A stretch of 64,000 nt of DNA from a virus: positions 1-64,000 of the IMG/VR virus record IMGVR_UViG_3300034418_012737. The stretch is one strand, 5' to 3'. The first letter of the stretch is position 1. The number at the start of each line of letters is the position of its first letter. This document shows positions 1 to 64,000 of this stretch, piece by piece. The position numbers were made by a program, and so were the translations under genes. The notes under the pieces were generated by a model. The model saw nothing but the letters and a program-made list of their open reading frames with translations, was not told the origin of the DNA and did no database searches.

Positions 1-96
1 TTTTAAAATATACCCCTTACCAGCGCCAGGGGCACCCGCTAATATAATAGCTTTAGGTTTACCTTGTATTTCTTTTAAGATATCATACAATTTCAC
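1..96 (-). CDS. P-loop NTPase or kinase, N-terminal fragment (cut by window edge)
   Basis: The reading frame opens at a GTG codon at 94-96 and runs off the left edge. The first residues read MKLYDILKEIQGKPKAIILA, followed directly by a Walker A motif (GAPGAGKG), so the protein binds a nucleotide near its N-terminus. Kinases of the zeta-toxin or AAA type have this layout, but the rest is outside the window. The opening MKLYDILKE resembles the short leaders of internal head proteins seen elsewhere here. An AATATTTAT element lies 15 nt upstream. The GTG start is inferred because no ATG is available in frame. Confidence 0.6.
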   Translation of the reverse strand, partial: MKLYDILKEIQGKPKAIILAGAPGAGKGYILK

Positions 97-111
97 AGCG
101 AAGTATTTGTT

Positions 112-120
112 ATAAATATT
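112..120 (-). promoter_or_regulatory. AATATTTAT late-type element
   Basis: Coding-strand AATATTTAT, 15 nt upstream of the GTG start at 96. It is one of about thirteen copies in the window and overlaps the stop of the nuclease gene. Confidence 0.45.
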
Positions 121-883
121 ACAAATCCCTTTTAGCTGATGTCCTAAATTGTGTAAATGCTGGTTTATGGTTTGGGTTTTCTAGATCAAATAAAGTACGG
201 ACCGATTTATATATTTCTAAATTTTCTTCAATAGTTCTTGATGATTCATACATTTCCCATCCTTTACCTTGCATTTTACCTTTTGCGGCTTTTCTTTTAG
301 AAGATTTTAACCATAAAATACCAGTACGATCTACTTTTTTACCAAAACATTCTTCAAAACATTTAGCATACATAGCTGTTTGTAAATCATAAGTAGTTTG
401 TAAGTGATTAGATGTTTTAAAGTCTATAATCCATAATTCACCATTAATTTCACAAACTAAATCACAAGTACCCGCTACTTTTAATTCATCTGAAAATAAG
501 TGGACTTCTGCTTCAATTAATGTTGGTTTATATTCTTCCCACCATTCAACAAATTTCATAAACATTTGCCAAATATTAGGATGGTACATAGGAATACCAT
601 GTTGAAGATAATTTAATTCTTCTCCATTAAGATAAGCCTCAATCATTTCATGTACTTGAGTACCTTCCTCACTTGCTTTTTTAACAATATAATCTGCAGA
701 ATAACCTACTTTTTTAAGCCAATCCTCAAAGAATTTACCTTTAGGGTAATAAGATAAAACGTAAGTTACTGATGGGTAGAACTCACCATTTCGTTGATAA
801 TACCTCCCGTCAGGTAGAGTTATTTGTTTTGCGTCATCAGATATTTCTAATATTCTGTCGTAAGCTTTTTTAATTTTTGTCAT
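119..883 (-). CDS. RecB/Cas4-like PD-(D/E)XK nuclease
   Basis: This 254-residue protein carries the ordered motifs of the RecB-type PD-(D/E)XK exonuclease family: His78 in VHEM, an acidic EAEVHL segment near 124-130, Asp141 in GTCDLV, the Asp154-x-Lys156 pair in IIDFKTS, and Gln168 in LQTAMYA. Such enzymes bind two metal ions and degrade or trim DNA ends in replication and recombination. It sits directly downstream of the primase gene with a 4-bp overlap (880-883), which supports a role in DNA metabolism. No cysteine cluster of the Cas4 iron-sulfur type is visible, so a plain single-domain nuclease is the better reading. Confidence 0.85.
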   Translation of the reverse strand: MTKIKKAYDRILEISDDAKQITLPDGRYYQRNGEFYPSVTYVLSYYPKGKFFEDWLKKVGYSADYIVKKASEEGTQVHEMIEAYLNGEELNYLQHGIPMYHPNIWQMFMKFVEWWEEYKPTLIEAEVHLFSDELKVAGTCDLVCEINGELWIIDFKTSNHLQTTYDLQTAMYAKCFEECFGKKVDRTGILWLKSSKRKAAKGKMQGKGWEMYESSRTIEENLEIYKSVRTLFDLENPNHKPAFTQFRTSAKRDL

Positions 884-1803
884 AAGGCTAATTTTTTAGC
901 CAAAAGCCCAGATAAGGTTAACGGAACAGACTTTTGAATAAGTTCAGTAAAACATTTAAATCCTAACTCACTCGGGTCCTTATCATCCATTTCTAATAAA
1001 TGGACTTCTTTACCTTCATTCATAAATGTTTCACAAAATTTAAGTGCAGACTTAATAGCATCACTATCAAGTGCGATATATATTTTTTCAACTTTAGAAG
1101 AAACAATTTTCTTCATTAAGTTACTTTGTATATTTTTTCCTAAAAGCGGGATAGCATTCCTTTTGATGGCTATGGCGTCAAATGGCCCTTCGCACAATAC
1201 CAACGGGCTACTCCAGTTTATAAACATTTCAAACGGCACAATATCGCGAGATACTGATGGGTTTTTATATTTGCGGAATGGTTCTTTTTCAAAACTACGA
1301 GCTGTAAAGTAGTTAAGATTTCCGTTAACATCATATGAAGGAATAATAATCATATTTTGGTATTCTCCACTTTCACAATAACCAATATTGTATTTTATAA
1401 TATCATCCATAAAAATACCCCTTCGCTTAAGATAAGCTAAAGCATGTTTTCCCATAATATCTGAGGGATGGTCTATAAGGGAAGTAAATTCGGAGGGTAA
1501 TGTAATTGTATTTACTATTTCTACCTCTTCAACAAATTGTCCTTTAGGGACTAATTTGATGGCTTCTTCAATATGCTCATACGATTTAGATCGTTTAAGT
1601 AAAGAAACAATAGTTTTACCTCTGGTGTTACATACCCAACAATGCCAAGGATTGTGTCCCTTTTTATTTTCGGTAAAATTAATTTCTAATTTAGGTTTGT
1701 GGTGCTGGCAAAAAGGGCAATGGTAAGCATAATTACCCCTTGCTGTTTGTTTACCTTTTCCTAAAACTCTGTCAACTAGAGTAACTAGTAAATGATTTAC
1801 CAT
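880..1803 (-). CDS. DNA primase, zinc-binding and TOPRIM domains (T4 gp61-like)
   Basis: The 307-residue product has an N-terminal zinc-binding domain with CPFC (Cys29, Cys32) and CWVC (Cys55, Cys58). A TOPRIM core follows: the glutamate motif LVLCEGPFDAIAI near residues 200-212 and the DxD motif ALDSD near 245. This is the DnaG/T4 gp61 architecture, which makes RNA primers for lagging-strand synthesis. Its length is close to T4 gp61. It overlaps the nuclease gene by four bases, so the two are probably cotranslated. No helicase domain is fused. Confidence 0.88.
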   Translation of the reverse strand: MVNHLLVTLVDRVLGKGKQTARGNYAYHCPFCQHHKPKLEINFTENKKGHNPWHCWVCNTRGKTIVSLLKRSKSYEHIEEAIKLVPKGQFVEEVEIVNTITLPSEFTSLIDHPSDIMGKHALAYLKRRGIFMDDIIKYNIGYCESGEYQNMIIIPSYDVNGNLNYFTARSFEKEPFRKYKNPSVSRDIVPFEMFINWSSPLVLCEGPFDAIAIKRNAIPLLGKNIQSNLMKKIVSSKVEKIYIALDSDAIKSALKFCETFMNEGKEVHLLEMDDKDPSELGFKCFTELIQKSVPLTLSGLLAKKLAL

Positions 1804-1827
1804 AGTATGGAATGTACGGTAAGTAAT

Positions 1828-2277
1828 TTAAATATCAAAGTCTGAGGTAAAGAATTTACCAAGTATATTATCGTTATAATATTTTTCGGGTTGTTCTAAT
1901 ACTTCAAGCTGGAATAACCATTTGGTTTCGAGGTATGTAAGGTGTTTTTTATTGAAAGCGAGCTCAAGAATTTGTTTTTGCAAATCTTTCAGCGTAACTT
2001 CTCCTTCTATAATACGTTTTTTAAGATGGGTGTTGGATCCATAATATGTTTTCCAATCACTTTCTTTAGTTATTATTTTATGGATTGATTTACGTCCCCT
2101 TCCAACTTGCTCGGCTAATTCTGCTCGGGTTTTCTTACGTTTTTGATTGTGATATAGGACTTTTTTTCCTATATATTTTTTCCCTTCGGGGGTAATCACT
2201 TCATAAACAAAACCAAAGGTATTGGGAGGAAATTGAGTAATATTTTCAATCTCCTCCCCCTTATATTTCCAATTCAT
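1828..2277 (-). CDS. GIY-YIG-like nuclease domain protein
   Basis: The N-terminal third contains FGFVYEV (about 22-28) followed by KKYIGKK (about 33-39). This is the spaced GIY then YIG signature, with GIY degenerated to FVY. Basic stretches and a YYGSN motif follow. Phage proteins of this type are often homing-type or resolving nucleases. With the first tyrosine context altered, activity cannot be assumed. It lies between the tail-fibre gene and the primase gene. 149 residues. Confidence 0.6.
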   Translation of the reverse strand: MNWKYKGEEIENITQFPPNTFGFVYEVITPEGKKYIGKKVLYHNQKRKKTRAELAEQVGRGRKSIHKIITKESDWKTYYGSNTHLKKRIIEGEVTLKDLQKQILELAFNKKHLTYLETKWLFQLEVLEQPEKYYNDNILGKFFTSDFDI

Positions 2278-2281
2278 TTAA

Positions 2282-4792
2282 TTATGCTGGGTTTTGGGCA
2301 TCCATTCTAGTAGCAGTCAATGTTGATAATCCTTGAATTCCATTTGAAGAACTATAGAACATAAATTTAGTTACATACTCATGGCCTTGTCCTATTGTAA
2401 TGGCACTTCCTGCTAAATCTTTTATAGAGGCTGAGTATTGGTTACCCATATCATTTGTACGATAAATTTCCATATCGTTTTGGGATGCTCCTACCATTTC
2501 TATTTCTATGATCACAGAATCACCAGAAGTTACTGAGGCTGTTGGAGGGGCAATAACAAATTCTGAAACTGTATCTGAATAATTTCTTACAAGCCATTTA
2601 TTGTATCCTGCAGAAGCAGTTGCGTGATAGTAAGGAACATCAATTTGTACTGTTCCATTAGTAGCACCCTCAGAATAAGTACCAGAACCTCCTACTGCAG
2701 TATTATCATATCCAATAGTCATACCATATGGTTGGAATATTACACTAGTTACTTTAAAGCTACGATTTGTAGTACTTTGCTGGATAGAAAGGTTAGTACC
2801 AGTGTGGTTTAATAATTGTCTAGTAAAGGCATAACCATACGAACCTGTGTTTATATTAAAGGTACTTGTAGTAGTAACATCAGCATTTCCAAAAGCTATT
2901 ACATTATCTGTAGCCGCTGGAGTACCCCCTGAAATACTTACTGCCATTGAAGATATAGTTTCATCTATACTAAAGTTAATAGTTCTTTCTTCAGCTGGGA
3001 TTGAATAACCTTCATCACCATTTCCTGTTGATGGGGGAGTAACTTCGATTACTTTACCTTCGGAATCTATTGATAAAGCATAAGCTTCAGTACCTGTATA
3101 ATTTCCGGCCCCATATTGATTAAACATAATAGCTCTAGAAGAAGAAACTAATAAACCAGTTTTTGGAGTACCATTGTCGGGAGATTGAAGAGTTTTAAAC
3201 TCAATACTAGCTTGACCTGTGTAAGGTGGGGAAAGAGTACTATCTGCTGTTATTTTTATCTCAGCGACATTAACACCTCCTGTTAAATCATCACTAGCTT
3301 GTATATCTATAGAAGCTATCTCACTTCCAGAAACTATAGAGGTTTCTAGTGTATCTAAAATTAATGCAGGTTGTCCTGATGCAGCTTGGATTGTTACTAC
3401 ATTATTAGTTTCGTCATAAGTAAATCCGGAATCCCCACCAAAAGCACCATTATCATTATATTGCACTTCAGTATTATTTCCTCCTGGGGTGCCTCCTCCA
3501 GGGCTAGTACCTGATGTACCTGATGCACCTGATGTACCAGAAGTACCTGTAGCACCCGTAGCACCATCAGCACCACTTGTACCAGAAGTACCTGTAGCAC
3601 CCGCAGCACCATCTACACCACTTGTACCTGAAGTACCTGTCAAGCCTGACGTACCAGAAGTACCTGCTACTTCAAGAGTAGTGGTACCTGATGTACCTGA
3701 TGTACCAGAAGTACCTGTAGCACCCACAGCACCATCAATACCACTTGTACCTGAAGTACCTACACTACTTATACCTGAAGTACCTGAGGTGCCTGATCCT
3801 CCTCCCCCTCCAATATTTGAATTGGCTACATAACATACATTATTAGTTCCTGTAGAAGGGGAAGTAGGAGCTGAACCATTTCCTGATTGGTAAGTTACAT
3901 CAAAACTATAAACATTTCCTGCTGTAGAACCCGAATTAATTAAATAGGTGCCATCATTTCCATTATCCCAAGTTACTGTAAGAGTGCCTCCTGCAGATTG
4001 TAGTGCCCCTAATACATTAGATTGGTCTGTACTATCATCGTCAGTATTAAAAAATTTCCAAGTGGTAATGCTTGCAATAGCAAACACATTATAATTAGCT
4101 TGTCCTGTACTAGGATCACCAGTATCAGAAATTAATTCATAACTCATACATCCTGCTGATCCTGATACTGATGTACCTGATATACCTGATGTACCAGAAG
4201 TACCTGTAGCACCTGCAGCACCATCTACACCACTTGTACCTGAAGTACCTGCGGCACCTGGTGAATTTATTCCCGATGTACCTGAAGTACCTGCGGGGCC
4301 TGTACCACCATCAACACCACTAGTACCGGCAGGGCCCGTAGAGCCATTAATACCACTAGTACCTGAAGTTGCAGATCCTGTATCTATAGTTATTGCAAAA
4401 GTGTTTCCATCCCCTTCAGTAAAAGTAATTATATTACCTGATACTGAAGCTGTTTCTATAAGAGAACCTGTGTCTATTTGTATACTACCTGTTTGGCTAA
4501 TTAATAAGAAAGTATCTCCCGCAGATACACTTTGACCTTTTTTGACTTCTCCTGTCGTTGAATCTAAAACTAAAGTTGAATATCCACTATCAACATCAGG
4601 GGTACCATATAAAGTAGTAGACCCACTTAATAAGGTAGATCCTGTTACCATAAAACTACCACTTAGAGTTATGTTGTATTCATATTCTCCAGTAAAAGCA
4701 TCTACGGATTGAGAAACATGCCAAGCGTTTATAACAAAAGTTTGATTTACTTGGTCATTTCCTGTAAAGATTTTTTTTAATGTGTTTGCCAT
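2282..4792 (-). CDS. Tail fibre with collagen-like Gly-Thr-Ser repeats
   Basis: An 836-residue fibre protein. After a beta-rich head of about 140 residues come two blocks of GTSGTSG-type triplets mixed with GATGTSG and GPAGTSG, at roughly residues 140-205 and 330-435. These are typical of phage collagen-like trimerising shafts. [10 protein letters not shown] linker and a motif of the kind [12 protein letters not shown] follow, the latter common where fibre receptor domains begin. The C-terminal 380 residues are beta-rich with no recognised fold. It is the last gene of the tail block and starts 1 nt after the stop of its neighbour, so it is probably cotranscribed with the tail genes. Confidence 0.85.
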
Positions 4793-4793
4793 T

Positions 4794-5906
4794 TTATCTA
4801 TCTAAATTTATTACTATGGTAGTATCTGTCGTTTTTGAGGTGGGTAAAGGTTGAGATAATTTTCCTATTGCTAATAATTCTTGATCTTCATTATACAAAC
4901 CTACAGTAGTAACATAAGGTGTAAAATCCGAACCGGTTACGTAATATACATATGTTGATTCTCCGGAACATAAAAGTTTATTCTGCCCCTTTATAGAATC
5001 TTCTAATAAAGAAGGATTTAATGAATAATTAAATTCATTAGCATTTATGGTACATTTGTATTGAGTTTCAATTATATCAAAAGAAGATGAAAAGGAACAA
5101 GTAATATTATTAGTAGCTACAAAATTATGTAACCAAGGAGCATAGTTTACAAAACCTACTTCAGTATCTCCATAAGTACTAAGTCCATATACATCTTGTC
5201 CATACCCATTTATTTCCAATCCAATTAGGATAGCTAAACCTTGATTATAAATAATATTACCACAGTAAGAACCATTTAATAAAAGATTACCTTCCCCATC
5301 ATCAGTTATGTTATAATAGGAATGGTTAGAACTAGTTTCTAATAAGGAAGTTCCGGGGATAGGTTTAAATTTTAAATGGAAAGTAGTAGGTTGTATATAA
5401 TTACCATATAATTTAGAAGGTATAGATAATACCCCTAAAGTAGGATGATCACCTTGAGGAAAAACTCTACTTTCAGTTAAATTGGTTTGGGGATAATTGT
5501 AAAATCGACCTTGAGAAGATGCAGGACCTGCTAAGACATTCCCTTCTATATTTGCCCCAGGTAAAAGACTTGCCGTAGTTAAAGAGTCACCCCAAGATGA
5601 TGTAGTAAAATTAGAATAATATAATTGTTTAATAGTATTAAATACTAATTTTTGGTAATATTTTTTAAAATATCCTGTAGTAGGTTCAGTAGTTAAATCA
5701 AAGTAAGAAGATGTAGGAGTGTCGTATGCTAAAAACCTATCTATAAATACATCATTAATACTTTCATTTGCATCTTCACCATAGAGGTTAGTCCCATAAT
5801 AGGCGCTGCCATAAGCAATTTCTTCGCCTGTAAAAGAAAAGTACTTGTTTACTTCAAAAGAGCTAACTACTACGTCAGAGGTTAAAATAGGTTTGTAAAC
5901 ACTCAT
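4794..5906 (-). CDS. Tail structural protein, paralogue of the next upstream gene
   Basis: 370 residues, beta-rich and Ser/Thr/Tyr-rich. Its last 85 residues match the C-terminus of the upstream neighbour (5910-6992): NxxEFNYSxNPS, then YVTTVGLYNxxxELLAIGKLS, then a short basic strand ending in LDR. Two copies of a YGxxxYGxxxYG-type tyrosine-glycine pattern lie near residues 32-45 and 245-255. No enzymatic motif is seen. Tandem duplication of a tail or fibre-connector protein is the likely origin. Role inferred from position between the fibre and baseplate genes. Confidence 0.7.
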   Translation of the reverse strand: MSVYKPILTSDVVVSSFEVNKYFSFTGEEIAYGSAYYGTNLYGEDANESINDVFIDRFLAYDTPTSSYFDLTTEPTTGYFKKYYQKLVFNTIKQLYYSNFTTSSWGDSLTTASLLPGANIEGNVLAGPASSQGRFYNYPQTNLTESRVFPQGDHPTLGVLSIPSKLYGNYIQPTTFHLKFKPIPGTSLLETSSNHSYYNITDDGEGNLLLNGSYCGNIIYNQGLAILIGLEINGYGQDVYGLSTYGDTEVGFVNYAPWLHNFVATNNITCSFSSSFDIIETQYKCTINANEFNYSLNPSLLEDSIKGQNKLLCSGESTYVYYVTGSDFTPYVTTVGLYNEDQELLAIGKLSQPLPTSKTTDTTIVINLDR

Positions 5907-5909
5907 TCA

Positions 5910-6992
5910 TTAGAAATCTAGTTTAACTCTAACAAGAGCTTCTTTTGTAAAATCTTTAGTAAGGGGTTTGCTCAATTTAGCAACAGCTAATAATTCATTG
6001 GCATCATTATATAAACCTATTGTAGTAATAAAGGTTTGGGGTTGATTAATAAAATCAGTATAAATTACATCCCCTGTAGAACCACTAATAAATGATGGGT
6101 TTGCCGAATAATTAAACTCACTATTTTTAGCTCTTATAAAAATATAATCTGAAGTTATGTTTTCTTGGCTGTTTAATGTAAAATTACTTCCGCGGTCTAT
6201 AGCTCCAAATAATTTACTTTGATTATTTGCTTCTGTATTAGAAGTATAAGAAGTATTTAAAGATATACCACCATTACTTTCAGCTAAATCTAAAGCTGAG
6301 GGGTTTAATATTAAAGTACCAATATCGGGTAAAAACAAACCATAAGAACCCGAAGGTGTCATCCCGTTAGCTATAGCATTAGAAGGGGTAGAATCTGCAC
6401 TAATAGCATTTCCATTAGAACCTGATACTATTTGGAATACTCTACCTGCTTCATTATATGTAATTGTATTTATATCTCTGCTATTATCAGTTAATTCTAG
6501 TCTCTCCCCCCCAGAACCTACTAATACAAGTGATAAAGTCCCTGGAAATAAACTTCCTTTGAATTTAGATCTTTCAATGCTTATACTATATATACTTTGA
6601 GTTGTTAGTGTAACCCCTCCTATAGTATTACCACAAGATCCAGATCCTCCAGTTGTACCAAATGTAAAATTACTATTTTCATCTCCTAAAACTATATTTT
6701 GAAATTGTCCAAATATTGTAGATGTAGGAGATTTACCATCTACTCCAGAGTCATACAATATTGAACCTGATCCGTTACTATCTCCAAAAGCTATTTCAAA
6801 TTGGGTTTCCGATTGGGTATTACTAGGATCTAGTTGAAAAACACTTAAGTAATATTTCCCACTAGTTCCTGCAACTTGGATAGAAGAAGTGACAAAATTA
6901 TCTAAAGTAGGAAGATTTCCAGTCCATGCCCCAGCAGTAACACTGTCCGCACTTATCAAAAAATCATCTGATTCTAATCTTTTAAATGACAT
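5910..6992 (-). CDS. Tail structural protein sharing a C-terminal domain with its downstream paralogue
   Basis: 360 residues. The C-terminal domain (SEFNYSANPSF, then FITTIGLYNDANELLAVAKL, ending VRVKLDF) is clearly homologous to that of 4794-5906, while the N-terminal regions have diverged. The middle is beta-rich with Gly-Ser loops. It lies in the tail operon with a 3-nt gap to its downstream paralogue and a 9-nt gap to the upstream gene. A virion protein of the tail or baseplate periphery is likely. The conserved C-terminus probably mediates a shared attachment or trimerisation contact. Confidence 0.7.
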   Translation of the reverse strand: MSFKRLESDDFLISADSVTAGAWTGNLPTLDNFVTSSIQVAGTSGKYYLSVFQLDPSNTQSETQFEIAFGDSNGSGSILYDSGVDGKSPTSTIFGQFQNIVLGDENSNFTFGTTGGSGSCGNTIGGVTLTTQSIYSISIERSKFKGSLFPGTLSLVLVGSGGERLELTDNSRDINTITYNEAGRVFQIVSGSNGNAISADSTPSNAIANGMTPSGSYGLFLPDIGTLILNPSALDLAESNGGISLNTSYTSNTEANNQSKLFGAIDRGSNFTLNSQENITSDYIFIRAKNSEFNYSANPSFISGSTGDVIYTDFINQPQTFITTIGLYNDANELLAVAKLSKPLTKDFTKEALVRVKLDF

Positions 6993-7001
6993 TAGTTATA
7001 A

Positions 7002-7655
7002 TTAAGTTTGTGTAATAGTTACAGGGATAGTTACACGAGCACCACTATCTCTTCCTACTATTTGTAATGTAGTATTTAACTGGGTTGTATTATTAAATAA
7101 AGTATTAACAGTAGTAGCAGTTAAATTAATTGTAGATCCTACTACAGTTTTAGATACATTAGTACCTATAGTTTGAGATTGATTTAATTGTGTAGCTTCG
7201 GGTATTTGTATACCAATACCCTCAAATGAACTTAACACCCTTACATCAGCTATGGTTGCTGTGTATCCATTAGATTCAAATACTTGGTTGTTTCCAAGAT
7301 AATTAAGGGTTTGGGGAGTTATAGCTAAAGATGCCCCTTGTTTAATCCTAATATTAGAATATCCTATATCTAGAACAGGCATTTTAGCTGTTCCTCTAGG
7401 AAGAGTAACTAATTTATATCTTAAGTTTTGTGTAGCTTCAGGAAAAGCCTCTAATAGAGGCATATTTTCAATAGCTTGTCCATAAAAAGTACTTCCAGAA
7501 GGATGGGAAGGATTATATAAAGTATAATCAACTTCATCATCAGATAAAGCAAACTGTGTTATTCTAAAAGAACTATCACCCCTTGCTAAAAGTTCTCGGC
7601 CTTTATTTGTTAATATGGCATCTATTGTTACTACGGCGTTATTTAAAAATCCCAT
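7002..7655 (-). CDS. Tail or baseplate structural protein
   Basis: 217 residues starting MGFLNNAVVTIDAILTNKGR, then RGDSSFRITQFALSDDEVDY. This opening is familiar from tail proteins of large marine phages. The rest is beta-rich without catalytic motifs and ends in a Thr/Asn-rich strand series. It begins a transcription unit: an AATATTTAT element lies 17 nt upstream, and the gap to the previous gene (43 nt) is among the largest in the tail block. Function beyond virion structure is not evident. Confidence 0.65.
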   Translation of the reverse strand: MGFLNNAVVTIDAILTNKGRELLARGDSSFRITQFALSDDEVDYTLYNPSHPSGSTFYGQAIENMPLLEAFPEATQNLRYKLVTLPRGTAKMPVLDIGYSNIRIKQGASLAITPQTLNYLGNNQVFESNGYTATIADVRVLSSFEGIGIQIPEATQLNQSQTIGTNVSKTVVGSTINLTATTVNTLFNNTTQLNTTLQIVGRDSGARVTIPVTITQT

Positions 7656-7672
7656 TTTGTAATGTATATATT

Positions 7673-7681
7673 ATAAATATT
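7673..7681 (-). promoter_or_regulatory. AATATTTAT late-type element
   Basis: Coding-strand AATATTTAT 17 nt upstream of the ATG at 7655, in a 43-nt AT-rich gap inside the tail block. Confidence 0.5.
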
Positions 7682-7698
7682 GTTACTTTTATTTTTTA

Positions 7699-9066
7699 TT
7701 ATTCTTTTATTATTCCTTTTTCTTTTAATTGAGAAATAATTTTATTAAAATTATCTTTTAATGTTTGAGAAGGATATTTAGGTAAAATAAATCCTCTAAA
7801 ATTTTGAGTATCGTTTTGGGGAAGCTTTTTTACATCTAAGATAATGTAAGCTGGGTCTTGTTGTTGGATTCTATGGAATACAAAATTATTTAACTCAGTC
7901 CCTTCAGGAATAGTAGTGTTTAATCTAAATTTTAATTTATTATCACTATCCTCATCAGGAGAAGTTACTTCATATATAGTATAGTCTTTATTTTTGTTAT
8001 ATTCAAATCTAATTCTATCTCCTTTTTGTAAAGTAAAAGGTTCAGTTACAGGAGAAAAACCAAATGCTGAAGCTAAAGGTAACTCAGCTTGGATTTTTCC
8101 ATAGTTGTTTGATAAAAATTGTGAGCCTGTAATCCATGTATTAGAACTTGTTTCTAGTAAAGGTAAAGTGTTTGTAGAACCAGAGACACTACTAGGAGTT
8201 TGACTTTTAATACCAAACAACATACTATTATATTTTATGTCATTATCAAAAGTAGCATAAAGTGCAAATTCGGGATTCCCTGCTAATTGAGAACTATTTA
8301 AATTTAGATAAAAATTAGTAGTAGTTGGCCCACTCTCTCTAATTTTGTATTCAACATTTCCTAAATAATAAGAATCATTAGAATTATTATCTTTTAAATA
8401 ATAATCAATAAACTTATTAGCTTGACCTTGATTTATAGCAGAAAAAGTTATTCTGAATGATACTTCGCTTATGTTGATTAAGCCTGTTGTTATAATGCTA
8501 TAAGTGCCATTAGTAGCATTTAAAGTAGCTACGGAAGGATCAGGATTAATATCAATAGTAAAATTACCAATTTGATTTACCCCACTCCCAGTTAAATAAA
8601 AAGGACCTGTTCTTTTTAAATCCCCCAAAATACTTGGAGTAGAAGGGTAAATTCCTGGTAGAGTTGTTTCTTGGAATGTAATCCCTAGATCATACTGAGA
8701 TTGTGAATATCCAGTTTGGGTATATAAAAGGGGTTGTTGTTTTCCTATCCCGGTTACAGTTAACTCTCCCCCTAATTGTTCATTAAGTATTGTACCATTA
8801 TCAATTCTAACTACAACAGACTCTTGAATAGGAAAATTTTGTATTAAATTATAAAAAGAATCAGTATTTAAAGTAGGTTTAGCAACATTACCATTTTCGT
8901 CTACCAAGTATGTTATGAAATAAGCAGTATTATCTATAATCTCAGGAGAAGTATCTCCTGCTTCTTCAAAAACTAAAAAATAACTTTGATTTCTTTCAGC
9001 AGTGGCTAAACCATTTAATACTCCTTGTGTGGGTCCCCCTGTTATTTTATCATTTACAACACTCAT
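7699..9066 (-). CDS. Tail structural protein, unknown role
   Basis: 455 residues, beta-rich, with a long Asn/Thr/Ser-rich middle and a charged helical C-terminus ending in NKIISQLKEKGIIKE. No known enzyme motif. Only 3 nt separate it from the 1498-residue upstream gene, so the two products are probably made together and may interact. Its place between baseplate wedge genes and distal fibre genes suggests a distal tail component. Confidence 0.65.
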   Translation of the reverse strand: MSVVNDKITGGPTQGVLNGLATAERNQSYFLVFEEAGDTSPEIIDNTAYFITYLVDENGNVAKPTLNTDSFYNLIQNFPIQESVVVRIDNGTILNEQLGGELTVTGIGKQQPLLYTQTGYSQSQYDLGITFQETTLPGIYPSTPSILGDLKRTGPFYLTGSGVNQIGNFTIDINPDPSVATLNATNGTYSIITTGLINISEVSFRITFSAINQGQANKFIDYYLKDNNSNDSYYLGNVEYKIRESGPTTTNFYLNLNSSQLAGNPEFALYATFDNDIKYNSMLFGIKSQTPSSVSGSTNTLPLLETSSNTWITGSQFLSNNYGKIQAELPLASAFGFSPVTEPFTLQKGDRIRFEYNKNKDYTIYEVTSPDEDSDNKLKFRLNTTIPEGTELNNFVFHRIQQQDPAYIILDVKKLPQNDTQNFRGFILPKYPSQTLKDNFNKIISQLKEKGIIKE

Positions 9067-9069
9067 TGA

Positions 9070-12000
9070 TTATCCATTTTCTATATTAATATTAAAATCA
9101 GGAGAACTTACTCTAACCCCTTCATATCTTGCATTTTTTAATGTAGTATTATAATTATAATCTTGAACAGGAGCACGCTTTGCTGTGTTACTTACTATAG
9201 GATAAAAATTTATAGGAGTAATAGCTTTTAATGAGTAATCAATTTCCATAAATTTTTCTGATAGTCTAGTGTTAGAAGTATTGTTTAATAAAGGTGCAGA
9301 GCACATTATTTTTTGAATGTTATTAGTATTAATAACTAAATTCATAGTAATATCTAAAGAACTAAGGGTATTATATTGTCCATTATCATTTACAAATATA
9401 GGTGCTCCTTCCATAACTTTTTTAGGGTTATTTACTTCTATAAAGTAATAATCTAGTCCTGTTCCATTATCATAATTTTTACTAATTCCTGCTATTTCAA
9501 AATCAAAATTCTGCAACTCAGGTTGGGTAGGGTAATTACCATTAGTAGTTTCTAGTTCTATAGAAAGAATATCCCCAGATCTATATAAATCTAGGCTTGA
9601 AGTTAAGTTAAGTCCTAAAGGAGTAGTAGATCCAATTTGTATATGGGTAATTCCTTCATTATTATTAGGTTTATAAAATATTAATTTATCTTTAGTAGTT
9701 CTCCCATTATTTGCAGGAGGATTAAACTCTAAAGATGAAGTTAAAATATACACTCCAGTATCTCCAGATTTAGAAAATTCAAAAATACTACTTGTAGGAT
9801 TAGTAATTTTTGTTAAGGGACAATTTAAACTACCTGTTGTAACTATAATATTACTTCCACATAATTCTCCATTATAAAATTCATCTTGGGTAGAAGTAGT
9901 ATATCCTAAAGATCCACTAGGGGTTATAATATTTTTGGTACATAATTGTTTATATCCATTATATTCAATAAGATTACTAATACCATAAACGTCAGTTACT
10001 CCATAAACAGCACTTCCATAAAAACTACCTGTAAAAATTGGGGGAAGAACGTTATATACATTAAATACTCCCCCTGCACCACCACTAATAAACCCTGAAG
10101 TTATAGAAGCTGAGTATTCATGGTTACTATAATTAACTTGTGGGGGTCTATATTTGTTTCTTTCTAATAAATGTTGTTTAATAACTAAACCTGTAGAAAC
10201 AGAAGATCTAGCAGGTGTAAAATCTTTAATTAATTTAAATAAAGAATTATCAAAATACTTAAGAAGTCTAACATAATCTGTCCAATTATAATTAGTATAA
10301 TATTTTAAAAAGTAAGTATTTCTTAATTGATCTAAATTTGGATAAGAAGTAGCAGAAGATGAAATTTGACGGGGATCCCCTATATAATCCCCTATATTAA
10401 AATGTCCAAATGAAGAATTTATATCATCATTAATTTCATTTTGAGGAGAAAACGCTATTTCACTATAATTTATATCTTTAGTATAATTATTAGATCTAGG
10501 AGTGTTATATTGTTGTTGTATGGTTCTATAAGGAGATAATACATCCCCTTCTACCAGAGAATGTGATACTATTCTTATTTTTTCAGATATTCTATTTCTT
10601 ATTCCTATAGCTGGTTGGTCATAATAATAGAAATCTGTTTCCCCTTCAAATCTTAACCCGGGATGAACTTGATATACGCTGTTACCTACTTCTTGAGTTA
10701 TATTACCATACTCATCTACAGGATTACCATACGTAGCTCCCCCATATATACTGCCTGTAAATGGGATAGTAATAAATGAAGAGGTAGCATAACCATCTTT
10801 AAAATAAAAAGAATAAGGATCATTAGCATATTCATAAGATCCTGTTACCTTGGGGTGAACTGAAATAAATCCTAAGGGGCTGTCGCTGAAAGTTTCACGA
10901 AGTACATAACCACTTTCATTTTCTAATCCAATTAAAAAAGCGTTTTCTTGTAAAATATAATAACTATCATCTACACTTTCTAGTAAATCTAAAGAAGCTC
11001 TAAATATTAAACTTTCCTCAGAAGAAGTAGGGTAGGTACCTTCTATAGAACGAGGATTCATTACATAATCATCAAATGTACTTTGACTTATATAATCATT
11101 ATAATACCTTAATTCTTGCCAAGAACCTGTTAAAGGGTAATACGTAAGACTATTAATAATATCACCCGATGATGAGTTAAAAGGTAAATAAAATTTAGAA
11201 CCTGAGAACCAGGCTTCTTCACTAGCATCATCACCATATATTGAAGTGCCATAATAAGATTCACCATATGCTTGGATCATATAAAATAAATCCCCAGTAT
11301 CTGAACCTGTGGGTCCTATTTTGAATCCATCATTACCATTATAAATTTTACATCCAGTTCTTAATGTATATAATTCAGCATTACCAAAAATATCAGTTCT
11401 ACTTAACATAACAGACCACCATTCTCCATTGTAAAAAGGAGCATTTACTTGAACTAAAGCACTACTAGTAGGATTGTTATAATAGCTTAAAGTAGCATAA
11501 TCATTAGAAGCAGAAGGAATTGACCCAGAATATGAGCCACTACTATAACCAGAACCTGTATATTCTAAAGTTAAGAAAGAAGTTGCTGTAGAACCTGATA
11601 TGGTAGCTACTATTGCTCTTTCACTTCCACTAGGTACAATATTACTTGGTTTAAATCTAAAAGCGATTGTCTCAGGAACATCATTTAGTGAATTCCATAA
11701 AGGGTTTACTTTCCAATCAGCTTCAACATATGCATCTTCGGATCCTGTGTTGGTAACATAGTATGAAAAAACATTTTGATGGTAGTCCCAATCATTATGG
11801 GGAATTTTATCTTTTCCCCCAAACTCGGATATTCTTAATATAGTATCGGGGATACCATAACATGCAATTAAAGCTCTAAGTCCTTCTACTGTACCTTTTT
11901 TCTTTAAAAGATAAGGAAGATTGTGGTATAATCTTTTATATACTTCCTTATTAAGATTACTTAAGGGAATAGCCTCATTAGATGAAGTAATATAAGTACT

Positions 12001-13566
12001 TATAAACTCAGAACCCGTAGGAGGTAATAAGCTTCCCGAAGCATTGATACCAATTAATCCTGAGTATAATCCTTCTGAGGAAAAATTATTTTGGTATAAA
12101 TTTATACCCATAGATTTAAGGGCATCACCTACTAGATCTTTAGAGATTCCAAAATCTAATCTATTATCGGCATCATATCTATCAGATATAGCTTTTATGT
12201 AAGAATATAATATATCAAAGTGTTGTCCTATCATACTTAAGAACAACTTGTAACCATCATTATCAGGATCTTCAGCTAAATAATTAGGTATGCTATTTAT
12301 TAAACTATTTTGATTTTCATCATCATATAAAGAAGCACTTAACAATAAACCTCCATAATAAAGAGTGTTTTCTTGATTACTACCTAACCATTGAAGTACC
12401 TTTGTACTTCCTGTAGGAGATAAATTATAGGGGGGAAGTGAATTATCTTTAGGATAAGTTAAACTACTTGAATTATAATATAAATAATTTTCATACCCAT
12501 CAAAGTTTTTTATAATATTAGTTATATTATTTTCAAGTGTTTGGATACTAGCAGATACTTCTACAGAATTTCTATTAGATCCTGTAATATTATTTAATTC
12601 TGTTATAGAATAACTACAAGATTGAATTAAACCTACTTTATAGTAAAAGTTTTGTGCTCTTTGTTGGGCTGAACTAAAGTGAACAAAATTATTAAAAGAG
12701 GTATAATCTATGTTAACTTCTATTCCTTTTTGATTAAGTATATTTTGTAATCTATCATAAGAAGAAGTTAACTCAGTATTTTGAATTAAAAAATTATAAT
12801 CTACTTCTTCAGTAGAATTATTTACTTCACCTTGTAAAGGAATATTAAAATTAGGACCTTGTATATATTCTTTTTCTTTTTCAAGATCTATAGGTAAAGA
12901 AGGTATACTAACATTATACCCTATAGTTTCTGCTTTTTCTAAAAATACTTTTAAAGTAGTATCAACATCTATCTCAGAAGGAAGAGGTTGATATAATTTT
13001 AATAAAATAGTATTAGGAACCGTTGTAGTATCTAATAAAACATTATTAGCTATATAATATGAAGTACCTATATTTACATAAAAATCTTTTAAATATGGTC
13101 CCTCAAATATTCTAGAGCTTAAATTATTTACTAATACTTGTAATTCTTCATTACTTACATTATTATTAGTACTAATTCTAATTTCTTTTCTTGAAGGGGA
13201 GATTTCTTTTATAAAAAAGGTATATAAATTAGAATTTAAACTAGGCTCATAAAAATTATAATAAACATTATACTCTCCTATTTCATACCCAGCTTTTTCT
13301 AAATCGTTTAAAGGGTATAGTACTACATTTTGTATAGCATTAGTATTTATGGTATTTTTTACATTTCTTATTGTATAAGATGTTAAATCTGTATCTCTAT
13401 AAAGAAAAGTCCCATCTGGCAGTTTTACAGTAAAAACTACTGAATCTGTACTAGGGGCAAATATAGAAGAAGAATCAAAAGAGGGGATCAATGAAATTTG
13501 TTGTTCATTATACTCTTCTTGGGTAGGATAAACTTTATCCCCTTCTATTTGGTTTATACTAATCAT
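9070..13566 (-). CDS. Giant tail/baseplate structural protein (1498 aa)
   Basis: The largest gene in the window. It is beta-rich with many Tyr, Ser and Asn residues. A central helical segment reads LPYLLKKKGTVEGLRALIAC followed by YGIPDTILRISEFGG, a motif that recurs in large tail proteins of marine phages. Three copies of a YGxxxYG(xxxYG) pattern occur near residues 765-780, 935-950 and 1165-1185, also seen in 4794-5906. No lyase or peptidase motif was found. The start overlaps the stop of the upstream gene by one base. A peripheral baseplate or fibre-network role is inferred from size and context. Confidence 0.75.
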   Translation of the reverse strand: MISINQIEGDKVYPTQEEYNEQQISLIPSFDSSSIFAPSTDSVVFTVKLPDGTFLYRDTDLTSYTIRNVKNTINTNAIQNVVLYPLNDLEKAGYEIGEYNVYYNFYEPSLNSNLYTFFIKEISPSRKEIRISTNNNVSNEELQVLVNNLSSRIFEGPYLKDFYVNIGTSYYIANNVLLDTTTVPNTILLKLYQPLPSEIDVDTTLKVFLEKAETIGYNVSIPSLPIDLEKEKEYIQGPNFNIPLQGEVNNSTEEVDYNFLIQNTELTSSYDRLQNILNQKGIEVNIDYTSFNNFVHFSSAQQRAQNFYYKVGLIQSCSYSITELNNITGSNRNSVEVSASIQTLENNITNIIKNFDGYENYLYYNSSSLTYPKDNSLPPYNLSPTGSTKVLQWLGSNQENTLYYGGLLLSASLYDDENQNSLINSIPNYLAEDPDNDGYKLFLSMIGQHFDILYSYIKAISDRYDADNRLDFGISKDLVGDALKSMGINLYQNNFSSEGLYSGLIGINASGSLLPPTGSEFISTYITSSNEAIPLSNLNKEVYKRLYHNLPYLLKKKGTVEGLRALIACYGIPDTILRISEFGGKDKIPHNDWDYHQNVFSYYVTNTGSEDAYVEADWKVNPLWNSLNDVPETIAFRFKPSNIVPSGSERAIVATISGSTATSFLTLEYTGSGYSSGSYSGSIPSASNDYATLSYYNNPTSSALVQVNAPFYNGEWWSVMLSRTDIFGNAELYTLRTGCKIYNGNDGFKIGPTGSDTGDLFYMIQAYGESYYGTSIYGDDASEEAWFSGSKFYLPFNSSSGDIINSLTYYPLTGSWQELRYYNDYISQSTFDDYVMNPRSIEGTYPTSSEESLIFRASLDLLESVDDSYYILQENAFLIGLENESGYVLRETFSDSPLGFISVHPKVTGSYEYANDPYSFYFKDGYATSSFITIPFTGSIYGGATYGNPVDEYGNITQEVGNSVYQVHPGLRFEGETDFYYYDQPAIGIRNRISEKIRIVSHSLVEGDVLSPYRTIQQQYNTPRSNNYTKDINYSEIAFSPQNEINDDINSSFGHFNIGDYIGDPRQISSSATSYPNLDQLRNTYFLKYYTNYNWTDYVRLLKYFDNSLFKLIKDFTPARSSVSTGLVIKQHLLERNKYRPPQVNYSNHEYSASITSGFISGGAGGVFNVYNVLPPIFTGSFYGSAVYGVTDVYGISNLIEYNGYKQLCTKNIITPSGSLGYTTSTQDEFYNGELCGSNIIVTTGSLNCPLTKITNPTSSIFEFSKSGDTGVYILTSSLEFNPPANNGRTTKDKLIFYKPNNNEGITHIQIGSTTPLGLNLTSSLDLYRSGDILSIELETTNGNYPTQPELQNFDFEIAGISKNYDNGTGLDYYFIEVNNPKKVMEGAPIFVNDNGQYNTLSSLDITMNLVINTNNIQKIMCSAPLLNNTSNTRLSEKFMEIDYSLKAITPINFYPIVSNTAKRAPVQDYNYNTTLKNARYEGVRVSSPDFNINIENG

Positions 13567-14042
13567 TACTCAGGAATATCTTGTTGGCTAGCCGAAGTAA
13601 AGAATAAAGCATCTAATACTTCTTGTTGTAAAGTTAAATTTTCTTCTCTTAATTGCGTTATCTCATCTAACAAAGCCTGAATATCAGGACCTTGAGTTGA
13701 AGTGTTAGCATAATCTGAGCTTTGTTGCACTAAATATTGGTGGGAATTAGAATCTCCTTCTTTAGGAATTTCAAAAAATAACTCATCATATAACTCAAAA
13801 AAATCCTCTACAGTAGGAGTAGGTTCTTCCTCAGGGACTGGGGGGGATAGTTCTGTAAAGGTAGTGTTAATAGTATTATTATAAGAATCCCTATTGTATA
13901 TTTTTTTTACTAAGGGAGTTTCTTTTTCTACTTCGTTATGAGTTTCCCCTTTCATTAAAGTACCATCAGGCATATAATGGTAACCTAAAGGTGCAGGGGG
14001 CCTCGGAGGTAAAAATGGATTATTTAGATAATTTTCAGCCAT
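13566..14042 (-). CDS. Small tail protein with proline-rich N-terminus and C-terminal coiled coil
   Basis: 158 residues. The N-terminus is proline-rich (PFLPPRPPAPLGYHYMPDGT), the middle acidic (PPVPEEEPTPTVEDFFELYD), and residues about 120-148 form a leucine-heptad coiled coil (ALLDEITQLREENLTLQQEV). It overlaps both neighbours by 1-8 bases. It looks like a linker or oligomerising accessory between the two large tail proteins on either side. No known family recognised. Confidence 0.65.
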   Translation of the reverse strand: MAENYLNNPFLPPRPPAPLGYHYMPDGTLMKGETHNEVEKETPLVKKIYNRDSYNNTINTTFTELSPPVPEEEPTPTVEDFFELYDELFFEIPKEGDSNSHQYLVQQSSDYANTSTQGPDIQALLDEITQLREENLTLQQEVLDALFFTSASQQDIPE

Positions 14043-15162
14043 TTATTACTTTAAAATAATAATTATCATCTAACACTAAAGTTTCCCCTTCTATATCAGT
14101 TTTAATTAAAATTTGATAATACCTCTCAGGTTCTAAACCATTCATATACAATGTAAAGTAACTACTTTTACTATCAGCACTTATTTGAGTGTAATTAGTA
14201 TCAAAATCTATAATAAATTCATTTGTGTCTAAATCTTTAATTGCATAATAAGAAGAAGTAGGTAAATAGTAATTAATTGTATATAAAGAAGCAGTTTGAA
14301 ATACTCTAGTAGGAAATTGAGGTCTACAATTTACTCTAAATTTTTCTACACTATCCCTCCTATATAAATTTTTGTTATTATCTAAAGAAGCTACTAATCT
14401 AGAAGTATTAATTATAGTATTTGTTGAGGATCCTGTATTAAAATTGTAATCTCTCCATTTTATAGCTAATAATGGGGGATAAATAGTATGGGTATCTTTT
14501 GAAAAATACCTTAGTGTAGTATTATAATTTCTATCTGGAATAAATTCGTCTTTCTGTTTGAGGAGTAGACCATCGTTAGTAAATCCTCCAAGTCCATTTG
14601 AAGAACTATACCAATTTAATGTAATATTTGTAACATTAATATCAATATCTAAGCTAGAACTTAAGATTTGGCTTGAAGTTACATTTAATTCTAAAGTTGA
14701 GCCTGTGTACCAATTTCCTCCTCCATAGTTGGAGCCACTAAATGAAGCAGTTACATAAGGTGAAAAGCTAGAAGTTGCCCAAGGATTTACTCCTGAGGAT
14801 GTTTTATCCTTCCATGAGACCCCATTTCTAGTCTCAGGCTCATTAGAAAATCTCCCAGTACCCATTTGCCAAGATCCGGAAACAGCATAAGCTTCTAAAA
14901 CCGTATTTAAGTTAACCCCATAAGAATTAGCTATAAAGCATTTTAAATTAGATTGAAAAGTAGAAGTTTCTACTTTATTATCTATAATATCATTAATTTC
15001 ACTTTGAGGAAATTTTATAAGGAATCTACTTGTTTGTGGATATAAGCTAGGTTCATCAAAAAATGTAGAAGTTTCCATAATTTCATCCAATCCTGTGTTT
15101 AATTCAGGATATCCTGAGTACATGGTTGCATCTTTTTCAGGGTAAATGTGGTATACTGCCAT
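14035..15162 (-). CDS. Baseplate/tail protein with a DNRLRE-like beta-sandwich N-terminus (tentative)
   Basis: 375 residues. The N-terminus (YHIYPEKDATMYSGYPELNT, then RFLIKF) resembles the start of DNRLRE-type beta-sandwich domains, which carry an exposed Asp-Ala-Tyr strand and a later RxLIKF strand. The remainder is Ser/Thr/Tyr-rich beta. It directly follows the gp6-like wedge gene, so a wedge-associated role like T4 gp7 or gp8 is possible by synteny but not shown by sequence. Confidence 0.6.
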   Translation of the reverse strand: MAVYHIYPEKDATMYSGYPELNTGLDEIMETSTFFDEPSLYPQTSRFLIKFPQSEINDIIDNKVETSTFQSNLKCFIANSYGVNLNTVLEAYAVSGSWQMGTGRFSNEPETRNGVSWKDKTSSGVNPWATSSFSPYVTASFSGSNYGGGNWYTGSTLELNVTSSQILSSSLDIDINVTNITLNWYSSSNGLGGFTNDGLLLKQKDEFIPDRNYNTTLRYFSKDTHTIYPPLLAIKWRDYNFNTGSSTNTIINTSRLVASLDNNKNLYRRDSVEKFRVNCRPQFPTRVFQTASLYTINYYLPTSSYYAIKDLDTNEFIIDFDTNYTQISADSKSSYFTLYMNGLEPERYYQILIKTDIEGETLVLDDNYYFKVING

Positions 15163-15172
15163 AGGTTTAGGT

Positions 15173-17083
15173 TTATAGAGGAACTACTCTTCCTTTAATA
15201 TCTGTGTTAGGATTTTTAAGTTCAAAAATTGAAGGATCCTTAGATGGATAAATTATCCCATTTAAAGTAGCTCCTTTCATATCATAACCATATTTAGAGT
15301 ACCCTAAAGACTCACCAGCTATGTTTTCTATAGTAATAGATTTAGTATTTTGTACCCCTTCAATAGCATTGAGATTTATATATAACTGGTTTAACTCAAT
15401 AGGTTGGTTTATTTGGGCTTTAGAAGTATCAAAGTAATTAGATATAGTATTAATACACTTTACTATTAATTCATTACTATTATAATTAGGTAAAGTTACT
15501 ATTTCAAACTTAACCCTAAAATTAATTATAAAAGCATCTTTAATTCTGACTGAATCATTTATTATACGGTATTGGGATAAATAAGTAGCTAGATTGCGCT
15601 TTAAAGTATTAGAAGGGGTAGCAAGAGTGCCATCACTATTATAAGCACACACATATAAATCTAGTGTAGGTAAAGCTTCATTTATATTTTTATCTTGCAA
15701 AGTAGGAATTTCTGCATAAGCTTTAGCTAAAGAACCATATTTAGAAGGCATACTAAGAGCCCTAACTAAATAATCTTCTTTAGTAACTGCTCTTAATTGG
15801 CTCGCATAATTAGCTATTATATTATACCTTAAATCTTCCATAGAATCTCCATTCCCCCCTCCGGTTGATTTATTAGGATTAGTACAAGTTAAAGAATTAA
15901 AGGTATCTTGGGCAAGATTAGGGTCTAAAGTATCAAATGCAAATTTAACTTGGGAAGTATTTAATCCTGTTAAAGTATTAGCAGGGATATTAGCCCCAAC
16001 CCCTCCCCCAGTAAGGTATCTTACAGTTAAAGTAGTATTTGAAGGAGCAATACCATAAGTTTTAGTGTATAAAAAATTAGAAGGATCATAAGCTGTAGTA
16101 AGCTTATTTCTAGTAACAGGAAGTCCTATACCTACATTTTCAGGGTTAGGAGTAATTTCTTCATCAAAGTCTTGAGTAGTACCTGCTCCAAATTGAAGTT
16201 GGAGGGTAGCAGATCCACTATTTAGATTATTGTTACTTACAAATCTTGAAACAAATCTTCTAGGAACTTTTTCTAAACTTAAAATATAGGGAACTTCACT
16301 ATAATCAGATTGAGCATTAATGTCATTAGGAAAAGGATTAGTATTTTTAATTGTATTAAAAATTGTTTCTTGAGCTAGATAATCTACCTCTTTCCATTCA
16401 TTCCCATCTGAATCATACACATCCAGGATTCCTATAAGATTTTGGTCTTGAATTTCAAAAGTAGAAAATCTTTCTGGTTCCCCCGCCGAGAAATTAATAC
16501 TAGCTATAGTTGCAGAGTACGCCTCTACTGTTTTTTTAAGTAAAAAACTTTGAGGTGTATCACCTTCAATGGCATACACAGATACAATTGTAGGATCTAA
16601 AGAACTAGATTGACTAAAATCAACTACATTTTGTGTAATAAAATTTATATTAGATTCACCATCTGTTGTGATGCTAGTATTCTCAGGTATTATTAAGGAA
16701 TAACTAAAATCAGGAATATCCCTACCTAGGGTAGGATTATATATTGCTGGAACTATTTGGAATATTTCAACTTCTGTAGTTGAAGGAGTGCTAACACTGG
16801 GTTTATACCCCATCATATAAGCTAAAGCATATAAATTATTTAATTGTTTAGCATACTGTGTAAAATTTTCTTGAATTTGGTTATCTGTATAGAAGGCCAT
16901 AATGTCTCCTACATAAGAAGCCATTTCTATAAACATAGTGCTAGGAGAAGCAGGACTAAAATCTGTTACAGTATTAGGGAAATAAGTTTTAGCAAATTCT
17001 ATCAGATTTGCTCTTAATTCTGTAAAGTCTCTATTTACATACTTAATATCCCTATTAATTTTATTTTGGTTATTGTATCTCAT
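15173..17083 (-). CDS. Baseplate wedge protein, gp6-like (baseplate J family)
   Basis: 636 residues. The N-terminal region reads RDFTELRANLIEFAKTYFPN, then FIEMASYVGDIMAFYTDNQI and YALAYMMGYKP, which is the conserved opening of T4 gp6 and the gpJ wedge family. The C-terminal part (ISNYFDTSKAQINQPIELNQ, then LNAIEGVQN) matches the second conserved block. In T4, gp6 dimers tie the wedges into the baseplate ring and drive its rearrangement on infection. Its stop and start touch the gp25-like gene, reproducing the classical gp25-gp6 order. Length is close to T4 gp6 (660). Confidence 0.92.
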   Translation of the reverse strand: MRYNNQNKINRDIKYVNRDFTELRANLIEFAKTYFPNTVTDFSPASPSTMFIEMASYVGDIMAFYTDNQIQENFTQYAKQLNNLYALAYMMGYKPSVSTPSTTEVEIFQIVPAIYNPTLGRDIPDFSYSLIIPENTSITTDGESNINFITQNVVDFSQSSSLDPTIVSVYAIEGDTPQSFLLKKTVEAYSATIASINFSAGEPERFSTFEIQDQNLIGILDVYDSDGNEWKEVDYLAQETIFNTIKNTNPFPNDINAQSDYSEVPYILSLEKVPRRFVSRFVSNNNLNSGSATLQLQFGAGTTQDFDEEITPNPENVGIGLPVTRNKLTTAYDPSNFLYTKTYGIAPSNTTLTVRYLTGGGVGANIPANTLTGLNTSQVKFAFDTLDPNLAQDTFNSLTCTNPNKSTGGGNGDSMEDLRYNIIANYASQLRAVTKEDYLVRALSMPSKYGSLAKAYAEIPTLQDKNINEALPTLDLYVCAYNSDGTLATPSNTLKRNLATYLSQYRIINDSVRIKDAFIINFRVKFEIVTLPNYNSNELIVKCINTISNYFDTSKAQINQPIELNQLYINLNAIEGVQNTKSITIENIAGESLGYSKYGYDMKGATLNGIIYPSKDPSIFELKNPNTDIKGRVVPL

Positions 17084-17508
17084 TAAACAATAATATTAAA
17101 TTCAACGAATTCATTTAAACTATTAAAAACCGAGTAAAATATTTGAATTGTAACTGTATGATATTCAGTATCAGGGATTACATTTATAGAGGTAACTTTT
17201 ATTTGGGGAAATATTAAACTTACTTCTTCTTGTATTTGTCCTTTTAAAGTAGATATATTAAAATCATCTATTTGTTCAAATACAAAATTATTTATTACAC
17301 TCCCAAAATTAGGATTAAAAATTCTTTCTCCTTTCATATGTAAAAAATAATTAATAAGATTATATTTAATCTGTTCAGCAGTAGTATAATTTACCTTAAA
17401 TAAGGAATCAGAACCTGAAGTAGGGGAGGCTAGGAAAGGTAAAGCTAGTCCTATCCCAGTACTTTCTTGAAAATCTAAAGCAGGTATGTTTCCTATTTTA
17501 ATACTCAT
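17083..17508 (-). CDS. Baseplate wedge protein, gp25-like
   Basis: 141 residues with the gp25/lysozyme-like wedge signature: QIKYNLINYFLHMKGERIFN followed by PNFGSVINNFVFEQ, then a central QIQEEVSLIFPQI helix and a paired-strand C-terminus. Despite the historical name, members of this family have no lysozyme activity; gp25 forms the wedge core with gp6 and gp53. It overlaps the gp6-like gene by 1 nt and the upstream 113-residue gene by 4 nt. Confidence 0.92.
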   Translation of the reverse strand: MSIKIGNIPALDFQESTGIGLALPFLASPTSGSDSLFKVNYTTAEQIKYNLINYFLHMKGERIFNPNFGSVINNFVFEQIDDFNISTLKGQIQEEVSLIFPQIKVTSINVIPDTEYHTVTIQIFYSVFNSLNEFVEFNIIV

Positions 17509-17846
17509 TTTTTACCCATTAAATTCATTATTTGATCCATAGAAACATTCCCGTCAGGAAGGCTTGATCCTTGAGAAGTTGTATCTACAGTTCTTATTTG
17601 TAGGGGCCTTTCAACATGTTGACTATTAAAAGCATTCCCCATATCTCCTAATATGTTTTGGTATGCCGCTCTCTTTTCAGCGGAGCTCATAGAAGGCCCT
17701 TCAATTACTTGTTGTTTAGGTTGAACACTTTCAACTACAGCTTGTTTAGGAGCACGAACTGCTTCAAGAAGGATGTCTTTTATTTCTTCTTGTATTGCTT
17801 CTTTAACTGCTTGTTTTATTATTTTTTTTAAAGCGTCTTGTTTCAT
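17505..17846 (-). CDS. Small helical protein upstream of the gp25-like gene, unknown
   Basis: 113 residues. The first 30 form a charged amphipathic helix rich in Lys, Glu and Ala, followed by a Gln/Val/Pro linker and a short C-terminal helix ending MNLMGKK. It starts a transcription unit, since an AATATTTAT element sits 5 nt upstream of its ATG, and it overlaps gp25 by 4 nt. Small baseplate-assembly factors often occupy this position, but nothing in the sequence proves such a role. Confidence 0.6.
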   Translation of the reverse strand: MKQDALKKIIKQAVKEAIQEEIKDILLEAVRAPKQAVVESVQPKQQVIEGPSMSSAEKRAAYQNILGDMGNAFNSQHVERPLQIRTVDTTSQGSSLPDGNVSMDQIMNLMGKK

Positions 17847-17851
17847 TAATT

Positions 17852-17860
17852 ATAAATATT
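17852..17860 (-). promoter_or_regulatory. AATATTTAT late-type element
   Basis: Coding-strand AATATTTAT 5 nt upstream of the ATG at 17846, at the head of the gp25/gp6 baseplate unit. Confidence 0.5.
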
Positions 17861-17862
17861 AT

Positions 17863-19065
17863 TTATTTTGCTTCTATATCTTCTATGTCAATTAAAAATT
17901 TTAATTCATTTATTAATACACTAGGGTCTGATGCAAAAGATGAATCACTAGTTAGTTGTACTTGCCCTTTAGTGTTTAAAGCAACTGCATATCTTAAGGG
18001 CCAAGGAGTAGTATTAGATTTATCAAATCTTATTTCAAATGTAAAACCTTTATATTGATAAGAATTATTATTTACATCTTGTTCATTAATAGCTTCTAAA
18101 GTTTCTACCCCTAATTCATTTAAAAGATTATTAATATCTTGATAATTAGTACTTTCTTCCCCAGGTGAAAAGGTTCCTATAGGCAACCCCCCAGGGTTAA
18201 ATGCTCCAGTACCAATACCTGTACCTGTACCTGTACCTGTACCTGTACCTGTACCTGTACCTGTACCTGTACCTGTACCTGTACCTGTACCTGTACCTGT
18301 GCCTGTGCCTGTGCCTGTATTTATATCTATCCCAGTATTTCCCCCTATGCCTCCATTTATATTTGCATTTGAAGCATTAGCACGTTCTTGTAGTACACTA
18401 TTTTGGGCGCATACTAAAGTTAGTATATCTAAAAATTCTAGAGCATCTTGGATGTCCCCTATTATGTCACTTATAATATCCCCTACTTCTTTTATTCCAC
18501 ATCCTATCCTAGCAAATTGTTCTAGTAATTTTTTTAAATTCTCTAATATATCACCTGCAAAATTTATAGCTCCTGTGGGGACAACAGCAGCAGGAATAGG
18601 GGCAAATTTAATAACTTTTAATACAACTTTTAAAGGAGGGGGAATTTTACTAACAGTTTTACCTGTTTTAAGTAAGGTATTAACTTTATTTTCAATTTGT
18701 TCTAAACCCTTTGCAATATTATTTCTTTTTTTAATAATATTTTCCAACTCAGATTTAGTAGGACATGATGTATTTAATTGGGTTAATATATCATCTCCAT
18801 ACTCTTGTCTAAGAGTATTTAATGTTATATTATTACCATATTTAGCTTTTAAAGCTTGGGGGTCTATGTTTTTTAAATTCCCAAAAGAATTTTTTAATCC
18901 TTCTATTTGATTTATAATCCTTTCTTTGATAACAAAAACTTGGGCAAGAATAGTTTGTACTAAAGTTGCTATGGGATTTGGGGCACAAGGATTGGTTAAA
19001 GCATCTAAAGCACCTGCTACTTCATCTCCTAATTTTTCTTTTATTTTATCCTTTAATTTACCCAT
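17863..19065 (-). CDS. Baseplate-region structural protein with a (Gly-Thr)n linker
   Basis: 400 residues. The N-terminal 230 residues are helical, with hydrophobic segments (FVIKERIINQIEGLKN and VVLKVIKFAPIPAAVVPTG) and paired cysteines. A low-complexity Gly-Thr run of about 40 residues follows, then a C-terminal domain of about 110 residues with NYQDINNLLNELGVETLEAI and a beta segment. The GT run is coded by a perfect hexanucleotide tandem array, so its length may vary among relatives. It overlaps the gp5-like gene by 1 nt. A baseplate-hub partner is inferred from position. Confidence 0.7.
   Translation of the reverse strand: MGKLKDKIKEKLGDEVAGALDALTNPCAPNPIATLVQTILAQVFVIKERIINQIEGLKNSFGNLKNIDPQALKAKYGNNITLNTLRQEYGDDILTQLNTSCPTKSELENIIKKRNNIAKGLEQIENKVNTLLKTGKTVSKIPPPLKVVLKVIKFAPIPAAVVPTGAINFAGDILENLKKLLEQFARIGCGIKEVGDIISDIIGDIQDALEFLDILTLVCAQNSVLQERANASNANINGGIGGNTGIDINTGTGTGTGTGTGTGTGTGTGTGTGTGTGTGTGTGIGTGAFNPGGLPIGTFSPGEESTNYQDINNLLNELGVETLEAINEQDVNNNSYQYKGFTFEIRFDKSNTTPWPLRYAVALNTKGQVQLTSDSSFASDPSVLINELKFLIDIEDIEAK
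18217..18318 (-). repeat. 17-copy hexanucleotide tandem repeat coding for (Gly-Thr)n
   Basis: The plus strand shows 14 copies of acctgt followed by 3 copies of gcctgt without interruption, 102 bp in all. Each unit codes for Gly-Thr on the minus strand. Units are multiples of three, so slippage would change linker length without a frameshift. Confidence 0.97.
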
Positions 19066-20318
19066 TATAAAGTTTTACAAATAGGAGATTTTATATATTC
19101 GTTTCTTAATTTAGTTACTTGGGTAGTTAAAGTTTGTTTAGCAGCAGTTGCAGAAGCATTTACAGGTATATTAGGAACCCCAGCAGGAAATCCTACAAGA
19201 GTTTCTAGGGTTCCTAATACTAAAATTAATTGATCTAAAACTGATACTAATACCTCGGTTGTTTTTCCCCCTAGTGCCACAGGTTCAGTTGCATTTTTAC
19301 TTCCTAAGTAAATAGTGTGCAAACCTTGGGAATCCTTTTTAGCATTTAAATTATTACAGTTTATAACAAATTTATCCTTAGAATCTATGTTAACTGTTCC
19401 TTGGGAATTTAAGTTTATAGATGTAGCAGAATTTATAAGAGTATGATCAGAATTAGAATTTAACACTAATCTACCAGAATTAATTACTACTTGTGAAGAA
19501 TCAAATTCATTAATAAATTTAGGAGCGATATCATATGAACCATAACTAAAAGTATTAGCTTCTAAGGGTACAGTTTGTTTAGTAGTTAAATATATAGAAG
19601 CACTATCACTCTGGATGTTTTCTTCTATAGTAATACCAGGATCTTGTGATTCTCCTTGTCCGCTTCTTATTATAACATTAGCGTATTCTCCTTTATTACT
19701 CCCAAGTTTTATAGAATTACCAAATCTTCCTTCTATCAAAACATCCCCTTCCTGAGGTTGGAGAGGATTAACCCCTGTAGTTTTTTTAAATGTTTTACCT
19801 AATGAAAATTCTGTAATTTTATTGGTAATTTTATTAGTGCTTCCTACTTCTGCTTGTTGTGGGGATTTTCCTAATTTTGAATAATAACTTTGAGGAACTA
19901 AATAGGGAGAACTATTTACATTAGTATTTTTCCATATGTTAATAGGGGGAAAATAATAAAATATAGGAGAAATATTTTTTTGTTCCCAAGGATTAGCATT
20001 AGGGAGAATTATGGCAAATACTAGTTCTCCTATTAAAGGATAATGTTTTATGTTAGCAAAATAAGGATAAGCATATGAATAAAACTCTTCATTTTTAGCA
20101 GATGTTGTAATATTTTCGAATAAAATTGCCCCAATAGCATCCCACCCACCAGCATTTTCAAAATCTTTATCTGATGGGGATAAAATTATGTCTTTAACCC
20201 TTAGTACTGCAAATCCTGAAGAGTTACTAAGGTTAGAAGGGTTTATGTTTTGTTTAGTAGAGGTACCAAATAAACTTCCCCCCATACTTGCAAATCCGTA
20301 TTCCGCTTTCCCAGGCAT
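19065..20318 (-). CDS. gp5-like baseplate hub / central spike protein
   Basis: 417 residues. Residues about 170-215 contain QPQEGDVLIEGRFGNSIKLG, an OB-like segment typical of gp5/VgrG-type hub proteins. A repetitive beta region follows (SSQVVINSGRLVLNSNSDHT, INLNSQGTVNIDSKDKFVIN), which fits a trimeric beta-prism or spike. No lysozyme domain is fused, unlike T4 gp5. A C-terminal helical tail of about 80 residues ends in KSPICKTL. It overlaps the downstream gene by 1 nt and the upstream small gene by 1 nt. Confidence 0.82.
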   Translation of the reverse strand: MPGKAEYGFASMGGSLFGTSTKQNINPSNLSNSSGFAVLRVKDIILSPSDKDFENAGGWDAIGAILFENITTSAKNEEFYSYAYPYFANIKHYPLIGELVFAIILPNANPWEQKNISPIFYYFPPINIWKNTNVNSSPYLVPQSYYSKLGKSPQQAEVGSTNKITNKITEFSLGKTFKKTTGVNPLQPQEGDVLIEGRFGNSIKLGSNKGEYANVIIRSGQGESQDPGITIEENIQSDSASIYLTTKQTVPLEANTFSYGSYDIAPKFINEFDSSQVVINSGRLVLNSNSDHTLINSATSINLNSQGTVNIDSKDKFVINCNNLNAKKDSQGLHTIYLGSKNATEPVALGGKTTEVLVSVLDQLILVLGTLETLVGFPAGVPNIPVNASATAAKQTLTTQVTKLRNEYIKSPICKTL

Positions 20319-20656
20319 TATTTTTTATCTTTACCGAATTTTTTTATCTCTCCTAATAACTGCTCTTTTTCAGCATCTGTCATACCAAAACCCTCATCAT
20401 CAGTATCATTTTGAACTGCTTTTTGGACAATATTTGCCATTTTAATAAGCTGTTCATCGTTCTTAACAGATATTTCGAGATATTCTTTAAGTAAAGGAAC
20501 TACCAAGGTAGCATCCCCAATATCTTGAATAAGAGGTTTTAACTCAGAAATAAGAGTAGAAATTTGTTCTTCTTTTTTCTTTTGATTATTGTAAATTTCT
20601 TCAAGAAGATCAGAAAACTTTTTATTTCCAAATATACTTTTATCTAGCTGTCCCAT
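20318..20656 (-). CDS. Small coiled-coil protein next to the hub gene, unknown
   Basis: 112 residues, highly charged and helical. The sequence includes FSDLLEEIYNNQKKKEEQIS and LLKEYLEISVKNDEQLIKMA, which are heptad-rich, and a lysine-rich C-terminus. It is the first gene of the hub unit, with an AATATTTAT element 10 nt upstream of its ATG. It overlaps the gp5-like gene by one base. Candidate roles are tail chaperone or hub assembly factor; neither is proved by sequence. Confidence 0.6.
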   Translation of the reverse strand: MGQLDKSIFGNKKFSDLLEEIYNNQKKKEEQISTLISELKPLIQDIGDATLVVPLLKEYLEISVKNDEQLIKMANIVQKAVQNDTDDEGFGMTDAEKEQLLGEIKKFGKDKK

Positions 20657-20666
20657 GACAATAAAT

Positions 20667-20675
20667 ATAAATATT
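20667..20675 (-). promoter_or_regulatory. AATATTTAT late-type element
   Basis: Coding-strand AATATTTAT 10 nt upstream of the ATG at 20656. The same gap contains a second TATTTAT just downstream. Confidence 0.45.
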
Positions 20676-21399
20676 ACTCAAAATTTGTGTATCCGTTTTC
20701 TAAATAAAAAATATAATGAGTTTTATAAATATCAAATAATTTATTAGCTATTTTAGTTATATGGGGAGTTTTAACATCTACCATTTCTCTAATGTAGATA
20801 TAAAGAGCTTTTTTATTAAAAACATCTAAATTTTCCCTATGTTCAAAAATAGAAAGAATAGCATCTGCTACTTGAGCATCTCTTTGTTTAGGAAATAAAT
20901 TTTCTAACTGAGAAGTACAATGTCCCACAAATTCATCAATAAAATCAGACAAATGATCTTTTTCTAAGGGGTCATCTTCTAAGTCATATAAAAAATCTGA
21001 AGAGGGGACATTGTGGTATAATTCTTCAATTGGGGATTTATCTACTCTTTTTTTATAGTTTTTAGTATTTTGTATAATTAAATACCGTTTAGCAATTGTC
21101 CCAAAGTATGAAAAAGCTTTAGCTCCCCGCTCAGGATTAAATAAATGAATTTTATCTAATAAAAATGTAATAACCTCATGTTGAAGGTGTTCAATTTCAT
21201 CTACCTCGGTATAATAAAATTTAAAAGTATGGATTATATTTTCCGTTAGTTTAAAAAAAGCGTAGTGGATCTCATCTCGATAGATCCTACTACGCTCTTC
21301 CGGGTCAATTGTATTATTATATTTTACTATAGCATCCTCTGTTGCTTGAGTAAAGTATTGATTTTTAGTTTTCTTTTTTCTTTTTCTTATTTCACTCAT
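20674..21399 (-). CDS. Late-transcription sigma factor, gp55-like
   Basis: 241 residues. Residues about 55-110 hold sigma region 2 features: EIEHLQHEVITFLLDKIHLF, then NPERGAKAFSYFGTIAKRYL with the aromatic FSYFGTIAKR core used for polymerase and -10 contacts, followed by a basic stretch (NYKKRVDK). This layout is that of T4 gp55 and its relatives in other T4-like phages, which direct late transcription. An acidic segment (DLEDDPLEKDHLSD) follows. The AATATTTAT elements in the window are the obvious candidate targets. It is somewhat longer than T4 gp55 (185). Confidence 0.82.
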   Translation of the reverse strand: MSEIRKRKKKTKNQYFTQATEDAIVKYNNTIDPEERSRIYRDEIHYAFFKLTENIIHTFKFYYTEVDEIEHLQHEVITFLLDKIHLFNPERGAKAFSYFGTIAKRYLIIQNTKNYKKRVDKSPIEELYHNVPSSDFLYDLEDDPLEKDHLSDFIDEFVGHCTSQLENLFPKQRDAQVADAILSIFEHRENLDVFNKKALYIYIREMVDVKTPHITKIANKLFDIYKTHYIFYLENGYTNFE

Positions 21400-21677
21400 A
21401 ATTTATCTATCCTAAATTGGGATAGAATTCTCTGAAGTTCTTTTATTTGTTCATACATGAAGCCAATCTCGTCATCGCTTTTAAAGATTCCACGCTCGTC
21501 TATTTTTTTGAGCTTTTCATCAGAGATTTCTATAATTCGACTTAATTGATCCAAGTAAGTAATATACCCCGTAAGTATATCTTCTTGTTTTTCATTTTTA
21601 CGTAAGAGGTTAAAGGTTGTGAATCCTAAGACCACAACCAAAACCCCTAATATACTGATGACGATAGTTTCTATCAT
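21396..21677 (-). CDS. Small membrane-anchored coiled-coil protein
   Basis: 93 residues. Residues 3-25 form one transmembrane helix (TIVISILGVLVVVLGFTTF), followed by a charged coiled coil of about 65 residues with the segment FKSDDEIGFMYEQIKELQRI. It overlaps the sigma-factor gene by 4 bases and the HD gene by 4 bases, so the three are translationally coupled. An inner-membrane i-spanin is conceivable by topology, but there is no adjacent outer-membrane partner. Confidence 0.65.
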   Translation of the reverse strand: MIETIVISILGVLVVVLGFTTFNLLRKNEKQEDILTGYITYLDQLSRIIEISDEKLKKIDERGIFKSDDEIGFMYEQIKELQRILSQFRIDKL

Positions 21678-22444
21678 AATTTATCAAAGATATTTTTTAA
21701 ATTCTCATTTTTAAGCTGAGAAAGTGCTTTATCTTTTGTTGATTTTTTGACTTCTTTCTGTAATGTAAAATTACCTTCCTGGGTAGGCACGGGATTTTTA
21801 AACTTAGGTAACCACTCACGCTCAAATTCAATACGGGCAGCCATCAGATCTGCTTGGTGTAGAATAAATGGAAGAGAAGTACGTGGCTTTTGTTCTGGTT
21901 GGAATGAGAATAGGTATTTTTTGTTGCCCTCATCATACAAACCATCATGTGTTTGAATAGCAACCATTTCATTAAAGCTATACCGAATCCCATGGGATTG
22001 GAGTAAAAACAAACCACGGTCTGGGACTGAAGCAAATGGAACTGCCTTGTTAAACATGTAATCCTCTCCAAGTTTTTCCCGTCTCCACTTATCAGTTTGG
22101 GGGATGTATGATTCGTTTTCCTCATCACCCATTTTACCCAAATCATGGTTAATAGCGGAGAATACGAGTTCTTCTTCGGTAAAAGTAGACATGTCTGCCC
22201 CTTCATCAGCCCATAATCCCTGTTGTTTAATAGCACAACGAACAACTCGATTTACGTGTTCAACATAACCACCTGGGAAAGCATTATGGTATTCTTTTTT
22301 ATGAGCAGCAGGCATCATCATGATGCGGTCCTCATATTTCTCGTAAAACTCAAGAAGTTTTTCTCTGCGAGGTGATGAAATATAAGTTTCAATATTTTCG
22401 CAGAATTCATCCCAATTGGATTGAATCTGTTCAGCTGTAAGCAT
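21674..22444 (-). CDS. HD-domain metal-dependent phosphohydrolase
   Basis: 256 residues. The HD signature is complete: His63 in GGYVEHVNRV, His100-Asp101 in AINHDLGKMG, later histidines in QSHGIRY and QTHDGLYDE, and a distal Asp in HQADLMAARIE. HD enzymes hydrolyse nucleotides or phosphodiesters, and phage versions are often nucleotide phosphohydrolases. The exact substrate cannot be read. It lies in the sigma-factor operon, overlapping its downstream neighbour by 4 bases. Confidence 0.85.
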   Translation of the reverse strand: MLTAEQIQSNWDEFCENIETYISSPRREKLLEFYEKYEDRIMMMPAAHKKEYHNAFPGGYVEHVNRVVRCAIKQQGLWADEGADMSTFTEEELVFSAINHDLGKMGDEENESYIPQTDKWRREKLGEDYMFNKAVPFASVPDRGLFLLQSHGIRYSFNEMVAIQTHDGLYDEGNKKYLFSFQPEQKPRTSLPFILHQADLMAARIEFEREWLPKFKNPVPTQEGNFTLQKEVKKSTKDKALSQLKNENLKNIFDKL

Positions 22445-22446
22445 AA

Positions 22447-22647
22447 TTAAACTTTGTTATATTCGTTAGGGGTACGAGGTTCTCTATCTACTACAGACTT
22501 TAAATCTTCAAGTATGTCATGGCATTCTTCTATAGCTCTGTACATTTCTTGAATGTCACCTTGTCCTCTATTTACCCAAAATTTTAATTTTTTAAGACTA
22601 GCTTGCCCTGCTTCTAGTTTATTTTGAATGTGGTCTCTAAAATACAT
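22447..22647 (-). CDS. Small helical protein, unknown
   Basis: 66 residues, almost entirely helical and charged (FRDHIQNKLEAGQASLKKLK, then EMYRAIEECHDILEDLKSVV). It sits 2 nt upstream of the HD gene on the same strand. No family recognised. Confidence 0.55.
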   Translation of the reverse strand: MYFRDHIQNKLEAGQASLKKLKFWVNRGQGDIQEMYRAIEECHDILEDLKSVVDREPRTPNEYNKV

Positions 22648-22670
22648 TTTTTTAATATTTAATAACTAAG

Positions 22671-23129
22671 TTAAGTTAAAGATTTTACAAAATCAAGTTG
22701 TTTTTTAAGGAAAGCACACTTTTCATATTCTTCTTCATTTTCATAAAATTTAATTGCAAGTGTATATGCTTCTTTTAATTTAGATGTGTTTTCTTCTTTA
22801 AGAAGTTTTTGATGGTATTTATCTTCTAAATCTATTTTTTTAATAAACCCATAAGCACGTGAATATAACATCCGTTCCCCTGCATACTCAATCTCATTAA
22901 TTGCTAAGGAAGGGTCAGCTTGACTAAAAAAATCAACTAATTTTTTACCATAAGAAAGATGATTAATTATCAATTTCCAGAACATTTTAATAAAATACCT
23001 AGGATGGTTTTCATCTTCTATAGGAAGTGTTCTAGGGCTATAATAGTTATAGCTCCTCTGATTCCACCCCCAACTATTAGAAGAAGAATCTGGTGAGTCA
23101 AATGAGCCAAATATTTTATTTATATCCAA
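22671..23129 (-). CDS. Small protein with C-terminal UVR-like motif
   Basis: 152 residues. A Ser/Asn/Trp-rich N-terminus is followed by a helical body. The last 30 residues (LAIKFYENEEEYEKCAFLKK and on) match the UVR motif pattern, a paired helix used for protein contacts in UvrB/UvrC and ClpC-type adaptors. Two other proteins in the window (58070-58381 and 60224-60571) end the same way. It overlaps the upstream 70-residue gene by 14 nt. Function unknown. Confidence 0.6.
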   Translation of the reverse strand: MDINKIFGSFDSPDSSSNSWGWNQRSYNYYSPRTLPIEDENHPRYFIKMFWKLIINHLSYGKKLVDFFSQADPSLAINEIEYAGERMLYSRAYGFIKKIDLEDKYHQKLLKEENTSKLKEAYTLAIKFYENEEEYEKCAFLKKQLDFVKSLT

Positions 23130-23328
23130 AATGTCTTTCTATAGTTTCAAGTAAATCCTCAGCCTCCCCTAATTTGTTAATTGCTTTTTTAGCTTCTTCT
23201 AGGAAATGACCTGAAGTGTGTTCTCCTATACCTGCAGGGTTATCTAAAAGGGTCTCTAATGTAAGTAAAGCTTCCTGTTTATCCGCCTCCGCTTGTGTTT
23301 TTAAAGCCTTGATTAATCGTGGTTCCAT
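23116..23328 (-). CDS. Small helical acidic protein, unknown
   Basis: 70 residues, helical, with LLTLETLLDNPAGIGEHTSG in the middle and a C-terminal helix ending IERHFGYK. It begins a transcription unit: a CATATTTAT variant of the late element lies 4 nt upstream of its ATG. It overlaps the next gene by 14 nt. Not recognised. Confidence 0.6.
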   Translation of the reverse strand: MEPRLIKALKTQAEADKQEALLTLETLLDNPAGIGEHTSGHFLEEAKKAINKLGEAEDLLETIERHFGYK

Positions 23329-23332
23329 GTTT

Positions 23333-23341
23333 ATAAATATG
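23333..23341 (-). promoter_or_regulatory. CATATTTAT late-type element (variant)
   Basis: Coding-strand CATATTTAT 4 nt upstream of the ATG at 23328. One mismatch to AATATTTAT. Confidence 0.4.
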
Positions 23342-23348
23342 TTATAGT

Positions 23349-23798
23349 TTATTTACAATGATAATCTGCCGCTCTCGTGGCGATTTGTTTGTTGGGTTTG
23401 ATATTAACTTTATAACCATATGATGTAGCCCACCCTTTAGCAGCTGAGACTAATCTGTTACTCATGTAATATTCATCCTCATTGTAATCCATATCAATTT
23501 CAAATCTAAGGCCTGGGAATTCTTTAGATAATGGTTGTACTACTTGCATAGTACGTTCTGTTTCTAACCATAAACGAGACCAATCATCTTTGATAGGAGG
23601 AAATATTTCTTTCCAATAAATGTAATGAACTCCTCTAAATGGATAACGATAAGCTATTGCTGTAACGTATATAATTTCTGATCCTACCCTTTGAGAATCG
23701 CTTCCAATATGGATTTCAACATGGGGTTCATTTTTCACCACATTTCTTGTATGAATAATGGGGCTAACTTTTTTCCCATTTACTGTTCTAAAATTCAT
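23349..23798 (-). CDS. RNase H-like protein, YkuK/DUF458 type
   Basis: 149 residues. The core begins [20 protein letters not shown], the first strand and Asp of the DUF458 (YkuK) RNase H-like fold. Later acidic residues lie in [14 protein letters not shown] and the C-terminal RAADYHCK. The fold is known; a cellular function for the family is not well established. The ATG lies only 1 nt after the 3' end of tRNA-Ser, so the message has no leader of its own and must come from the tRNA transcript or its processing product. Confidence 0.7.
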
Positions 23799-23799
23799 G

Positions 23800-23884
23800 C
23801 GGTGAGAGAGGGATTCGAACCCCCGTTACGTTTCCGTAAACTTGTTTTCAAGACAAGCGCAATCGACCACTCTGCCATCTCACC
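23800..23884 (-). tRNA. tRNA-Ser(UGA)
   Basis: A complete type II cloverleaf: acceptor stem GGTGAGA/TCTCACC with discriminator G, anticodon arm CTTGT-CTTGAAA-ACAAG (anticodon UGA), a long variable arm, and T-arm GGGGG-TTCGAAT-CCCTC with one G-U. CCA is not encoded. An RNase H-like gene follows after 1 nt and a stop-codon hairpin precedes it. Confidence 0.95.
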
Positions 23885-23913
23885 AAATTGCTACCCTTAA
23901 CGGGCAGCAATTT
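23885..23913 (-). other. Stem-loop overlapping the stop codon just upstream of tRNA-Ser
   Basis: Inverted repeat AAATTGCT-n-CCC / GGG-n-AGCAATTT with the TAA stop of the 72-residue gene in the loop. It directly abuts the tRNA 5' end. No U-tract follows, so an RNA-processing or stabilising role is likelier than termination. The same arrangement occurs at 54588-54606. Confidence 0.7.
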
Positions 23914-24115
23914 CGGATTTGATCTGCTCCAAATCTCGAGCAAGATCACTATAGAGACTTTCAAAGTCACGATCAAGATCTCTATCTACTTCATCAAATG
24001 AGTCATCAACATCATCAATCGCTTCTTCAAGATCGCGAACACGATTGTAGAGGTTAAACATAACAGCGAACGTAGCAGCAAAAGCAGCTGCAATCAAATA
24101 AGGAATAAATTCCAT
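23897..24115 (-). CDS. Small membrane protein with acidic coiled coil
   Basis: 72 residues: one N-terminal transmembrane helix ([20 protein letters not shown]), then a very acidic coiled coil with Asp/Glu heptads ([20 protein letters not shown]). Its stop codon lies in the loop of the hairpin before tRNA-Ser. It is likely in one operon with the 54-residue gene upstream. Function unknown. Confidence 0.65.
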
Positions 24116-24142
24116 AATAAAAAAAATTAAAAGGTTAAAAAA

Positions 24143-24307
24143 TTAAAGGATATCCCATTCATAAGCCGCTTGTGTATAAGCGGATCCCATACCAAGATGG
24201 GGGTTGTCTTTAATAAAGGCCATTGCGGTAGACCTAACTTCGGACCTCAAACCGTAAATTTCGGCTTGTTCAAGAATCATTTCAACAGTCATGCTTCTTT
24301 CCATCAT
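24143..24307 (-). CDS. 54-residue conserved-looking small protein
   Basis: A complete frame from ATG 24307 to TAA 24143. It reads as a compact helical protein containing MTVEMILEQAEIYGLRSEVR and ends AAYEWDIL. A Bacteroidota-type promoter lies directly upstream (TTTG, 19 bp, TATATTT), only about 5 nt before the ATG, which strengthens the call and suggests a very short leader. Unknown function. Confidence 0.65.
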   Translation of the reverse strand: MMERSMTVEMILEQAEIYGLRSEVRSTAMAFIKDNPHLGMGSAYTQAAYEWDIL

Positions 24308-24311
24308 TTTC

Positions 24312-24342
24312 TAAATATACGAAAATTTTTTTAAAATTCAAA
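24312..24342 (-). promoter_or_regulatory. Bacteroidota-type promoter without GTCAT repeats
   Basis: Coding strand: TTTG at 24342-24339, a 19-bp AT-rich spacer, then CG-TATATTT. It matches the core of the recurring module but lacks the upstream GTCAT pair. It drives 24143-24307. Confidence 0.6.
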
Positions 24343-24394
24343 ATTTTGTGATCCGGGGGAGGCAATTCCTCCCCCTTCACACAAACAACATGGC

Positions 24395-25228
24395 TTACGC
24401 TGCAAACTCCTTTGCAACGTCGTAAAGTTCTTGGTTAATCTTCAAGTCTTGCTTGAAGTTCTTGATTTGGCGAGCTTTGCGGAGCTTAACACCACTCACA
24501 TACTCAAAATCACCTTCAATAACCTTCTCTTGAACGACATTAAACACGTTCCAAAGGTCATCACCCGCATCCTCTTTACGGACAGGGGCCAAGATTGCAT
24601 CAAGATCAATCTTGTAAACATCTTCGATTTTTTGTCCTTCTTGGACTTTAAATCGAGTCGCAAGCGCCTTACGAGCAAGATCATACTTTTGCTCATTAGT
24701 AAGTTTGGTTTGCTTGAACTTATTCATGCTCTCAACAGTCAAGGGCAACTGCTCAACCATTTCGGTCATGGTTTCACGGAGGGTTTCAAAATCATAACCC
24801 ATGTGGCGAATTTTCATTCGACCAAACTCTTGGTCGGCAATAACCAAACCATTAGAGCAAACCAAGCGGTACATACCTGCTTGGAAAGTAAATGAATTCT
24901 TACCATCGTGAGAATTCGTAAGGATGATTTGGGGATAAACCGTATCACCATCATTACCTTCAACAACAATATCTGTGTTGCGGAAAGTAATCATATGCTT
25001 TTGAGTACCCTTGGTATGGGACTTACGAGCATTAACTTGTTGGGCACTAACAACACCCCATCCAAGTTTTTCCATATCTTCAATCACTCGGAAAGTGGGA
25101 ATATGAGTGTAATGTGCTGAAACCTCCTTGCTGGGTTTCTCGGTAAATGCCGTAGGGCAATTTTTGCGAATTTGCTCTTGGCTCAGGAACTCCATGTTCT
25201 CTTCGTAGGTGGTCATCAAATCTTCCAT
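24395..25228 (-). CDS. DUF932-type phage/plasmid protein
   Basis: 277 residues. Features of the DUF932 family are visible: YTHIPTFRVIEDMEKLGWGV near the start, ITFRNTDIVVEGNDGDTVYP, NSHDGKNSFTFQAGMYRLVC followed by SNGLVIAD, and a long helical C-terminus. Members are common on phages and plasmids, and their biochemical role is not settled. It has its own GTCAT/TATCTTC module and base composition richer in GC than the tail genes, as do other module-driven genes, consistent with high early expression. Confidence 0.8.
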   Translation of the reverse strand: MEDLMTTYEENMEFLSQEQIRKNCPTAFTEKPSKEVSAHYTHIPTFRVIEDMEKLGWGVVSAQQVNARKSHTKGTQKHMITFRNTDIVVEGNDGDTVYPQIILTNSHDGKNSFTFQAGMYRLVCSNGLVIADQEFGRMKIRHMGYDFETLRETMTEMVEQLPLTVESMNKFKQTKLTNEQKYDLARKALATRFKVQEGQKIEDVYKIDLDAILAPVRKEDAGDDLWNVFNVVQEKVIEGDFEYVSGVKLRKARQIKNFKQDLKINQELYDVAKEFAA

Positions 25229-25272
25229 GTTTAAAAAATTAATTTGTTTTTTCGCGTTTTTCTCGATGCCCG

Positions 25273-25336
25273 GAAGATACGAAAGGGATCCGGCGCCGCC
25301 AAATTTACTGCAAAGGAAGAATGACTTTTATATGAC
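25273..25336 (-). promoter_or_regulatory. GTCAT/TATATTC-type promoter module (variant spacing)
   Basis: Coding strand: GTCAT-N6-GTCAT at 25336-25321, TTTG at 25303-25300, 20-bp spacer, then CG-TATCTTC at 25279-25273. The GTCAT pair is 10 bp farther from the core than in other copies, one helical turn. The spacer holds a GGCGCC palindrome. Drives the DUF932 gene. Confidence 0.8.
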
Positions 25337-25337
25337 T

Positions 25338-25361
25338 AAAAAAGGGCCGAAGCCCTTTTTA
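25338..25361. terminator. Bidirectional rho-independent terminator
   Basis: AAAAAAGGGC-cgaa-GCCCTTTTTA: a 4-bp GC stem extended by A/T pairs, with U-tracts in both directions. It lies just downstream of the sulfotransferase gene and upstream of the DUF932 promoter. Confidence 0.9.
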
Positions 25362-25363
25362 AA

Positions 25364-26179
25364 TTAGATATATTTAAAATAATCATAATACCATTTATAA
25401 TTATTTTTTATCCAATCACACGCACCTTTCCCCAGTATTTGTTTAGCATCACTTACTATAGGTTCTAATTTAGGTCTTATATTATGGTCTCCATAAATAC
25501 CATAAATTTTATCGTCTTCTTCTGTAAGTTGTTCTATGTTATTAAAATCATGCTCAAAATAAGGAAGTTCTAAATAGTTATATATTTTTTCCATTTCTTT
25601 TTGAGGGCTTTTACTAAAAGTCTCAAATTTAACAAAATGGATATGTTTATCATTACCTTCTTTTATTATTTGATATAAACGTTCTATAGCCATTCCTACT
25701 GGGGGGTTAGCAGCCCATATGTCTATTCTTTTTTCTGTGGTAGTCCCTTGCATTTGAGCATGATTTATTATCTCAGGATGCTTTTCTGGGTGTTTCCTAA
25801 AGTTTTTTTCCATAGAAGAATATATATCTCTTAGGTCCCTAACCATACAAATAATTTTAGGATTTGGGTAAAAAGTATTTAAAAGACCATAATGATACCC
25901 CCATCCTCTACTTTTATCTAGAACATAAGGTTTATCAGTAACAGCATCAAAAAAACCTAACATTCCTTGTCTACAAAAATTTAAAAACCCTTCTCTCATT
26001 AATTGGGGGTCTTGAGCTGTAAATTCGGGGGAATTAGTATAATTTAATCTAGCTCCAAATACTAATTCTAATACACCTGAAGTAGGGGTTACGTAAAAGT
26101 TTGGGTTTTGACCCATTATATTTTGGAATAAAGTTGAACCCGCTCTGGGAAGAGAGGCTTGGAAAAATAATTGTTTCAT
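25364..26179 (-). CDS. Sulfotransferase family protein
   Basis: 271 residues. PRAGST at residues 11-16 is the 5'-phosphosulfate-binding P-loop of PAPS-dependent sulfotransferases. ICMVRDLRDIYSSMEKNFRK is the second, 3'-phosphate-binding Arg/Ser motif. Such enzymes transfer sulfate from PAPS to sugars or proteins. It lies between a terminator and a glycosyltransferase-like gene, near the giant fibres, so sulfation of a glycan on the virion or the host surface is an attractive but unproved role. Phage copies are uncommon. Confidence 0.85.
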   Translation of the reverse strand: MKQLFFQASLPRAGSTLFQNIMGQNPNFYVTPTSGVLELVFGARLNYTNSPEFTAQDPQLMREGFLNFCRQGMLGFFDAVTDKPYVLDKSRGWGYHYGLLNTFYPNPKIICMVRDLRDIYSSMEKNFRKHPEKHPEIINHAQMQGTTTEKRIDIWAANPPVGMAIERLYQIIKEGNDKHIHFVKFETFSKSPQKEMEKIYNYLELPYFEHDFNNIEQLTEEDDKIYGIYGDHNIRPKLEPIVSDAKQILGKGACDWIKNNYKWYYDYFKYI

Positions 26180-26182
26180 TTT

Positions 26183-27082
26183 TTAGTTATTAAAAGTATC
26201 TCCTTCTATAGAAGAAAAAATTTCGTTTATATCTATAACGCTAGTATCTATAATAGGACATTCATGGGGGGTACCTGTAAAATTATAATCAAACAAATAA
26301 CTATCAGGGAGATTAAAATCTTCAGGAAGGGAAGCTACTATATTATCATGCATAGTATAACCAAATATTTTAGGAGAAGTACCAAACCAAATTACTGTTG
26401 ATTTCTTTTCTAAAGCAGCCGCGGCATGTTGTAAACAAGAATCTATTAGTACTTGTTTAGTAGAAAATAATAATAAAGAAAATAACTCCATATTACTCAT
26501 GTTATTTGAAATAACTTCTACTCCTGGAAGGGCTTGTTCTGGTTTTCTACATATTTGAATAATATGGTATTGTTCTTTATATCTTTCAACTAAAGCTAAT
26601 CCCAACTCATAAGGCATATCTCTAGTCCATGAATAATTATAAGGTTGTTCTTGGAAAGGACCTCCATTAGTTTGGATTACCATTATAGGTTTGTTTCTAA
26701 CCCACATTCTGTGTCCTTGTCCTGTTTGGACTGTATTAAAGACTATTTCAGGGGTCTCTCCTGTATAGTTTAAGTTGTATAATTTACACCAGTTTTCAAT
26801 TAATTTTAACTTTTTATGGACATGATCCGTGGTAAAATAAGGTTCATGTTTAAAAATTAAACTATCTTGGTTTTTTATGTAATCTTGATAAAAATAGGGT
26901 GTATTGCCTACGCGATACACCCTATCTACATATTTTAAATTTATAAACACTTCAGGCCAAGCACATACAACTATTAATTCTCTCTCAGGATGATTTTTTT
27001 TAATACATTTAGCAACGGCTGTAGCTGCTACATGTTTCCCAAGTCCACCTTCAATGTGAAATACTGAATAACTTTTTTCCAT
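26183..27082 (-). CDS. GT-B-type glycosyltransferase (GT9-like)
   Basis: 299 residues. The N-terminus FHIEGGLGKHVAATAVAKCI has the Gly-rich loop of GT-B enzymes of the heptosyltransferase (GT9) type. The C-terminal half holds the donor-site pattern LLLFSTKQVLIDSCLQHAAA, then ALEKKSTVIWFGTSP, which matches the conserved SxxQHxAAALxKPTVxLFG-like region of GT9. It is 3 nt upstream of the sulfotransferase gene, so the pair likely acts in one glycan pathway. Acceptor unknown. Confidence 0.75.
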   Translation of the reverse strand: MEKSYSVFHIEGGLGKHVAATAVAKCIKKNHPERELIVVCAWPEVFINLKYVDRVYRVGNTPYFYQDYIKNQDSLIFKHEPYFTTDHVHKKLKLIENWCKLYNLNYTGETPEIVFNTVQTGQGHRMWVRNKPIMVIQTNGGPFQEQPYNYSWTRDMPYELGLALVERYKEQYHIIQICRKPEQALPGVEVISNNMSNMELFSLLLFSTKQVLIDSCLQHAAAALEKKSTVIWFGTSPKIFGYTMHDNIVASLPEDFNLPDSYLFDYNFTGTPHECPIIDTSVIDINEIFSSIEGDTFNN

Positions 27083-27106
27083 AAGACTAATTATAATAAC
27101 AATTTA

Positions 27107-27131
27107 ACTATAAGCCAAATTAGCTTATAGT
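27107..27131 (-). terminator. Possible terminator hairpin after the 88-residue gene
   Basis: Inverted repeat ACTATAAGC / GCTTATAGT around a 7-nt loop. It overlaps the stop codon at 27125-27127 and is followed by AT-rich sequence but no clean U-tract. Confidence 0.45.
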
Positions 27132-27391
27132 CCCAACTCAGCTTTTAAAGCATTCCAAGTAGTTAAGTCGGTTAAATCTTCCCAATCTAATACTTCTTTT
27201 CCATCTGTTCCTATATATACTACTTTACCTTCATCTACTACTCTACATTTCTTACATTGTGTAGTATCTCCATTTACTAAAGTTTCAACATAAGTTTTAA
27301 ACGCTTCAAAGGTAGTTAATCCACTTAAAGGACTGTTAGTTACTTGAGGACCTCTAACTTCATTGTTTTGAACATCAAAATTTACTATCAT
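27125..27391 (-). CDS. Small protein downstream of the beta-roll fibre, unknown
   Basis: 88 residues with TQCKKCRVVDEGKVVYIGTD and repeats of a (L/F)TTxxxxK(T/A) pattern (LTTFEAFKTYVE, LTTWNALKAELG), so it may hold two copies of a short helical motif. It follows the 935-residue fibre gene in the same direction, though a gap of 36 nt separates them. Possibly a fibre accessory. Confidence 0.55.
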   Translation of the reverse strand: MIVNFDVQNNEVRGPQVTNSPLSGLTTFEAFKTYVETLVNGDTTQCKKCRVVDEGKVVYIGTDGKEVLDWEDLTDLTTWNALKAELGL

Positions 27392-27427
27392 GTTATTTGT
27401 TTTTAATATTGTTTATTTATTTTTTAA

Positions 27428-30235
27428 TTATCCTAAAGAAATTTTTATATCTGTTCCACTTCTATATAACATGCCTACTATACCAGGATCAGCAGTTGGA
27501 AGAGAGCCTGTCTCTAATAATATATTAGGCATATGGACTGAAGATGTTGCTCTAGTGCATATGTTAAATCCTCCAAGAATAATAGCTCGTTCGTGATTTA
27601 CACAAGCTAATTGAGAAGCTATAACTGATCCAAAACAAACTCCACAAATATATCCTCCTGCAGAAGCAATAACTGAACTTTGGGTAGCTCCTGATCCTGT
27701 TATACATGACGCACTACCTCCAATGACAGTATTAGTATTTCCTTGGCAACACATATTATGGCTATTTCCACCTATAATTGTATTAAAATTTGATGCAGCG
27801 CCTGTTGTTGCAGATTGTATTGTACTACTGTAAGAGGCAATAATGTTTCCACTTCCTCCTACCTGCATTCCGTAAATCCTATTTTGATATCCTATCACTG
27901 TACTACATTGTACATCCTGAATAGTATTATTTCTTATTCCTAAGATAGCATTAGAAGAAACGTTATCGTTATAGTGAGATAAAATTTTATTATTATATCC
28001 CCCAGCAATAAAATTCATCCCAACACTACCACCAATAGTAGAATTACTTGCATTACCAATAGTATTACACAAACCACCTACTATATTATTAAGATAGTTA
28101 TAAGAACCTGAATTAGTACCTGCTATTTGGCATATTGTGTTTATACTTCCTCCCCCTATAAAATTACTTCCTAATGGGTAATTTCCTGAGCAGCTACTTC
28201 CTGTTATTTTATTATTTGTTCCTCCTACAATGACATTACCTCCTGTATAGGTCCAATAAGCACTACATGTGTTTGTAGCTTCACTTCTTATTTCATTATC
28301 TATACCACCTCCAATAAAGTTAGGAGCTAAACTATAATCATTATTGTAAACACTAGCGGAGTTCATGAAAATAGTATTTCGAGCACCCCCCATTATAGCA
28401 CTAAATGAACCACTAGCACCTGTAAGGGCAGGAACACTATAATTATTTACCCCTAATGATAAAGCTATATTACAATCTGCTGCAGTATTACACATACCAG
28501 AGAAAATACCTATACCCGAATAATTTGAACCATGTGCACAGTTTCGATATCCTCCCCCTATTATAGAGCAATTAGTGTATGCTATACAATTATCACATCC
28601 ACCTCCTATAAATCCAAATGCACTATAAGTGGAACTGTTAGAACATCCTCCCACTACAACAGCATGCGTTCTTCCCCCAACTGAATTCACACTTCCACCC
28701 CCAATAAAACCACAACTTGCACCTATTGAGATGACATTAAGAGTACCACCACTAATAGTAGCTTTATTGACACTAGATCCGTCTACACGATTGGCGCATC
28801 CACCCCCAATAGTGTTCATTCCTAGACCTGGAGCATTACATATTTTATTTGTGAGACCTCCTGCAATTGTATTATTTCTACCTGCATTGCAAATGCAATG
28901 AGCACTACCTCCTCCAATAGCATTCCATCCATCCTGACCACCAATGGATGCCGAAATAATGTTATTTGCTCCACCATTAATTGAAGCTCCTGGGCTTCTA
29001 AATATTCTATTGCAACAACCCCCCGCTATGACACTTGTATATGAGTCCGTAGTATTACTACATCCACCTACAATTGTAGTAAAAATATTAGGTTGAATTC
29101 CACTACCTTTTCCATCATTATAGTTAAATCCAAATGATATAGTGTTGTTACTACCATTTAATATGGCAGTATCACTACCACTAATATAATTTCCACTTCC
29201 AGATACAGGAACTATACCACGCACAACACTACCAGAGTATATTAAAGCAGTATCTACACTACTTCCACCACCACCGGTTGCTGTTATAGTAACATTACCT
29301 GTACCTTGATCAATTGATATTCCACTACCCGCTATAATAGATGTAACACCTCCACCACTACCAGTACTAGCTTCTAGTAAACCGTTGGTTCCTACGGTAA
29401 CAGTACATCCATTACATGCACTAAAAGTACTTATAATTAAATCATTAACATGTGTTGTACAATCTCTACTAGAAGTTAAATCGCTACCTACTATAAATGA
29501 TTTTGGATGGGTTACAGAATTCCTAGTACCTCCTAAAATACCACTAAAACTACTAGAAACATTATTATTATCTCCACCCCCAATAAATGTATAGCTGGAT
29601 GCAGATATTATACAGTTATTACTTCCACCTCCAATAGCACTATAATATCCACTATCGCTTAAAGTAGAGTTTTTGGATACACAATTTCGAAATCCACCTC
29701 CAATAAAACTTCCACCTCCACATGCTACGTTATCTGAACCTCCTGCAATAGTGCTATAAAATTGACATATTCTATTTTGATATCCACCTCCAATAGTAGC
29801 ATCATAAGCACATTCTCCTATTGAATTATAACATCCTGATATAGTAGTACCTCCATCTACTGCAGAGGAAGTGTTACTTACACCAAAAACAGTTACACCA
29901 GAAGTAGATGTACTGTTGTTCATTGTTGCGCAGTTATTTCTACCACCAACAATTGTACCGGTTCCTCCTACAACAGTATTATTACATCCTCCTACTATAG
30001 CACTAAAAGAGCCGGTTGAAAGAGAGTTACTACCAGATTGAGGGACAATACCATTGGTACTGCCTGAATATATTAGAGCAGTGTCTACACTACTTCCTCC
30101 ACCCCCTACTACTGTGGTTAAATCAGTTATTGAAAGTTGTTTAGTATCACCACCAGCTACTACAGCTACTACACTGTTTCCAGTTGTTTCTGCAGCACTT
30201 CCTGTTGATAATCCTGATATTTTTACGTTTGCCAT
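27428..30235 (-). CDS. Giant beta-roll tail fibre/adhesin with IGGG repeats (935 aa)
   Basis: The N-terminus (VKISGLSTGSAAETTGNSVV) looks like a tail-attachment module. From about residue 80 to 880 runs a degenerate repeat of roughly 15-20 residues with the core (T/F)IGGGxxNxI, resembling the left-handed beta-roll heads of YadA-type trimeric adhesins. A segment reading SSVDTALIYSGS occurs twice (near 50 and 330), an internal duplication. Cysteines are strikingly frequent. The last 30 residues (LLETGSLPTADPGIVGMLYR and on) are nearly identical to those of 30607-32634. Likely receptor-binding. Confidence 0.8.
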   Translation of the reverse strand: MANVKISGLSTGSAAETTGNSVVAVVAGGDTKQLSITDLTTVVGGGGSSVDTALIYSGSTNGIVPQSGSNSLSTGSFSAIVGGCNNTVVGGTGTIVGGRNNCATMNNSTSTSGVTVFGVSNTSSAVDGGTTISGCYNSIGECAYDATIGGGYQNRICQFYSTIAGGSDNVACGGGSFIGGGFRNCVSKNSTLSDSGYYSAIGGGSNNCIISASSYTFIGGGDNNNVSSSFSGILGGTRNSVTHPKSFIVGSDLTSSRDCTTHVNDLIISTFSACNGCTVTVGTNGLLEASTGSGGGVTSIIAGSGISIDQGTGNVTITATGGGGSSVDTALIYSGSVVRGIVPVSGSGNYISGSDTAILNGSNNTISFGFNYNDGKGSGIQPNIFTTIVGGCSNTTDSYTSVIAGGCCNRIFRSPGASINGGANNIISASIGGQDGWNAIGGGSAHCICNAGRNNTIAGGLTNKICNAPGLGMNTIGGGCANRVDGSSVNKATISGGTLNVISIGASCGFIGGGSVNSVGGRTHAVVVGGCSNSSTYSAFGFIGGGCDNCIAYTNCSIIGGGYRNCAHGSNYSGIGIFSGMCNTAADCNIALSLGVNNYSVPALTGASGSFSAIMGGARNTIFMNSASVYNNDYSLAPNFIGGGIDNEIRSEATNTCSAYWTYTGGNVIVGGTNNKITGSSCSGNYPLGSNFIGGGSINTICQIAGTNSGSYNYLNNIVGGLCNTIGNASNSTIGGSVGMNFIAGGYNNKILSHYNDNVSSNAILGIRNNTIQDVQCSTVIGYQNRIYGMQVGGSGNIIASYSSTIQSATTGAASNFNTIIGGNSHNMCCQGNTNTVIGGSASCITGSGATQSSVIASAGGYICGVCFGSVIASQLACVNHERAIILGGFNICTRATSSVHMPNILLETGSLPTADPGIVGMLYRSGTDIKISLG

Positions 30236-30251
30236 GTTTTAGTGTTGTTTT

Positions 30252-30569
30252 TTATGCTATTATAAAGTATTCTTCTGTTGGTGAAAAACCTCTTTCTGCT
30301 ATTATATTATCGCCTCCTTCTGTAGTTAAAAGTCTTGTTTCTCTTCCGGGATCATCCCCACCACCACTTCCCGATGGAAGAGGCCCTCCAGCACCGGCTG
30401 CTGCTGATAAAACGTTTAAAGCACTTATGGTATTTAAAGCACTTATATAATTTTCAAATAAAAGTTGTTCTTGTAAATATCTATTTCTTGCTTCCATTAT
30501 AGGAAGATTTTTTATATCTTCTCTAAGAAGAAATATATTCCAAGGCCCGGGTCCCATTATATTGTTCAT
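30252..30569 (-). CDS. Fibre-associated adaptor-like protein, KNLPI family
   Basis: 105 residues. The pattern WNIFLLREDIKNLPIMEARN, then RYLQEQLLFENYI and a Gly/Pro-rich AAGAGGPLPSGSGG, is shared with the 103-residue protein at 47192-47503. Each such gene sits immediately upstream of a large effector gene (here the 935-residue fibre, there a trypsin-like protease). An adaptor or chaperone that fixes a fibre-borne effector to the virion is inferred. An AATATTTAT element lies 5 nt upstream. Confidence 0.65.
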   Translation of the reverse strand: MNNIMGPGPWNIFLLREDIKNLPIMEARNRYLQEQLLFENYISALNTISALNVLSAAAGAGGPLPSGSGGGDDPGRETRLLTTEGGDNIIAERGFSPTEEYFIIA

Positions 30570-30574
30570 TGTGG

Positions 30575-30583
30575 ATAAATATT
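30575..30583 (-). promoter_or_regulatory. AATATTTAT late-type element
   Basis: Coding-strand AATATTTAT 5 nt upstream of the ATG at 30569. Confidence 0.55.
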
Positions 30584-30606
30584 ATAATAAATTAAAAAAC
30601 ATTAAT

Positions 30607-32634
30607 TTAACCTAAAGAAATTTTTATATCTGTCCCACTTCTATACAACATACCTACTATGCCAGGATCCGATGTAGGGAGTGAACCCGTTTCTAGAAGG
30701 AGATTATTTACGTGTAATGATGAAGTAGTTCTAGCTATAATGTTATGTCCTGCTATAAATGAGCAATCACATTCTCCACAGTTTCCTTCACCTCCTATTA
30801 CTACGGATCCAACACCTGTAGCAGTGTTATTCCTACCTCCACCTACTATAGCATGGTTTCCTGAGGCAACGTTGTTACAACCCCCCCCTACTATAGCACA
30901 ACAACCTGAAACCGTATTGTCCCTTCCCCCACCTATTGTGGAATAAAAACCTGAAACAGTATTACATTTTCCTCCACTTATTGTAGATGAGTTACAGAAA
31001 GTAGCATTACAAGAACCCCCACTTATTACGCTGCAGTTACCTGATCCAGTGTTATAACGACCCCCACCTATTACAGAGCTAACTCCTCCAGCAGTGTTTA
31101 TAGTTCCCCCACCTATTGTAGATTGAGCAGCTAAAGCATTGTTTTGATATCCCCCACCTATTGTAGCCCAAATACTTGAACCAGAGTTAAGACTTCCCCC
31201 ACTTATTGTAGCACAATTACCTGAAGCATCATTTCTATATCCCCCACTTATTGTGGCAAATCTACCTGAAATATTATTTTCTTGACCCCCACCTATTGTA
31301 GCCATACAATTTGAAATTATGTTAGAAATGCCTCCAACTATTATGGAATAATTACCTGGGGAGCAGACAATGTTGTCACAACCCCCAACTACTATAGATA
31401 AAGAAGTGCTGGTAGTGTTATTTCTACCCCCACCTATTATGGAACAAGCACCTGAGGCAACGTTGTTACAACCCCCAACTACTATAGATCTTGTACCTGA
31501 GGCGGTGTTACAATTTCCTCCACCTACTAAAGAATAAGGACCTGAGGCAGTATTATTATATCCCCCACTTACTGTAGATGCATTACCTGAAGCTGTGTTT
31601 TGCTTTCCTCCAGCTACTGTAGTGCAAGAAAGCGATGCAGTATTACTTAAACCTCCACCTATTGTAGAAAATGGGCATGAGGCGGTGTTACAAAAACCCC
31701 CACCTATTGTAGCTCCTGAATTTGAGGCAGTGTTATCACTACCCCCACCTATTGTAGCCTTACAACCTGAAGCTATATTGGAACAGCCCCCACCTATTGT
31801 GGAAAAAATACCTGAGGAAGTATTGCTTTCACCCCCACCTATTGTGGATAAAGTACCTGAGGAAGTATTGCTTTTACCCCCACCTATTGTAGTGCAAGCG
31901 CCTGAAGCAACATTACATACACCTCCATCTACTACAGAGGAATTTGCTGAAACAACATTACATAAACCTCCACCTACTACAGAGGAATAACTTGAGACCG
32001 TATTATTACTTCCCCCACCTATTACAGAACAATTGCTCAATCCTACCGCACTATTTTTATATCCCCCACTTATTGTGGATACCCTGGCTGAAGAAGTGTT
32101 ACACGCTCCCCCACCTATTGTAGAGCAATGACAAGATGCAGTATTAAGAATGCCCCCACCTATTATGGATGAATTGCCTGAAGCATTGTTACTAATACCC
32201 CCACCTACTGTAGCCCCAGTATTTGAGGCAGTGTTATTACGACCCCCACCTACTGTAGATACAACACCTGAGGCAGTGCTGTCACAACCTCCACTTACTA
32301 CAGCTCCAGTCTGTGAAGTGGTATTACAAATACCCCCTGCTATGGTTGAAAATATACTACTAACAGTATTTTCACATCCTCCTCCTATTGTAGAAAAACT
32401 ATCTGCTTCTACCCACATCCTATTACTTCCTGATTGGGGGGTTATATTACCACTTGAGCCTGTGTATACTAAAGCAATACTTCCTGTTTCTCCTACTATA
32501 GAAGTAGTACTTAATAAGTCTGCTACTGTTATTTTCTTGTTACCCCCATCATTTATTATAGGTAAGACATCTGTAGAGGCAGATATTTCTGATGCTCCTA
32601 TTTGTGTAAATTGTGTTATTTTTTTATCAGCCAT
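30607..32634 (-). CDS. Beta-roll tail fibre/adhesin with regular 15-residue IGGG repeats (675 aa)
   Basis: The N-terminal 75 residues form a distinct head (KKITQFTQIGASEISASTDV, then SIALVYTGSSGNITPQSGS). Residues about 80-620 are some 35 copies of a 15-residue repeat, STIGGGxxNTASGxx, far more regular than in 27428-30235. The spacing and Gly/Asn positions suit a trimeric left-handed beta-roll as in YadA/Hia heads. Cys recurs at the same repeat positions (GGGCSN, GGICNT). The C-terminal segment is almost identical to the other fibre. A receptor-binding fibre whose length could change by recombination between repeats. Confidence 0.82.
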   Translation of the reverse strand: MADKKITQFTQIGASEISASTDVLPIINDGGNKKITVADLLSTTSIVGETGSIALVYTGSSGNITPQSGSNRMWVEADSFSTIGGGCENTVSSIFSTIAGGICNTTSQTGAVVSGGCDSTASGVVSTVGGGRNNTASNTGATVGGGISNNASGNSSIIGGGILNTASCHCSTIGGGACNTSSARVSTISGGYKNSAVGLSNCSVIGGGSNNTVSSYSSVVGGGLCNVVSANSSVVDGGVCNVASGACTTIGGGKSNTSSGTLSTIGGGESNTSSGIFSTIGGGCSNIASGCKATIGGGSDNTASNSGATIGGGFCNTASCPFSTIGGGLSNTASLSCTTVAGGKQNTASGNASTVSGGYNNTASGPYSLVGGGNCNTASGTRSIVVGGCNNVASGACSIIGGGRNNTTSTSLSIVVGGCDNIVCSPGNYSIIVGGISNIISNCMATIGGGQENNISGRFATISGGYRNDASGNCATISGGSLNSGSSIWATIGGGYQNNALAAQSTIGGGTINTAGGVSSVIGGGRYNTGSGNCSVISGGSCNATFCNSSTISGGKCNTVSGFYSTIGGGRDNTVSGCCAIVGGGCNNVASGNHAIVGGGRNNTATGVGSVVIGGEGNCGECDCSFIAGHNIIARTTSSLHVNNLLLETGSLPTSDPGIVGMLYRSGTDIKISLG
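30760..32400 (-). repeat. Tandem 45-bp repeat region in fibre gene
   Basis: The plus strand shows a recurring cccccacctattgtag-type core every 45 bp, about 35 times, with variable flanks. It codes for the IGGG beta-roll units. Boundaries are approximate. Confidence 0.85.
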
Positions 32635-32646
32635 GTTGTCAAGTTA

Positions 32647-33054
32647 TTAATAATCTAATTGTACCCCATATAATAAATCCACAGAACCACTTGGGGTAGA
32701 ACCACTTCTTACTAAACCGTTAGAAGCCATAAAAGTAACATTTTCTTGAGGAACAGTAGTTGTAGTAGCCCAATTAAATGTAGCAACAGCCCCAGGATCT
32801 ACTACAAATCCTGCTTGAAGTGATCCTGTTATTACTGAGCAATTTACTAATGTATCTAGAGAAGCGGTGTTAAAAATATCATAATGTTTATACCCATCAA
32901 ATACTCCTGATTCGCTTATGTAATAACGTGAACCTTCTATGTTAAAATAAACAGATTTGCTTACATTATTTGTTAAAGTAAACGTAGTACCATTAGTAAG
33001 ATCGGTAGAAGCAGTGTGGCGAGTTCTTAGCTGTTTTCTAGTTAATGTAGGCAT
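32647..33054 (-). CDS. Small virion-type protein, unknown
   Basis: 135 residues, beta-rich, starting MPTLTRKQLRTRHTASTDLT and ending VDLLYGVQLDY. No catalytic motif. It is the first gene of the fibre unit, with a TAATATTTAT element 4 nt before its ATG. Its last residues resemble strands of phage head-fibre or tail decoration proteins, but that is weak evidence. Confidence 0.6.
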   Translation of the reverse strand: MPTLTRKQLRTRHTASTDLTNGTTFTLTNNVSKSVYFNIEGSRYYISESGVFDGYKHYDIFNTASLDTLVNCSVITGSLQAGFVVDPGAVATFNWATTTTVPQENVTFMASNGLVRSGSTPSGSVDLLYGVQLDY

Positions 33055-33058
33055 GCTA

Positions 33059-33067
33059 ATAAATATT
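33059..33067 (-). promoter_or_regulatory. AATATTTAT late-type element
   Basis: Coding-strand AATATTTAT 4 nt upstream of the ATG at 33054. The stretch ATATTTATTAGCATG is identical (one base aside) to that at 49692. Confidence 0.55.
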
Positions 33068-33734
33068 AATTATCTACATCTATTACTCCCCCTCCTCTCC
33101 ATTTCCCTCGTTTAATAGATACACCCCCATCTCCATACATTTTCATTACAGACCAATCACCAGGTAAAGTTTTTACTTGTTTTTGTATGTAAGCTAAGTA
33201 AAATCTACCACGTCGGTTATCCATTCCCTTTTCTTCACCTTCACCAGCTTTTGGTACTATATCAAGTTGCTTAACAGGGATAGGGGTTTTATCTGCTTGT
33301 TCAATAAAATCACGAACACATTGTACTACGGTAGCTAATACTCTATATTGTTCTTGAAAATTAGTTTCTTCTTCTTGTCCAAACTCTACATCAAATGATA
33401 CATTATAAGAACTATCAAATGTTACTTCTTTTGGACCAGCATTTTTTTCTCCTCCAAGTGCCCTTCTTAGACCTCGACTGTAGTACTCATCACTAACTTT
33501 AACCCACCCCATAAAGTTTACTTTATATTTATAGCCCTTATCATTTTCAAAATTATAAAAAAACGATAAATCGGCTATCCACGGTTTATTATCATCACCA
33601 GGGTGTTTTTTACCAATGTTAGCTAAACGGCTAAGCTCGATAGTAACGGTAGGTTTTGAACTTATGGGGAATGGTTTGGCAGTCCCCTCACCAACCTCAC
33701 TTAGTATCTCCGTATATACCTCGTATAGCTTCAA
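33066..33734 (-). CDS. Probable internal or virion protein with a capsid-targeting-like leader
   Basis: 222 residues. The N-terminus MKLYEVYTEILSE has the form of T4 capsid-targeting sequences (short amphipathic start ending in hydrophobic-x-Glu, the gp21 protease site). The rest is a mixed alpha/beta domain with WIADLSFFYNFENDKGYKYK and a basic, Gly-rich C-terminus (SIKRGKWRGGGVIDVDN). It overlaps the lipoprotein gene by 4 bases. The leader interpretation is an inference by similarity to T4 IP proteins. Confidence 0.6.
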   Translation of the reverse strand: MKLYEVYTEILSEVGEGTAKPFPISSKPTVTIELSRLANIGKKHPGDDNKPWIADLSFFYNFENDKGYKYKVNFMGWVKVSDEYYSRGLRRALGGEKNAGPKEVTFDSSYNVSFDVEFGQEEETNFQEQYRVLATVVQCVRDFIEQADKTPIPVKQLDIVPKAGEGEEKGMDNRRGRFYLAYIQKQVKTLPGDWSVMKMYGDGGVSIKRGKWRGGGVIDVDN

Positions 33735-34114
33735 TCTTTAGTACTTCTAGTATTGTTATTTTGCGGCTTTGGAGATCTTTCGCGGTATTGGCCTAACTGC
33801 TCGGGGCGTGGTGTATTAGACAATGTAGGACCGTTATTTACGGGAGGAGCCGTCCAATTTTCAACAGGAACATAATAAACTGTTTGTGTATTTGGGTAAT
33901 ATGGATGAACATTTAAAGGTGGAGTCCAAGTACGGTAAACCCATTTTTTATATTCCCTAGAATAATAACCATACCTGGGCCCAGTAGGACAATTTTCAAA
34001 TGGGTAAAACTCGTCACACTGACGGTTTTCTTCCCCTTCACAACATTCAATTTCCTTTTGGACAGAACACCCCATGAGGAGGAGGGCTGGGATTATTAGG
34101 GTGAGTTTTTTCAT
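33731..34114 (-). CDS. Lipoprotein, Pro/Tyr-rich
   Basis: 127 residues. A basic start and hydrophobic signal lead to a lipobox ending in Cys16 (ALLLMGC). The mature part is rich in Tyr, Pro and Asn, with a double Cys (ECCEGEE) after the signal. It is probably exported and lipid-anchored in the host envelope. Phage lipoproteins act in superinfection exclusion or as outer-membrane spanins; this one is longer than typical Rz1 types. It sits at the end of the internal-protein cluster. Confidence 0.75.
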   Translation of the reverse strand: MKKLTLIIPALLLMGCSVQKEIECCEGEENRQCDEFYPFENCPTGPRYGYYSREYKKWVYRTWTPPLNVHPYYPNTQTVYYVPVENWTAPPVNNGPTLSNTPRPEQLGQYRERSPKPQNNNTRSTKD

Positions 34115-34116
34115 TT

Positions 34117-34203
34117 TTAAAATCCGGTTTGGCCTCCACTATGAACCAATGCTTCCATCATATGGTCTCCTAGTGTTTTTAGGTAGTTATAAATTTGTTT
34201 CAT
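34117..34203 (-). CDS. 28-residue peptide between internal-protein and lipoprotein genes
   Basis: Reads MKQIYNYLKTLGDHMMEALV then HSGGQTGF. Its ATG overlaps the TGA of the 694-residue gene (ATGA) and its TAA lies 2 nt before the lipoprotein ATG, so it fits the operon perfectly. The tight spacing is the main support for it being real. Confidence 0.5.
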   Translation of the reverse strand: MKQIYNYLKTLGDHMMEALVHSGGQTGF

Positions 34204-36284
34204 TTAGTAGCTAAAATATCTGCAACTTTTTGCTTCATACTACTAACAGCAGTAGACCATGACTCTTCCTGATTATCTACGTTTTGAGGTTGACGACCTA
34301 TACTAGAAGAATTTAGCCATTTGCGGATAGCAATAATACGTTCGGCTTCCTCATCTTCAAATTGATTTGCTTGTGCATTTTTGATGTAATCGGATTTAGC
34401 ACCCATATACCAAGCATCGTGTGTCCACCTTAATACTTCAACTTGACCTCCTAATTGTCCTTCGGTATTACCCGTAGTGTAATAAAGGTTTACATTGACT
34501 CCAATGGTTTCGGGTAAACTAATAAAATATTCGGCTTGTTTTACCGCTTCATTAAAAGTCATATCTTCTTCAATTTCATAACGAGAATCATGTACAAACT
34601 TACCACCTTGCTTATCCGTGCTCATAGTACGTACTTTGAAAACAAAAACGTGAGGATATTTAGTATATTTATCAAGTCCTTGAGTAAAAGTTTGGATTGA
34701 TCCTTCTTCTAAATTTTCTTTAACATCCTTTGATACAACAGCTTTGAATTTGACACCGGGGCGGTCCATAAATCCTCCATTTATTTTTTTAGCTTGAGCA
34801 TCGGCAGCTTCTTTAGTGTTATGTATGTTCTGTTCGGTTGTTGTACCGTTTTTCGATATAGTAACCATGTACTTTTCTTCATTAAGATTTTCTTTAACCA
34901 AGTCACTAGCAGCATACATTCCTTTACCACCTGGACCACCTTTAACAGGGAACACTATTTCTTTACCACCAGCACCTAATCTGTTAGATTTCATAAATTT
35001 ACCGGGGCCAGTAATGGTCATAGGAAGTTTTTTACCACCTTTTACATTTTTAAAATAAACAGTATCACCTTTTTTAAACTTGAGTTGATCATCAGCATAC
35101 TTTTGTTTTTCATTAAGTGACTCTTCTCTAAGACCATAATCTTTAGGAACTCTAATTTCATTTCCTTTACTACCATATATAGGATGTCCTTGAACATAAT
35201 TGTAGGTGTGTAATTGTTCTTTACTGTTAAAAATAACACAATAATATTCAATTCCCATATTTACATAAGCAGACCCATTCCATTCTCCGACAAATTTAGC
35301 TTTGCTTAAATAATCTTCTTTAGGCACCCATGCTATAGGTTTACTGCTTTTAAAATCTACACCTTTATTATCTAAATGTCTAAAGTCTTCTCTAAGATCA
35401 TACTCATTAGCAGCAGCAGAAATTGCATTATAAGCATCAAGAACGTTAGTGCTAGGATTAATATTAACCCCAAACTTATTTGCTTGACTTAAAAGATCCT
35501 TATATTTCTCATACTTGTCAGGATACTCGGTAAAAAATTGGATAACATTCCAATCCCCTTTAATACCAGTAGCTTTAGCATAGCCTAGAGAACCTAATGT
35601 GCTAGTATCAAGTTTAAGAGGAATAATAGCTTGGAACATATTTTTAATACCACGCAATGGGTTTCTCTCAGCGTTTGATTCTCCCAAGAAGGCTTCTAAA
35701 ATAACATCATTCTCATGTAGATCCGTATATCCTTCTATCTCATTCTCTAACCTACTACGTACCTCCCTTATCTTACCAAAGAGGTCATCTTGTTCGTCTC
35801 TCCAATCCTGTTCGTATTCAATCTCGTCGGCATAATCAAGTTCTTTATCGGTTGGATCGTAGTACCCTTCCTCAAAATTACGATCGGAGCTACCACCGGG
35901 CTCGCTAGCTTTAAAACCAGCATCCTTGATTTTAGCCATGTGCATGTCCATGTATTCTTTGGCTTTTTTACGCACACCTAACTTTTCGGCAATGTTGAGG
36001 ATTTCGGTATATAACCGTGTTACATCGTCATTATATTCATCAACCGTGATTCCCATAGAACCCAGTGCTTTGCGCTCTAAATTGAAAAATTTACGGTGTT
36101 TTATAGCGAAGTTCAATACGGTAGGGGCAGTGTTGCTAAATCCCTGGTGGACAATAGCTTGGTTTTGAACCAATTTATGAGCGCTGGGACATATATCGGA
36201 GAAGTTAAATGTTTCACCCATGATGGTGAAATCGGGCATAGTATTCTCGGATAAAAATTTTCTAAAGTTATTTAATTCTTTCAT
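34200..36284 (-). CDS. Large internal head protein with capsid-targeting leader (694 aa)
   Basis: Begins MKELNNFRKFLSEN, the shared leader of this cluster, with a predicted prohead-protease site after LSE. Further LxE/NLEE-type sites occur in the body (NLNEEKYM, NLEEGSIQ), so it may be cut into several pieces, as some T4 internal proteins are. A KOW-like segment (FKKGDTVYFKNVKGGKKLPM) lies near residues 405-425. The N-terminal third is helical and acidic. Likely packaged in the head and delivered with the DNA. Function after ejection unknown. Confidence 0.7.
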   Translation of the reverse strand: MKELNNFRKFLSENTMPDFTIMGETFNFSDICPSAHKLVQNQAIVHQGFSNTAPTVLNFAIKHRKFFNLERKALGSMGITVDEYNDDVTRLYTEILNIAEKLGVRKKAKEYMDMHMAKIKDAGFKASEPGGSSDRNFEEGYYDPTDKELDYADEIEYEQDWRDEQDDLFGKIREVRSRLENEIEGYTDLHENDVILEAFLGESNAERNPLRGIKNMFQAIIPLKLDTSTLGSLGYAKATGIKGDWNVIQFFTEYPDKYEKYKDLLSQANKFGVNINPSTNVLDAYNAISAAANEYDLREDFRHLDNKGVDFKSSKPIAWVPKEDYLSKAKFVGEWNGSAYVNMGIEYYCVIFNSKEQLHTYNYVQGHPIYGSKGNEIRVPKDYGLREESLNEKQKYADDQLKFKKGDTVYFKNVKGGKKLPMTITGPGKFMKSNRLGAGGKEIVFPVKGGPGGKGMYAASDLVKENLNEEKYMVTISKNGTTTEQNIHNTKEAADAQAKKINGGFMDRPGVKFKAVVSKDVKENLEEGSIQTFTQGLDKYTKYPHVFVFKVRTMSTDKQGGKFVHDSRYEIEEDMTFNEAVKQAEYFISLPETIGVNVNLYYTTGNTEGQLGGQVEVLRWTHDAWYMGAKSDYIKNAQANQFEDEEAERIIAIRKWLNSSSIGRQPQNVDNQEESWSTAVSSMKQKVADILATK

Positions 36285-36293
36285 TCTAAATCG

Positions 36294-36548
36294 TCAATTT
36301 AATTTATTATCTGCTACTATATATCTAAGTGCCCTAGCAATCTCTGCTTTTCCTCCTGGACAGTGTTCGGTCCTGAGGAGGAGATCAAACTCGGCTACTA
36401 GCTTTTCTAAAGCTTCTTGAGTACTCATATGAGCAGCAATGAGTTTCACATTGTTATCAATATCATCATCCGCTGCTTCTTCAATTACTTCATCAAGTGC
36501 TTTATCGTTTTCCTGTAGAAATTTTCTAAATGTGTTTAGTTCTTCCAT
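36294..36548 (-). CDS. Small internal head protein with capsid-targeting leader
   Basis: 84 residues starting MEELNTFRKFLQEN, with a predicted cleavage after LQE. The remaining 70 residues are acidic and helical (ALDEVIEEAADDDIDNNVKL) with a C-terminal KAEIARALRYIVADNKLN. It is the shortest member of the family. Spacing to neighbours is 9-16 nt. Confidence 0.7.
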   Translation of the reverse strand: MEELNTFRKFLQENDKALDEVIEEAADDDIDNNVKLIAAHMSTQEALEKLVAEFDLLLRTEHCPGGKAEIARALRYIVADNKLN

Positions 36549-36564
36549 GTTGTTTTATGTGTTC

Positions 36565-37065
36565 TTATTTTATATATGTAAATAAATTCCCATTTTTAAT
36601 TTCATAAGTATAGGTTTTATTATTTTCTTCATATGAAACTAAACCACCCATTTCTTCAACGGCTTTTTTTATAACTTCTTCTACAATACGGGCGTTACCT
36701 GCAGCTATTAAACCTACTGTAATAGGGTCATTAGGGGTTTTCCCTCTTTGTTTCCTTTTAGTGTCTTTTTTTAAAGCTACCTCCCAATCATTTAATACCA
36801 TTTTTGTTACATTAAAGGGAGTGGGGGTGACCATCCATATATTATGTTTTATAGTATCTATAAGTTCACGCCATGTTTCTTTATTAGCACCTGCCCAATT
36901 CATTGAGTGGCTTAGGTTTTTTGCTATAGATAGGAGTTCTTGTTTTTTAGAGTTTTTTTTAAAAGGCCCAAAAAATTCTTGAATTGATTCCCTAGCAACT
37001 GATCTATTCCTAGTAAACGCTGGGGATTCATTAAGGAATTTTCTAAATGCTTTTAGCTCTTTCAT
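36565..37065 (-). CDS. Internal head protein with capsid-targeting leader and VSY-type C-terminal domain
   Basis: 166 residues starting MKELKAFRKFLNES. The C-terminal 45 residues (IVEEVIKKAVEEMGGLVSYE, then YTYEIKNGNLFTYI) match the C-termini of 37369-37776 and 37798-38382, so the three are paralogues. The middle is basic and helical. Predicted to be cut after LNE during head maturation and ejected with the genome. Confidence 0.7.
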   Translation of the reverse strand: MKELKAFRKFLNESPAFTRNRSVARESIQEFFGPFKKNSKKQELLSIAKNLSHSMNWAGANKETWRELIDTIKHNIWMVTPTPFNVTKMVLNDWEVALKKDTKRKQRGKTPNDPITVGLIAAGNARIVEEVIKKAVEEMGGLVSYEENNKTYTYEIKNGNLFTYIK

Positions 37066-37070
37066 GTTGT

Positions 37071-37367
37071 TTAATAGTTGTCTATTCCAAAGTCGGCAAT
37101 GTTGCCTTTAAATAACTCTTGTTCTTCGGGGTCTAACTTTTCAAATGGAACGCTTAACTCCATTGAGTTGTAGTACTCATATGAGTCTACATAATTGTCT
37201 TTCATATACTGGTCGGCCATTGTTTCTGCTTCCTCATTGCTGTTTGCTGCAACGTAAAGAGTTACCTCTAGTCCTTCCATTTCGTCTTGGTATTTGACGC
37301 TATAAATGGTTTGGTCCGGAGCAATGTTTTCGGCTAAGAACTTTCTAAAGACGTTTAATTCTTTCAT
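37071..37367 (-). CDS. Small internal head protein with capsid-targeting leader
   Basis: 98 residues starting MKELNVFRKFLAEN. The ATG at 37367 is chosen over one six codons upstream because it lies 1 nt after the preceding TAA and restores the family leader. The mature part is acidic with a small alpha/beta pattern (YSVKYQDEMEGLEVTLYVAA). Predicted cleavage after LAE. Confidence 0.7.
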   Translation of the reverse strand: MKELNVFRKFLAENIAPDQTIYSVKYQDEMEGLEVTLYVAANSNEEAETMADQYMKDNYVDSYEYYNSMELSVPFEKLDPEEQELFKGNIADFGIDNY

Positions 37368-37368
37368 A

Positions 37369-37776
37369 TTAGATAGCTTGTCCAATCAAATCTCCTTGCC
37401 CGTTTACTGAGTAAACAAAAGTAAGGTCTGGTACACCGTCACCTTTACTTACGTATGATACTTCACCCCCTAAGCTTTTAACAGCGGCTGCAATTTCTTT
37501 TGCTGCTTCTAAATCTCTCATAAGGTCGTCGTAGTCATCACTATCTTTATCTTCTTCTGTTTCAAAGTATGAAAGCTCCTCTTCGAGTTCATCCATTACG
37601 TTTACTGGTGGGGATACATCATCTCCACTTCCAAATTGTGCTACGCGGGTAAATTCACCACTTGCAATAACATCTTTGGCGTGTTCCCCTTTTACGGCCT
37701 TCTCTAAATCATCAAGTGAGGCTTCGTTGATTTGTCCTTCTGCGAGGAATTTTCTAAATGCGTGTAATTCTTTCAT
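37369..37776 (-). CDS. Internal head protein with capsid-targeting leader and VSY-type C-terminus
   Basis: 135 residues starting MKELHAFRKFLAEG. The C-terminus (IAAAVKSLGGEVSYVSKGDG, then TFVYSVNGQGDLIG) matches its two paralogues in the cluster. The middle is strongly acidic (EELSYFETEEDKDSDDYDDL). Predicted cleavage after LAE. Confidence 0.7.
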   Translation of the reverse strand: MKELHAFRKFLAEGQINEASLDDLEKAVKGEHAKDVIASGEFTRVAQFGSGDDVSPPVNVMDELEEELSYFETEEDKDSDDYDDLMRDLEAAKEIAAAVKSLGGEVSYVSKGDGVPDLTFVYSVNGQGDLIGQAI

Positions 37777-37797
37777 TTTATTAGTAATTTCATTTTA

Positions 37798-38382
37798 TTA
37801 GTAACTTTGAGGGTATTCACCACTAGTAACCCAAAGTTGAAGTGCTAAGAGTCCATATTTGTCTGCAATACGGTCAAGTTCTGCCATAGCTTTTGAGTCG
37901 TTATTTAAGTCGTAAAGGGGGTTGCCTGGCTTACTAATGTCCATATACTCGTTTACCTCTTCACCTTCGTTGGTTGGTACTTCAAATGTTTCTCTGGATT
38001 GGGTAAACAAATCATCTCCTTTAACGTAGTAGTTATATGATTGCCCCATTTCCCCGTAAGAAACTGGTCCTATTTTCTTAACGGCATTTTTAATGATGAT
38101 TATAGCATCAAGGTCCAATTGTGCTTCTTCTATTTCTTCCTCATCATCTGTACTGTTTCTAACGGCGTTGAGCTCCTCAACGGCCTCTTGAGTTTGGTTA
38201 GTTGCGGGATATGTTCCTTCTTCTGGGAAGAAAGCACCATCCTCCATCATGTCCATTGCTTTTTGATGTGCTGGGCTGCTGCCCATAGCTTCAACGGTAT
38301 CGAAGAGCTTATCGAGTGACTCTTGACCAAATTCTCCTCTATCTTCTGCGAGGAATTTTCTGAATGCGTTTAATTCTTTCAT
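37798..38382 (-). CDS. Internal head protein with capsid-targeting leader (first of the cluster)
   Basis: 194 residues starting MKELNAFRKFLAED. It contains the shared VSY-type segment (IIIKNAVKKIGPVSYGEMGQ, then YNYYVKGDDLF) followed by a private C-terminal domain of about 65 residues. Its ATG overlaps the TGA of the 46-residue gene upstream. Acidic overall. Predicted to be processed in the prohead and injected. Confidence 0.7.
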   Translation of the reverse strand: MKELNAFRKFLAEDRGEFGQESLDKLFDTVEAMGSSPAHQKAMDMMEDGAFFPEEGTYPATNQTQEAVEELNAVRNSTDDEEEIEEAQLDLDAIIIIKNAVKKIGPVSYGEMGQSYNYYVKGDDLFTQSRETFEVPTNEGEEVNEYMDISKPGNPLYDLNNDSKAMAELDRIADKYGLLALQLWVTSGEYPQSY

Positions 38383-38519
38383 TTTTTACAAATTTTGTTT
38401 GATGTGTAGTTTTCTAATACGTTTGGAAGCCAAGCGTGAATTAAAAGCGCTACACCACATGTTGTTGCGTGCCACCAATGCTGAAAATAATTCATTTTAG
38501 CTTCTTGCAAATGCTTCAT
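38379..38519 (-). CDS. 46-residue small protein heading the internal-protein operon
   Basis: Complete frame ATG 38519 to TGA 38379, with a Trp/His-rich hydrophobic centre (MNYFQHWWHATTCGVALLIH) that could form one membrane helix, and a basic end (NKICKK). The ATGA overlap with the next gene and a TATATTTAT element 4 nt upstream support it. Function unknown. Confidence 0.65.
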   Translation of the reverse strand: MKHLQEAKMNYFQHWWHATTCGVALLIHAWLPNVLENYTSNKICKK

Positions 38520-38523
38520 GATG

Positions 38524-38532
38524 ATAAATATA
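38524..38532 (-). promoter_or_regulatory. TATATTTAT late-type element
   Basis: Coding-strand TATATTTAT 4 nt upstream of the ATG at 38519. It would drive the whole internal-protein operon. Confidence 0.55.
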
Positions 38533-38818
38533 ATGAGGAGAGTGAAGGTATCCAAAGAAAATGGCGCGGGTCATGGTAGGGTCATGGTGGAGAGGTATGA
38601 GATATTTGTATATACTTTTGCTCTGGGCCTATAGTTATTTACGCTCTAAAAATCACCCTACACTACTATACCGGTATATGGCCCGTCGATGGACATCAGC
38701 GCCGGTGGGGTACGTGGCCGGTACGTACGGCGTACGCCCGCCCGGGTAGGGCACCCGGCCATAGCCGGGCACCCACCCATTGATAACCCTCACCACAAAG
38801 GTCATCACCCAAACTTTT
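38533..38818. other. 286-bp intergenic region with a GC-rich island
   Basis: No convincing gene. The part near 38680-38780 is far richer in GC than its surroundings, with palindromes TATACCGGTATA (38667-38678) and GGCGTACGCC (38729-38738) and a strong hairpin listed separately. It separates the RadA-like gene from the late internal-protein operon. Confidence 0.75.
38744..38778 (-). terminator. Strong GC hairpin, probable terminator or structural element
   Basis: GGGT-a-GGG-ca-CCCGGC-cata-GCCGGG-ca-CCC-ACCC, 13 paired bases around a 4-nt loop. It lies 40 nt downstream of the RadA-like gene. No U-tract follows on either strand, so factor-dependent termination, mRNA protection or an origin-type role remain open. 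Confidence 0.55.
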
Positions 38819-39559
38819 TTAAGCGTTCATTGGAGCCTCATAGAGGTAATTCACACGGTTGTGGAGGTTGAGGTTAAAGAACAACTTGTTCATGTTACCA
38901 CCACGACGGTTCTTGCTAAAGTACAAATACCGACCACCGGTTTCGCTATCATGCTTCAAGTGACCCATGGCAGTGGCCATGTGCTTGATCCGGTTTGAAC
39001 CAGCAAACGAACCACTCTTAGTGACTTGATTAATCATCATGAAACACGTATTCACCTTACCCTTATTACGACCAAGGTTATGGTCCTCAAGCAGGTTGAG
39101 GATCTTCGTTGTCGCACCCTTAAACGTGCCACCGAACTTATCCTGAACCGCAACTGCAACCTCCTGAAGGCTGTCAATCAACACACAATCATAACCATCC
39201 GCAAGGACCGTCTCGAGCACCTCCATCGGACACTCATCAGCGTAATCACCCATAAACAGGATCGGCAAATCACCGAACTTGGGGAAACGCTTCACGTAAC
39301 CGACCATGTCGATTGCGTTCATCTCACCTGAAATGAACAGACACTTCTTGCCTGCCTTATTCAAGTCACCGAGCACATCAAGCAACACGGTGGTTTTTCC
39401 AACACCGGGATCACCGGTAATAACAACATTAGTTCCAGGCATGAGACCATTGTCTCCGCTGAAAAACTCATCGACCTTCCGACCCGTCTTCAACGGATTG
39501 AACAGGTTAGCCTCGAAATTCAGGCTATTCATCTTGGTGGTGGTGACTTTAATTGCCAT
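38819..39559 (-). CDS. RecA-fold ATPase, RadA/KaiC-like
   Basis: 246 residues. Walker A is GDPGVGKT (49-56), the catalytic-type Glu lies in LFISGEMNA (about 75-83), and Walker B is CVLIDSLQ (about 130-137). A RadA-like KNRRGG motif occurs near residue 215. It is a single RecA core without zinc finger or Lon-like domain, so a recombination mediator or helicase-loader-like ATPase is more likely than full RadA. It is GC-richer than the tail genes and has its own promoter module. Confidence 0.8.
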   Translation of the reverse strand: MAIKVTTTKMNSLNFEANLFNPLKTGRKVDEFFSGDNGLMPGTNVVITGDPGVGKTTVLLDVLGDLNKAGKKCLFISGEMNAIDMVGYVKRFPKFGDLPILFMGDYADECPMEVLETVLADGYDCVLIDSLQEVAVAVQDKFGGTFKGATTKILNLLEDHNLGRNKGKVNTCFMMINQVTKSGSFAGSNRIKHMATAMGHLKHDSETGGRYLYFSKNRRGGNMNKLFFNLNLHNRVNYLYEAPMNA

Positions 39560-39618
39560 TTTGGGTTTGGGTTTTTGGGTTTTTTACTTTTCTCGTTTCG
39601 GCCGTAACCTTACTCCAT

Positions 39619-39672
39619 GAATATACGAACGATTGTCCGCAAATCCACAATTTCAGATGACGTCAAAATGAC
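39619..39672 (-). promoter_or_regulatory. GTCAT/TATATTC promoter module
   Basis: Coding strand: GTCAT-N6-GTCAT (39672-39657), then core TTCG-TATATTC (39625-39619), followed by the conserved leader ATGGAGTAAGGTTAC. The -33 element is ATTG with a 22-bp spacer. Drives the RadA-like gene. Confidence 0.85.
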
Positions 39673-39923
39673 GCCATCTCGAAGGTCTCGTACTTGTCGA
39701 TCTTTCCATCCAGCTGGAAATCCAGTGCATTAAGCATAACTGCATTTTCCCTCATGATGCACTGCTCCACCTCCCACTTCAACATCACAGCATCAAGTTG
39801 GGTAAAACGACCATGATCACGCTTATGGGTTTCAATCCACATTTCAAATGCTTTAAAATCACCTTTGTGGTAATTGAATGCTGCTTCCTTAATCGTGATG
39901 GGGGATTGAACGTTGTTTTCCAT
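39663..39923 (-). CDS. Small early-type protein, unknown
   Basis: 86 residues: helical, with FNYHKGDFKAFEMWIETHKR and LDAVMLKWEVEQCIMRENAV. Its stop lies inside the upstream part of the RadA-like gene's promoter. It has its own module and the conserved 20-nt leader directly before ATG. Not recognised. Confidence 0.65.
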   Translation of the reverse strand: MENNVQSPITIKEAAFNYHKGDFKAFEMWIETHKRDHGRFTQLDAVMLKWEVEQCIMRENAVMLNALDFQLDGKIDKYETFEMASF

Positions 39924-39944
39924 GTCGCTGTAACTTTACCCCAT

Positions 39945-39998
39945 GAATATACGAAATGGGGCCCGGGCCCCCAAATTTTCGTATGACTTTGAAATGAC
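39945..39998 (-). promoter_or_regulatory. GTCAT/TATATTC promoter module
   Basis: GTCAT pair at 39998-39983, TTTG at 39975-39972, 20-bp spacer containing the perfect palindrome GGGGCCCGGGCCCC, then TTCG-TATATTC. The leader ATGGGGTAAAGTTACAGCGAC ends at the ATG of 39663-39923. Confidence 0.9.
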
Positions 39999-40120
39999 GA
40001 AAAAAAGATATATCCTTCGACCTATTTAGGTTGGGGCCCCGGGGGAGGGGGTTTTACATCAAAACACTCCGTGTTAGATAACACTCCCCCGGTCTGTCAC
40101 ATACCACACATAACCCTTAT

Positions 40121-40378
40121 TCACCCAACATCCTCACTCACCCTTGTGTCACCCTTTACCCTTGACATGTCACCCTTGAAATACTCATTTAAAAACTCCA
40201 CAGGATACAGATGAACGTTCCCATGATACGCAGGATTGGAGATAAACCGTTGTTGAAATTCAATTTTTTTCTCCACGGCGGATTTATTTACCTCCGCTCC
40301 CAATTGTTGTCCAGCTGCTCTACCGAGGTAATCATACAGCGACATGTAGATAGTATCTTGTTCCATTGTGATATTCAT
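40121..40378 (-). CDS. Small early-type protein, unknown
   Basis: 85 residues with YMSLYDYLGRAAGQQLGAEV and HLYPVEFLNEYF. Its ATG overlaps the stop of the upstream gene by 4 bases. It is the last gene of the operon read from the module at 41910. Function not recognised. Confidence 0.6.
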   Translation of the reverse strand: MNITMEQDTIYMSLYDYLGRAAGQQLGAEVNKSAVEKKIEFQQRFISNPAYHGNVHLYPVEFLNEYFKGDMSRVKGDTRVSEDVG

Positions 40379-40680
40379 TTACTATTAATTATTTTATCCC
40401 CCCACGCTTCATTCTTCCACGGATCATACCGATCTGGATTCATCACCTCATCCACCTTATCCATCATTTCATTCATCCGCTGTTGAAATTTACAGCTCCA
40501 TTTCAGTTCAATGAGGGTTTCCAGCTGTTGGTTACAGTTTTCAGTCATTTCCTCCAAGCGTTTGATATTAGTAGTGTTTTGCTCTCTAGTATCCTTAACA
40601 CGTTGAATTTGCTTCTCCAACTCAACGATCTGTTCCTCAAGACTCATCGCCTTGACTTCTTCAATATTAAATTTACTCAT
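40375..40680 (-). CDS. Small coiled-coil protein
   Basis: 101 residues, strongly heptad-rich (MSLEEQIVELEKQIQRVKDT, RLEEMTENCNQQLETLIELK), predicted to form a long coiled coil, with a Trp-containing C-terminus. It overlaps the downstream gene. Unknown. Confidence 0.6.
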   Translation of the reverse strand: MSKFNIEEVKAMSLEEQIVELEKQIQRVKDTREQNTTNIKRLEEMTENCNQQLETLIELKWSCKFQQRMNEMMDKVDEVMNPDRYDPWKNEAWGDKIINSK

Positions 40681-40682
40681 TA

Positions 40683-40868
40683 TTAAAAGCTTTGAGCGTA
40701 TGACACAATATCACCCTCCCAATCCTCACCAACTTCAGTAAACAGTTGAATCATTTTCTGCCTATACTGTTCATCTCTTTCATTACTAGCACCAACGTGA
40801 ATGTTCTCCAAACAATCAATGAGATCTTGATAGGTGTTCTCAAACCTGCAATAGCACATATTAGGCAT
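40683..40868 (-). CDS. Small conserved-type phage protein (MCYCRFENT motif)
   Basis: 61 residues starting MPNMCYCRFENTYQDLIDCL, a start pattern that recurs in small proteins of unrelated large phages as far as I recall. The ATG at 40868 is preferred over one six codons upstream because it overlaps the stop of the preceding gene (ATGCCTAA). Two Cys near the start could bind metal. Unknown function. Confidence 0.65.
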   Translation of the reverse strand: MPNMCYCRFENTYQDLIDCLENIHVGASNERDEQYRQKMIQLFTEVGEDWEGDIVSYAQSF

Positions 40869-41037
40869 CTTTAACAATATTTTCAAGTGTATCGTGTACT
40901 CCCTTCAGTGCACCAAGTGCCTGTCCAAACAAACTATGGAGCAGGAAGTCATCTTCTCTATTATCGTAAGCACTATCCAATTCGGCAACTACCTCCTCGA
41001 TGTACTTAATCTGGTTTTCAATTCTATTTCTATCCAT
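40861..41037 (-). CDS. 58-residue helical acidic protein
   Basis: Complete frame ATG 41037 to TAA 40861: MDRNRIENQIKYIEEVVAEL, then a helix ending LENIVKDA. It overlaps the following gene by 8 bases and follows the papain-like gene by 15 nt, so it fits the operon. Unknown. Confidence 0.65.
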   Translation of the reverse strand: MDRNRIENQIKYIEEVVAELDSAYDNREDDFLLHSLFGQALGALKGVHDTLENIVKDA

Positions 41038-41052
41038 TTTTCCTATATTTTC

Positions 41053-41619
41053 TTATTTACATTCAACAACCCAATTCACTCGGCGGTACAACCCCCAATA
41101 CTTTTCCTGAGTATTTCCATATAACACACCATCAACAACTGCAACTGCGTGCCTTTCTACAATCACAAAAAACCGTCCTTTAGGATGTGTTTCCATAAAT
41201 GACTTCAACGTGTAACCTACTTTTTTGTTCTTGTAACGTGGGTTAGTGATCGTTTTGAATCCTCTAGGTCCCATAATCCACTTCTTATCGGGATGACAAC
41301 CATAAGCACTCAGCTTATAACCATTTTTCACCTTACCCAACACATTCACAATATTAACAGCAGTGTAAGTACCGCGCTTAAATTTTCGATTCATATGCTT
41401 CTTCACCCACCCATGAGCAACATCATAACTAACATCTAGTACAGCCATAAACGCTCTAACTACGCAATCATTGTCCTCTCTTGTGGCCAAGTTGCTTTGA
41501 CTCACTGCAATCTTATGGGAGTCTTGGAACTTATTATCCAAAATCATCTCCCGCTCTGCCCACCTAGCTCTCAGGCCCTTACCAACCAACGTTTGGGTTT
41601 TGTGTGTGACTTTCTCCAT
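41053..41619 (-). CDS. Papain-like fold protein (putative cysteine peptidase)
   Basis: 188 residues. A catalytic-type Cys52 starts a helix (NDCVVRAFMAVLDVSYDVAH). Far downstream, RFFVIVERHAVAVVDGVLYG holds His157 in the strand position expected for the second catalytic residue and Asp163/Asn169 as the third. This Cys-helix then His-strand order is that of papain-like or C39-like peptidases. The overall identity is weak, so an inactive or ligand-binding relative is possible. It is in an early-type operon, which suggests an intracellular target. Confidence 0.55.
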   Translation of the reverse strand: MEKVTHKTQTLVGKGLRARWAEREMILDNKFQDSHKIAVSQSNLATREDNDCVVRAFMAVLDVSYDVAHGWVKKHMNRKFKRGTYTAVNIVNVLGKVKNGYKLSAYGCHPDKKWIMGPRGFKTITNPRYKNKKVGYTLKSFMETHPKGRFFVIVERHAVAVVDGVLYGNTQEKYWGLYRRVNWVVECK

Positions 41620-41630
41620 GATTCCTCTAA

Positions 41631-41888
41631 TTAAAGATTAACCGTTGCCATATACTCATTGAGCTTTTCCTTCAAAATGTCGGCAAACTCCAAAACATGC
41701 TCACTCTCACACCCAAAAGTATCTACTTCAAACTTCCGAGTCACTTGGAACATCGTAGTGCTGAAACCATTGTTCTTAGGATGAACATACCAATAACCGT
41801 GTCCCTCATCATGAGCAATAAATCCTTTGCTGTCAATAAACTCGTGGAACATCCGAGTCACTTCTTGTTTTTTCTGCGTTTTTGTCAT
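41631..41888 (-). CDS. Small early-type protein, unknown
   Basis: 85 residues with an alpha/beta pattern: QEVTRMFHEFIDSKGFIAHD, then a Tyr/Trp/His-rich strand (GYWYVHPKNN) and an acidic helix. First gene after the promoter module at 41910, with the conserved leader immediately before ATG. Unknown. Confidence 0.65.
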   Translation of the reverse strand: MTKTQKKQEVTRMFHEFIDSKGFIAHDEGHGYWYVHPKNNGFSTTMFQVTRKFEVDTFGCESEHVLEFADILKEKLNEYMATVNL

Positions 41889-41909
41889 GTCGCTGTAACT
41901 TTACTCCGT

Positions 41910-41963
41910 GAATATACGAAAGGATTCTGGGTTCCACAAATTTTCAGATGACTTTAAGATGAC
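41910..41963 (-). promoter_or_regulatory. GTCAT/TATATTC promoter module
   Basis: GTCAT pair at 41963-41948, TTTG at 41940-41937, 20-bp spacer, TTCG-TATATTC at 41916-41910, leader CGGAGTAAAGTTACAGCGAC up to the ATG. Drives 41631-41888 and probably the operon down to 40121. Confidence 0.9.
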
Positions 41964-41969
41964 TTTAAA

Positions 41970-42212
41970 TTAAAACTCACCCGTAAAATCACTCGCTGAC
42001 AACACCCCATCACACAACAACCTGCCTGCAAATTGCTCAGGGGTCAAACACTCCCACGAGTTATACTCTTCAGCACTCATATGACCTTTATCCAAATCGT
42101 ACTTCCAATAATCAAGGTGGGCTGTCTTTTCTTCCTCCAGATGCTCTTGGCTCACTCCAGAAAGTTGTACTTTAGCTGTCACTTCGTACTCGGCGATTTG
42201 CTCTTTACTCAT
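41970..42212 (-). CDS. Small early-type acidic protein, unknown
   Basis: 80 residues from ATG 42212 (MSKEQIAEYEVTAKVQLSGV). A longer frame to 42254 would need a TTG start within the conserved leader and is rejected. The body is acidic with HLDYWKYDLDKGHMSAEEYN and a C-terminal SASDFTGEF. Unknown. Confidence 0.65.
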   Translation of the reverse strand: MSKEQIAEYEVTAKVQLSGVSQEHLEEEKTAHLDYWKYDLDKGHMSAEEYNSWECLTPEQFAGRLLCDGVLSASDFTGEF

Positions 42213-42265
42213 AATATTGGGGTTTTTGTTTTTTTGTTCTTGCTGCTGCTGCAACCTTACTCCAT

Positions 42266-42319
42266 GAATATACGAAAGGTTCTCCGCAATCCCAAAATTT
42301 AAGATGACGTCAACATGAC
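42266..42319 (-). promoter_or_regulatory. GTCAT/TATATTC promoter module
   Basis: GTCAT pair at 42319-42304 (including TTGACGTCAT), TTTG at 42296-42293, 20-bp spacer, TTCG-TATATTC at 42272-42266, leader ATGGAGTAAGGTTGCAGC. Drives 41970-42212. Confidence 0.9.
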
Positions 42320-42763
42320 TAAAGATTTTTGTTTACTTAGTTTTCTGGCTTGCTTTAGTGTTTTATAAAAAGGGTGCTTAGTATTATTCTTTAAATTTAA
42401 AGGGAGGTTATGGGATTTTATCAATTGGAGTTCTTTTTCTTTATAGTTTGAGTATAATTCATATTCCACCCTCATTTCTTCCCTTATAAATTTATCAACT
42501 ATTGTTTTAGCAGTAACCATTTCTCCTACTAACAAAGCAGATAAAGTTTGTCTTAAAGTAGATACAAATCCCGATTTAATAGAAGAAGGAGCATGTTTAT
42601 CATTATAGTGCCAATCTAATCTTTCGTTTAAATTCTTAGCTAACCCTATATAAACAAGGTATTTGTGATCTTTCTCTAAACACTCACTTATATCAACCCC
42701 CATTTGTTTTGCCCCCCTTTCAGTTATGTACCAATAATATACCCCACTTTGTTTAGGAAACAT
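42299..42763 (-). CDS. GIY-YIG nuclease-like protein
   Basis: 154 residues. GVYYWYI (7-13) and YLVYIGLAKNLNERLDWHYN (from about 34) give both halves of the GIY-YIG motif with the expected Arg, and EKELQLIKSHNLPLNLKNNT holds the Glu and Asn of the downstream helix and strand. All catalytic positions are present, so activity is plausible. It overlaps the upstream gene by 11 nt. Possibly a homing-type or repair nuclease. Confidence 0.75.
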   Translation of the reverse strand: MFPKQSGVYYWYITERGAKQMGVDISECLEKDHKYLVYIGLAKNLNERLDWHYNDKHAPSSIKSGFVSTLRQTLSALLVGEMVTAKTIVDKFIREEMRVEYELYSNYKEKELQLIKSHNLPLNLKNNTKHPFYKTLKQARKLSKQKSLVMLTSS

Positions 42764-43067
42764 AAATTCTATACTTTAAATTAAATGTTGCAAGTAGAAA
42801 ACCTGCCACCATTAGAATAGGTAAAGCTCCATCAATGGGTATTGATGAATCATAACAGGGATCACTAGGGTTAAAACACCAATTGGGTGGATTATTAGTT
42901 TGACAAGCAGCACACCCTAAATTAGGATCCATAGCTTGTACTGAGTACCCTTCCCTATCAATATAGTACTCATCTAATTGGGTGTTGAAGGCATTTCCAT
43001 CAACACCTTTATACATTATTGAGTTTTCCTGTAGGAACTTATCGAGGGGACCTTGTTGGTTATCCAT
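42753..43067 (-). CDS. Cys-rich protein with leader-like N-terminus and C-terminal membrane helix
   Basis: 104 residues from ATG 43067 (MDNQQGPLDKFLQENSIMYK). This start lies 1 nt after the stop of the 36-residue gene and is preferred to a longer frame. LDKFLQEN echoes the FRKFLQEN leader of the internal proteins. The middle has Cys pairs (LGCAACQTNNPPNWCF), and residues about 80-98 form one membrane helix (ALPILMVAGFLLATFNL). It could be a virion membrane-penetration protein; speculative. Confidence 0.6.
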   Translation of the reverse strand: MDNQQGPLDKFLQENSIMYKGVDGNAFNTQLDEYYIDREGYSVQAMDPNLGCAACQTNNPPNWCFNPSDPCYDSSIPIDGALPILMVAGFLLATFNLKYRIYVS

Positions 43068-43068
43068 A

Positions 43069-43179
43069 TTAAAACAATTTACGCAAGTAATCAACTAAAC
43101 AATACAGGGCAAATCCACATGCTGCAGCCACACCCACAAAATAAAGGATGTTTACAATAAAATAAATATTCTCGTGCAT
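43069..43179 (-). CDS. 36-residue single-pass membrane peptide
   Basis: Complete frame ATG 43179 to TAA 43069 with one hydrophobic helix (IYFIVNILYFVGVAAACGFA) and a basic tail (DYLRKLF). It sits tightly between 43181-43597 and 42753-43067. Small membrane peptides of this kind may affect host envelope or lysis; no specific homology seen. Confidence 0.6.
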   Translation of the reverse strand: MHENIYFIVNILYFVGVAAACGFALYCLVDYLRKLF

Positions 43180-43180
43180 A

Positions 43181-43597
43181 TTACTTGTTTTTAAGTGCTT
43201 CTCGTTCTAATACTTCACTGAGCTCTTCCCAGTCGTTTTCAAAATCCATCATTGGGTGATTAGCTAAACACTCAAGTGTAGCACCCCCACTATGAGCGCA
43301 TACTCTATACAACCAATCTTCACCCAACTCACCAAAATTTGATGGTGTTTCTAAGTAAACCATACCTGGAGCATCACCTTTAAGATGCACAATAAGTTGT
43401 GTTGCAAAGTCCTCAATACCATTAAACTGGGTACCCAACTTTGCTTCTGCTTTTAGTCCATTAACAAACTTACCACCTTCAAGGAACTCCTTAATGGTTA
43501 CTCCCAAACAATCTGGGTTACCATCATAGTGGTGGTAAATACATGCTACTGGTTCGTCCATCATATTAGTGATGGCTATGCTTGCTCGTGTTGCCAT
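43181..43597 (-). CDS. Small phage protein, unknown family (MATRASI)
   Basis: 138 residues starting MATRASIAITNMMDEPVACI, then YHHYDGNPDCLGVTIKEFLE. A Tyr-His-Asp-Gly strand like this is seen in a widespread but uncharacterised phage protein type, as far as I recall. C-terminus acidic and helical. Probably in one operon with the membrane gene upstream. Function unknown. Confidence 0.65.
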   Translation of the reverse strand: MATRASIAITNMMDEPVACIYHHYDGNPDCLGVTIKEFLEGGKFVNGLKAEAKLGTQFNGIEDFATQLIVHLKGDAPGMVYLETPSNFGELGEDWLYRVCAHSGGATLECLANHPMMDFENDWEELSEVLEREALKNK

Positions 43598-43618
43598 AAT
43601 TATTAAAACTTATTTAGA

Positions 43619-43858
43619 TTACTGATTCTTAAACTTGCGGGCGGTATCCATCATCCGCTTGTACTCCTCATAACTCTCATCTCCATAAAGCAACTCGTGG
43701 GTCCTCCGATCATAGTACTCAGGGTCGAAAAACTTAACAATTGCTCTATCAAGGCCATAATAAGTAACCACAAGAAAAATACCCATAAAAAACGAGGCAA
43801 TTGTGCTTGCAATACAAACAATGGCAACCAATCCTGTAAATACATCAAAAATAGTCAT
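43619..43858 (-). CDS. Small membrane protein
   Basis: 79 residues from ATG 43858 (MTIFDVFTGLVAIVCIASTI). A longer frame upstream would overlap the promoter core and is rejected. One or two membrane helices occupy residues 5-40, followed by a charged soluble tail with KFFDPEYYDRRTHELLYGDE. It has its own promoter module. Unknown. Confidence 0.65.
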   Translation of the reverse strand: MTIFDVFTGLVAIVCIASTIASFFMGIFLVVTYYGLDRAIVKFFDPEYYDRRTHELLYGDESYEEYKRMMDTARKFKNQ

Positions 43859-43883
43859 GTGTTTCCTTTTTGCTTTACAATGT

Positions 43884-43937
43884 GAATATACGAAAGAGGA
43901 TCCGAAGATCCTCATTTTCGTATGACTTTGAAATGAC
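43884..43937 (-). promoter_or_regulatory. GTCAT/TATATTC promoter module
   Basis: GTCAT pair at 43937-43922, then a spacer holding the hairpin GAGGATC-TTCG-GATCCTC, then TTTCG-TATATTC at 43890-43884. The -33 TTTG is replaced by TGAG. Drives 43619-43858. The hairpin could also end the upstream transcript. Confidence 0.85.
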
Positions 43938-44273
43938 TTACTTAATTTTTCTGTAATAATAACGCTTAAGATTCAAAATCTCTGCTTTAAGATTTTCATC
44001 TACTACTTGCACTTGTTGCTTATAACTTTTAAAATCATTAATTGATTTAATATAACGAGCATATCTGTAGACATAAACTTTATGAACGTCATCAATGAAG
44101 TCTTCTCGAACTTCATACATCATATCATTAAGTAGAGTAAACGACAAGTATGTCTTATGATTAGGATTCCAAACTATGAACGGCTTAGCTTCATCAAATT
44201 GCTCAACGTCGTAAGCGTAATAGCTAGCACTCATTCTGTACTCATCGAACTTTGAAACGTAATTAATACTCAT
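43938..44273 (-). CDS. Small early-type protein, unknown
   Basis: 111 residues, Tyr-rich (RMSASYYAYDVEQFDEAKPF, FIDDVHKVYVYRYARYIKSI) with a basic, helical C-terminus ending KRYYYRKIK. Headed by its own promoter module. Not recognised. Confidence 0.65.
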   Translation of the reverse strand: MSINYVSKFDEYRMSASYYAYDVEQFDEAKPFIVWNPNHKTYLSFTLLNDMMYEVREDFIDDVHKVYVYRYARYIKSINDFKSYKQQVQVVDENLKAEILNLKRYYYRKIK

Positions 44274-44295
44274 GTTGCTTTTTTTTCTTCGCGTT

Positions 44296-44350
44296 AAATA
44301 TACGCTGTGAGATTAGCGATCTCACATTTTTCGTATGACTTTAATATGAC
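44296..44350 (-). promoter_or_regulatory. GTCAT/TATATTT promoter module
   Basis: GTCAT pair at 44350-44335, spacer hairpin GTGAGAT-CGCTA-ATCTCAC, then CG-TATATTT at 44302-44296. Distance from pair to core is 39 rather than 38. Drives 43938-44273. Confidence 0.85.
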
Positions 44351-44351
44351 T

Positions 44352-44519
44352 TTAAAGCCAATTTACTTTATTTTTAGGTATCAATTTGTTACCTACTCTA
44401 GCGTAATTTTCTAGTTGACTTGTTTCTAAAGTTAATTGCTCACCTTCTGGTGTTTCTACTAACACGCCTGTACCTTCTTCTCCTAATAATTTTAACTCCC
44501 AGGTTGGATTTACGTACAT
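44352..44519 (-). CDS. 55-residue protein, unknown
   Basis: Complete frame ATG 44519 to TAA 44352: MYVNPTWELKLLGEEGTGVL, then VETPEGEQLTLETSQL and a basic end. The strand-loop-strand pattern suggests a small beta-barrel. Its stop lies next to the GTCAT pair of the next module. Last gene of the operon headed at 45872. Confidence 0.65.
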   Translation of the reverse strand: MYVNPTWELKLLGEEGTGVLVETPEGEQLTLETSQLENYARVGNKLIPKNKVNWL

Positions 44520-44548
44520 GATAATTTGGTTTTACTGTAGTCATTCCT

Positions 44549-44899
44549 TTATTTCCATAGTATTTGAATTAATACAATTGCAATAGCTAAAATTAAAGTA
44601 ACACCGGTTTTAAGTGTTATACCTTGGTTTAAATGTAACCAGGTAAGAAAAGCAAATGCTATCATACCCATTGCGAATCCTATTAGTCGTTGGGGCCACA
44701 TTTCCCCGTCGAATGCCTCCACCAAATACTGTGTGGCATAAATATAGACAAAAGATATAGGAACGCCCATTAAAGACATAACTAAGGGACGTTCCTTAAT
44801 CCAATCACTAATAAATTGTCCGTTTATCTGGTACCAAACTAATGTTTGTCCTAATAGGAATAATAAAGTTCCTTGTATTAACCTAGAAATATTTTGCAT
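44549..44899 (-). CDS. Polytopic small membrane protein
   Basis: 116 residues with about four hydrophobic helices (GTLLFLGQTLVWYQ, PLVMSLMGVPISFVYIYA, IGFAMGMIAFAFLTWLHL, TGVTLILAIAIVLIQILW) linked by short loops. No transporter motif. It overlaps the 30-residue membrane peptide gene by 22 nt. A host-membrane-modifying early protein is possible. Confidence 0.7.
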   Translation of the reverse strand: MQNISRLIQGTLLFLLGQTLVWYQINGQFISDWIKERPLVMSLMGVPISFVYIYATQYLVEAFDGEMWPQRLIGFAMGMIAFAFLTWLHLNQGITLKTGVTLILAIAIVLIQILWK

Positions 44900-44970
44900 A
44901 GTATTGTTATCAATATTCCTATAAGTCCTAAACTTACAAATTTAGCACTATCTGTGTATCGCCTACCCAT
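44878..44970 (-). CDS. 30-residue membrane peptide
   Basis: MGRRYTDSAKFVSLGLIGIL, then ITILCKIFLG and TAA: a basic start and one hydrophobic helix. Its ATG lies 1 nt after the stop of the 90-residue gene and it overlaps the next gene. Support is context and composition only. Confidence 0.5.
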   Translation of the reverse strand: MGRRYTDSAKFVSLGLIGILITILCKIFLG

Positions 44971-44971
44971 T

Positions 44972-45244
44972 TTAAATAAGTTTTAACTGTTTAGCTCTAC
45001 CATAACCCACCCATTTCTGATTTTCAGGGTTAAAGTATTTGCGTTGGGTTTTAGGTAATTTAGCGTTTTTTTCCTCGAAACTTTCTTGGATCACCGCCTC
45101 CTCTACATCAACCTTCCATGGCCCGTTAGCAAACTTATCTACATCATAGTACCAGGTAATCACGCTACCATCGGTATCTATAAACTCCCTAGTGTACTTA
45201 GTAAGTGGTTTAGGGTCTTCAATTGGAGGTCGTCCCCTATTCAT
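44972..45244 (-). CDS. Small basic protein, unknown
   Basis: 90 residues: RGRPPIEDPKPLTKYTREFI at the start, then an acidic strand region and a basic C-terminus (YFNPENQKWVGYGRAKQLKL). The RGRPP start is AT-hook-like, a minor-groove DNA contact, though a single copy is weak evidence. ATGA overlap with the 24-residue peptide upstream. Confidence 0.6.
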   Translation of the reverse strand: MNRGRPPIEDPKPLTKYTREFIDTDGSVITWYYDVDKFANGPWKVDVEEAVIQESFEEKNAKLPKTQRKYFNPENQKWVGYGRAKQLKLI

Positions 45245-45315
45245 TCCCTACCTACAATAAAGAGTTCAAAAAATATAGCAACTGCTATAACTCCTGCAAT
45301 AATAATATATCCCAT
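45241..45315 (-). CDS. 24-residue membrane peptide
   Basis: MGYIIIAGVIAVAIFFELFI then VGRE. Its start overlaps the TAA of the upstream gene (TAATG) and its TGA overlaps the ATG of the downstream gene (ATGA). These double overlaps argue that it is translated. Confidence 0.5.
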   Translation of the reverse strand: MGYIIIAGVIAVAIFFELFIVGRE

Positions 45316-45464
45316 TATCCTTCGTAATTTTCAGCAAATTTTTTCCCAAGATCAGTTAGGCGATAAGTTAATTCACCATCCTCATTAATCCCAGCTATTT
45401 CAACAAATCCTTTTTCAATTAGTCCATATAGAGCATCACTTAGCTCATTAATATCTTCAAACAT
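45315..45464 (-). CDS. 49-residue winged-helix-like protein
   Basis: Complete frame ATG 45464 to TAA 45315: MFEDINELSDALYGLIEKGF, then VEIAGINEDGELTYRLTDLG and KKFAENYEG. The helix-turn-strand layout with an LTxLGKKF ending is like the wing of small winged-helix regulators. It could be a phage transcription regulator; unproved. Confidence 0.6.
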   Translation of the reverse strand: MFEDINELSDALYGLIEKGFVEIAGINEDGELTYRLTDLGKKFAENYEG

Positions 45465-45663
45465 CGTAATTAGCGTTAGGGTATAAATAATTTAAAATTT
45501 CATTCATTTTTTTATTAACTAATACATTACCCCCATCAACAGTATCAATAACTGTTTTTTCGGGGTCAATTGGACATTCACGTATTGATACGATCTTGTC
45601 ACAATAAATAATTCCGGGCTTTTTATGAGGGCCCATCTCATCAAATTTGAGGTAAATTACCAT
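45457..45663 (-). CDS. Small early-type protein, unknown
   Basis: 68 residues with VIYLKFDEMGPHKKPGIIYC and a strand-rich middle. It overlaps neighbours on both sides by 1-8 nt. Unknown. Confidence 0.6.
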   Translation of the reverse strand: MVIYLKFDEMGPHKKPGIIYCDKIVSIRECPIDPEKTVIDTVDGGNVLVNKKMNEILNYLYPNANYDV

Positions 45664-45866
45664 TAATCAACGATTTTAATGTACTCACTAATACCCTCAG
45701 TCAGCGGGTAAAGATTACCTTTGGTGGGGTGAACCACCATTTCGGTCTTATCAAACTGCTTAACCAGTCCACGCTTGTTAAACACAACGCTCAGAGCGTT
45801 AACAGGCACATAACAACGGCCGTAGGCCTTAAACGTTTCTCCCTTGCGGATCGTAACTTTCATCAT
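45663..45866 (-). CDS. Small early-type protein, unknown
   Basis: 67 residues (or 66 from the second of two tandem ATGs), basic and beta-rich: KVTIRKGETFKAYGRCYVPV. First gene of a long operon of very small genes headed by the module at 45872. Unknown. Confidence 0.65.
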   Translation of the reverse strand: MMKVTIRKGETFKAYGRCYVPVNALSVVFNKRGLVKQFDKTEMVVHPTKGNLYPLTEGISEYIKIVD

Positions 45867-45871
45867 GCCAT

Positions 45872-45925
45872 GAATATACGAAGGGAGGGTGGCATTGCCA
45901 CTCTCTCACATGACGTCAAAATGAC
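45872..45925 (-). promoter_or_regulatory. GTCAT/TATATTC promoter module
   Basis: GTCAT pair at 45925-45910 (TTGACGTCAT type), spacer with the palindrome GTGGCAATGCCAC, then TTCG-TATATTC at 45878-45872 and the leader ATGGCATG. Drives the eight-gene operon down to 44352. Confidence 0.85.
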
Positions 45926-45926
45926 T

Positions 45927-47195
45927 TTAACTAATATCCTCAGTTGTCCCTACTTGATAGTAGATTTTACCATTATATTCAAAAGAAGAAGCAGTAGTAA
46001 ATTCCTCAGCATAAAATAATTCAATATTATCCAAATCCTCAAATTTAGGAGTGGACCCATCCCACGCTCTTAAATCTAATTCCCTTGCTGCATTATCTAT
46101 TCTACCTATATATGCCCTAGTTAAACTACCTGCAAATTCTATCCCTAATACTTTCCACACTCCATTTATTTGTACTAAAACCCATGATCCCGAATCCCCA
46201 CCGGCAGAAGGTCTATCGCATTCAGGGTCTACTCTCTTTAAGGAGATTTGGTCTGTGAAAATACAATTTTGGTTTGTTGCAAAACTATCCCATCTTCTGT
46301 TCTGGCTTGTATAAGTCATCTCTATAGTAAGGCCTCCTGCTTCTACTGTTAATTCACAATACCCAGGGTATCTTGCCCCCAATCTACTTCCACACATTAA
46401 TATAGGGTACGAAGAAGGATTTTCTATAACTTCATCAATTTCATCTGATGTAGCAAAAGGTGGGGGAGATGTTATGCCATCATAACCATACTGTTTCCAA
46501 CTTTCATTTACATCTATTACACTTTGGGCTGAAGAGGTTATATAAAAAGTAGCTACATCTACATAATTGTATACCTCTATTCCACCAGTACCAGCAGTAT
46601 TTCCTTTTCTAAAAATAGGAACATAATTTCTAGTACCCCCTAATAAAGTTTTGGGATCAGCACTTCTAAGTGGGTTACTAGCCTCAATTTCTTCAAGTGT
46701 ATTATACCTATGGGACTCAATTAAATCACTTGACATTTCTCCAGTGGAGTATATTCTAAGAAGCCCTACGTGTGCATTTGTTACCCCTACTAAACACCCT
46801 GTATTTGCATCTACTGCAAAACCTCCTATAGTACCATAAGTTCCTTTACTACTTACAAATTGTGCTGCTACTCCTCCTTTCATAGGACTACTGTAATCCG
46901 TAGGGGGGAAATTGGCCCCAGTATCTGTACAAGTAGCGCAATCGGACGTTGCTTCAATTACTCCTACTTCTACTACATCAGTTTTAAATACCTTGCCTTT
47001 TAAGTTAATAGTAGAGGGTAATATTTGATCACTTGATAGTGAACTAAGAGGAAGCTTTTTAGTAACTGTAAATATTATAGCTTTTTCTCCTGTAGGTTGT
47101 CCTTCTACTACTTTTTCCCCATATCCTACTCCCACTCCATCTGGGGTATTTTTAAATATATTAGGTAAATGGTGCTTTATATCTTTAAATTTCAT
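45927..47195 (-). CDS. Trypsin-like serine protease domain protein
   Basis: 422 residues. A full chymotrypsin-fold triad can be read: His142 in GVTNAHVG, Asp213 in NYVDVATF, Ser335 in AGGDSGSW with the classic GDSG. Cys-rich segments lie near residues 85-90. The N-terminal 80 residues (PDGVGVGYGEKVVEGQPTGE) resemble the pre-domain of bacterial Nal1-type proteases. The gene overlaps the KNLPI adaptor gene by 4 bases, as a fibre gene does at 30 kb, so the protease is probably virion-borne and acts on the host surface. Confidence 0.82.
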   Translation of the reverse strand: MKFKDIKHHLPNIFKNTPDGVGVGYGEKVVEGQPTGEKAIIFTVTKKLPLSSLSSDQILPSTINLKGKVFKTDVVEVGVIEATSDCATCTDTGANFPPTDYSSPMKGGVAAQFVSSKGTYGTIGGFAVDANTGCLVGVTNAHVGLLRIYSTGEMSSDLIESHRYNTLEEIEASNPLRSADPKTLLGGTRNYVPIFRKGNTAGTGGIEVYNYVDVATFYITSSAQSVIDVNESWKQYGYDGITSPPPFATSDEIDEVIENPSSYPILMCGSRLGARYPGYCELTVEAGGLTIEMTYTSQNRRWDSFATNQNCIFTDQISLKRVDPECDRPSAGGDSGSWVLVQINGVWKVLGIEFAGSLTRAYIGRIDNAARELDLRAWDGSTPKFEDLDNIELFYAEEFTTASSFEYNGKIYYQVGTTEDIS

Positions 47196-47503
47196 GTTGA
47201 TGCAGGGAAATGGGCAAATAATGTTTTGGATCCTGAGAAATTAGTAAAAGATCCCTCAGGGGGAGAAGAGAGACGAGCATTATAATATATAGTAGGGTTA
47301 TAAGGATCAGTAGATGGTGAAGGACCCCCAGAAGCCGCTGAGGAGGCTACAGCAAAGTTATTTAAAGTAGTAGTAATAAATGTTTCGTAGTTTAACTTCT
47401 CAGTAAGATATTTTTTCTTTACTTCAGATATAGGCAAATTTTTATTATCATGCCTTTTTAAAAAACTTGCCCAATCTCCAGGGGATTCACATGGTATTAT
47501 CAT
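47192..47503 (-). CDS. Adaptor-like protein of the KNLPI family
   Basis: 103 residues. WASFLKRHDNKNLPISEVKK, then KYLTEKLNYETFI and SSAASGGPSPS, parallel the protein at 30252-30569 residue by residue, with unrelated C-termini. The C-terminus ends in a beta-rich segment. Its gene precedes the protease with a 4-base overlap. An attachment or assembly factor for the protease is inferred. Confidence 0.65.
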   Translation of the reverse strand: MIIPCESPGDWASFLKRHDNKNLPISEVKKKYLTEKLNYETFITTTLNNFAVASSAASGGPSPSTDPYNPTIYYNARLSSPPEGSFTNFSGSKTLFAHFPAST

Positions 47504-47507
47504 GTAA

Positions 47508-47516
47508 ATAAATACA
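47508..47516 (-). promoter_or_regulatory. TGTATTTAT late-type element (variant)
   Basis: Coding-strand TGTATTTAT, 4 nt upstream of the ATG at 47503. Two mismatches to AATATTTAT, but the distance is the usual one. Confidence 0.4.
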
Positions 47517-47520
47517 ATAA

Positions 47521-47555
47521 AAAAGGTAGAGACCCAAAAAAAGCCTCTACCTTTT
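47521..47555 (-). terminator. Rho-independent terminator
   Basis: AAAAGGTAGAG / CTCTACCTTTT, an 11-bp stem around a 13-nt A-rich loop, with a U-tract in each direction. It lies 25 nt downstream of the 509-residue head-protein gene. Confidence 0.9.
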
Positions 47556-47579
47556 GTAAAGTGATGGGAACCCCCTCGT

Positions 47580-49103
47580 TTATTTATTTCTTACTTCTTT
47601 ATCCATAAAGTCCTGTCTTAGGTCTTCTAAAGAGGAAAGTAGCTCATCTGACATTTCATCAGCGTGCATATCAATTATTTTGTCTAAAACTGTAGTATTA
47701 ATTACTTCGTCTAGTACTTTATCGTTTTCCTCTAACTCAATCATTTCTCTCATTTTAATACCTTCTTTTTCGAAGTATTTTGCAATAGCGTCCTTATACT
47801 GCCCACGTAAATTTCTAGGTATTTTAAAATCAAAGTCTGCACCAAAATCCCCCATGCTTTTCCCGTTACGACCTTGTACACTAAATGATGGTTCAAATTG
47901 TTTAAATGGAGAACCTGTAGTAAGCACTCCAAGAACACGGAAAAACTCTTTAAAATCTTTACCCATATCCTTGGCATCGTTTGCCTCTTTCTGGGAAACA
48001 TAAAGGGTAATGGAATGAAGAGGACCATCCTCAGGGGCTTCCTTCATTGGGTAAAAAGTTGTGGTTACTGCTCCGACTAGATCCTTAGGTACGTCGAACC
48101 CTTCACTTTTTCCTGATTTTTTGGCTGTTTTTACCGCTTTATTTAATGCTTTATATATAGGACTTTTCTTGAAAGTTTCAAGACCGGGGGCGTAATTAGG
48201 ATCACTTCCGAAGTTCATTTCACGCCAATCAACGGGTGAACCAAACCCAAATATCTCATTAGTGGGTTCTTTATCGTTTTCCTTTAGCATATCTTCATAC
48301 CCCATTATTTGCATAGCTGGTACAAAAGCATCATCAAATGCTACTTTATCATCCTCTTCCATAGCGTCTGTCATTTGTATGAAAAGAGGCTTAAGTTGCT
48401 CCTTCTTACCAGGAAATCTATATAATCTAGGGGCAATAAATTGGAATCTTGACTCGAGATCATTCCCGAAATCTTGGGGGTCCCCACCAAAATCCTCTTC
48501 ACCACCATCATCCCTAAACTCTCTCATCATATCTCTACCTACTACTTCAGGATCATCAGATACATTTTGGAACATACTTCTTCTTTCTGATCTGTCTCTA
48601 TCATTTAAATAGGCTTCAATTTCACCTGCTAATTGGGGGTGTGATTTAGCAAATACATCTTTATAAGCATCTACTACTCTTGATTGAGCGTATGGAATAT
48701 CATCTGTATCCCTAGTGGCTTCTTCAAAGTCCTCTTTAAACGAATCCATAATAGCTCTAAGGTCCCAACCTGGTTTATCGAATTTGTCTTCCTCTAAGCT
48801 ATCAAAGTAATCAGCAGCAGCATCTAAATCTTCAGGGGAAATTTCTTCAGCTTCGGGGTTGATAAGGGATTTTTCCTCCATTATTTTTCCTCCTTTCCTA
48901 ATAATAGCGCGGGCATTAGATAAATCAACTCCATCAATATCATCGCTTCCCTCTTCTCTAAATTTTCTATGTAGATAATGGGTTTCTTGTCCTGTCTTAC
49001 CTAAAATATTAACAGCGGCATTAATAATTTCCCTATCTGTTTCTTTGTTACCTGAGGCTTCTTCAATTATGTATTGCCTCCATTTATTCCAGCTAAAGCT
49101 CAT
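47580..49103 (-). CDS. Large internal-type protein with capsid-targeting-like leader
   Basis: 507 residues from ATG 49103 (MSFSWNKWRQYIIEEASGNK). This start is chosen because an upstream ATG would place the late element inside the gene. The leader ends in IIEE, a possible prohead-protease site. The body is very acidic, and the C-terminus (ENDKVLDEVINTTVLDKIID) echoes ENDKALDEVIEEAADD in 36294-36548, linking it to the internal-protein family. A terminator follows. Confidence 0.65.
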   Translation of the reverse strand: MSFSWNKWRQYIIEEASGNKETDREIINAAVNILGKTGQETHYLHRKFREEGSDDIDGVDLSNARAIIRKGGKIMEEKSLINPEAEEISPEDLDAAADYFDSLEEDKFDKPGWDLRAIMDSFKEDFEEATRDTDDIPYAQSRVVDAYKDVFAKSHPQLAGEIEAYLNDRDRSERRSMFQNVSDDPEVVGRDMMREFRDDGGEEDFGGDPQDFGNDLESRFQFIAPRLYRFPGKKEQLKPLFIQMTDAMEEDDKVAFDDAFVPAMQIMGYEDMLKENDKEPTNEIFGFGSPVDWREMNFGSDPNYAPGLETFKKSPIYKALNKAVKTAKKSGKSEGFDVPKDLVGAVTTTFYPMKEAPEDGPLHSITLYVSQKEANDAKDMGKDFKEFFRVLGVLTTGSPFKQFEPSFSVQGRNGKSMGDFGADFDFKIPRNLRGQYKDAIAKYFEKEGIKMREMIELEENDKVLDEVINTTVLDKIIDMHADEMSDELLSSLEDLRQDFMDKEVRNK

Positions 49104-49115
49104 GTTATTTTTATT

Positions 49116-49124
49116 ATAAATATT
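49116..49124 (-). promoter_or_regulatory. AATATTTAT late-type element
   Basis: Coding-strand AATATTTAT 12 nt upstream of the ATG at 49103. A second AATATTTA lies a few bases further upstream. Confidence 0.5.
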
Positions 49125-49125
49125 A

Positions 49126-49692
49126 TTAAATATTTCCAATCATTGTTTTTAAAACTTCTTTCCCTCCAATCTTACGTGAGTACCACCCGTTGCCAGGTTT
49201 TTTATTTTGGGGGTGGGCTCCATACCAAGTAATATCTTTACCGCCTAATATTGCCCTTACTTTCTCCTCATCATCAATTACAGGTACCCCACCTCTCTCG
49301 TGAAATACTCTATAAGCATCACCACTTACCTCAACATAGTTACCAGGAGATTTTAACTCACTAGTTTTTCTAGTTAAAACGTGCTTAATATGAGGTTTCT
49401 TACCATCGTGACCCATTCCAGTGTGCTTAACACCAAAAGATGTATTCTTACCAAAGTAAGTAACATCTAACTCAGGATCATCATCAATATCAGCAGCCAT
49501 CCAAAAACTTATATCAGGAGCCATAACATCTTCAGGGGAATTAATATTTAAATGTCCCCCAATTGGAGCATAAGCGGTTTGTACTAAATCAAATAGCTCT
49601 CCTTTTGCCTGTTCAAGCTCCTCCCCACTTAAAGGAACATACTCTCCTTTAGGGTAGTCTCTCTCCAGGAGTAAATCTATTAGCTTAATCAT
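49126..49692 (-). CDS. Internal-type protein with leader-like N-terminus
   Basis: 188 residues starting MIKLIDLLLERDYPKGEYVP. The hydrophobic start ending LLLER resembles T4 Alt-type leaders (MELITELFDED). The body is an alpha/beta domain with FDLVQTAYAPIGGHLNINSP and VTYFGKNTSFGVKHTGMGHD, a combination I associate with proteins of large marine phages, sometimes compared with acetyltransferase folds. That comparison is not proved. It has its own late element. Confidence 0.6.
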   Translation of the reverse strand: MIKLIDLLLERDYPKGEYVPLSGEELEQAKGELFDLVQTAYAPIGGHLNINSPEDVMAPDISFWMAADIDDDPELDVTYFGKNTSFGVKHTGMGHDGKKPHIKHVLTRKTSELKSPGNYVEVSGDAYRVFHERGGVPVIDDEEKVRAILGGKDITWYGAHPQNKKPGNGWYSRKIGGKEVLKTMIGNI

Positions 49693-49696
49693 GCTA

Positions 49697-49705
49697 ATAA
49701 ATATC
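49697..49705 (-). promoter_or_regulatory. GATATTTAT late-type element (variant)
   Basis: Coding-strand GATATTTAT 4 nt upstream of the ATG at 49692. The context ATATTTATTAGCATG is shared with the element at 33059. Confidence 0.5.
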
Positions 49706-50186
49706 AGTCCTCCACGAAACGTTCCATAATATCAACAAAAACATCAAGTGGGGTTCTGTGTCCCATTTTCTCAACAGGAATCACACTCAAACCATCGTAA
49801 AAGGCATCAGAAGCAACCATGTTATACGTTTCTGTAGGGTTGATAACATCATCCTCCAACCCAAGCACTACATGACCATTAACACTAAATTCACCATTCG
49901 TAACACCATAAGGTTCAAAACTACGAGAATGAACAGCTGGATTAAACAACATAACTTCAGTGTCCTCAAAGTGAGTTGCCAACTGGTGGGCAAAATATCC
50001 ACCCATACTAGAGCCAATAATCAAATCAAACTCCTCAGCAGCACACAAGTCAATCATTTCCTCAAACAACTCATTGTTATCATAATCCATAGCAGGAGCA
50101 TAACACATAAAACGATCGTTGAGGTACTTAACCTTAGAACCTCCGGGCTTGCTTTCCAAGCCATGCAAATATAATACTCTTTTCAT
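49704..50186 (-). CDS. Alpha/beta hydrolase, YqiA/UPF0227-type esterase
   Basis: 160 residues. LYLHGLESKPGGSKVKYL gives the oxyanion-type HG loop, GSSMGG gives the nucleophile elbow with Ser60, LGLEDDVI the Asp near 112, and EKMGHRTPL His143. This is the compact YqiA-type hydrolase. Such esterases act on short-chain esters. In a phage, deacylation of host metabolites or glycans is possible, but substrate and role cannot be read. Confidence 0.82.
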   Translation of the reverse strand: MKRVLYLHGLESKPGGSKVKYLNDRFMCYAPAMDYDNNELFEEMIDLCAAEEFDLIIGSSMGGYFAHQLATHFEDTEVMLFNPAVHSRSFEPYGVTNGEFSVNGHVVLGLEDDVINPTETYNMVASDAFYDGLSVIPVEKMGHRTPLDVFVDIMERFVED

Positions 50187-50189
50187 TTT

Positions 50190-50255
50190 TTAACTTTCTC
50201 CAGTAACCCACTGGTAAATTAGTGACACACAAATAAATAGAAAAAGATACATCAT
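50190..50255 (-). CDS. 21-residue membrane peptide
   Basis: MMYLFLFICVSLIYQWVTGE then S and TAA. Its ATG overlaps the TGA of the preceding gene (TGATG) and it ends 4 nt before the hydrolase start codon. Coding is plausible from context only. Confidence 0.4.
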   Translation of the reverse strand: MMYLFLFICVSLIYQWVTGES

Positions 50256-50458
50256 CAGTTCAAAACACTTAAAATTTCCTCCTTTGATTGAACGAACGCC
50301 TCCGTAGGCATCAAACCAATCAACTCATCACCCTCAAGCAATCCGTATATTTCACGTTCACTCTCACTCATTTCACTTAACTCACGTAACTCACGGAGCA
50401 TTTCCACAGCTTGGTCAATATCAATCTCACAAACCAAATTAAACATTAACTTATCCAT
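50255..50458 (-). CDS. Small acidic helical protein, unknown
   Basis: 67 residues: FNLVCEIDIDQAVEMLRELR, then a Glu-rich helix and VQSKEEILSVLN. It overlaps the stop of the upstream gene by one base. Unknown. Confidence 0.6.
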   Translation of the reverse strand: MDKLMFNLVCEIDIDQAVEMLRELRELSEMSESEREIYGLLEGDELIGLMPTEAFVQSKEEILSVLN

Positions 50459-50838
50459 TAGAACGGCAGGTTTTCGGTTTCAACTTCAGTTTCTTTTTCC
50501 TTCATGTTCTCAGGTACCCACTCATCCACATAGGTAACCTTCACACACTTCAAATCCTCAAAATAGAGCGTTTTGGTAATCTTGGTACCAAAGAAATACG
50601 TTGTGGCAACCATTCCTTTACCATTCCTCATCAACTCAACATTTGCAACATACTGGTTCCAATCACTCAGAATACAATTTCCATACTTGCGAGTGTTCAA
50701 AATCAACGTGAACTTCTCATTATCCAAACCTCCACCACGTGGACGCTCAAACTGGATATGTGCTTCTTGAGGGTTACCTGCTTCCAACTGTTGGGCAAGA
50801 CGTTCTTGGGCGTTTTTAACTGCTTGATCCATGTTCAT
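50458..50838 (-). CDS. Early-type protein, unknown
   Basis: 126 residues from ATG 50838 (MNMDQAVKNAQERLAQQLEA). An upstream in-frame ATG lies in the promoter and is rejected. The body is beta-rich with HIQFERPRGGGLDNEKFTLI and a C-terminal acidic tail (EVETENLPF), the tail form of small single-stranded-DNA-binding proteins. The latter is a weak hint, not an assignment. It has its own promoter module. Confidence 0.65.
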   Translation of the reverse strand: MNMDQAVKNAQERLAQQLEAGNPQEAHIQFERPRGGGLDNEKFTLILNTRKYGNCILSDWNQYVANVELMRNGKGMVATTYFFGTKITKTLYFEDLKCVKVTYVDEWVPENMKEKETEVETENLPF

Positions 50839-50877
50839 TTGTTTTTTGGGTTTTTTCTCGCTGTTTCTCAACACCCG

Positions 50878-50931
50878 AAATATACGAAATCCGGTTGCGG
50901 ACCCCAAATCTGCAGATGACGTCAATATGAC
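50878..50931 (-). promoter_or_regulatory. GTCAT/TATATTT promoter module
   Basis: GTCAT pair at 50931-50916 (TTGACGTCAT), TTTG at 50908-50905, 20-bp spacer with TCCG-CAAC-CGGA, then TTCG-TATATTT at 50884-50878. Drives 50458-50838. Confidence 0.9.
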
Positions 50932-51111
50932 TCAACCTCTCCCAAATAACTCCTTAATGAAGTGATACACTACAACCAGTACCATAATGGGCCAAAACAC
51001 CCACAATACCAAACGTTCCCAGAAGTTAAAATTTAGGTCCATATATTTACCGAAGTGCTCCATTAGGAACCCAAAGCAAACACCAATTAATATGTATTCT
51101 AGTACGCCCAT
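50932..51111 (-). CDS. 59-residue membrane protein
   Basis: Complete frame ATG 51111 to TGA 50932 with two hydrophobic helices (VLEYILIGVCFGFLMEHF and LVLWVFWPIMVLVVVYHF). The start is preceded within 1-2 nt by CCGTATATACA, similar to the promoter core, so a leaderless message is possible. Its stop overlaps the edge of the next module. Such a protein is familiar from marine phages, function unknown. Confidence 0.7.
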   Translation of the reverse strand: MGVLEYILIGVCFGFLMEHFGKYMDLNFNFWERLVLWVFWPIMVLVVVYHFIKELFGRG

Positions 51112-51160
51112 TGTATATACGGATTAGGGGAGGGGGGTGGGTAATTAAAAGCTTGCTTAA

Positions 51161-51337
51161 TTAATACTCGTAGGAATCATCTCCATATTCATCCCAATTA
51201 TCGTTTAGTTGACGTTCGGAGACAATATCAACAAAATCATCAAACTCATCACCATACGAGTCATCGATCATATCGGGGTTAATACCTTCCTTACGGAGTT
51301 GTTCACGCAGTGCGTCTTCTTTTGGATCAAAGTGCAT
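51161..51337 (-). CDS. Small very acidic protein
   Basis: 58 residues from ATG 51337 (MHFDPKEDALREQLRKEGIN), the start that best fits the overlap with the neighbouring gene. The C-terminal half is almost all Asp/Glu/Tyr (YGDEFDDFVDIVSERQL), as in DNA-mimic proteins, though this is too short to assign. Unknown. Confidence 0.55.
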   Translation of the reverse strand: MHFDPKEDALREQLRKEGINPDMIDDSYGDEFDDFVDIVSERQLNDNWDEYGDDSYEY

Positions 51338-51659
51338 TTCCTTTTCTTTTTTTAAATTCACGGGGGTCAATATCATCAACAAAGGCTAATTTTCCAACTT
51401 CTACATTTGACGAATTTATGACTTTATTCGTTCCATACATATAAACAGGTCCATCGTAATCTTTGTATGTGCTTGTAACATTTTCGTTGTCCTTAATATC
51501 ACCTTCCAAATGTAGGATTCTACGCTTGCCTACAAAACTTCTAAACTCATTTGGGGTAACTCGGTGCCACCTATCTAAACCCGGTGAGAACACCTCACAA
51601 CACAGCTGTTCGGGGAATGGAAACTTAAGTTTTACAGTGTTACCTTTTTTCTCAGACAT
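51327..51659 (-). CDS. Small early-type protein, unknown
   Basis: 110 residues: LKFPFPEQLCCEVFSPGLDR, then RWHRVTPNEFRSFVGKRRIL and an acidic strand region; basic C-terminal end. Overlaps neighbours by 11-28 nt. Unknown. Confidence 0.6.
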   Translation of the reverse strand: MSEKKGNTVKLKFPFPEQLCCEVFSPGLDRWHRVTPNEFRSFVGKRRILHLEGDIKDNENVTSTYKDYDGPVYMYGTNKVINSSNVEVGKLAFVDDIDPREFKKRKGNAL

Positions 51660-52183
51660 TCAATTGTTTCTTTTGCGGATGTGTGTAATATACCAATTCC
51701 TCCTTTGGATTCCCACTGTTCAATGTTATCTTTTCTATCATCAATCAAGATATGGGAAGGAGCAGCATACTTTTGCTTGTTATGGGAATAAGCCAAGTTA
51801 AGTTTAACTCCCAACTTATGATTTCTAACCCACAAACGCTTACCTAAACGTGAGTGTTCTGCTCGGGAAGGGGAAGAAAGCAACTCAACATAGAAGTTTT
51901 CAGTAATAAACTTAAATAGTTCCTTACCATCTTCCATCCAATCCATTCCTACCCAAAAACCTACACCTCTAGCATCAATAAGTTCCCAAAACTCATCTTT
52001 ACCATTTTTTTCAGTAAACTTTTTGGGACCCCAAGGATGAATTTCGCTAAACTGCTTATCAAAGTCAGTAAGCACTCCATCCATGTCACAATAAATCCTC
52101 GGCCGAAACTCTTTCGATACCATAAGTGCTTCCTCTTCGGATAGCTCCAAACTGTTCATTGTTGTAAATTGGTTTTGCTTCAT
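51632..52183 (-). CDS. HAD-superfamily phosphatase (5'-nucleotidase-like)
   Basis: 183 residues as the longest frame. HAD motif I is YCDMDGVLTDF with Asp33/Asp35, motif II lies in VELLSSPS, and motif IV is HILIDDRKDNI. This small-cap layout is like 5'(3')-deoxyribonucleotidases or MPN phosphatases, which would suit nucleotide scavenging. The true start may be the internal ATG at 52120 (MVSKEFRPR), which would reduce a long overlap with the upstream gene. Confidence 0.75.
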   Translation of the reverse strand: MKQNQFTTMNSLELSEEEALMVSKEFRPRIYCDMDGVLTDFDKQFSEIHPWGPKKFTEKNGKDEFWELIDARGVGFWVGMDWMEDGKELFKFITENFYVELLSSPSRAEHSRLGKRLWVRNHKLGVKLNLAYSHNKQKYAAPSHILIDDRKDNIEQWESKGGIGILHTSAKETIECLRKKVTL

Positions 52184-52328
52184 TTATATCTTCACTAAAA
52201 TATGGGTACCCTCTCCTCAACCCAGCAAACACCCTTGCATACTCATCTATTACGTAAAAGGGGCGTTTGCGTTCTTCTGCTATTTTAAGGTCGATCTCGT
52301 TCTCCCGGCGCCTCAGGTCGATGTACAT
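52086..52328 (-). CDS. Small basic protein, unknown
   Basis: 80 residues rich in Arg and Glu (MYIDLRRRENEIDLKIAEER), with aromatic-rich RGYPYFSEDINEAKPIYN. It overlaps both neighbouring genes. Overlaps of 44-98 nt are longer than usual here, so the start may be further in. Confidence 0.5.
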   Translation of the reverse strand: MYIDLRRRENEIDLKIAEERKRPFYVIDEYARVFAGLRRGYPYFSEDINEAKPIYNNEQFGAIRRGSTYGIERVSAEDLL

Positions 52329-52485
52329 AATTCTGGGATTTACGTTGGATTTCTTCTGCTATGAACCTTATTTGGAGGAGGTGGTTATATACTTCCTCTG
52401 GGATATCTTGGTAATGTCTAGCGTCTAGCTCATTAAGGTGGTTCAAGATATATTGCGCCTCCTTATAGATTTTATTCGTCTCCAT
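52285..52485 (-). CDS. Small helical protein, unknown
   Basis: 66 residues, helical (IYKEAQYILNHLNELDARHY, then LLQIRFIAEEIQRKS) with a Pro/Arg-rich end. It overlaps the preceding gene by 14 nt. Unknown. Confidence 0.55.
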   Translation of the reverse strand: METNKIYKEAQYILNHLNELDARHYQDIPEEVYNHLLQIRFIAEEIQRKSQNYVHRPEAPGERDRP

Positions 52486-52702
52486 CGAGCATCAGATTAT
52501 TGTTTTCCAAAAAATACCAGAAACGTTCGAGCCATAGGGCAATTCGTACGTCATCAATGGTGTCGTCAAATTTAGCACCTTCAGCACGAGCATCTGCTAC
52601 TTTCATAATACCAAAGTCAGCTAGGTCACGTGCTTTGTCTTCATCACCACGTGCTAGCGCTTCACGTGCATTTGCGTAACAATCAGAGACTGTCATTTTC
52701 AT
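52472..52702 (-). CDS. Small acidic helical protein, unknown
   Basis: 76 residues from ATG 52702 (MKMTVSDCYANAREALARGD). ATG 52696 is an alternative. Upstream codons are rejected as leader. NAREALARGDEDKARDLADF has a TPR-like helix-turn-helix character. Headed by the module at 52825 with a leader of about 120 nt, longer than other modules. Confidence 0.6.
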   Translation of the reverse strand: MKMTVSDCYANAREALARGDEDKARDLADFGIMKVADARAEGAKFDDTIDDVRIALWLERFWYFLENNNLMLDGDE

Positions 52703-52824
52703 TTTTATGTTTTGTTTTACGGGTATACTTACTTTTGTCAGTATGTACCTTATTAGAGGGTTGGCGGAAATATTTACCCTCAGGTACACTAGCGTTTATG
52801 TTTTTCCGCTTTTTCATCATGGGT

Positions 52825-52878
52825 AAAGATACGAAAGTTCCCGGCAAAAACCACATTTTCATATGACTTTAATATTAC
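52825..52878 (-). promoter_or_regulatory. GTCAT/TATATTC promoter module (weaker copy)
   Basis: One GTCAT (52867-52863) plus a degenerate GTAAT 11 bp upstream, then CG-TATCTTT at 52831-52825 at the standard 38-bp distance. Overlaps the end of the gene at 52875. Drives 52472-52702. Confidence 0.65.
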
Positions 52879-53486
52879 CAAGAATTGATAGCAGTTTTAT
52901 ATTTAATATCCTTAATAGTGGAAAGTTTCATATTGCTATATTCTAAAGCCCACTTAAAAAATATTTCACAAAACCATGAGGGGTCTATACCTGGGGGATT
53001 TCCGTTTTGGTAAAAGTGGAGATTTTTTTCTATACTACTTAAATAATCCTCAATTTTAAAAGAAAAACAATTAGTAGCAAGCCCATTACTAGGTCCCCAA
53101 CCATAAACTATAGGTTTACCTTCTTTTCCTTTTTCCATTAAATTGTTAAAGTCTTTTTCCTCAAATACTACATCATAATTTAAATGATGGATATAATCAA
53201 ACCCCAAAGATTGACATAACTTAAAACCCTTGCCAATTTGGTGGAGGTGGGCATAGCCATAATCTGGGGTACTTTTTCCATTAAAATATATTACTCTATT
53301 TGTTTTGGGGTTTTCCTTTATGTATAAAGTATAATCTACTTGAGATTGAATTTCAGTAGGCAGAGGAAAATTACCCACAAATACTATAGGTAATCCTTTA
53401 TCTTGTAAAAAAGCTAAAAGATCAAGAGCTACTTTTATCTTATTTGGTGTGTTTAAATGAGAAGTAATTAATATACAAGTGTTCAT
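52875..53486 (-). CDS. Glycosyltransferase-like (GT-A fold) protein
   Basis: 203 residues. The N-terminus NTCILITSHLNTPNKIKVAL and a later FDYIHHLNYDVVFEEKDFNN, where NYD takes the DxD place, fit a small GT-A fold, as do VYGWGPSNGLATNCF and a C-terminal FKWALEY. It is AT-rich like the other glycosyltransferase genes of this phage. It overlaps the upstream gene by 4 bases. Acceptor unknown. Confidence 0.6.
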   Translation of the reverse strand: MNTCILITSHLNTPNKIKVALDLLAFLQDKGLPIVFVGNFPLPTEIQSQVDYTLYIKENPKTNRVIYFNGKSTPDYGYAHLHQIGKGFKLCQSLGFDYIHHLNYDVVFEEKDFNNLMEKGKEGKPIVYGWGPSNGLATNCFSFKIEDYLSSIEKNLHFYQNGNPPGIDPSWFCEIFFKWALEYSNMKLSTIKDIKYKTAINSW

Positions 53487-54277
53487 ACATACTGTTTTAA
53501 TAGATCAATATTTTTACATCCATGATATACCATTATGTCTGAAGTATTCAAAATTCTAACATCAGTCATGCCTGGGTTGTTGTACATATTCTCATATTTT
53601 TCGCCAAATTCCATTAAATGAAAATAATACTTATTATGGGTTACTACATTAGCATGACATTGACCCAAATTTAATTTTCCATTTACCCTACACAAAATTG
53701 AATTATATACTATTTCATCTCCTGCAGGGTAATTAGTGAAGTTTAATTTTTCAGTATAAGGAGAAGTTAAACACAATTTAGCCCATTTCTCAATAAAAGA
53801 TTTACTTTCCTGCCCAAAGAGAACTACATTAGTTTGAGTATAGGTAAAATCATAATTAGTTCCTAAAACATAATTTATTTTATTTACTAATCCTTTTTTC
53901 CAATTAGGTTCTAAATTACACGTATGATATGATGCTAGGGGTGTGATTAAAGTAGAAGCCTTACTTAAAAGTAAATCAGGATTAAATCTTTTTCCTATAA
54001 TATGGTCGGTATCAAGGTAAAGCATACTTTCATCTTGAAAATCCTTTAAAGCTTGTAAAAGTATAGAGGGCTTAATTCTTCTAGCATGTTCAGGTTCACT
54101 TAATATCTCTAAAGGAATATATTTGTAAGTAACTTGGGGATGAGGGCTAGATACCTCAAAATCTACAGTGTAAAGGGTAAACTGGTGTTTCTCAGTAAAC
54201 CCTAATTTTTCTGCGGATTTAATTAAATACTCATAAGGAGCATATGCTTGTTTATTACAAAAGGATATTATTCTCAT
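53483..54277 (-). CDS. Glycosyltransferase-like protein with DTD motif (GT8-like)
   Basis: 264 residues. MRIISFCNKQAYAPYEYLIK at the start and SMLYLDTDHIIGKRFNPDLL near residue 95 give the metal-binding DxD of GT-A enzymes, and C-terminal DIMVYHGCKN provides a His typical of GT8-type sites. Acts on sugar nucleotides. Part of a two-gene unit with 52875-53486. Confidence 0.68.
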   Translation of the reverse strand: MRIISFCNKQAYAPYEYLIKSAEKLGFTEKHQFTLYTVDFEVSSPHPQVTYKYIPLEILSEPEHARRIKPSILLQALKDFQDESMLYLDTDHIIGKRFNPDLLLSKASTLITPLASYHTCNLEPNWKKGLVNKINYVLGTNYDFTYTQTNVVLFGQESKSFIEKWAKLCLTSPYTEKLNFTNYPAGDEIVYNSILCRVNGKLNLGQCHANVVTHNKYYFHLMEFGEKYENMYNNPGMTDVRILNTSDIMVYHGCKNIDLLKQYV

Positions 54278-54486
54278 GTTAAAGTCATTACTTCGGAATG
54301 ATGGTAAAATTTACCCCTCTTAAAATCTGCTTTTTTAATCCTACGGCCTTTACCAGCATCAGCCCTTTGTACAAAGTAATAAGGTCCTTCTCTATCATCA
54401 TAGGCTACTTGGTTAATTTCAGCAGTAACAATATAATCATTACCCTTACGTGAGTCTGGGACTCGAACTTGTTCAAACATTTTCAT
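54274..54486 (-). CDS. Small basic protein, unknown
   Basis: 70 residues, beta-rich and basic: FEQVRVPDSRKGNDYIVTAE, then GPYYFVQRADAGKGRRIKKA. Possibly a small nucleic-acid-binding beta-barrel. It lies 20 nt after tRNA-Leu(UAG) and overlaps the glycosyltransferase gene by 4 bases. Confidence 0.55.
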   Translation of the reverse strand: MKMFEQVRVPDSRKGNDYIVTAEINQVAYDDREGPYYFVQRADAGKGRRIKKADFKRGKFYHHSEVMTLT

Positions 54487-54505
54487 TTTATAACTTATTT
54501 AGTTG

Positions 54506-54585
54506 TACCTAAGGTGGGACTCGAACCCACAAGCCGAAGCACTAGTTCCTAAGACTAGCGTGTATACCAATTCCACCACTTAGGC
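54506..54585 (-). tRNA. tRNA-Leu(UAG)
   Basis: Acceptor GCCTAAG/CTTAGGT with a G1-U72 pair and discriminator A, anticodon arm CTAGT-CTTAGGA-ACTAG (UAG), a long variable arm and T-arm GTGGG-TTCGAGT-CCCAC. CCA not encoded. Confidence 0.95.
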
Positions 54586-54587
54586 AT

Positions 54588-54606
54588 ATGACCCTTAATG
54601 GGTCAT
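54588..54606 (-). other. Stem-loop overlapping the stop codon upstream of tRNA-Leu
   Basis: ATGACCC-ATTAA-GGGTCAT: a 7-bp stem with the TAA stop of the lipoprotein gene in the loop, 2 nt from the tRNA 5' end. It has the same architecture as the hairpin before tRNA-Ser (23885-23913). Confidence 0.75.
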
Positions 54607-54819
54607 CTTAGCCTCAGGCTTAACAGCTGCAAGACTATCAAGTAGATCACTTACAGTTGTAATTGAGTCTGTATTAAAAGGTATTTCTACACCTGTAGTA
54701 TCCCATTGAAGGCTATCAGTTGCACAGCTGTCAGTCATGGGTGTGGTACAGCACTCGTCTTCGGTTCCTCCACAAGAGGTAAGAGCAACAATTGCTCCAA
54801 TAAAAAATAGTTGTTTCAT
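54595..54819 (-). CDS. Small lipoprotein
   Basis: 74 residues. MKQLFFIGAIVALTSCGGTE has a lipoprotein signal ending in Cys16. The mature part is acidic with CC and further Cys residues (ECCTTPMTDSCATDSLQW). Its signal is nearly identical to that of the neighbour 54836-55039, so the two are probably duplicated. Envelope location inferred. Confidence 0.75.
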   Translation of the reverse strand: MKQLFFIGAIVALTSCGGTEDECCTTPMTDSCATDSLQWDTTGVEIPFNTDSITTVSDLLDSLAAVKPEAKMTH

Positions 54820-54835
54820 CGTTTTATGTTTAAAA

Positions 54836-55039
54836 TTATTGAACAGGAGAAAGAGGAGTACCAGTTGTTAAATCATTTCCTGGGGTTCCGTCCATGTCTA
54901 AGGAATCCTTAGGGGGGATTGGGGGAGTAGAGTCTGCAGGGACAGCATTAGGAGGGGGTGCAGGGACTGTGTGGGGGTTATCAAATCCACAAGATGCAAG
55001 TAGGATTGTAAATCCTATAGTAAAAAATAGTTGTTTCAT
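54836..55039 (-). CDS. Small proline-rich lipoprotein (outer-membrane-spanin-like)
   Basis: 67 residues from ATG 55039 (MKQLFFTIGFTILLASCGFD). The lipobox LASC puts the acylated Cys at 17. The mature part is dominated by Pro (VPAPPPNAVPADSTPPIPPK). A very short, proline-rich lipoprotein is the form of Rz1-type o-spanins used in outer-membrane disruption at lysis. No clear inner-membrane partner lies beside it, so the role is tentative. Confidence 0.7.
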   Translation of the reverse strand: MKQLFFTIGFTILLASCGFDNPHTVPAPPPNAVPADSTPPIPPKDSLDMDGTPGNDLTTGTPLSPVQ

Positions 55040-55242
55040 CGTTTTGTATTTTGGTTTGTTAAAATGTACCATGGTGGTACGTCTGATTTCTTTTTTGGTA
55101 GTTTTCTAAATGTTTGTACTTCGGGATAATTATACCCTTCATGTAGTAATCTAACTGTTTTATCTTTGGTATTAATGTTAAGAACCTCTCCTTGGACCTC
55201 CTCGCCAAATAGAAAGAAATTTATAATATCTCCTACTTTCAT
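55036..55242 (-). CDS. Small SH3/KOW-like beta-barrel protein
   Basis: 68 residues from ATG 55242, which overlaps the stop of the upstream gene (TAATG) and is preferred to a start six codons earlier. MKVGDIINFFLFGEEVQGEV, then VLNINTKDKTVRLLHEG, is the strand pattern of a small KOW/Tudor-like barrel. C-terminus basic. Unknown role. Confidence 0.6.
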   Translation of the reverse strand: MKVGDIINFFLFGEEVQGEVLNINTKDKTVRLLHEGYNYPEVQTFRKLPKKKSDVPPWYILTNQNTKR

Positions 55243-55457
55243 TACCAATCCCTTTGACATTGCTTACGGGGGACCCTAGCATATCTAGTACGAATCCCAT
55301 TGTTATAGGAATTACCTCTTCCACTATACCTCATATGAGAAAATTTTCCATCATTAGTAAAAACAGCAGATTGGGTTCTGCTATTGTAATAATAAGGAGA
55401 ACAACTTGACAATCCAAGGGCAATAAATAACCCCAATAAGTAACTTAAATATTTCAT
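55242..55457 (-). CDS. Small basic lipoprotein
   Basis: 71 residues: MKYLSYLLGLFIALGLSSCS has a lipoprotein signal (LSSC, Cys19), followed by a Tyr/Asn/Arg-rich basic mature part (YYYNSRTQSAVF, RYSGRGNSYNNGIRTRYAR). Third small lipoprotein of the cluster. An AATATTTAT element lies 6 nt before its ATG. Confidence 0.7.
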   Translation of the reverse strand: MKYLSYLLGLFIALGLSSCSPYYYNSRTQSAVFTNDGKFSHMRYSGRGNSYNNGIRTRYARVPRKQCQRDW

Positions 55458-55463
55458 TTTTCA

Positions 55464-55472
55464 ATAAATATT
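55464..55472 (-). promoter_or_regulatory. AATATTTAT late-type element beside tRNA-Val
   Basis: Coding-strand AATATTTAT 6 nt upstream of the ATG at 55457, beginning 2 nt after the 3' end of tRNA-Val. It lets the lipoprotein genes be read separately from the tRNA transcript. Confidence 0.5.
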
Positions 55473-55474
55473 AG

Positions 55475-55548
55475 TAGGAGATACTGGATTCGAACCAGTG
55501 ACCTTTCGGATGTAAACCGAATGCTCTAACCAACTGAGCTAATCTCCC
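55475..55548 (-). tRNA. tRNA-Val(UAC)
   Basis: Acceptor GGGAGAT/ATCTCCT (G1-U72), discriminator A, anticodon arm TTCGG-TTTACAT-CCGAA (UAC), T-arm ACTGG-TTCGAAT-CCAGT. CCA not encoded. Confidence 0.95.
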
Positions 55549-55794
55549 AATTGCCCCAGCCAGCGCTGAGGACTTGTCCGTCTGGTATCTCGTCGGACCA
55601 CTGAGATTCTATATTCTAGGCTATAGAAAACCTAGTCTCCCATATTAGACTAAGGGTTATTATGGGGTGATGTCTGTTCCCCTCTCTGACCCCAAATGTA
55701 GGCCAACTGGGAATCGAACCCAGAGACATCGACTACTAGAATACTGCCATATCCGTTCGCACTTTTACCCCTTTCCCCCTGGCAGGGGAGAAAT
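55549..55794 (-). other. 246-bp spacer in tRNA cluster with a tRNA-like 3' half
   Basis: No protein gene seen. At 55707-55723 there is a perfect T-arm (CTGGG-TTCGATT-CCCAG) followed by TTGGCCTAC, the same 3' ending style as the neighbouring tRNAs. I could not fold a matching acceptor, D or anticodon arm, so this may be a decayed tRNA gene. Several hairpins lie between 55570 and 55680. Confidence 0.5.
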
Positions 55795-55871
55795 TGGAGC
55801 CACTAGCAGGATTCGAACCCGCGACCTGCTGATTACAAATCAGCTGCTCTAGCCAACTGAGCTATAGTGGC
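55795..55871 (-). tRNA. tRNA-Thr(UGU)
   Basis: Acceptor GCCACTA/TAGTGGC, discriminator U, encoded CCA (the only copy in the window to have it), anticodon arm GCTGA-TTTGTAA-TCAGC (UGU), T-arm GCGGG-TTCGAAT-CCTGC with one G-U. Confidence 0.95.
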
Positions 55872-55891
55872 TGCATTCGCCTCACACGCTG

Positions 55892-55964
55892 TGATCCCGG
55901 TCGGGCTTGAACCGACGACCCTTCCCTTAAAAGGGGAATGCTCTACCAGCTGAGCTACGGGATC
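55892..55964 (-). tRNA. tRNA-Lys(UUU)
   Basis: Acceptor GATCCCG/CGGGATC, discriminator A, anticodon arm TTCCC-CTTTTAA-GGGAA (UUU), T-arm GTCGG-TTCAAGC-CCGAC. CCA not encoded. Confidence 0.95.
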
Positions 55965-56317
55965 AATAAATGAAGGAATGGGTAAAGAGTTATTCAGGCT
56001 CTTAAGCGCGACAAGCAGGCGGTTGTATTGGTAAATCATAATGGCACAAGAGGAGTGTTAAACCCGCATCCCATTAATTATTTCACTTCATGGCTGCTAA
56101 CCCCAATTGAAGTTCACAATATCGCTTAGTAGAATTTAGTTCCACTATCACACAACCACACACTAAATAAGCCCACCTCAACGGTTCTCACCTCTCACTA
56201 GCGCTTGCTAGTGAGTGAAGCTACTTATCAGCATGTGTACTTTATCCCCCTAAACAAGGGACACATTCAGTCATACCCCCCCGTGCGTGATCAGCGCGGT
56301 GGGGTTTCCTTCATTTG
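55965..56317 (-). other. 353-bp noncoding region between tRNA-Lys and tRNA-Ile, possible structured RNA
   Basis: No credible protein gene. It contains a perfect 9-bp hairpin (56194-56215) and further inverted repeats such as ACCCCCC...GGTGGGGT near 56275-56307. It is inside the tRNA transcript, so it is transcribed and could be a small phage RNA. Confidence 0.5.
56194..56215 (-). other. Perfect 9-bp RNA hairpin in tRNA-cluster spacer
   Basis: CTCACTAGC-n4-GCTAGTGAG, a perfect stem with a 4-nt loop and no U-tract after it. It may be a structural core of an RNA or a processing site. Confidence 0.7.
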
Positions 56318-56391
56318 TAGGAACGGCAGGAATCGAACCTGCGACCTCCAAGATATAAGCTTGATGCTCTAACCAATTGAGCTACGTTCCC
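56318..56391 (-). tRNA. tRNA-Ile(UAU)
   Basis: Acceptor GGGAACG/CGTTCCT (G1-U72), discriminator A, anticodon arm TCAAG-CTTATAT-CTTGG (UAU; reads AUA), T-arm GCAGG-TTCGATT-CCTGC. CCA not encoded. Confidence 0.93.
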
Positions 56392-56465
56392 ATATTGGTG
56401 CGTCATTTTATTACGCAGTGACGTCATCAGCGAATGCTATTTATTTCAGTATGTAAAGAACCTAG

Positions 56466-56539
56466 TACTCCCTACAGGAGTCGAACCTGTGACCCACAGC
56501 TTAGAAGGCTGTTGCTCTATCCAGCTGAGCTAAGGGAGC
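56466..56539 (-). tRNA. tRNA-Arg(UCU)
   Basis: Acceptor GCTCCCT/AGGGAGT (G1-U72), discriminator A, anticodon arm ACAGC-CTTCTAA-GCTGT (UCU), T-arm ACAGG-TTCGACT-CCTGT. CCA not encoded. Confidence 0.95.
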
Positions 56540-56547
56540 ATATTTTG

Positions 56548-56632
56548 TAGCGCTGGGGGGACTCGAACCCCCACGGACCTACGGTCCAACAGATTTTAAG
56601 TCTGTCGTGTCTACCACTTCCACCACAGCGCC
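56548..56632 (-). tRNA. tRNA-Leu(UAA)
   Basis: Acceptor GGCGCTG/CAGCGCT (G1-U72), discriminator A, anticodon arm ACAGA-CTTAAAA-TCTGT (UAA), long variable arm, T-arm GGGGG-TTCGAGT-CCCCC. CCA not encoded. Confidence 0.95.
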
Positions 56633-56638
56633 ATATTT

Positions 56639-56734
56639 TTATTTTTTAATGTACTTAAAGTAATTGTAAATATTGATAGGAATACAAACCCCAACCACAA
56701 CTACATAAATAATAATCCAAACCTGATCTGTCAT
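56639..56734 (-). CDS. 31-residue membrane peptide heading the tRNA operon
   Basis: MTDQVWIIIYVVVVGVCIPI, then NIYNYFKYIKK and TAA: one membrane helix with a basic end. It lies between a promoter module and tRNA-Leu, 6 nt before the tRNA, so it is the first gene of the tRNA transcript. Confidence 0.6.
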   Translation of the reverse strand: MTDQVWIIIYVVVVGVCIPINIYNYFKYIKK

Positions 56735-56758
56735 TTCTCTGCCTTAACTTTACCCCAT

Positions 56759-56812
56759 GAATATACGAACCGAATTTTCAAATCCCACATTTTGGGATGA
56801 CTTTAAGATGAC
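56759..56812 (-). promoter_or_regulatory. GTCAT/TATATTC promoter module of the tRNA cluster
   Basis: GTCAT pair at 56812-56797, core CG-TATATTC at 56765-56759 at 38 bp, then the conserved leader ATGGGGTAAAGTTA. It overlaps the 3' end of 56803-57117. It drives the 31-residue peptide and the tRNA genes. Confidence 0.85.
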
Positions 56813-57117
56813 CTTCTTCTTCCTTTTTTAGGCTCAATACCCAACTGCCTTTCCAATTCACGCAACTCACGGTTCCGCTTGACTTTTTCCTTACCAACAG
56901 CAACCTGCTGTTTGCTAGGGACTCGGTCCTCCATCTCACCACGGAACTCCCTCATGAACTCCTCGCAGTCACGGCGGTCCATTTTTCCGCCATAACGTAC
57001 TGCCTCTTTATAATGCCTAGCAACAGCTTCAGCATTTCCAGTAATCATAGCATAGGCTAGTTCAGCCATTCTACCATGGTAGTTCCGCTTACGGCGGCGA
57101 TTGTTGTGATCACGCAT
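56803..57117 (-). CDS. Small very basic protein, possible nucleic-acid binder
   Basis: 104 residues rich in Arg and Lys at both ends (MRDHNNRRRKRNYHGRMAEL; EPKKGRRRSS) with a helical centre (YAMITGNAEAVARHYKEAVR). It overlaps the SWIM protein gene by 8 nt. A nucleic-acid-binding role is suggested only by charge. Confidence 0.6.
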   Translation of the reverse strand: MRDHNNRRRKRNYHGRMAELAYAMITGNAEAVARHYKEAVRYGGKMDRRDCEEFMREFRGEMEDRVPSKQQVAVGKEKVKRNRELRELERQLGIEPKKGRRRSS

Positions 57118-57538
57118 TTTTCAGTTCTTTAATATGTTTACACTCTCTAGTTTTCGATCTCCATACTCCTGGGCAGTTACAACTAAATGTAATTTTTCCA
57201 GTGGGTAAAGTCACCTTACGTGCCTCATAGGTAATATCAGGATTACTCTTAGAAGTAAACTCCATAACTACCATATTTGGCTCTTTTAGCTTAACCTCAG
57301 GACGTTCCCATTTAATGTCACTCAATTTGGTTTCAGGATGTACCTCTGTCCAAGTGGGCATAATGTATTTTTTACCATCCATCACTATAAGTGAGGGGGG
57401 CATCCAATCATGTTCATGCTCATATGTTAAGCGTTGTACATTCACAAACTTGTGTCCTTTAGGTTTATACTTAAATTGTGAAGAATCTTGTACTACCTCT
57501 CGGTATTTACCATCTTCCCAAATTTGAAAAATCGCCAT
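57110..57538 (-). CDS. SWIM-type zinc-finger protein
   Basis: 142 residues. The C-terminus contains ITFSCNCPGVWRSKTRECKH, a CxC...CxH SWIM zinc motif used for DNA or protein binding. The middle has a beta-rich segment with LIVMDGKKYIMPTWTEVHPE. Its promoter module lies inside the 3' end of the upstream gene, with a leader of only about 19 nt. Confidence 0.7.
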   Translation of the reverse strand: MAIFQIWEDGKYREVVQDSSQFKYKPKGHKFVNVQRLTYEHEHDWMPPSLIVMDGKKYIMPTWTEVHPETKLSDIKWERPEVKLKEPNMVVMEFTSKSNPDITYEARKVTLPTGKITFSCNCPGVWRSKTRECKHIKELKNA

Positions 57539-57750
57539 TGCTTAAACTTATTCCATAAATATAAGAATAAATTTTTAGGCTTCCCCGGTTTTGCTATGAC
57601 GATTTTATGACTGACTTCTTTATCTTCCTTTTCTAATTGGTCTTCTAAAGTAACCATCATACACATCCCATTAAGCATCATGGGGTAATAAGCCGCTACA
57701 AAGGCTAGATCTTCATCAGACATAGCCTCCATAGCCTGCTTAGCTGTCAC
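57493..57750 (-). CDS. Small protein, start uncertain
   Basis: About 85 residues from GTG 57750 or 79 from ATG 57732 (MEAMSDEDLAFVAAYYPMML). The C-terminus is basic (KPGKPKNLFLYLWNKFKQWR). The longer open frame to 57909 overlaps a separate real gene in another frame and is not used. Its 3' part doubles as the promoter of the SWIM gene. Confidence 0.55.
   Translation of the reverse strand: MTAKQAMEAMSDEDLAFVAAYYPMMLNGMCMMVTLEDQLEKEDKEVSHKIVIAKPGKPKNLFLYLWNKFKQWRFFKFGKMVNTER
57557..57611 (-). promoter_or_regulatory. GTCAT/TATATTT promoter module inside a coding region
   Basis: GTCAT pair at 57611-57596, core TTATATTT around 57563-57557, 39-bp distance. The -33 TTTG and the CG before the core are missing, so it is a weak copy. 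Drives 57110-57538. Confidence 0.6.
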
Positions 57751-57760
57751 TATTTGGGGG

Positions 57761-57940
57761 TCAACGCTTACCACGCTTACCACTGTAGTAATCTTCCAAG
57801 TCCTCTTCATCAGGAGGAAGGTAACCTGGTTTTTTGGGTTTTTTCTTCTTGCGCTCCTTATAAGCGGGAGACTCATGTTCCATAAAACGATCCCATTTTT
57901 GGAACGCATCTAACCTTTGGTGTGGGCTATTTTTGCTCAT
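57761..57940 (-). CDS. 59-residue basic protein
   Basis: Complete frame ATG 57940 to TGA 57761: MSKNSPHQRLDAFQKWDRFM, then a Lys/Pro-rich segment (YKERKKKKPKKPGYLP), an acidic PDEEDLEDYY patch and a basic end. Its ATG overlaps the TGA of the preceding gene. Unknown. Confidence 0.65.
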   Translation of the reverse strand: MSKNSPHQRLDAFQKWDRFMEHESPAYKERKKKKPKKPGYLPPDEEDLEDYYSGKRGKR

Positions 57941-58077
57941 CGTCCTTGACCTTTATAGGCTTTTTTATAGTTTTTAGAATTTTTACTTTTGCTGGTTTTT
58001 GTTTTAGCGTGAACACCAGGGCGGCTCACTTTGTTAATGCTAGGGGCAAAGTCTAATGCTCCAGTTTTTTTAGCCAT
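57937..58077 (-). CDS. 46-residue Lys/Ser-rich basic protein
   Basis: MAKKTGALDFAPSINKVSRP, then GVHAKTKTSKSKNSKNYKKA and a basic end. Frame ATG 58077 to TGA 57937, overlapping both neighbours. Likely a nucleic-acid-binding or packaging-associated peptide by charge. I recall similar small proteins in marine phages but cannot name a function. Confidence 0.65.
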   Translation of the reverse strand: MAKKTGALDFAPSINKVSRPGVHAKTKTSKSKNSKNYKKAYKGQGR

Positions 58078-58381
58078 TTTTTAATTTTAAATAGTTTATC
58101 GCTTCAGTTATTTTAATACAATCTTCGTATTCTTCTTCACGCTCATAATGAGCTAAGTTTGTTTCTAAGATATCAATAAATTCATCGGTTTCCATTGATA
58201 ATGTATAAATAGCTCCTTCTTCCTCTACTTCTACTTCAAAAACAGGAATTTGTTTTTTCTTAGTGTCTAAGTTATTTAATACTTTTTCTACAATTCCTTT
58301 AGCAAGCATAAAATCTTTAGTTTTAGCCATATTAAGGAATTCTTCATACGTTCCTACCTTTATGTGTTTCACGTACGGCAT
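58070..58381 (-). CDS. Small protein with C-terminal UVR-like motif
   Basis: 103 residues from ATG 58381 (MPYVKHIKVGTYEEFLNMAK). A TTG five codons earlier is not needed, since this ATG lies 1 nt after the preceding stop. The last 30 residues (LETNLAHYEREEEYEDCIKI) match the UVR-type motif shared with 22671-23129 and 60224-60571. Unknown function. Confidence 0.65.
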   Translation of the reverse strand: MPYVKHIKVGTYEEFLNMAKTKDFMLAKGIVEKVLNNLDTKKKQIPVFEVEVEEEGAIYTLSMETDEFIDILETNLAHYEREEEYEDCIKITEAINYLKLKNG

Positions 58382-58382
58382 A

Positions 58383-58538
58383 TCAAAATAGATCAAGGTA
58401 ATCTCCTTTTATTTGTTTTGACTTGAATTTAAGCATCTTTTCGTCATTCTCCAAACTTTTTGTCGCAAGCTTTTCAAGATGTTTACGTTTTTGTCCATCG
58501 TAATCGTCTACTAATTTTTGATGCTTACGCTTTTTCAT
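58383..58538 (-). CDS. 51-residue basic helical protein
   Basis: Complete frame ATG 58538 to TGA 58383: MKKRKHQKLVDDYDGQKRKH, then LEKLATKSLENDEKMLKF and a mixed end. It overlaps the GH16 gene by 14 nt. Unknown. Confidence 0.6.
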   Translation of the reverse strand: MKKRKHQKLVDDYDGQKRKHLEKLATKSLENDEKMLKFKSKQIKGDYLDLF

Positions 58539-59232
58539 ACTTAAAGTATTTTATAGTAAAATTACTAAGTGGTATTTCTGAATAGGGCATATCTTGTGTG
58601 ACATGGTTGTTTATTACAACATTCATTTTAGTATTATTTACCTGTTTCATTACAACTGGGTCACTTACTACACGGACTAATCTGTCATTGTAATAAAACT
58701 TTAATGAGTCTAAGCTCCAATTTAATTTGTACTTTAAGAAGTGTTTTGTGGGATCTTTAAAGCCCATAAAATGACTTTTAGGTCCCCACATTTTATTTTT
58801 ACCCCCTTCAGAGTAGTGCACATTTGTATCTATATGCCTACAAGCCCAAGGTTTGTTCCAATTAAACCTATGATAATTTGGTTTTTTATGAGAATAACCT
58901 TCAAATATATCAATTTCAGGGGGCCAACTGTCCCAACTCCACATCCAAAAAGCAGGCCATAAGTTCTTACCATATGGTAATTTAGCTTTTATTTCAAATA
59001 TGCCAGGACCAAATTCAGTAGCACATGATACCAAACCTACACCTACTTTAGGTCTAATTCCTAATTCTTTAAATTCCTTAGGATTATATTGGGTTTTTAA
59101 ATTTAAGTAGTTTTTTAATGTAATTTCAACAGCACTAGGATCATACCAACAATAAGGCTTATCCTTGTGTACCTGTCCCCACCTTTCTTGGGTTAACCAT
59201 TTATATCCTGACCATTCTATTATTTTACTCAT
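58525..59232 (-). CDS. Glycoside hydrolase family 16 enzyme
   Basis: 235 residues, the length of a bare GH16 catalytic domain. The active-site strand reads PPEIDIFEGY, with Glu106 as nucleophile, Asp108 and Glu111 as acid/base, the invariant ExDxxE pattern. Flanking Trp residues (WPAFWMWSWDSW) and HIDTNVHYSEGG are also typical. GH16 enzymes cut beta-1,3/1,4 glucans or galactans such as laminarin, agar and carrageenan. No signal peptide is present. It could be a virion depolymerase or act inside the cell. It overlaps the HNH-like gene by 4 bases. Confidence 0.9.
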   Translation of the reverse strand: MSKIIEWSGYKWLTQERWGQVHKDKPYCWYDPSAVEITLKNYLNLKTQYNPKEFKELGIRPKVGVGLVSCATEFGPGIFEIKAKLPYGKNLWPAFWMWSWDSWPPEIDIFEGYSHKKPNYHRFNWNKPWACRHIDTNVHYSEGGKNKMWGPKSHFMGFKDPTKHFLKYKLNWSLDSLKFYYNDRLVRVVSDPVVMKQVNNTKMNVVINNHVTQDMPYSEIPLSNFTIKYFKYEKA

Positions 59233-59855
59233 ATCCTTGATATCAAGTCTAGTTCATCTTTATCTTCTAAACCTAGTTCTTTTAAGCGTTGGAGGTGGTA
59301 ATCATCAATTTCCCAATTTACTTGACCTTCATTAACTGGTTTGTATTCCTCCATTGTTTGGATCTGTTTGTCACTAAATATGTCCCCAACTGTTAAAAAG
59401 TAACAATTATAACAAAGGAGTTCTACGTTATCTAATTTATAGTTTTTTTTATTATCGTCTTTAAAGTTCATTATTAATGGAACTTTGTAATCTAATACCC
59501 TGCGTTCATTAAATGAGCAATTTGAACAACAATCCTCTAAATAACCCTCTCCTATCATTCTCTCACGAATTTTAGCAGCAGAAAAATGAGAACTATCAAC
59601 TCTACCTTCTATAATGTCTAATACAGCAGGTTGTTTTACACTACCATTTAAAAACTTAGGTATACCTTTACCTGCTTGATTTTTATGTTGTTCAAATAGG
59701 TCTGGGTAGCCTTCTTCAGTGGCCTCATAGTTTTTAGCCCATTTTTTGTAGTGAATGTAGGAAACACCTAAGTAACGAGCAGCTGCACGATTAGACATAG
59801 TCTTATTCATAGCTGCTTGTATCTGTTGTTTACTTAGGGGTTTTGCCTTGGGCAT
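59229..59855 (-). CDS. HTH plus degenerate HNH zinc protein
   Basis: 208 residues. Residues 20-40 (MSNRAAARYLGVSYIHYKKW) form a helix-turn-helix. Residues 109-152 have the HNH-type zinc frame (CCSNC ... LLCYNC) and the RRxxDYKVPLIMN strand. The catalytic His positions read Asn130 and Phe153, and the usual HxDG is NFKDD. The nuclease is therefore probably inactive, leaving a DNA-binding protein. A regulator role is possible. Start overlaps the next gene. Confidence 0.7.
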   Translation of the reverse strand: MPKAKPLSKQQIQAAMNKTMSNRAAARYLGVSYIHYKKWAKNYEATEEGYPDLFEQHKNQAGKGIPKFLNGSVKQPAVLDIIEGRVDSSHFSAAKIRERMIGEGYLEDCCSNCSFNERRVLDYKVPLIMNFKDDNKKNYKLDNVELLCYNCYFLTVGDIFSDKQIQTMEEYKPVNEGQVNWEIDDYHLQRLKELGLEDKDELDLISRI

Positions 59856-60258
59856 TTTTATCTATTTTTATTTTTAGGTCTACTAAGTATTCCCACAATT
59901 CTTCTTTAGTATTAAACATATGTTCAACACCCTCATCATCTAAAAATGGTACTACTCGTTTATTATCGTCAAATCTTGTGTATACATAAAACAATATTGC
60001 TTCAGCAGCAACAGGTTCAAAGCAAAAATGAACTAGGCTTTCTATAACTTGAAAGTAAATATCATCAATTGTTGATATATCTATTTTAAATTCGTCGTAT
60101 AATTTGTGTTGACGTTGCCAAGCTTCTTCAAATAAATCTATTATACGACTAAACTCGTTTTTTATTTTAGTTTCTGCATCCTCTTTATCACTAGTAAAGT
60201 GAATAGTAGTCCCTAAAATAGATTCAAGTATTTCCTTTATTTCTCTTTTCTGCCCCAT
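59830..60258 (-). CDS. Small conserved-looking protein, unknown
   Basis: 142 residues: GQKREIKEILESILGTTIHF, then a helical middle with FCFEPVAAEAILFYVYTRFD and LDDEGVEHMFNTKEELWEYL. Well-folded alpha/beta composition. It overlaps both neighbours (26 and 35 nt). No family recognised. Confidence 0.6.
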   Translation of the reverse strand: MGQKREIKEILESILGTTIHFTSDKEDAETKIKNEFSRIIDLFEEAWQRQHKLYDEFKIDISTIDDIYFQVIESLVHFCFEPVAAEAILFYVYTRFDDNKRVVPFLDDEGVEHMFNTKEELWEYLVDLKIKIDKNAQGKTPK

Positions 60259-60571
60259 TAACCTTTTGTTTTAACCTAACCAATTCAGCACACTTATCAT
60301 AATCTTCTTGTTTTTCGTAAAACTTAATAACTCCTTCAATAGCAGCTTTAAAATTACGTCTATAAATAGTTACCGAACATTCTAAGTTAGGTATATAAAT
60401 TATCTTAGCTGTGGTAGAACTAGATTCTAGTGCTTCCTCTATCCCACTTACAACTTCATCAAATAATAGCTTGTGGAAATCCTCAGATTCAGTTAGTATA
60501 TCTAAATCTTCTTTATCATCATAAAGTATTTCCACAGCAAGGATTTCACGTTTTTTTATTTCCTTATCCAT
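60224..60571 (-). CDS. Small protein with C-terminal UVR-like motif
   Basis: 115 residues. The end of the protein (IKFYEKQEDYDKCAELVRLK) is the clearest UVR-type motif of the three in the window. The N-terminal part is acidic alpha/beta (ILAVEILYDDKEDLDILTES). It has a late-type element 4 nt upstream of its ATG. Confidence 0.65.
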   Translation of the reverse strand: MDKEIKKREILAVEILYDDKEDLDILTESEDFHKLLFDEVVSGIEEALESSSTTAKIIYIPNLECSVTIYRRNFKAAIEGVIKFYEKQEDYDKCAELVRLKQKVNGAEKRNKGNT

Positions 60572-60575
60572 GATT

Positions 60576-60584
60576 ATAAATATT
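60576..60584 (-). promoter_or_regulatory. AATATTTAT late-type element
   Basis: Coding-strand AATATTTAT 4 nt upstream of the ATG at 60571. Overlaps the 3' end of the GT2 gene. Confidence 0.55.
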
Positions 60585-61494
60585 ACAAATAAACTAACTC
60601 ATTTTGATACTCTTGTAAGGAATTAACTGTAATTTTTAAGTTACCCAATTCAAAAGTACCTAATTGATTGTTATCTTTAATTATATCATTTAATTGTTGA
60701 ATATAAGTGTAATCTTCTTGGGTAAAATTATTTCCATCTACCTCAACAACAATATCTTCTCCCTCATTAAACCATATACCTAATGTATTTTTAAGTTGGG
60801 TGGTGAAATTATTTAAGATTAGTTTTTTCTTATACACTACATTATAGTGTGATTTTCTAAAACCCCACTTTTTAATAAAGTTAATATTAGATTCTTGTTC
60901 TACACTTTGATAGTTACCTACTCTAGAAGTTTTACTTACAAAATGGTATACTTGAGCAGGGGAAACTACTTTTTTAAACCCTCCTATTTTATACCTTAGA
61001 TGTAAATCATCATCTTCACAAAACATTTTAAATGTATCACCATCTAATTTTATATAATCTTCTTTTAAACACCCAAAAAATATTTGAGAGCCCCCTTCAG
61101 TTGTATTTTCAGATACAGGATAATCTAAAAACTTTTGGTGATTATAGGATTTTAAATCGGTTCCACAGTCTAAAATTTCTTTCCCAGGATAAGTGTCTAA
61201 GTATATAGGGGGTTCTACCCTTGTGTAAGATACAATAGTATTTTTTTGAATAGCTTTATCCATTAGTTCTACAAACCCAGGTTTAAGAACCATATCATTA
61301 TGGAGAAGGATAATTTTATCTCCCTTAGCACGAGCTACAGCATTATTATAATTTTCACTTAATGTAACTTGATTATTTAGTTCTAAAATTATTTCTACTT
61401 CATTTTTATTAGGGTAAATTTCCCTAATATTATTTAGCAAGTACTTAGTATATTCAGAGTTTGTTTTATTAGTAGGTATAACAAGGGAAATCAT
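60583..61494 (-). CDS. Glycosyltransferase family 2 protein
   Basis: 303 residues. ISLVIPTNKTNSEYTKYLLN is the nucleotide-binding start of GT2 enzymes. AKGDKIILLHNDMVLKPGFV carries the HND metal site (DxD equivalent), and FFGCLKEDYIKLDGDTFKMF then CEDDDLHLRY gives the acceptor-side ED motif. A complete GT-A domain with a short C-terminal extension. Fourth gene of a glycan block and overlapping its neighbour by 4 bases. Confidence 0.85.
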   Translation of the reverse strand: MISLVIPTNKTNSEYTKYLLNNIREIYPNKNEVEIILELNNQVTLSENYNNAVARAKGDKIILLHNDMVLKPGFVELMDKAIQKNTIVSYTRVEPPIYLDTYPGKEILDCGTDLKSYNHQKFLDYPVSENTTEGGSQIFFGCLKEDYIKLDGDTFKMFCEDDDLHLRYKIGGFKKVVSPAQVYHFVSKTSRVGNYQSVEQESNINFIKKWGFRKSHYNVVYKKKLILNNFTTQLKNTLGIWFNEGEDIVVEVDGNNFTQEDYTYIQQLNDIIKDNNQLGTFELGNLKITVNSLQEYQNELVYL

Positions 61495-62288
61495 ATGTAA
61501 TTTTCTTTAAATTTACTCCAAAAATCAGGCACAACATTTGTATAAGCTAATGTTGTGGACCCTAAGTGGAAAATAATTCCTTTATTAAGGAAATCAAAGG
61601 ATTTATAATTATTTATAAAATCTTGATCAGTATTATATAAATAAGGAACTTGACAATTAAAATCTTTTGGTAAAACCGTTAATTCTTCACCAAATAACTC
61701 TTGTATGGTTAAATTAATAGCAGTTTGGTCCATAGCATCTAATCTTATCCCTCCCTGTTTTCCTATACCTTCTACGTGACAATTTATATCTTTTTCTTGG
61801 TAATAAAACTCTTTATAAAATTTTATTTTGTCTTGGAGGAGAGTTAAATGTTTTGGTTTTAAAGTAACAAATCCTGCATTAAAATAAGTTTTTATATAAG
61901 GTACTACTTCTGGGAAGTAGGGAACCCACTGGTTTAGGTGGTAATTAGCTACGCTATTTCCTCCTTGGTCTGGGATAACTCCAACTTCAACATTGTGGTT
62001 TTCTAATACCTCTATAAAATTATAAGCATCCCATCTGATTATAGTATCACCATCAACAAAAGTAAGACGTTCATAATCTCCATAAGAAGGAACTTCAACC
62101 CACCTGTCAAAACACATAGCGGCATAATCATTTTCAACATTTTTATAAGATTTATGTCCTGTTAAAATGATTAAATCTATATTATATTTTTTACAATAAA
62201 ATTTCCAAGTTTCTAAACAAATCTCATAGTTAGGGTGACCAAATAATCCATTGTATCCTGGGATTATTATGGCATTTTTGCTTTTCAT
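61491..62288 (-). CDS. Glycosyltransferase-like protein (GT-A, DGD motif)
   Basis: 265 residues. The start AIIIPGYNGLFGHPNYEICL and YERLTFVDGDTIIRWDAYNF near residue 75 give a GT-A fold with a DxD site. The C-terminal GIIFHLGSTTLAY contains a His suited to GT8-like metal binding. Resembles 53483-54277 in plan. Overlaps both neighbours by 4 bases. Confidence 0.68.
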   Translation of the reverse strand: MKSKNAIIIPGYNGLFGHPNYEICLETWKFYCKKYNIDLIILTGHKSYKNVENDYAAMCFDRWVEVPSYGDYERLTFVDGDTIIRWDAYNFIEVLENHNVEVGVIPDQGGNSVANYHLNQWVPYFPEVVPYIKTYFNAGFVTLKPKHLTLLQDKIKFYKEFYYQEKDINCHVEGIGKQGGIRLDAMDQTAINLTIQELFGEELTVLPKDFNCQVPYLYNTDQDFINNYKSFDFLNKGIIFHLGSTTLAYTNVVPDFWSKFKENYI

Positions 62289-63211
62289 GTTATAATATTT
62301 TTAGATTTTAGGGTGTTAAGATGAGTTTCAATATAGCTACGCATATTAGATTCAAAATGATGTCTTTGATTAGGAATATTATTTAACACTAAAAAATCTT
62401 TATAGTACTTATTAAAACCATCTACCTCAGATGTAGCTAGGGGGCCAGAAGGATACATCCATATTGTTTCTCCTCTAAGAAGATATTGTTGAAAATCTAC
62501 TCCTAAAGGTTTAACATTTTCTGTTATAATCATAGAATACCAATCCCAAGGTCCATACCCTTTCCAATTTTCTTGAAAAGGACATAATTCTTCATAAAAT
62601 TTTTTGCTATATAAATCAAACCACCCCGCCCATTTACTTTTTTTAGTAGGGTATAATTTTATTTCTTCAGAAGAATGTTTATTACTATACCAAACATCGA
62701 AAGTATCAACTTTTAGGTAATCATTATAAGATATATCTACAAACTTAGGATCTGTTATTTCATCCCAAGCACTATCTCCTACTTTTGATATTTGGGGAGT
62801 AAGGACAAAATATTCATTTTTAATTTCCTTAGCAGATTCTATTAAATAGTATAAAAGATGTTCACTAAACAGCATATCAGGGCATACTGACATGTAATAA
62901 TCTACTTCAGAGGAAATGCATTCCCTTTGTAAATTTAAATGCCCATACAACTCATCTCCTTCATATATTTTTTTGATATGGTTGTATTTTTCTAATAAAA
63001 GAGATATTTGATTATATTTTTCAATAAAAAATTCTTTAGGTAGCTTACTTTTTTCCCAATTAATAATATAAGAGGATAAATTAAGACAAGTTTCTATTGT
63101 TATATTATCTTCATCTGAAAGATAATAGTGGGATTTTTTAAGTTGGGAAAAAGCTAATAAGGCATAATCCATTTCCCATGGCATTAAATGACATATAATT
63201 TTTATATTCAT
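62285..63211 (-). CDS. Putative glycosyltransferase-like protein, weak
   Basis: 308 residues. The opening NIKIICHLMPWEMDYALLAF and VDYYMSVCPDMLFSEHLLYY suggest a GT-A-type nucleotide fold with CPDM as a possible metal site, and there are many aromatics (WKGYGPWDWYSMI). No clear family. Assignment rests mainly on context, since it overlaps a glycosyltransferase gene and an epimerase gene by 4 bases each. Confidence 0.5.
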   Translation of the reverse strand: MNIKIICHLMPWEMDYALLAFSQLKKSHYYLSDEDNITIETCLNLSSYIINWEKSKLPKEFFIEKYNQISLLLEKYNHIKKIYEGDELYGHLNLQRECISSEVDYYMSVCPDMLFSEHLLYYLIESAKEIKNEYFVLTPQISKVGDSAWDEITDPKFVDISYNDYLKVDTFDVWYSNKHSSEEIKLYPTKKSKWAGWFDLYSKKFYEELCPFQENWKGYGPWDWYSMIITENVKPLGVDFQQYLLRGETIWMYPSGPLATSEVDGFNKYYKDFLVLNNIPNQRHHFESNMRSYIETHLNTLKSKNIIT

Positions 63212-63978
63212 TTTAATTTACTATAAACTTCTTTAATGCCTTGTTCTAATCCTATGTAATCTATTCCTAAATTAGTAAATGTACCTGAATATGAAGGAAA
63301 ATCTCCTATCCATTCTTGTCTTATTCTCCGTCTAGAGCCTCCTTGGTCACTAATTAAAGAGGCTATTTGGGTTAAAAATAAAGACTTATTATAAGTGCAA
63401 TCAATAATTTTAGGGGGATTATCATTTTTTATGTAAAAGTTAACTAATTTAATTAAATCTTTCATATAAAAAAAATCCATTTTCTTTTCGGCAAACACAT
63501 ATAAATCTTCTCCATTTAAATAACGTTTTATATTAGATTTAATAAACCTAGTATCTAACTCATTTTCATCAAAAACGGCAAATATTCTAATATTATAGAA
63601 ATTATCCTCAATATTACAAATATCTTTTATAATTTTTTTACTTAAACCATAAGGAGTAGTAGGTTGTCCTAACTCAGCACCAGATCCAAATTGGATTAAT
63701 TTACTAAAATGGAATTTATTATAATATAAATTATAAAACATTTGAAGATTTTGATAAAAAACCTCCCCAGTATCAGGTTTAAGACGGCTCCCTCCTTTAA
63801 TAGCCGTATGGATAACTACATCAAAATATTTATCAGTAAACCACTTATCAGTAGCTTCTTTATCTGTAAGGTCAAAATCCTCTCTTGTAACACAAGTTAT
63901 ATCATAAGGAAATAAGCTCAGGCCTTTTTCAAGGCTCTGAGCTATGTATCCATTTCCTCCTGTAATGAGAATTTTCAT
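63208..63978 (-). CDS. NAD-dependent epimerase/dehydratase (extended SDR)
   Basis: 256 residues. MKILITGGNGYIAQSLEKGL holds the Rossmann GGxGxxx loop, VVIHTAIKGG the conserved post-beta4 motif, and TTPYGLSKKI the catalytic Tyr-x3-Lys. This is the extended SDR family that makes activated deoxy- or epimerised sugars. It is somewhat shorter than full epimerases (about 310). It supplies sugar nucleotides for the adjacent transferases by inference. Confidence 0.85.
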   Translation of the reverse strand: MKILITGGNGYIAQSLEKGLSLFPYDITCVTREDFDLTDKEATDKWFTDKYFDVVIHTAIKGGSRLKPDTGEVFYQNLQMFYNLYYNKFHFSKLIQFGSGAELGQPTTPYGLSKKIIKDICNIEDNFYNIRIFAVFDENELDTRFIKSNIKRYLNGEDLYVFAEKKMDFFYMKDLIKLVNFYIKNDNPPKIIDCTYNKSLFLTQIASLISDQGGSRRRIRQEWIGDFPSYSGTFTNLGIDYIGLEQGIKEVYSKLK

Positions 63979-64000
63979 TATCTTTTAATAGGACTGTCTG
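63978..64000 (-). CDS. 3' end of an upstream gene (cut by window edge)
   Basis: The frame ending DSPIKR then TAA at 63980-63978 overlaps the epimerase ATG (TAATG), the usual operon arrangement here. Only about six residues are visible, so nothing can be said of the product. Confidence 0.4.

Follow-up and report, generated by a model that had tools for sequence, protein, structure and literature searches.

The UspA1 head of Moraxella catarrhalis (PDB 3PR7 and 3NTN; Pfam UspA1_rep) and the heads of YadA, BpaC and CbpF are left-handed parallel beta-rolls, among which UspA1 is distinguished by a 15-residue repeat and an extra glycine (PMC9543794). In rolls of this type, equivalent positions of adjacent layers are spaced by about 4.8 Å, and the side chains facing the solvent are considered to modulate ligand binding (PMC9543794). 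Cys is scarce or missing in autotransporter passengers, whose export is impeded by disulfides that form in the periplasm (PMC3297439). Among phages, a tail fibre with a C-terminal YadA domain is already known from a pelagiphage, and the structural proteins of phage Milano, with 2.1% Cys, are joined in an extensive disulfide network (PMC10811340), with defined bonds in the sheath, the baseplate and the fibres. The protein described here, protein A, probably shares the fold class of the YadA, BpaC and CbpF heads and, like UspA1, has a 15-residue repeat (STIGGGxxNxAxGxx) with the extra glycine, whereas BpaC repeats are of 14 residues. Unlike UspA1, which is an exported trimeric autotransporter, A combines a phage N-terminal module and a different C-terminal cap with 36 repeats carrying Cys on their outside, while bacterial repeats of the UspA1 pattern contain almost no Cys. 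It also differs from the pelagiphage fibre, for which no Cys enrichment is mentioned (PMC3909814). An initial annotation of this DNA knew of no phage fibre with such a Cys-rich roll, and this agrees with the open-access papers searched, in which we found no description of a Cys-rich surface class of phage fibres.

The window, that is, the whole stretch of DNA analysed, comprises 64 kb out of an 80-kb virus record. It codes for a primase, eight tRNAs, a collagen-like tail fibre (2282-4792) and a baseplate wedge protein (15173-17083), which shares 43.5% identity with its counterpart in Flavobacterium phage immuto and 41.9% with the one in Microcystis phage Mel-JY01. Two sugar-related genes, for a GH16-family hydrolase and a family 2 glycosyltransferase, are found at 58525-59232 and 60583-61494 on the minus strand (L286), and epimerase, aminotransferase and glycosyltransferase genes follow beyond the window, as in phage immuto. 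A 6-bp tandem repeat of about 17 copies (97% matching) occupies 18216-18319, within the ORF 17863-19065.

Protein A is encoded on the minus strand by an ORF of 675 aa that starts with ATG and spans exactly 30607-32634. An N-terminal module (residues 1-80, MADKKITQFT..DVLPII..KKITVADLL; 32395-32634) is followed by the repeat array (residues 81-624; 30763-32394) and by a C-terminal cap (residues 625-675, ending in LLETGSLPTSDPGIVGMLYRSGTDIKISLG, plus the stop codon; 30607-30762). The array consists of tandem repeats with the consensus STIGGGxxNTASGxx (n = 36, close to the approximately 35 copies originally estimated) and a period of 15 residues or 45 bp, two repeats of 17 residues being the exceptions, and TRF detected periods of 45 and 90 bp in the gene. 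The Cys-richness noted at the outset was equally borne out, since the 540 repeat residues account for 31 of the 32 Cys of A, whereas Cys averages 0.79% over the 46 other ORFs of the window (binomial P = 3e-17). These residues occur only at solvent-facing or turn positions, namely 7 (6 Cys), 8 (8), 10 (1), 12 (1), 13 (4), 14 (3) and 15 (8), and are absent from positions 1-6, 9 and 11, which include the core positions. The GGGCxN and GGxCNT patterns, read by the initial annotation as fixed Cys positions, thus represent just two among several sites.

Residues 232-476 of A matched the UspA1 head 3PR7 with an E value of 2.8e-25 (phmmer), and weak sequence matches to the grass ice-binding beta-roll (LbR_Ice_bind in Pfam; ryegrass 3ULT in PDB) were also obtained, although A bears no sign of an ice-binding role. 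Both Pfam models scored under their curated cut-offs on A (UspA1_rep, 18.8 bits against 27; LbR_Ice_bind, 27.3 bits against 30). The single-chain AlphaFold2 model of A showed a repeating two-strand roll, in which most of the array reached a pLDDT of about 80-94, and low values in the N-terminal module. In VIA-align searches the best match of this full model was the left-handed CbpF (9gh5; Z = 14.7, rmsd 7.2 over 171 residues), whereas that of a single-chain model of 14 repeats (pLDDT about 90) was the antifreeze beta-helix 3p4g (Z = 15.6); Foldseek against the PDB returned no significant match for either model. Because these structural matches conflict on handedness, the fold was assigned from the sequence match, which supports the reading of the A repeats as a predicted UspA1-type, 15-residue left-handed parallel beta-roll.

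Several features place A among phage fibres. Its N-terminus is of a modular kind common to phage proteins: residues 1-41 share 49-56% identity with the N-termini of otherwise unrelated phage proteins, and a cyanophage KBS-S-2A protein annotated as a tail fiber gave a weak match to the module (E = 0.04). The C-terminal cap resembles those of the viral relatives, and tail genes lie near. Identity as a trimeric autotransporter adhesin (type Vc) was considered and rejected in view of this phage-module N-terminus in place of a signal peptide, the short phage-type cap and the lack of any Pfam match to a C-terminal YadA-type membrane anchor. From sequence and gene context, we infer a trimeric fibre on the virion of a tailed phage as the most likely identity of A, its trimeric state, its place in the particle and its part in host attachment being presumed. 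Together with the 3PR7 match, the N-terminal module and the nearby baseplate and tail-fibre genes sustain the earlier proposal of a YadA-type beta-roll in a phage fibre.

A second roll protein of 935 aa with 38 Cys, protein B, is encoded at 27428-30235 on the same strand. B is a paralogue of A, with a near-identical C-terminal cap and an N-terminus 34% identical over a 71-aa query (E = 3.6e-7); its Cys-rich beta-roll shows the same GGGxxN repeats in a looser, far less regular arrangement. The 105-aa ORF between both genes (30252-30569, minus strand) had no match in Pfam or PHROG. No relatives of B were confirmed by the peptide search of viral contigs. Among isolated phages, tblastn gave no match to A or B under a low-complexity filter that may mask repeats, and no convincing array was seen in the stretches scanned of phage immuto (about 150 kb) and Mel-JY01 (100 kb).

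The first search for relatives was seeded in part with Cys-containing peptides. As such seeds could bias the outcome toward Cys, a second search without any Cys requirement was run on viral contigs and on bacterial and archaeal genomes, using a DNA pattern in which positions 7, 8 and 12-15 were left free. The 95 viral proteins recovered by the pattern were bimodal in their number of Cys per repeat at exposed positions, with 39 proteins at 0.12 or less, 56 at 0.29 or more and an empty gap in between, and Cys was nearly absent at these positions in the 39 proteins from genomes (724 repeats). Pooling both viral searches, the Cys-rich class comprised 88 proteins and 3,490 repeats, the A phage included, and the Cys-poor viral class 41 proteins. 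At position 8, Cys was the commonest residue in the seeded relatives (25%), and its share there was 18.5% across the Cys-rich class. The frequency of Cys per position tracked how often bacterial repeats have a charged residue there (rho 0.85), which is why we place Cys on the solvent-facing side of the roll, and its density was uniform along the array. The exposed positions of viral repeats varied widely, and Asp and Glu were less frequent there than in the bacterial ones.

Two trivial causes of the split were discarded: genome-wide Cys richness, because the other ORFs on contigs with Cys-rich arrays contain only 1.1% Cys, and base composition, because bacterial and Cys-poor viral repeats of low GC (0.40 or less) still lack Cys. 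Moreover, one viral contig (L142) carries both a Cys-rich array (0.95 Cys per repeat) and a nearly Cys-free one (0.07), a contrast that disfavours mutation acting across the genome as the cause. At each of four loci (L003, L008, L012 and L054), three or four Cys-rich beta-roll proteins were present. In the contig of another locus (G007, L017), a Gp23 capsid match at 45478-46356 is interrupted by several in-frame stops (TGA, TAG and TAA).

The Cys content was compared with an expectation derived from the codon composition of the same positions, treating Cys codons as unseen and assuming independence of codon positions. Cys reached 1.12 times this expectation in the Cys-rich viral class, but 0.03 times in the Cys-poor viral class, 0.02 times in bacterial repeats and 0.26 times in the other genes of the window. 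The clearest statement is that Cys avoidance is gone in the Cys-rich viral class. It should be considered that the codon model is crude, with ratios by position spanning from 0.5 to 13 times; a positive preference for Cys is possible at position 8 (1.67 times) and at position 10 (13 times, on a very small expectation).

Over 2,717 tandem repeats from the Cys-rich class, the arrangement of Cys was judged against shuffling. Cys recurred at the same position of the next repeat 296 times against 286 expected (1.03 times, compared with 1.17 times for Ser and 1.11 times for Tyr), and A itself contained two such pairs against 4.4 by shuffling, below chance. No inter-repeat pair of positions was strongly coupled. 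This includes positions 8 and 15 across layers, for which our own mapping onto the BpaC structure suggested proximity across monomers (PMC9543794). Inter-subunit pairing between 8 and 15 and metal motifs of the CxC type were both rejected after shuffling tests. Inside single repeats, close Cys neighbours were depleted (182 against 222 expected), as was Cys at both 8 and 10 (24 against 42). In matched segments, Cys was conserved at 0.53, similar to Asn (0.54) and Tyr (0.51) and below Ser (0.76) and Gly (0.85), in a test whose counts are inflated by near-identical redundant contigs counted repeatedly.

Our preferred explanation, which we hold to be somewhat more probable than its denial, is that the ban on Cys that comes with autotransport ceased to apply to phage fibres, which are made outside the periplasmic route, and that Cys thereby became an ordinary, unstacked surface residue. 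In A, the N-terminal phage module would act as the anchor and the beta-roll as a shaft closed by the short C-terminal cap. Bacterial rolls would exclude Cys because passengers must traverse the oxidising periplasm unfolded. Tailed-phage fibres, in general, fold in the cytoplasm and exit by lysis. A would likewise fold in the reducing cytoplasm and be released by lysis free of any Cys ban, and Cys would drift into exposed sites like other small surface residues; the resulting thiols would be mostly isolated, engaging at best in irregular cross-links once in oxygenated water. Release from an export ban fits the scatter of Cys, the lack of pairing and its turnover. Against it count the low Cys content relative to codon expectation in the other genes of the phage, the possible positive preference at positions 8 and 10 and the coexistence of both kinds of array in L142. 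Furthermore, the proteins of the Cys-poor viral class, as phage-encoded fibres, would likewise not be exported, so that release from the ban is insufficient on its own to account for them.

Alternatively, exposed Cys may have been selected to form irregular disulfides between trimers, or between A and B fibres, after lysis in oxygenated water. Such cross-linking needs no fixed register, and no pairing signal would be expected from it. The sharp bimodality of Cys use with its empty gap, the confinement of the enrichment to repeat proteins and the occurrence of several Cys-rich arrays in one phage speak in its favour, as does the precedent of Milano, which has Cys-rich phage structural proteins like A, itself a putative virion component. 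Unlike in Milano, Cys-richness in the phage of A is limited to the roll proteins, and there is no sign in A of defined pairs. The use of Cys near codon expectation, its conservation not exceeding that of Asn or Tyr and the depletion of close neighbours within repeats weigh against irregular cross-linking, which we consider unlikely, though worth keeping in sight. Somewhat more doubtful still is the broader idea that a large and diverse set of phages bears, all over long beta-roll fibres, unpaired surface thiols that selection preserves and that become reactive after lysis, either building a covalent fibre coat or adhering through thiol chemistry, as mixed disulfides with the host.

A further proposal would make Cys one of a set of small or aromatic neutral residues (Cys, Tyr, Phe, Asn, Ser and Gln) through which the shaft would present a variable surface for receptor binding. 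The high variability of the exposed positions, their reduced Asp and Glu and the ligand-tuning role proposed for solvent-facing side chains of such rolls (PMC9543794) are consistent with it, but Cys is spread evenly over the array, with no concentration toward the tip, and no ligand is known, and we regard this proposal as improbable. The disulfide ladder or metal-binding strip of Cys stacked along the roll, as first imagined for this fibre, is very improbable: although Cys is the commonest residue at position 8 in the seeded relatives and the layers are closely spaced, same-position neighbours occur at chance, which speaks against a regular ladder, positions 8 and 15 are uncoupled, 8-10 pairs are scarce and Cys is conserved no more than Asn or Tyr.

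One fold is thus found in two settings, exported adhesins and phage fibres, that differ about fifty-fold in their use of surface Cys, and the comparison amounts to a natural experiment on the avoidance of Cys by exported proteins. If the phage thiols are functional, the chemistry by which they serve attachment or stabilise the fibre would be an undescribed one, and widespread, as 56 of the 95 viral proteins from the pattern search without a Cys requirement were Cys-rich.

Follow-up and report, generated by a model that had tools for sequence, protein, structure and literature searches.

A modular family of probable N-terminal anchor domains in T4-like phages, with a NAL1-like serine protease as one candidate payload

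Adaptors, fibres and a protease gene in the window

The DNA analyzed here (the window) comprises the initial 64 kb of a virus record of 79,954 bp, whose source is a T4-like phage known only from environmental sequence. Three minus-strand genes were named in the original prediction, two for small proteins with a KNLPI motif and one for a protease. All three are real open reading frames, located at 30252-30569, 47192-47503 and 45927-47195. They are listed below with the features around them, G004 being a contig of a close relative.

25321, 39657, 39983, 41948, 42304, 43922, 44335, 45910, 50916, 52863 and 56797, plus strand: matches to the promoter-like repeat ATGACGTCAANATGAC
27428-30235, minus strand: beta-roll fibre-like protein of 935 aa, directly after adaptor 1
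30252-30569, minus strand: adaptor 1, a stand-alone KNLPI-domain protein of 105 aa (open reading frame, pairwise alignment, profile)
30575-30582, minus strand: candidate late signal ATATTTAT, 5 nt upstream of adaptor 1
30607-32634, minus strand: second beta-roll fibre-like protein, 675 aa, with no adaptor of its own
45910-45925, plus strand: promoter-like repeat ATGACGTCAAAATGAC at the 3' cassette border, where DNA homology with G004 stops
45927-47195, minus strand: NAL1-like trypsin-family serine protease by sequence, 422 aa, with H142, D213 and S335 (phrog_20754, homologue alignment, profile)
47192-47195, minus strand: ATGA, 4-nt overlap of the adaptor 2 stop and the protease start
47192-47503, minus strand: adaptor 2, a stand-alone KNLPI-domain protein of 103 aa (profile match 2.9e-38)
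47508-47515, minus strand: candidate late signal GTATTTAT, 4 nt upstream of adaptor 2
47521-47555, minus strand: terminator-like hairpin between the cassette and the upstream gene

The two adaptors are paralogous, as had been proposed (44% identity over 54 aa, E = 1e-13). Their common pattern of W, FL and KNLPI was recovered as well, but the spacer between FL and KNLPI counts five residues and not the four that were claimed. A KNLPI profile run over the complete record gave exactly two matches, adaptors 1 and 2, and neither protein had a match in Pfam or PHROGs. Each adaptor gene directly precedes an effector gene, in agreement with the earlier reading: a gap of 16 nt separates adaptor 1 from the 935-aa fibre, and the 4-nt overlap of adaptor 2 with the protease gene is likely to couple the translation of the two. 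Relatives of the 935-aa fibre follow adaptors in three other viral loci (L002, L003, L011). The 675-aa fibre has the same N- and C-terminal types as the 935-aa one.

Residues 4-143 of the 422-aa protein matched phrog_20754 ("protease") with E = 5.4e-15, and a Bacillota homologue could be aligned over most of its length. This NAL1-like family is present in 59 of 149 sampled Bacillota genomes, and the phage protein is about 22-28% identical to its bacterial relatives. The triad read from the letters stood: residues 142, 213 and 335 are H, D and S, the His and GDSGS serine motifs are kept in 14/14 bacterial homologues compared, and the VD-x-A aspartate motif in 13/14. D213 was assigned by this last motif and not by the automatic alignments, which misplace the aspartate because the middle of the phage protease is divergent. 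A profile of the bacterial homologues scored the phage protein at E = 9e-26 in a one-sequence search. When the phage protease was combined with 12 homologues in a profile, the NARROW LEAF 1 structures came up at about 1e-13, ahead of streptogrisins and alpha-lytic protease. The Pfam family NAL1_N gave 14.5 bits on the phage protein, under the curated cut-off of 27, and on the bacterial homologues 15.6 (L095, under the cut-off) and 29.8 (L096, over it). The protein is therefore a NAL1-like trypsin-family protease as judged by its phrog_20754, homologue, motif and NAL1 profile matches, and it would presumably be active as an enzyme. A structure prediction, made from an alignment of two sequences, reached pLDDT 28.

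The N-terminal region and the His, Asp and Ser motifs are shared with the NAL1 proteases (PDB 7y77, 8hau, 8pme), whereas the phage protein has a divergent middle, a KNLPI protein as its neighbour and an added C-terminal tail of about 45 aa which was not seen in the bacterial homologues. This extension and the middle region had no relatives among all loci. Most bacterial members start directly with the NAL1-like part and, in an alignment read by eye, show no obvious signal peptide; the family alone thus does not suggest action outside the cell.

No relatives of the protease were found in viral contigs; in one of these searches the query was the window segment with a hand-made variant widening the pattern, and confirmation was by the window sequence only. 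PHROG 20754 was absent from the 49 other contigs with a KNLPI domain, the cultured-phage collection contained no credible match to the protease, and a plasmid search returned a single weak fragment. The protease pairing consequently rests on one case, this phage among 50 KNLPI contigs.

Split and fused forms of the KNLPI family

Scans of IMG/VR detected the KNLPI domain in 49 further viral contigs, in about 50 distinct proteins, and it was N-terminal in every one of them. A chance motif is ruled out by these contigs and by the E value of 1e-13 between the two adaptors. At the sensitivity used, three KNLPI N-termini or full proteins gave no credible match in cultured-phage records, and the KNLPI profile gave none in bacterial genomes. 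In an alignment of 40 sequences, W11 and E35 were invariant, and P8, G9, R17, L23, E27 and Q36 nearly so. The structure model has a short helix followed by a long one at residues 25-58 (pLDDT 80). We consider KNLPI a previously undescribed family, and docking to the particle is probably its role.

These residues bear on another explanation, in which KNLPI would be a head-targeting signal comparable to the T4 capsid-targeting sequence, and the capsid would contain the protease and eject it into the host. The LPIxE segment does hold an I/L-x-E motif like T4-type prohead protease sites, and nearby genes have leaders resembling head-targeting sequences. However, L061 and L063 depart from this site, L053 and L057 have Val in place of I/L, and strict conservation is confined to W11 and E35. 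Moreover, most of the cargoes are adhesin-type repeats with no evident use inside a head. As the I/L-x-E motif is not strictly kept and the cargoes are adhesin-like, we find head targeting improbable.

Two architectures of the family were observed. The stand-alone proteins (n = 11, 84-105 aa) are directly followed by a fibre-like gene in 10 cases, on the same strand and 16-27 nt downstream, and by the protease in one, so that the distance to the effector ranges from -4 to 27 nt. For some of these fibre-like genes, PHROG families of virion structural proteins and tail spikes were matched, with E values down to 1e-99. The neighbours of further KNLPI proteins had been suggested as a check on the idea of adaptor and effector pairs, and the effector proved consistent. 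The fused proteins, of which some are cut by contig ends, continue beyond the domain for as many as about 800 residues; this part varies in sequence, and a Gly-rich linker often precedes it. The fusion partners comprise DUF285/PARCEL repeats, BspA-type leucine-rich repeats (LRR_5), carboxypeptidase-regulatory-like domains (CarboxypepD_reg) and beta-rich regions; two cargo modules searched against the PDB had no match.

Split and fused forms have interchanged. For example, both forms are present in L011, with 0.8 kb between the two copies, and adaptor 1 clusters with fused proteins of L004 (support 95/89). On the KNLPI tree, which has 62 columns and is mostly unresolved, the split form needs 4 changes, at least 2 of them forced by well-supported branches. 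A sequencing error that splits a fusion is ruled out by the 11 split cases, which belong to several lineages and include ten with a spacing of 16-27 nt. The same relation found as a fusion and as adjacent genes is a classic sign of functional partners, and in our opinion the KNLPI domain and its effector may well be such partners. Whether a stand-alone KNLPI protein recruits the protein encoded next to it is, in our estimate, evenly balanced. Neighbours of a KNLPI gene in a shared operon need not interact. Fibres may not be mounted by the adaptor, given that those next to KNLPI genes possess their own type of N-terminal region and that an adaptor is missing for one window fibre.

Similar designs are known. 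Klebsiella phage receptor-binding proteins join a conserved N-terminal anchor to exchangeable C-terminal specificity modules (PMC8262889). KNLPI proteins likewise would have an N-terminal attachment module and exchangeable C-terminal modules, but their anchor sequence is different, undescribed and often split from the effector, their place on the virion is deduced, and a protease, not a polysaccharide depolymerase, is found among their cargoes. In T4, fibritin (wac) has a conserved N-terminus and swapped C-terminal domains (PMC3797505). The resemblance lies in the occurrence of KNLPI in T4-like phages and, in L032, in a neck-to-tail cluster; unlike fibritin, KNLPI has several paralogous copies per genome, a stand-alone form and recent cassette turnover. 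There was no sequence match to fibritin, and no fibritin chain appeared in the PDB profile search with KNLPI. The lateral tail fibres LtfA and LtfB of the T5-like phages DT57C and DT571/2 are split, one connecting the other to the tail (PMC4728585). As in the split KNLPI form, one function is borne by two proteins where relatives have one; however, LtfA is itself an adhesin, and the phages are unrelated. The likeness of KNLPI to all three systems would thus be functional, with no homology to these anchors demonstrated. What appears new is an anchor family with split and fused architectures, and one case with a protease payload.

Small proteins of 74-97 aa with an MSHH/MSHN...FHYG pattern were seen between or beside fused KNLPI genes (L004: 4688-4975, 7504-7797 and 9529-9780; L109: 9587-9811 and 13796-14023). 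The two that were compared with Pfam had no match. They are possible chaperones or partners.

Virion genes, upstream elements and cassette turnover

KNLPI genes lie in virion gene clusters in two other genomes. In the 155-kb genome L032, the gene starts 2 nt after the preceding open reading frame, and the order is head-tail adaptor (phrog_211, 3e-11), two unnamed genes, KNLPI, a small gene, and then tail sheath (4e-80), tail tube (4e-22) and baseplate hub (2e-10). In L111, a distance of 4 kb separates it from the T4-type terminase (4e-12) and portal (1e-67) genes downstream. The virion genes of L032 had no tblastn match in the other loci. KNLPI proteins are probably virion components.

Also, TATTTATAA was present within 45 nt upstream of 18/43 KNLPI genes versus 19/376 other genes (0 in the reverse-complement control), figures that are inflated by related sequences; several of the 19 other genes look structural. 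The shorter TATTTAT is enriched before KNLPI genes. Each of the window adaptors has it 4-5 nt upstream, and the 70 nt that precede the protease start do not contain it. We regard these upstream TATTTAT/TATTTATAA elements as a candidate late signal. The element TATTTATAATAAAA occurs at 7680, 17859 and 49123 of the window and, in other loci, before many KNLPI genes and some structural-looking ones; it is a candidate late promoter of this phage group.

The comparison with G004 (109.8 kb) revealed gain or loss of whole cassettes. Within 33-60 kb of the window, the stretches alignable at the DNA level are mostly 86-98% identical, many G004 proteins are 94-100% identical to those of this phage, and the surrounding gene set is nearly the same. 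DNA homology ends at 45925 and restarts inside the next gene at 48282. From the end of homology to the end of its copy of that next gene, G004 has about 13 nt, where this phage has the 1.6-kb adaptor-protease cassette; the cassette, of two genes, is cleanly absent. Conversely, at a site where the window has about 100 nt (near 50.85-50.94 kb), G004 contains four fused KNLPI genes in a block of 9.2 kb. The fibres and adaptor 1 of the window lie in a 7.7-kb block (25337-33045), and its counterpart in G004 measures 1 kb. These gains and losses indicate that KNLPI cassettes are a variable part of the genome, as expected for surface modules.

A third role for the protease, processing of phage structural proteins during assembly, would fit its KNLPI partner and the late-type element upstream. 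Nevertheless, G004 has nearly the same surrounding genes and cleanly lacks the protease, which is thus not needed for assembly. We judge a maturation role very improbable.

All three cassette borders with G004 touch the repeat ATGACGTCAANATGAC, for which we found 13 matches (up to 3 mismatches) versus 1.1 expected. At several sites GAATATACGAA lies about 30 nt from it. The repeat looks promoter-like, for minus-strand genes. Mobile regulatory cassettes of T4-type phages reportedly have promoter-like repeats at the borders of exchanged cassettes; such cassettes carry a promoter and a stem-loop at their borders. The promoter-like repeat at three borders is a point in common, but the sequence here is different, and the hairpins seen at two sites belong to a region whose hairpin number is not above chance.

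A virion-mounted protease and its main rival

The idea of a modular anchor with exchangeable effectors is well supported for a virion-linked family, considering the split/fused interchange, the cassette gain and loss, and the virion operons in other T4-like genomes. We propose that the KNLPI domain would be the N-terminal anchor module of T4-like virion proteins, mounting exchangeable C-terminal modules on the particle. Anchor and module would form one polypeptide in most phages, and a small anchor gene would precede the effector gene in some. In this phage, the effector of one split cassette would be the NAL1-like serine protease. A single transcription unit would yield both the adaptor and the protease by coupled translation, probably at a late stage. 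Most likely, the adaptor would recruit the protease to the virion, and the enzyme would act on proteins met at adsorption or entry. We give this whole scheme a probability of roughly 0.45.

Its parts differ in strength. That the particle carries the protease is a tentative proposal, a little short of an even chance. That the enzyme cuts host proteins at adsorption or entry is doubtful, and we hold as unlikely to the same degree the full combination of a docking domain for interchangeable payloads with an active, virion-displayed NAL1-like protease cleaving host proteins at this stage. The aim at host surface proteins that the original prediction assigned to the protease found no support here, and the homologous bacterial family has no obvious secretion signal.

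In the main rival reading, the protease would be a cytoplasmic accessory enzyme that serves counter-defence or host takeover, and its only tie to the KNLPI virion protein would be a common transcription unit. NAL1-like proteases are common in Bacillota without an obvious signal peptide, and the protease occurs in one KNLPI phage of fifty. A parallel exists in L011, where a gene with a SET domain (1513-1914; protein methyltransferase-like, PF00856, E = 2.6e-12) likewise overlaps a fused KNLPI gene by 4 nt, which indicates that coupling to non-structural-looking enzymes happens. On the other hand, the cassette consists of only two genes gained or lost as a unit, and the other stand-alone KNLPI genes all have a fibre-like gene directly downstream. 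We see the cytoplasmic enzyme as a possibility to be taken seriously, though one we do not favour.

We found no precedent for a virion-borne trypsin-like phage protease in the papers searched, which is weak evidence of absence. If the virion-mounted scheme is true, such a protease would extend virion enzymes, which mostly degrade polysaccharide or peptidoglycan, to those acting on proteins, and a displayed protease would be the proteolytic counterpart of tail depolymerases. An anchor family without a Pfam or PHROGs match would mark the surface-module genes of uncultured T4-like phages, so that host-range and ecology genes could be found by a single motif. The split form would be a docking system of natural origin, its small adaptor serving to recruit payloads that are separate proteins.

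Several proteins of the window have N-termini in common, for instance MKELNxFRKFLxEN (six copies), MKLYEVYTEILSE or MSFSWNKWRQYIIEEAS. They are encoded at 34200-38382 (minus strand), and also at 33066-33734, 47580-49103 and 49126-49692. We take these N-termini to resemble T4-type capsid-targeting leaders with an I/L-x-E prohead protease site, which suggests a set of head-packaged proteins.

By eye, sulfotransferase-like and glycosyltransferase-like genes come after the adaptor/fibre block in the window (25364-27082) and in L002, L003 and L013. Also, a long run of genes resembling those for sugar-nucleotide enzymes, glycosyltransferases and aminotransferases, likewise recognized by eye, occupies 60583-63978 and continues at 64-77 kb of the record (L116), a high proportion given the length of this phage record.
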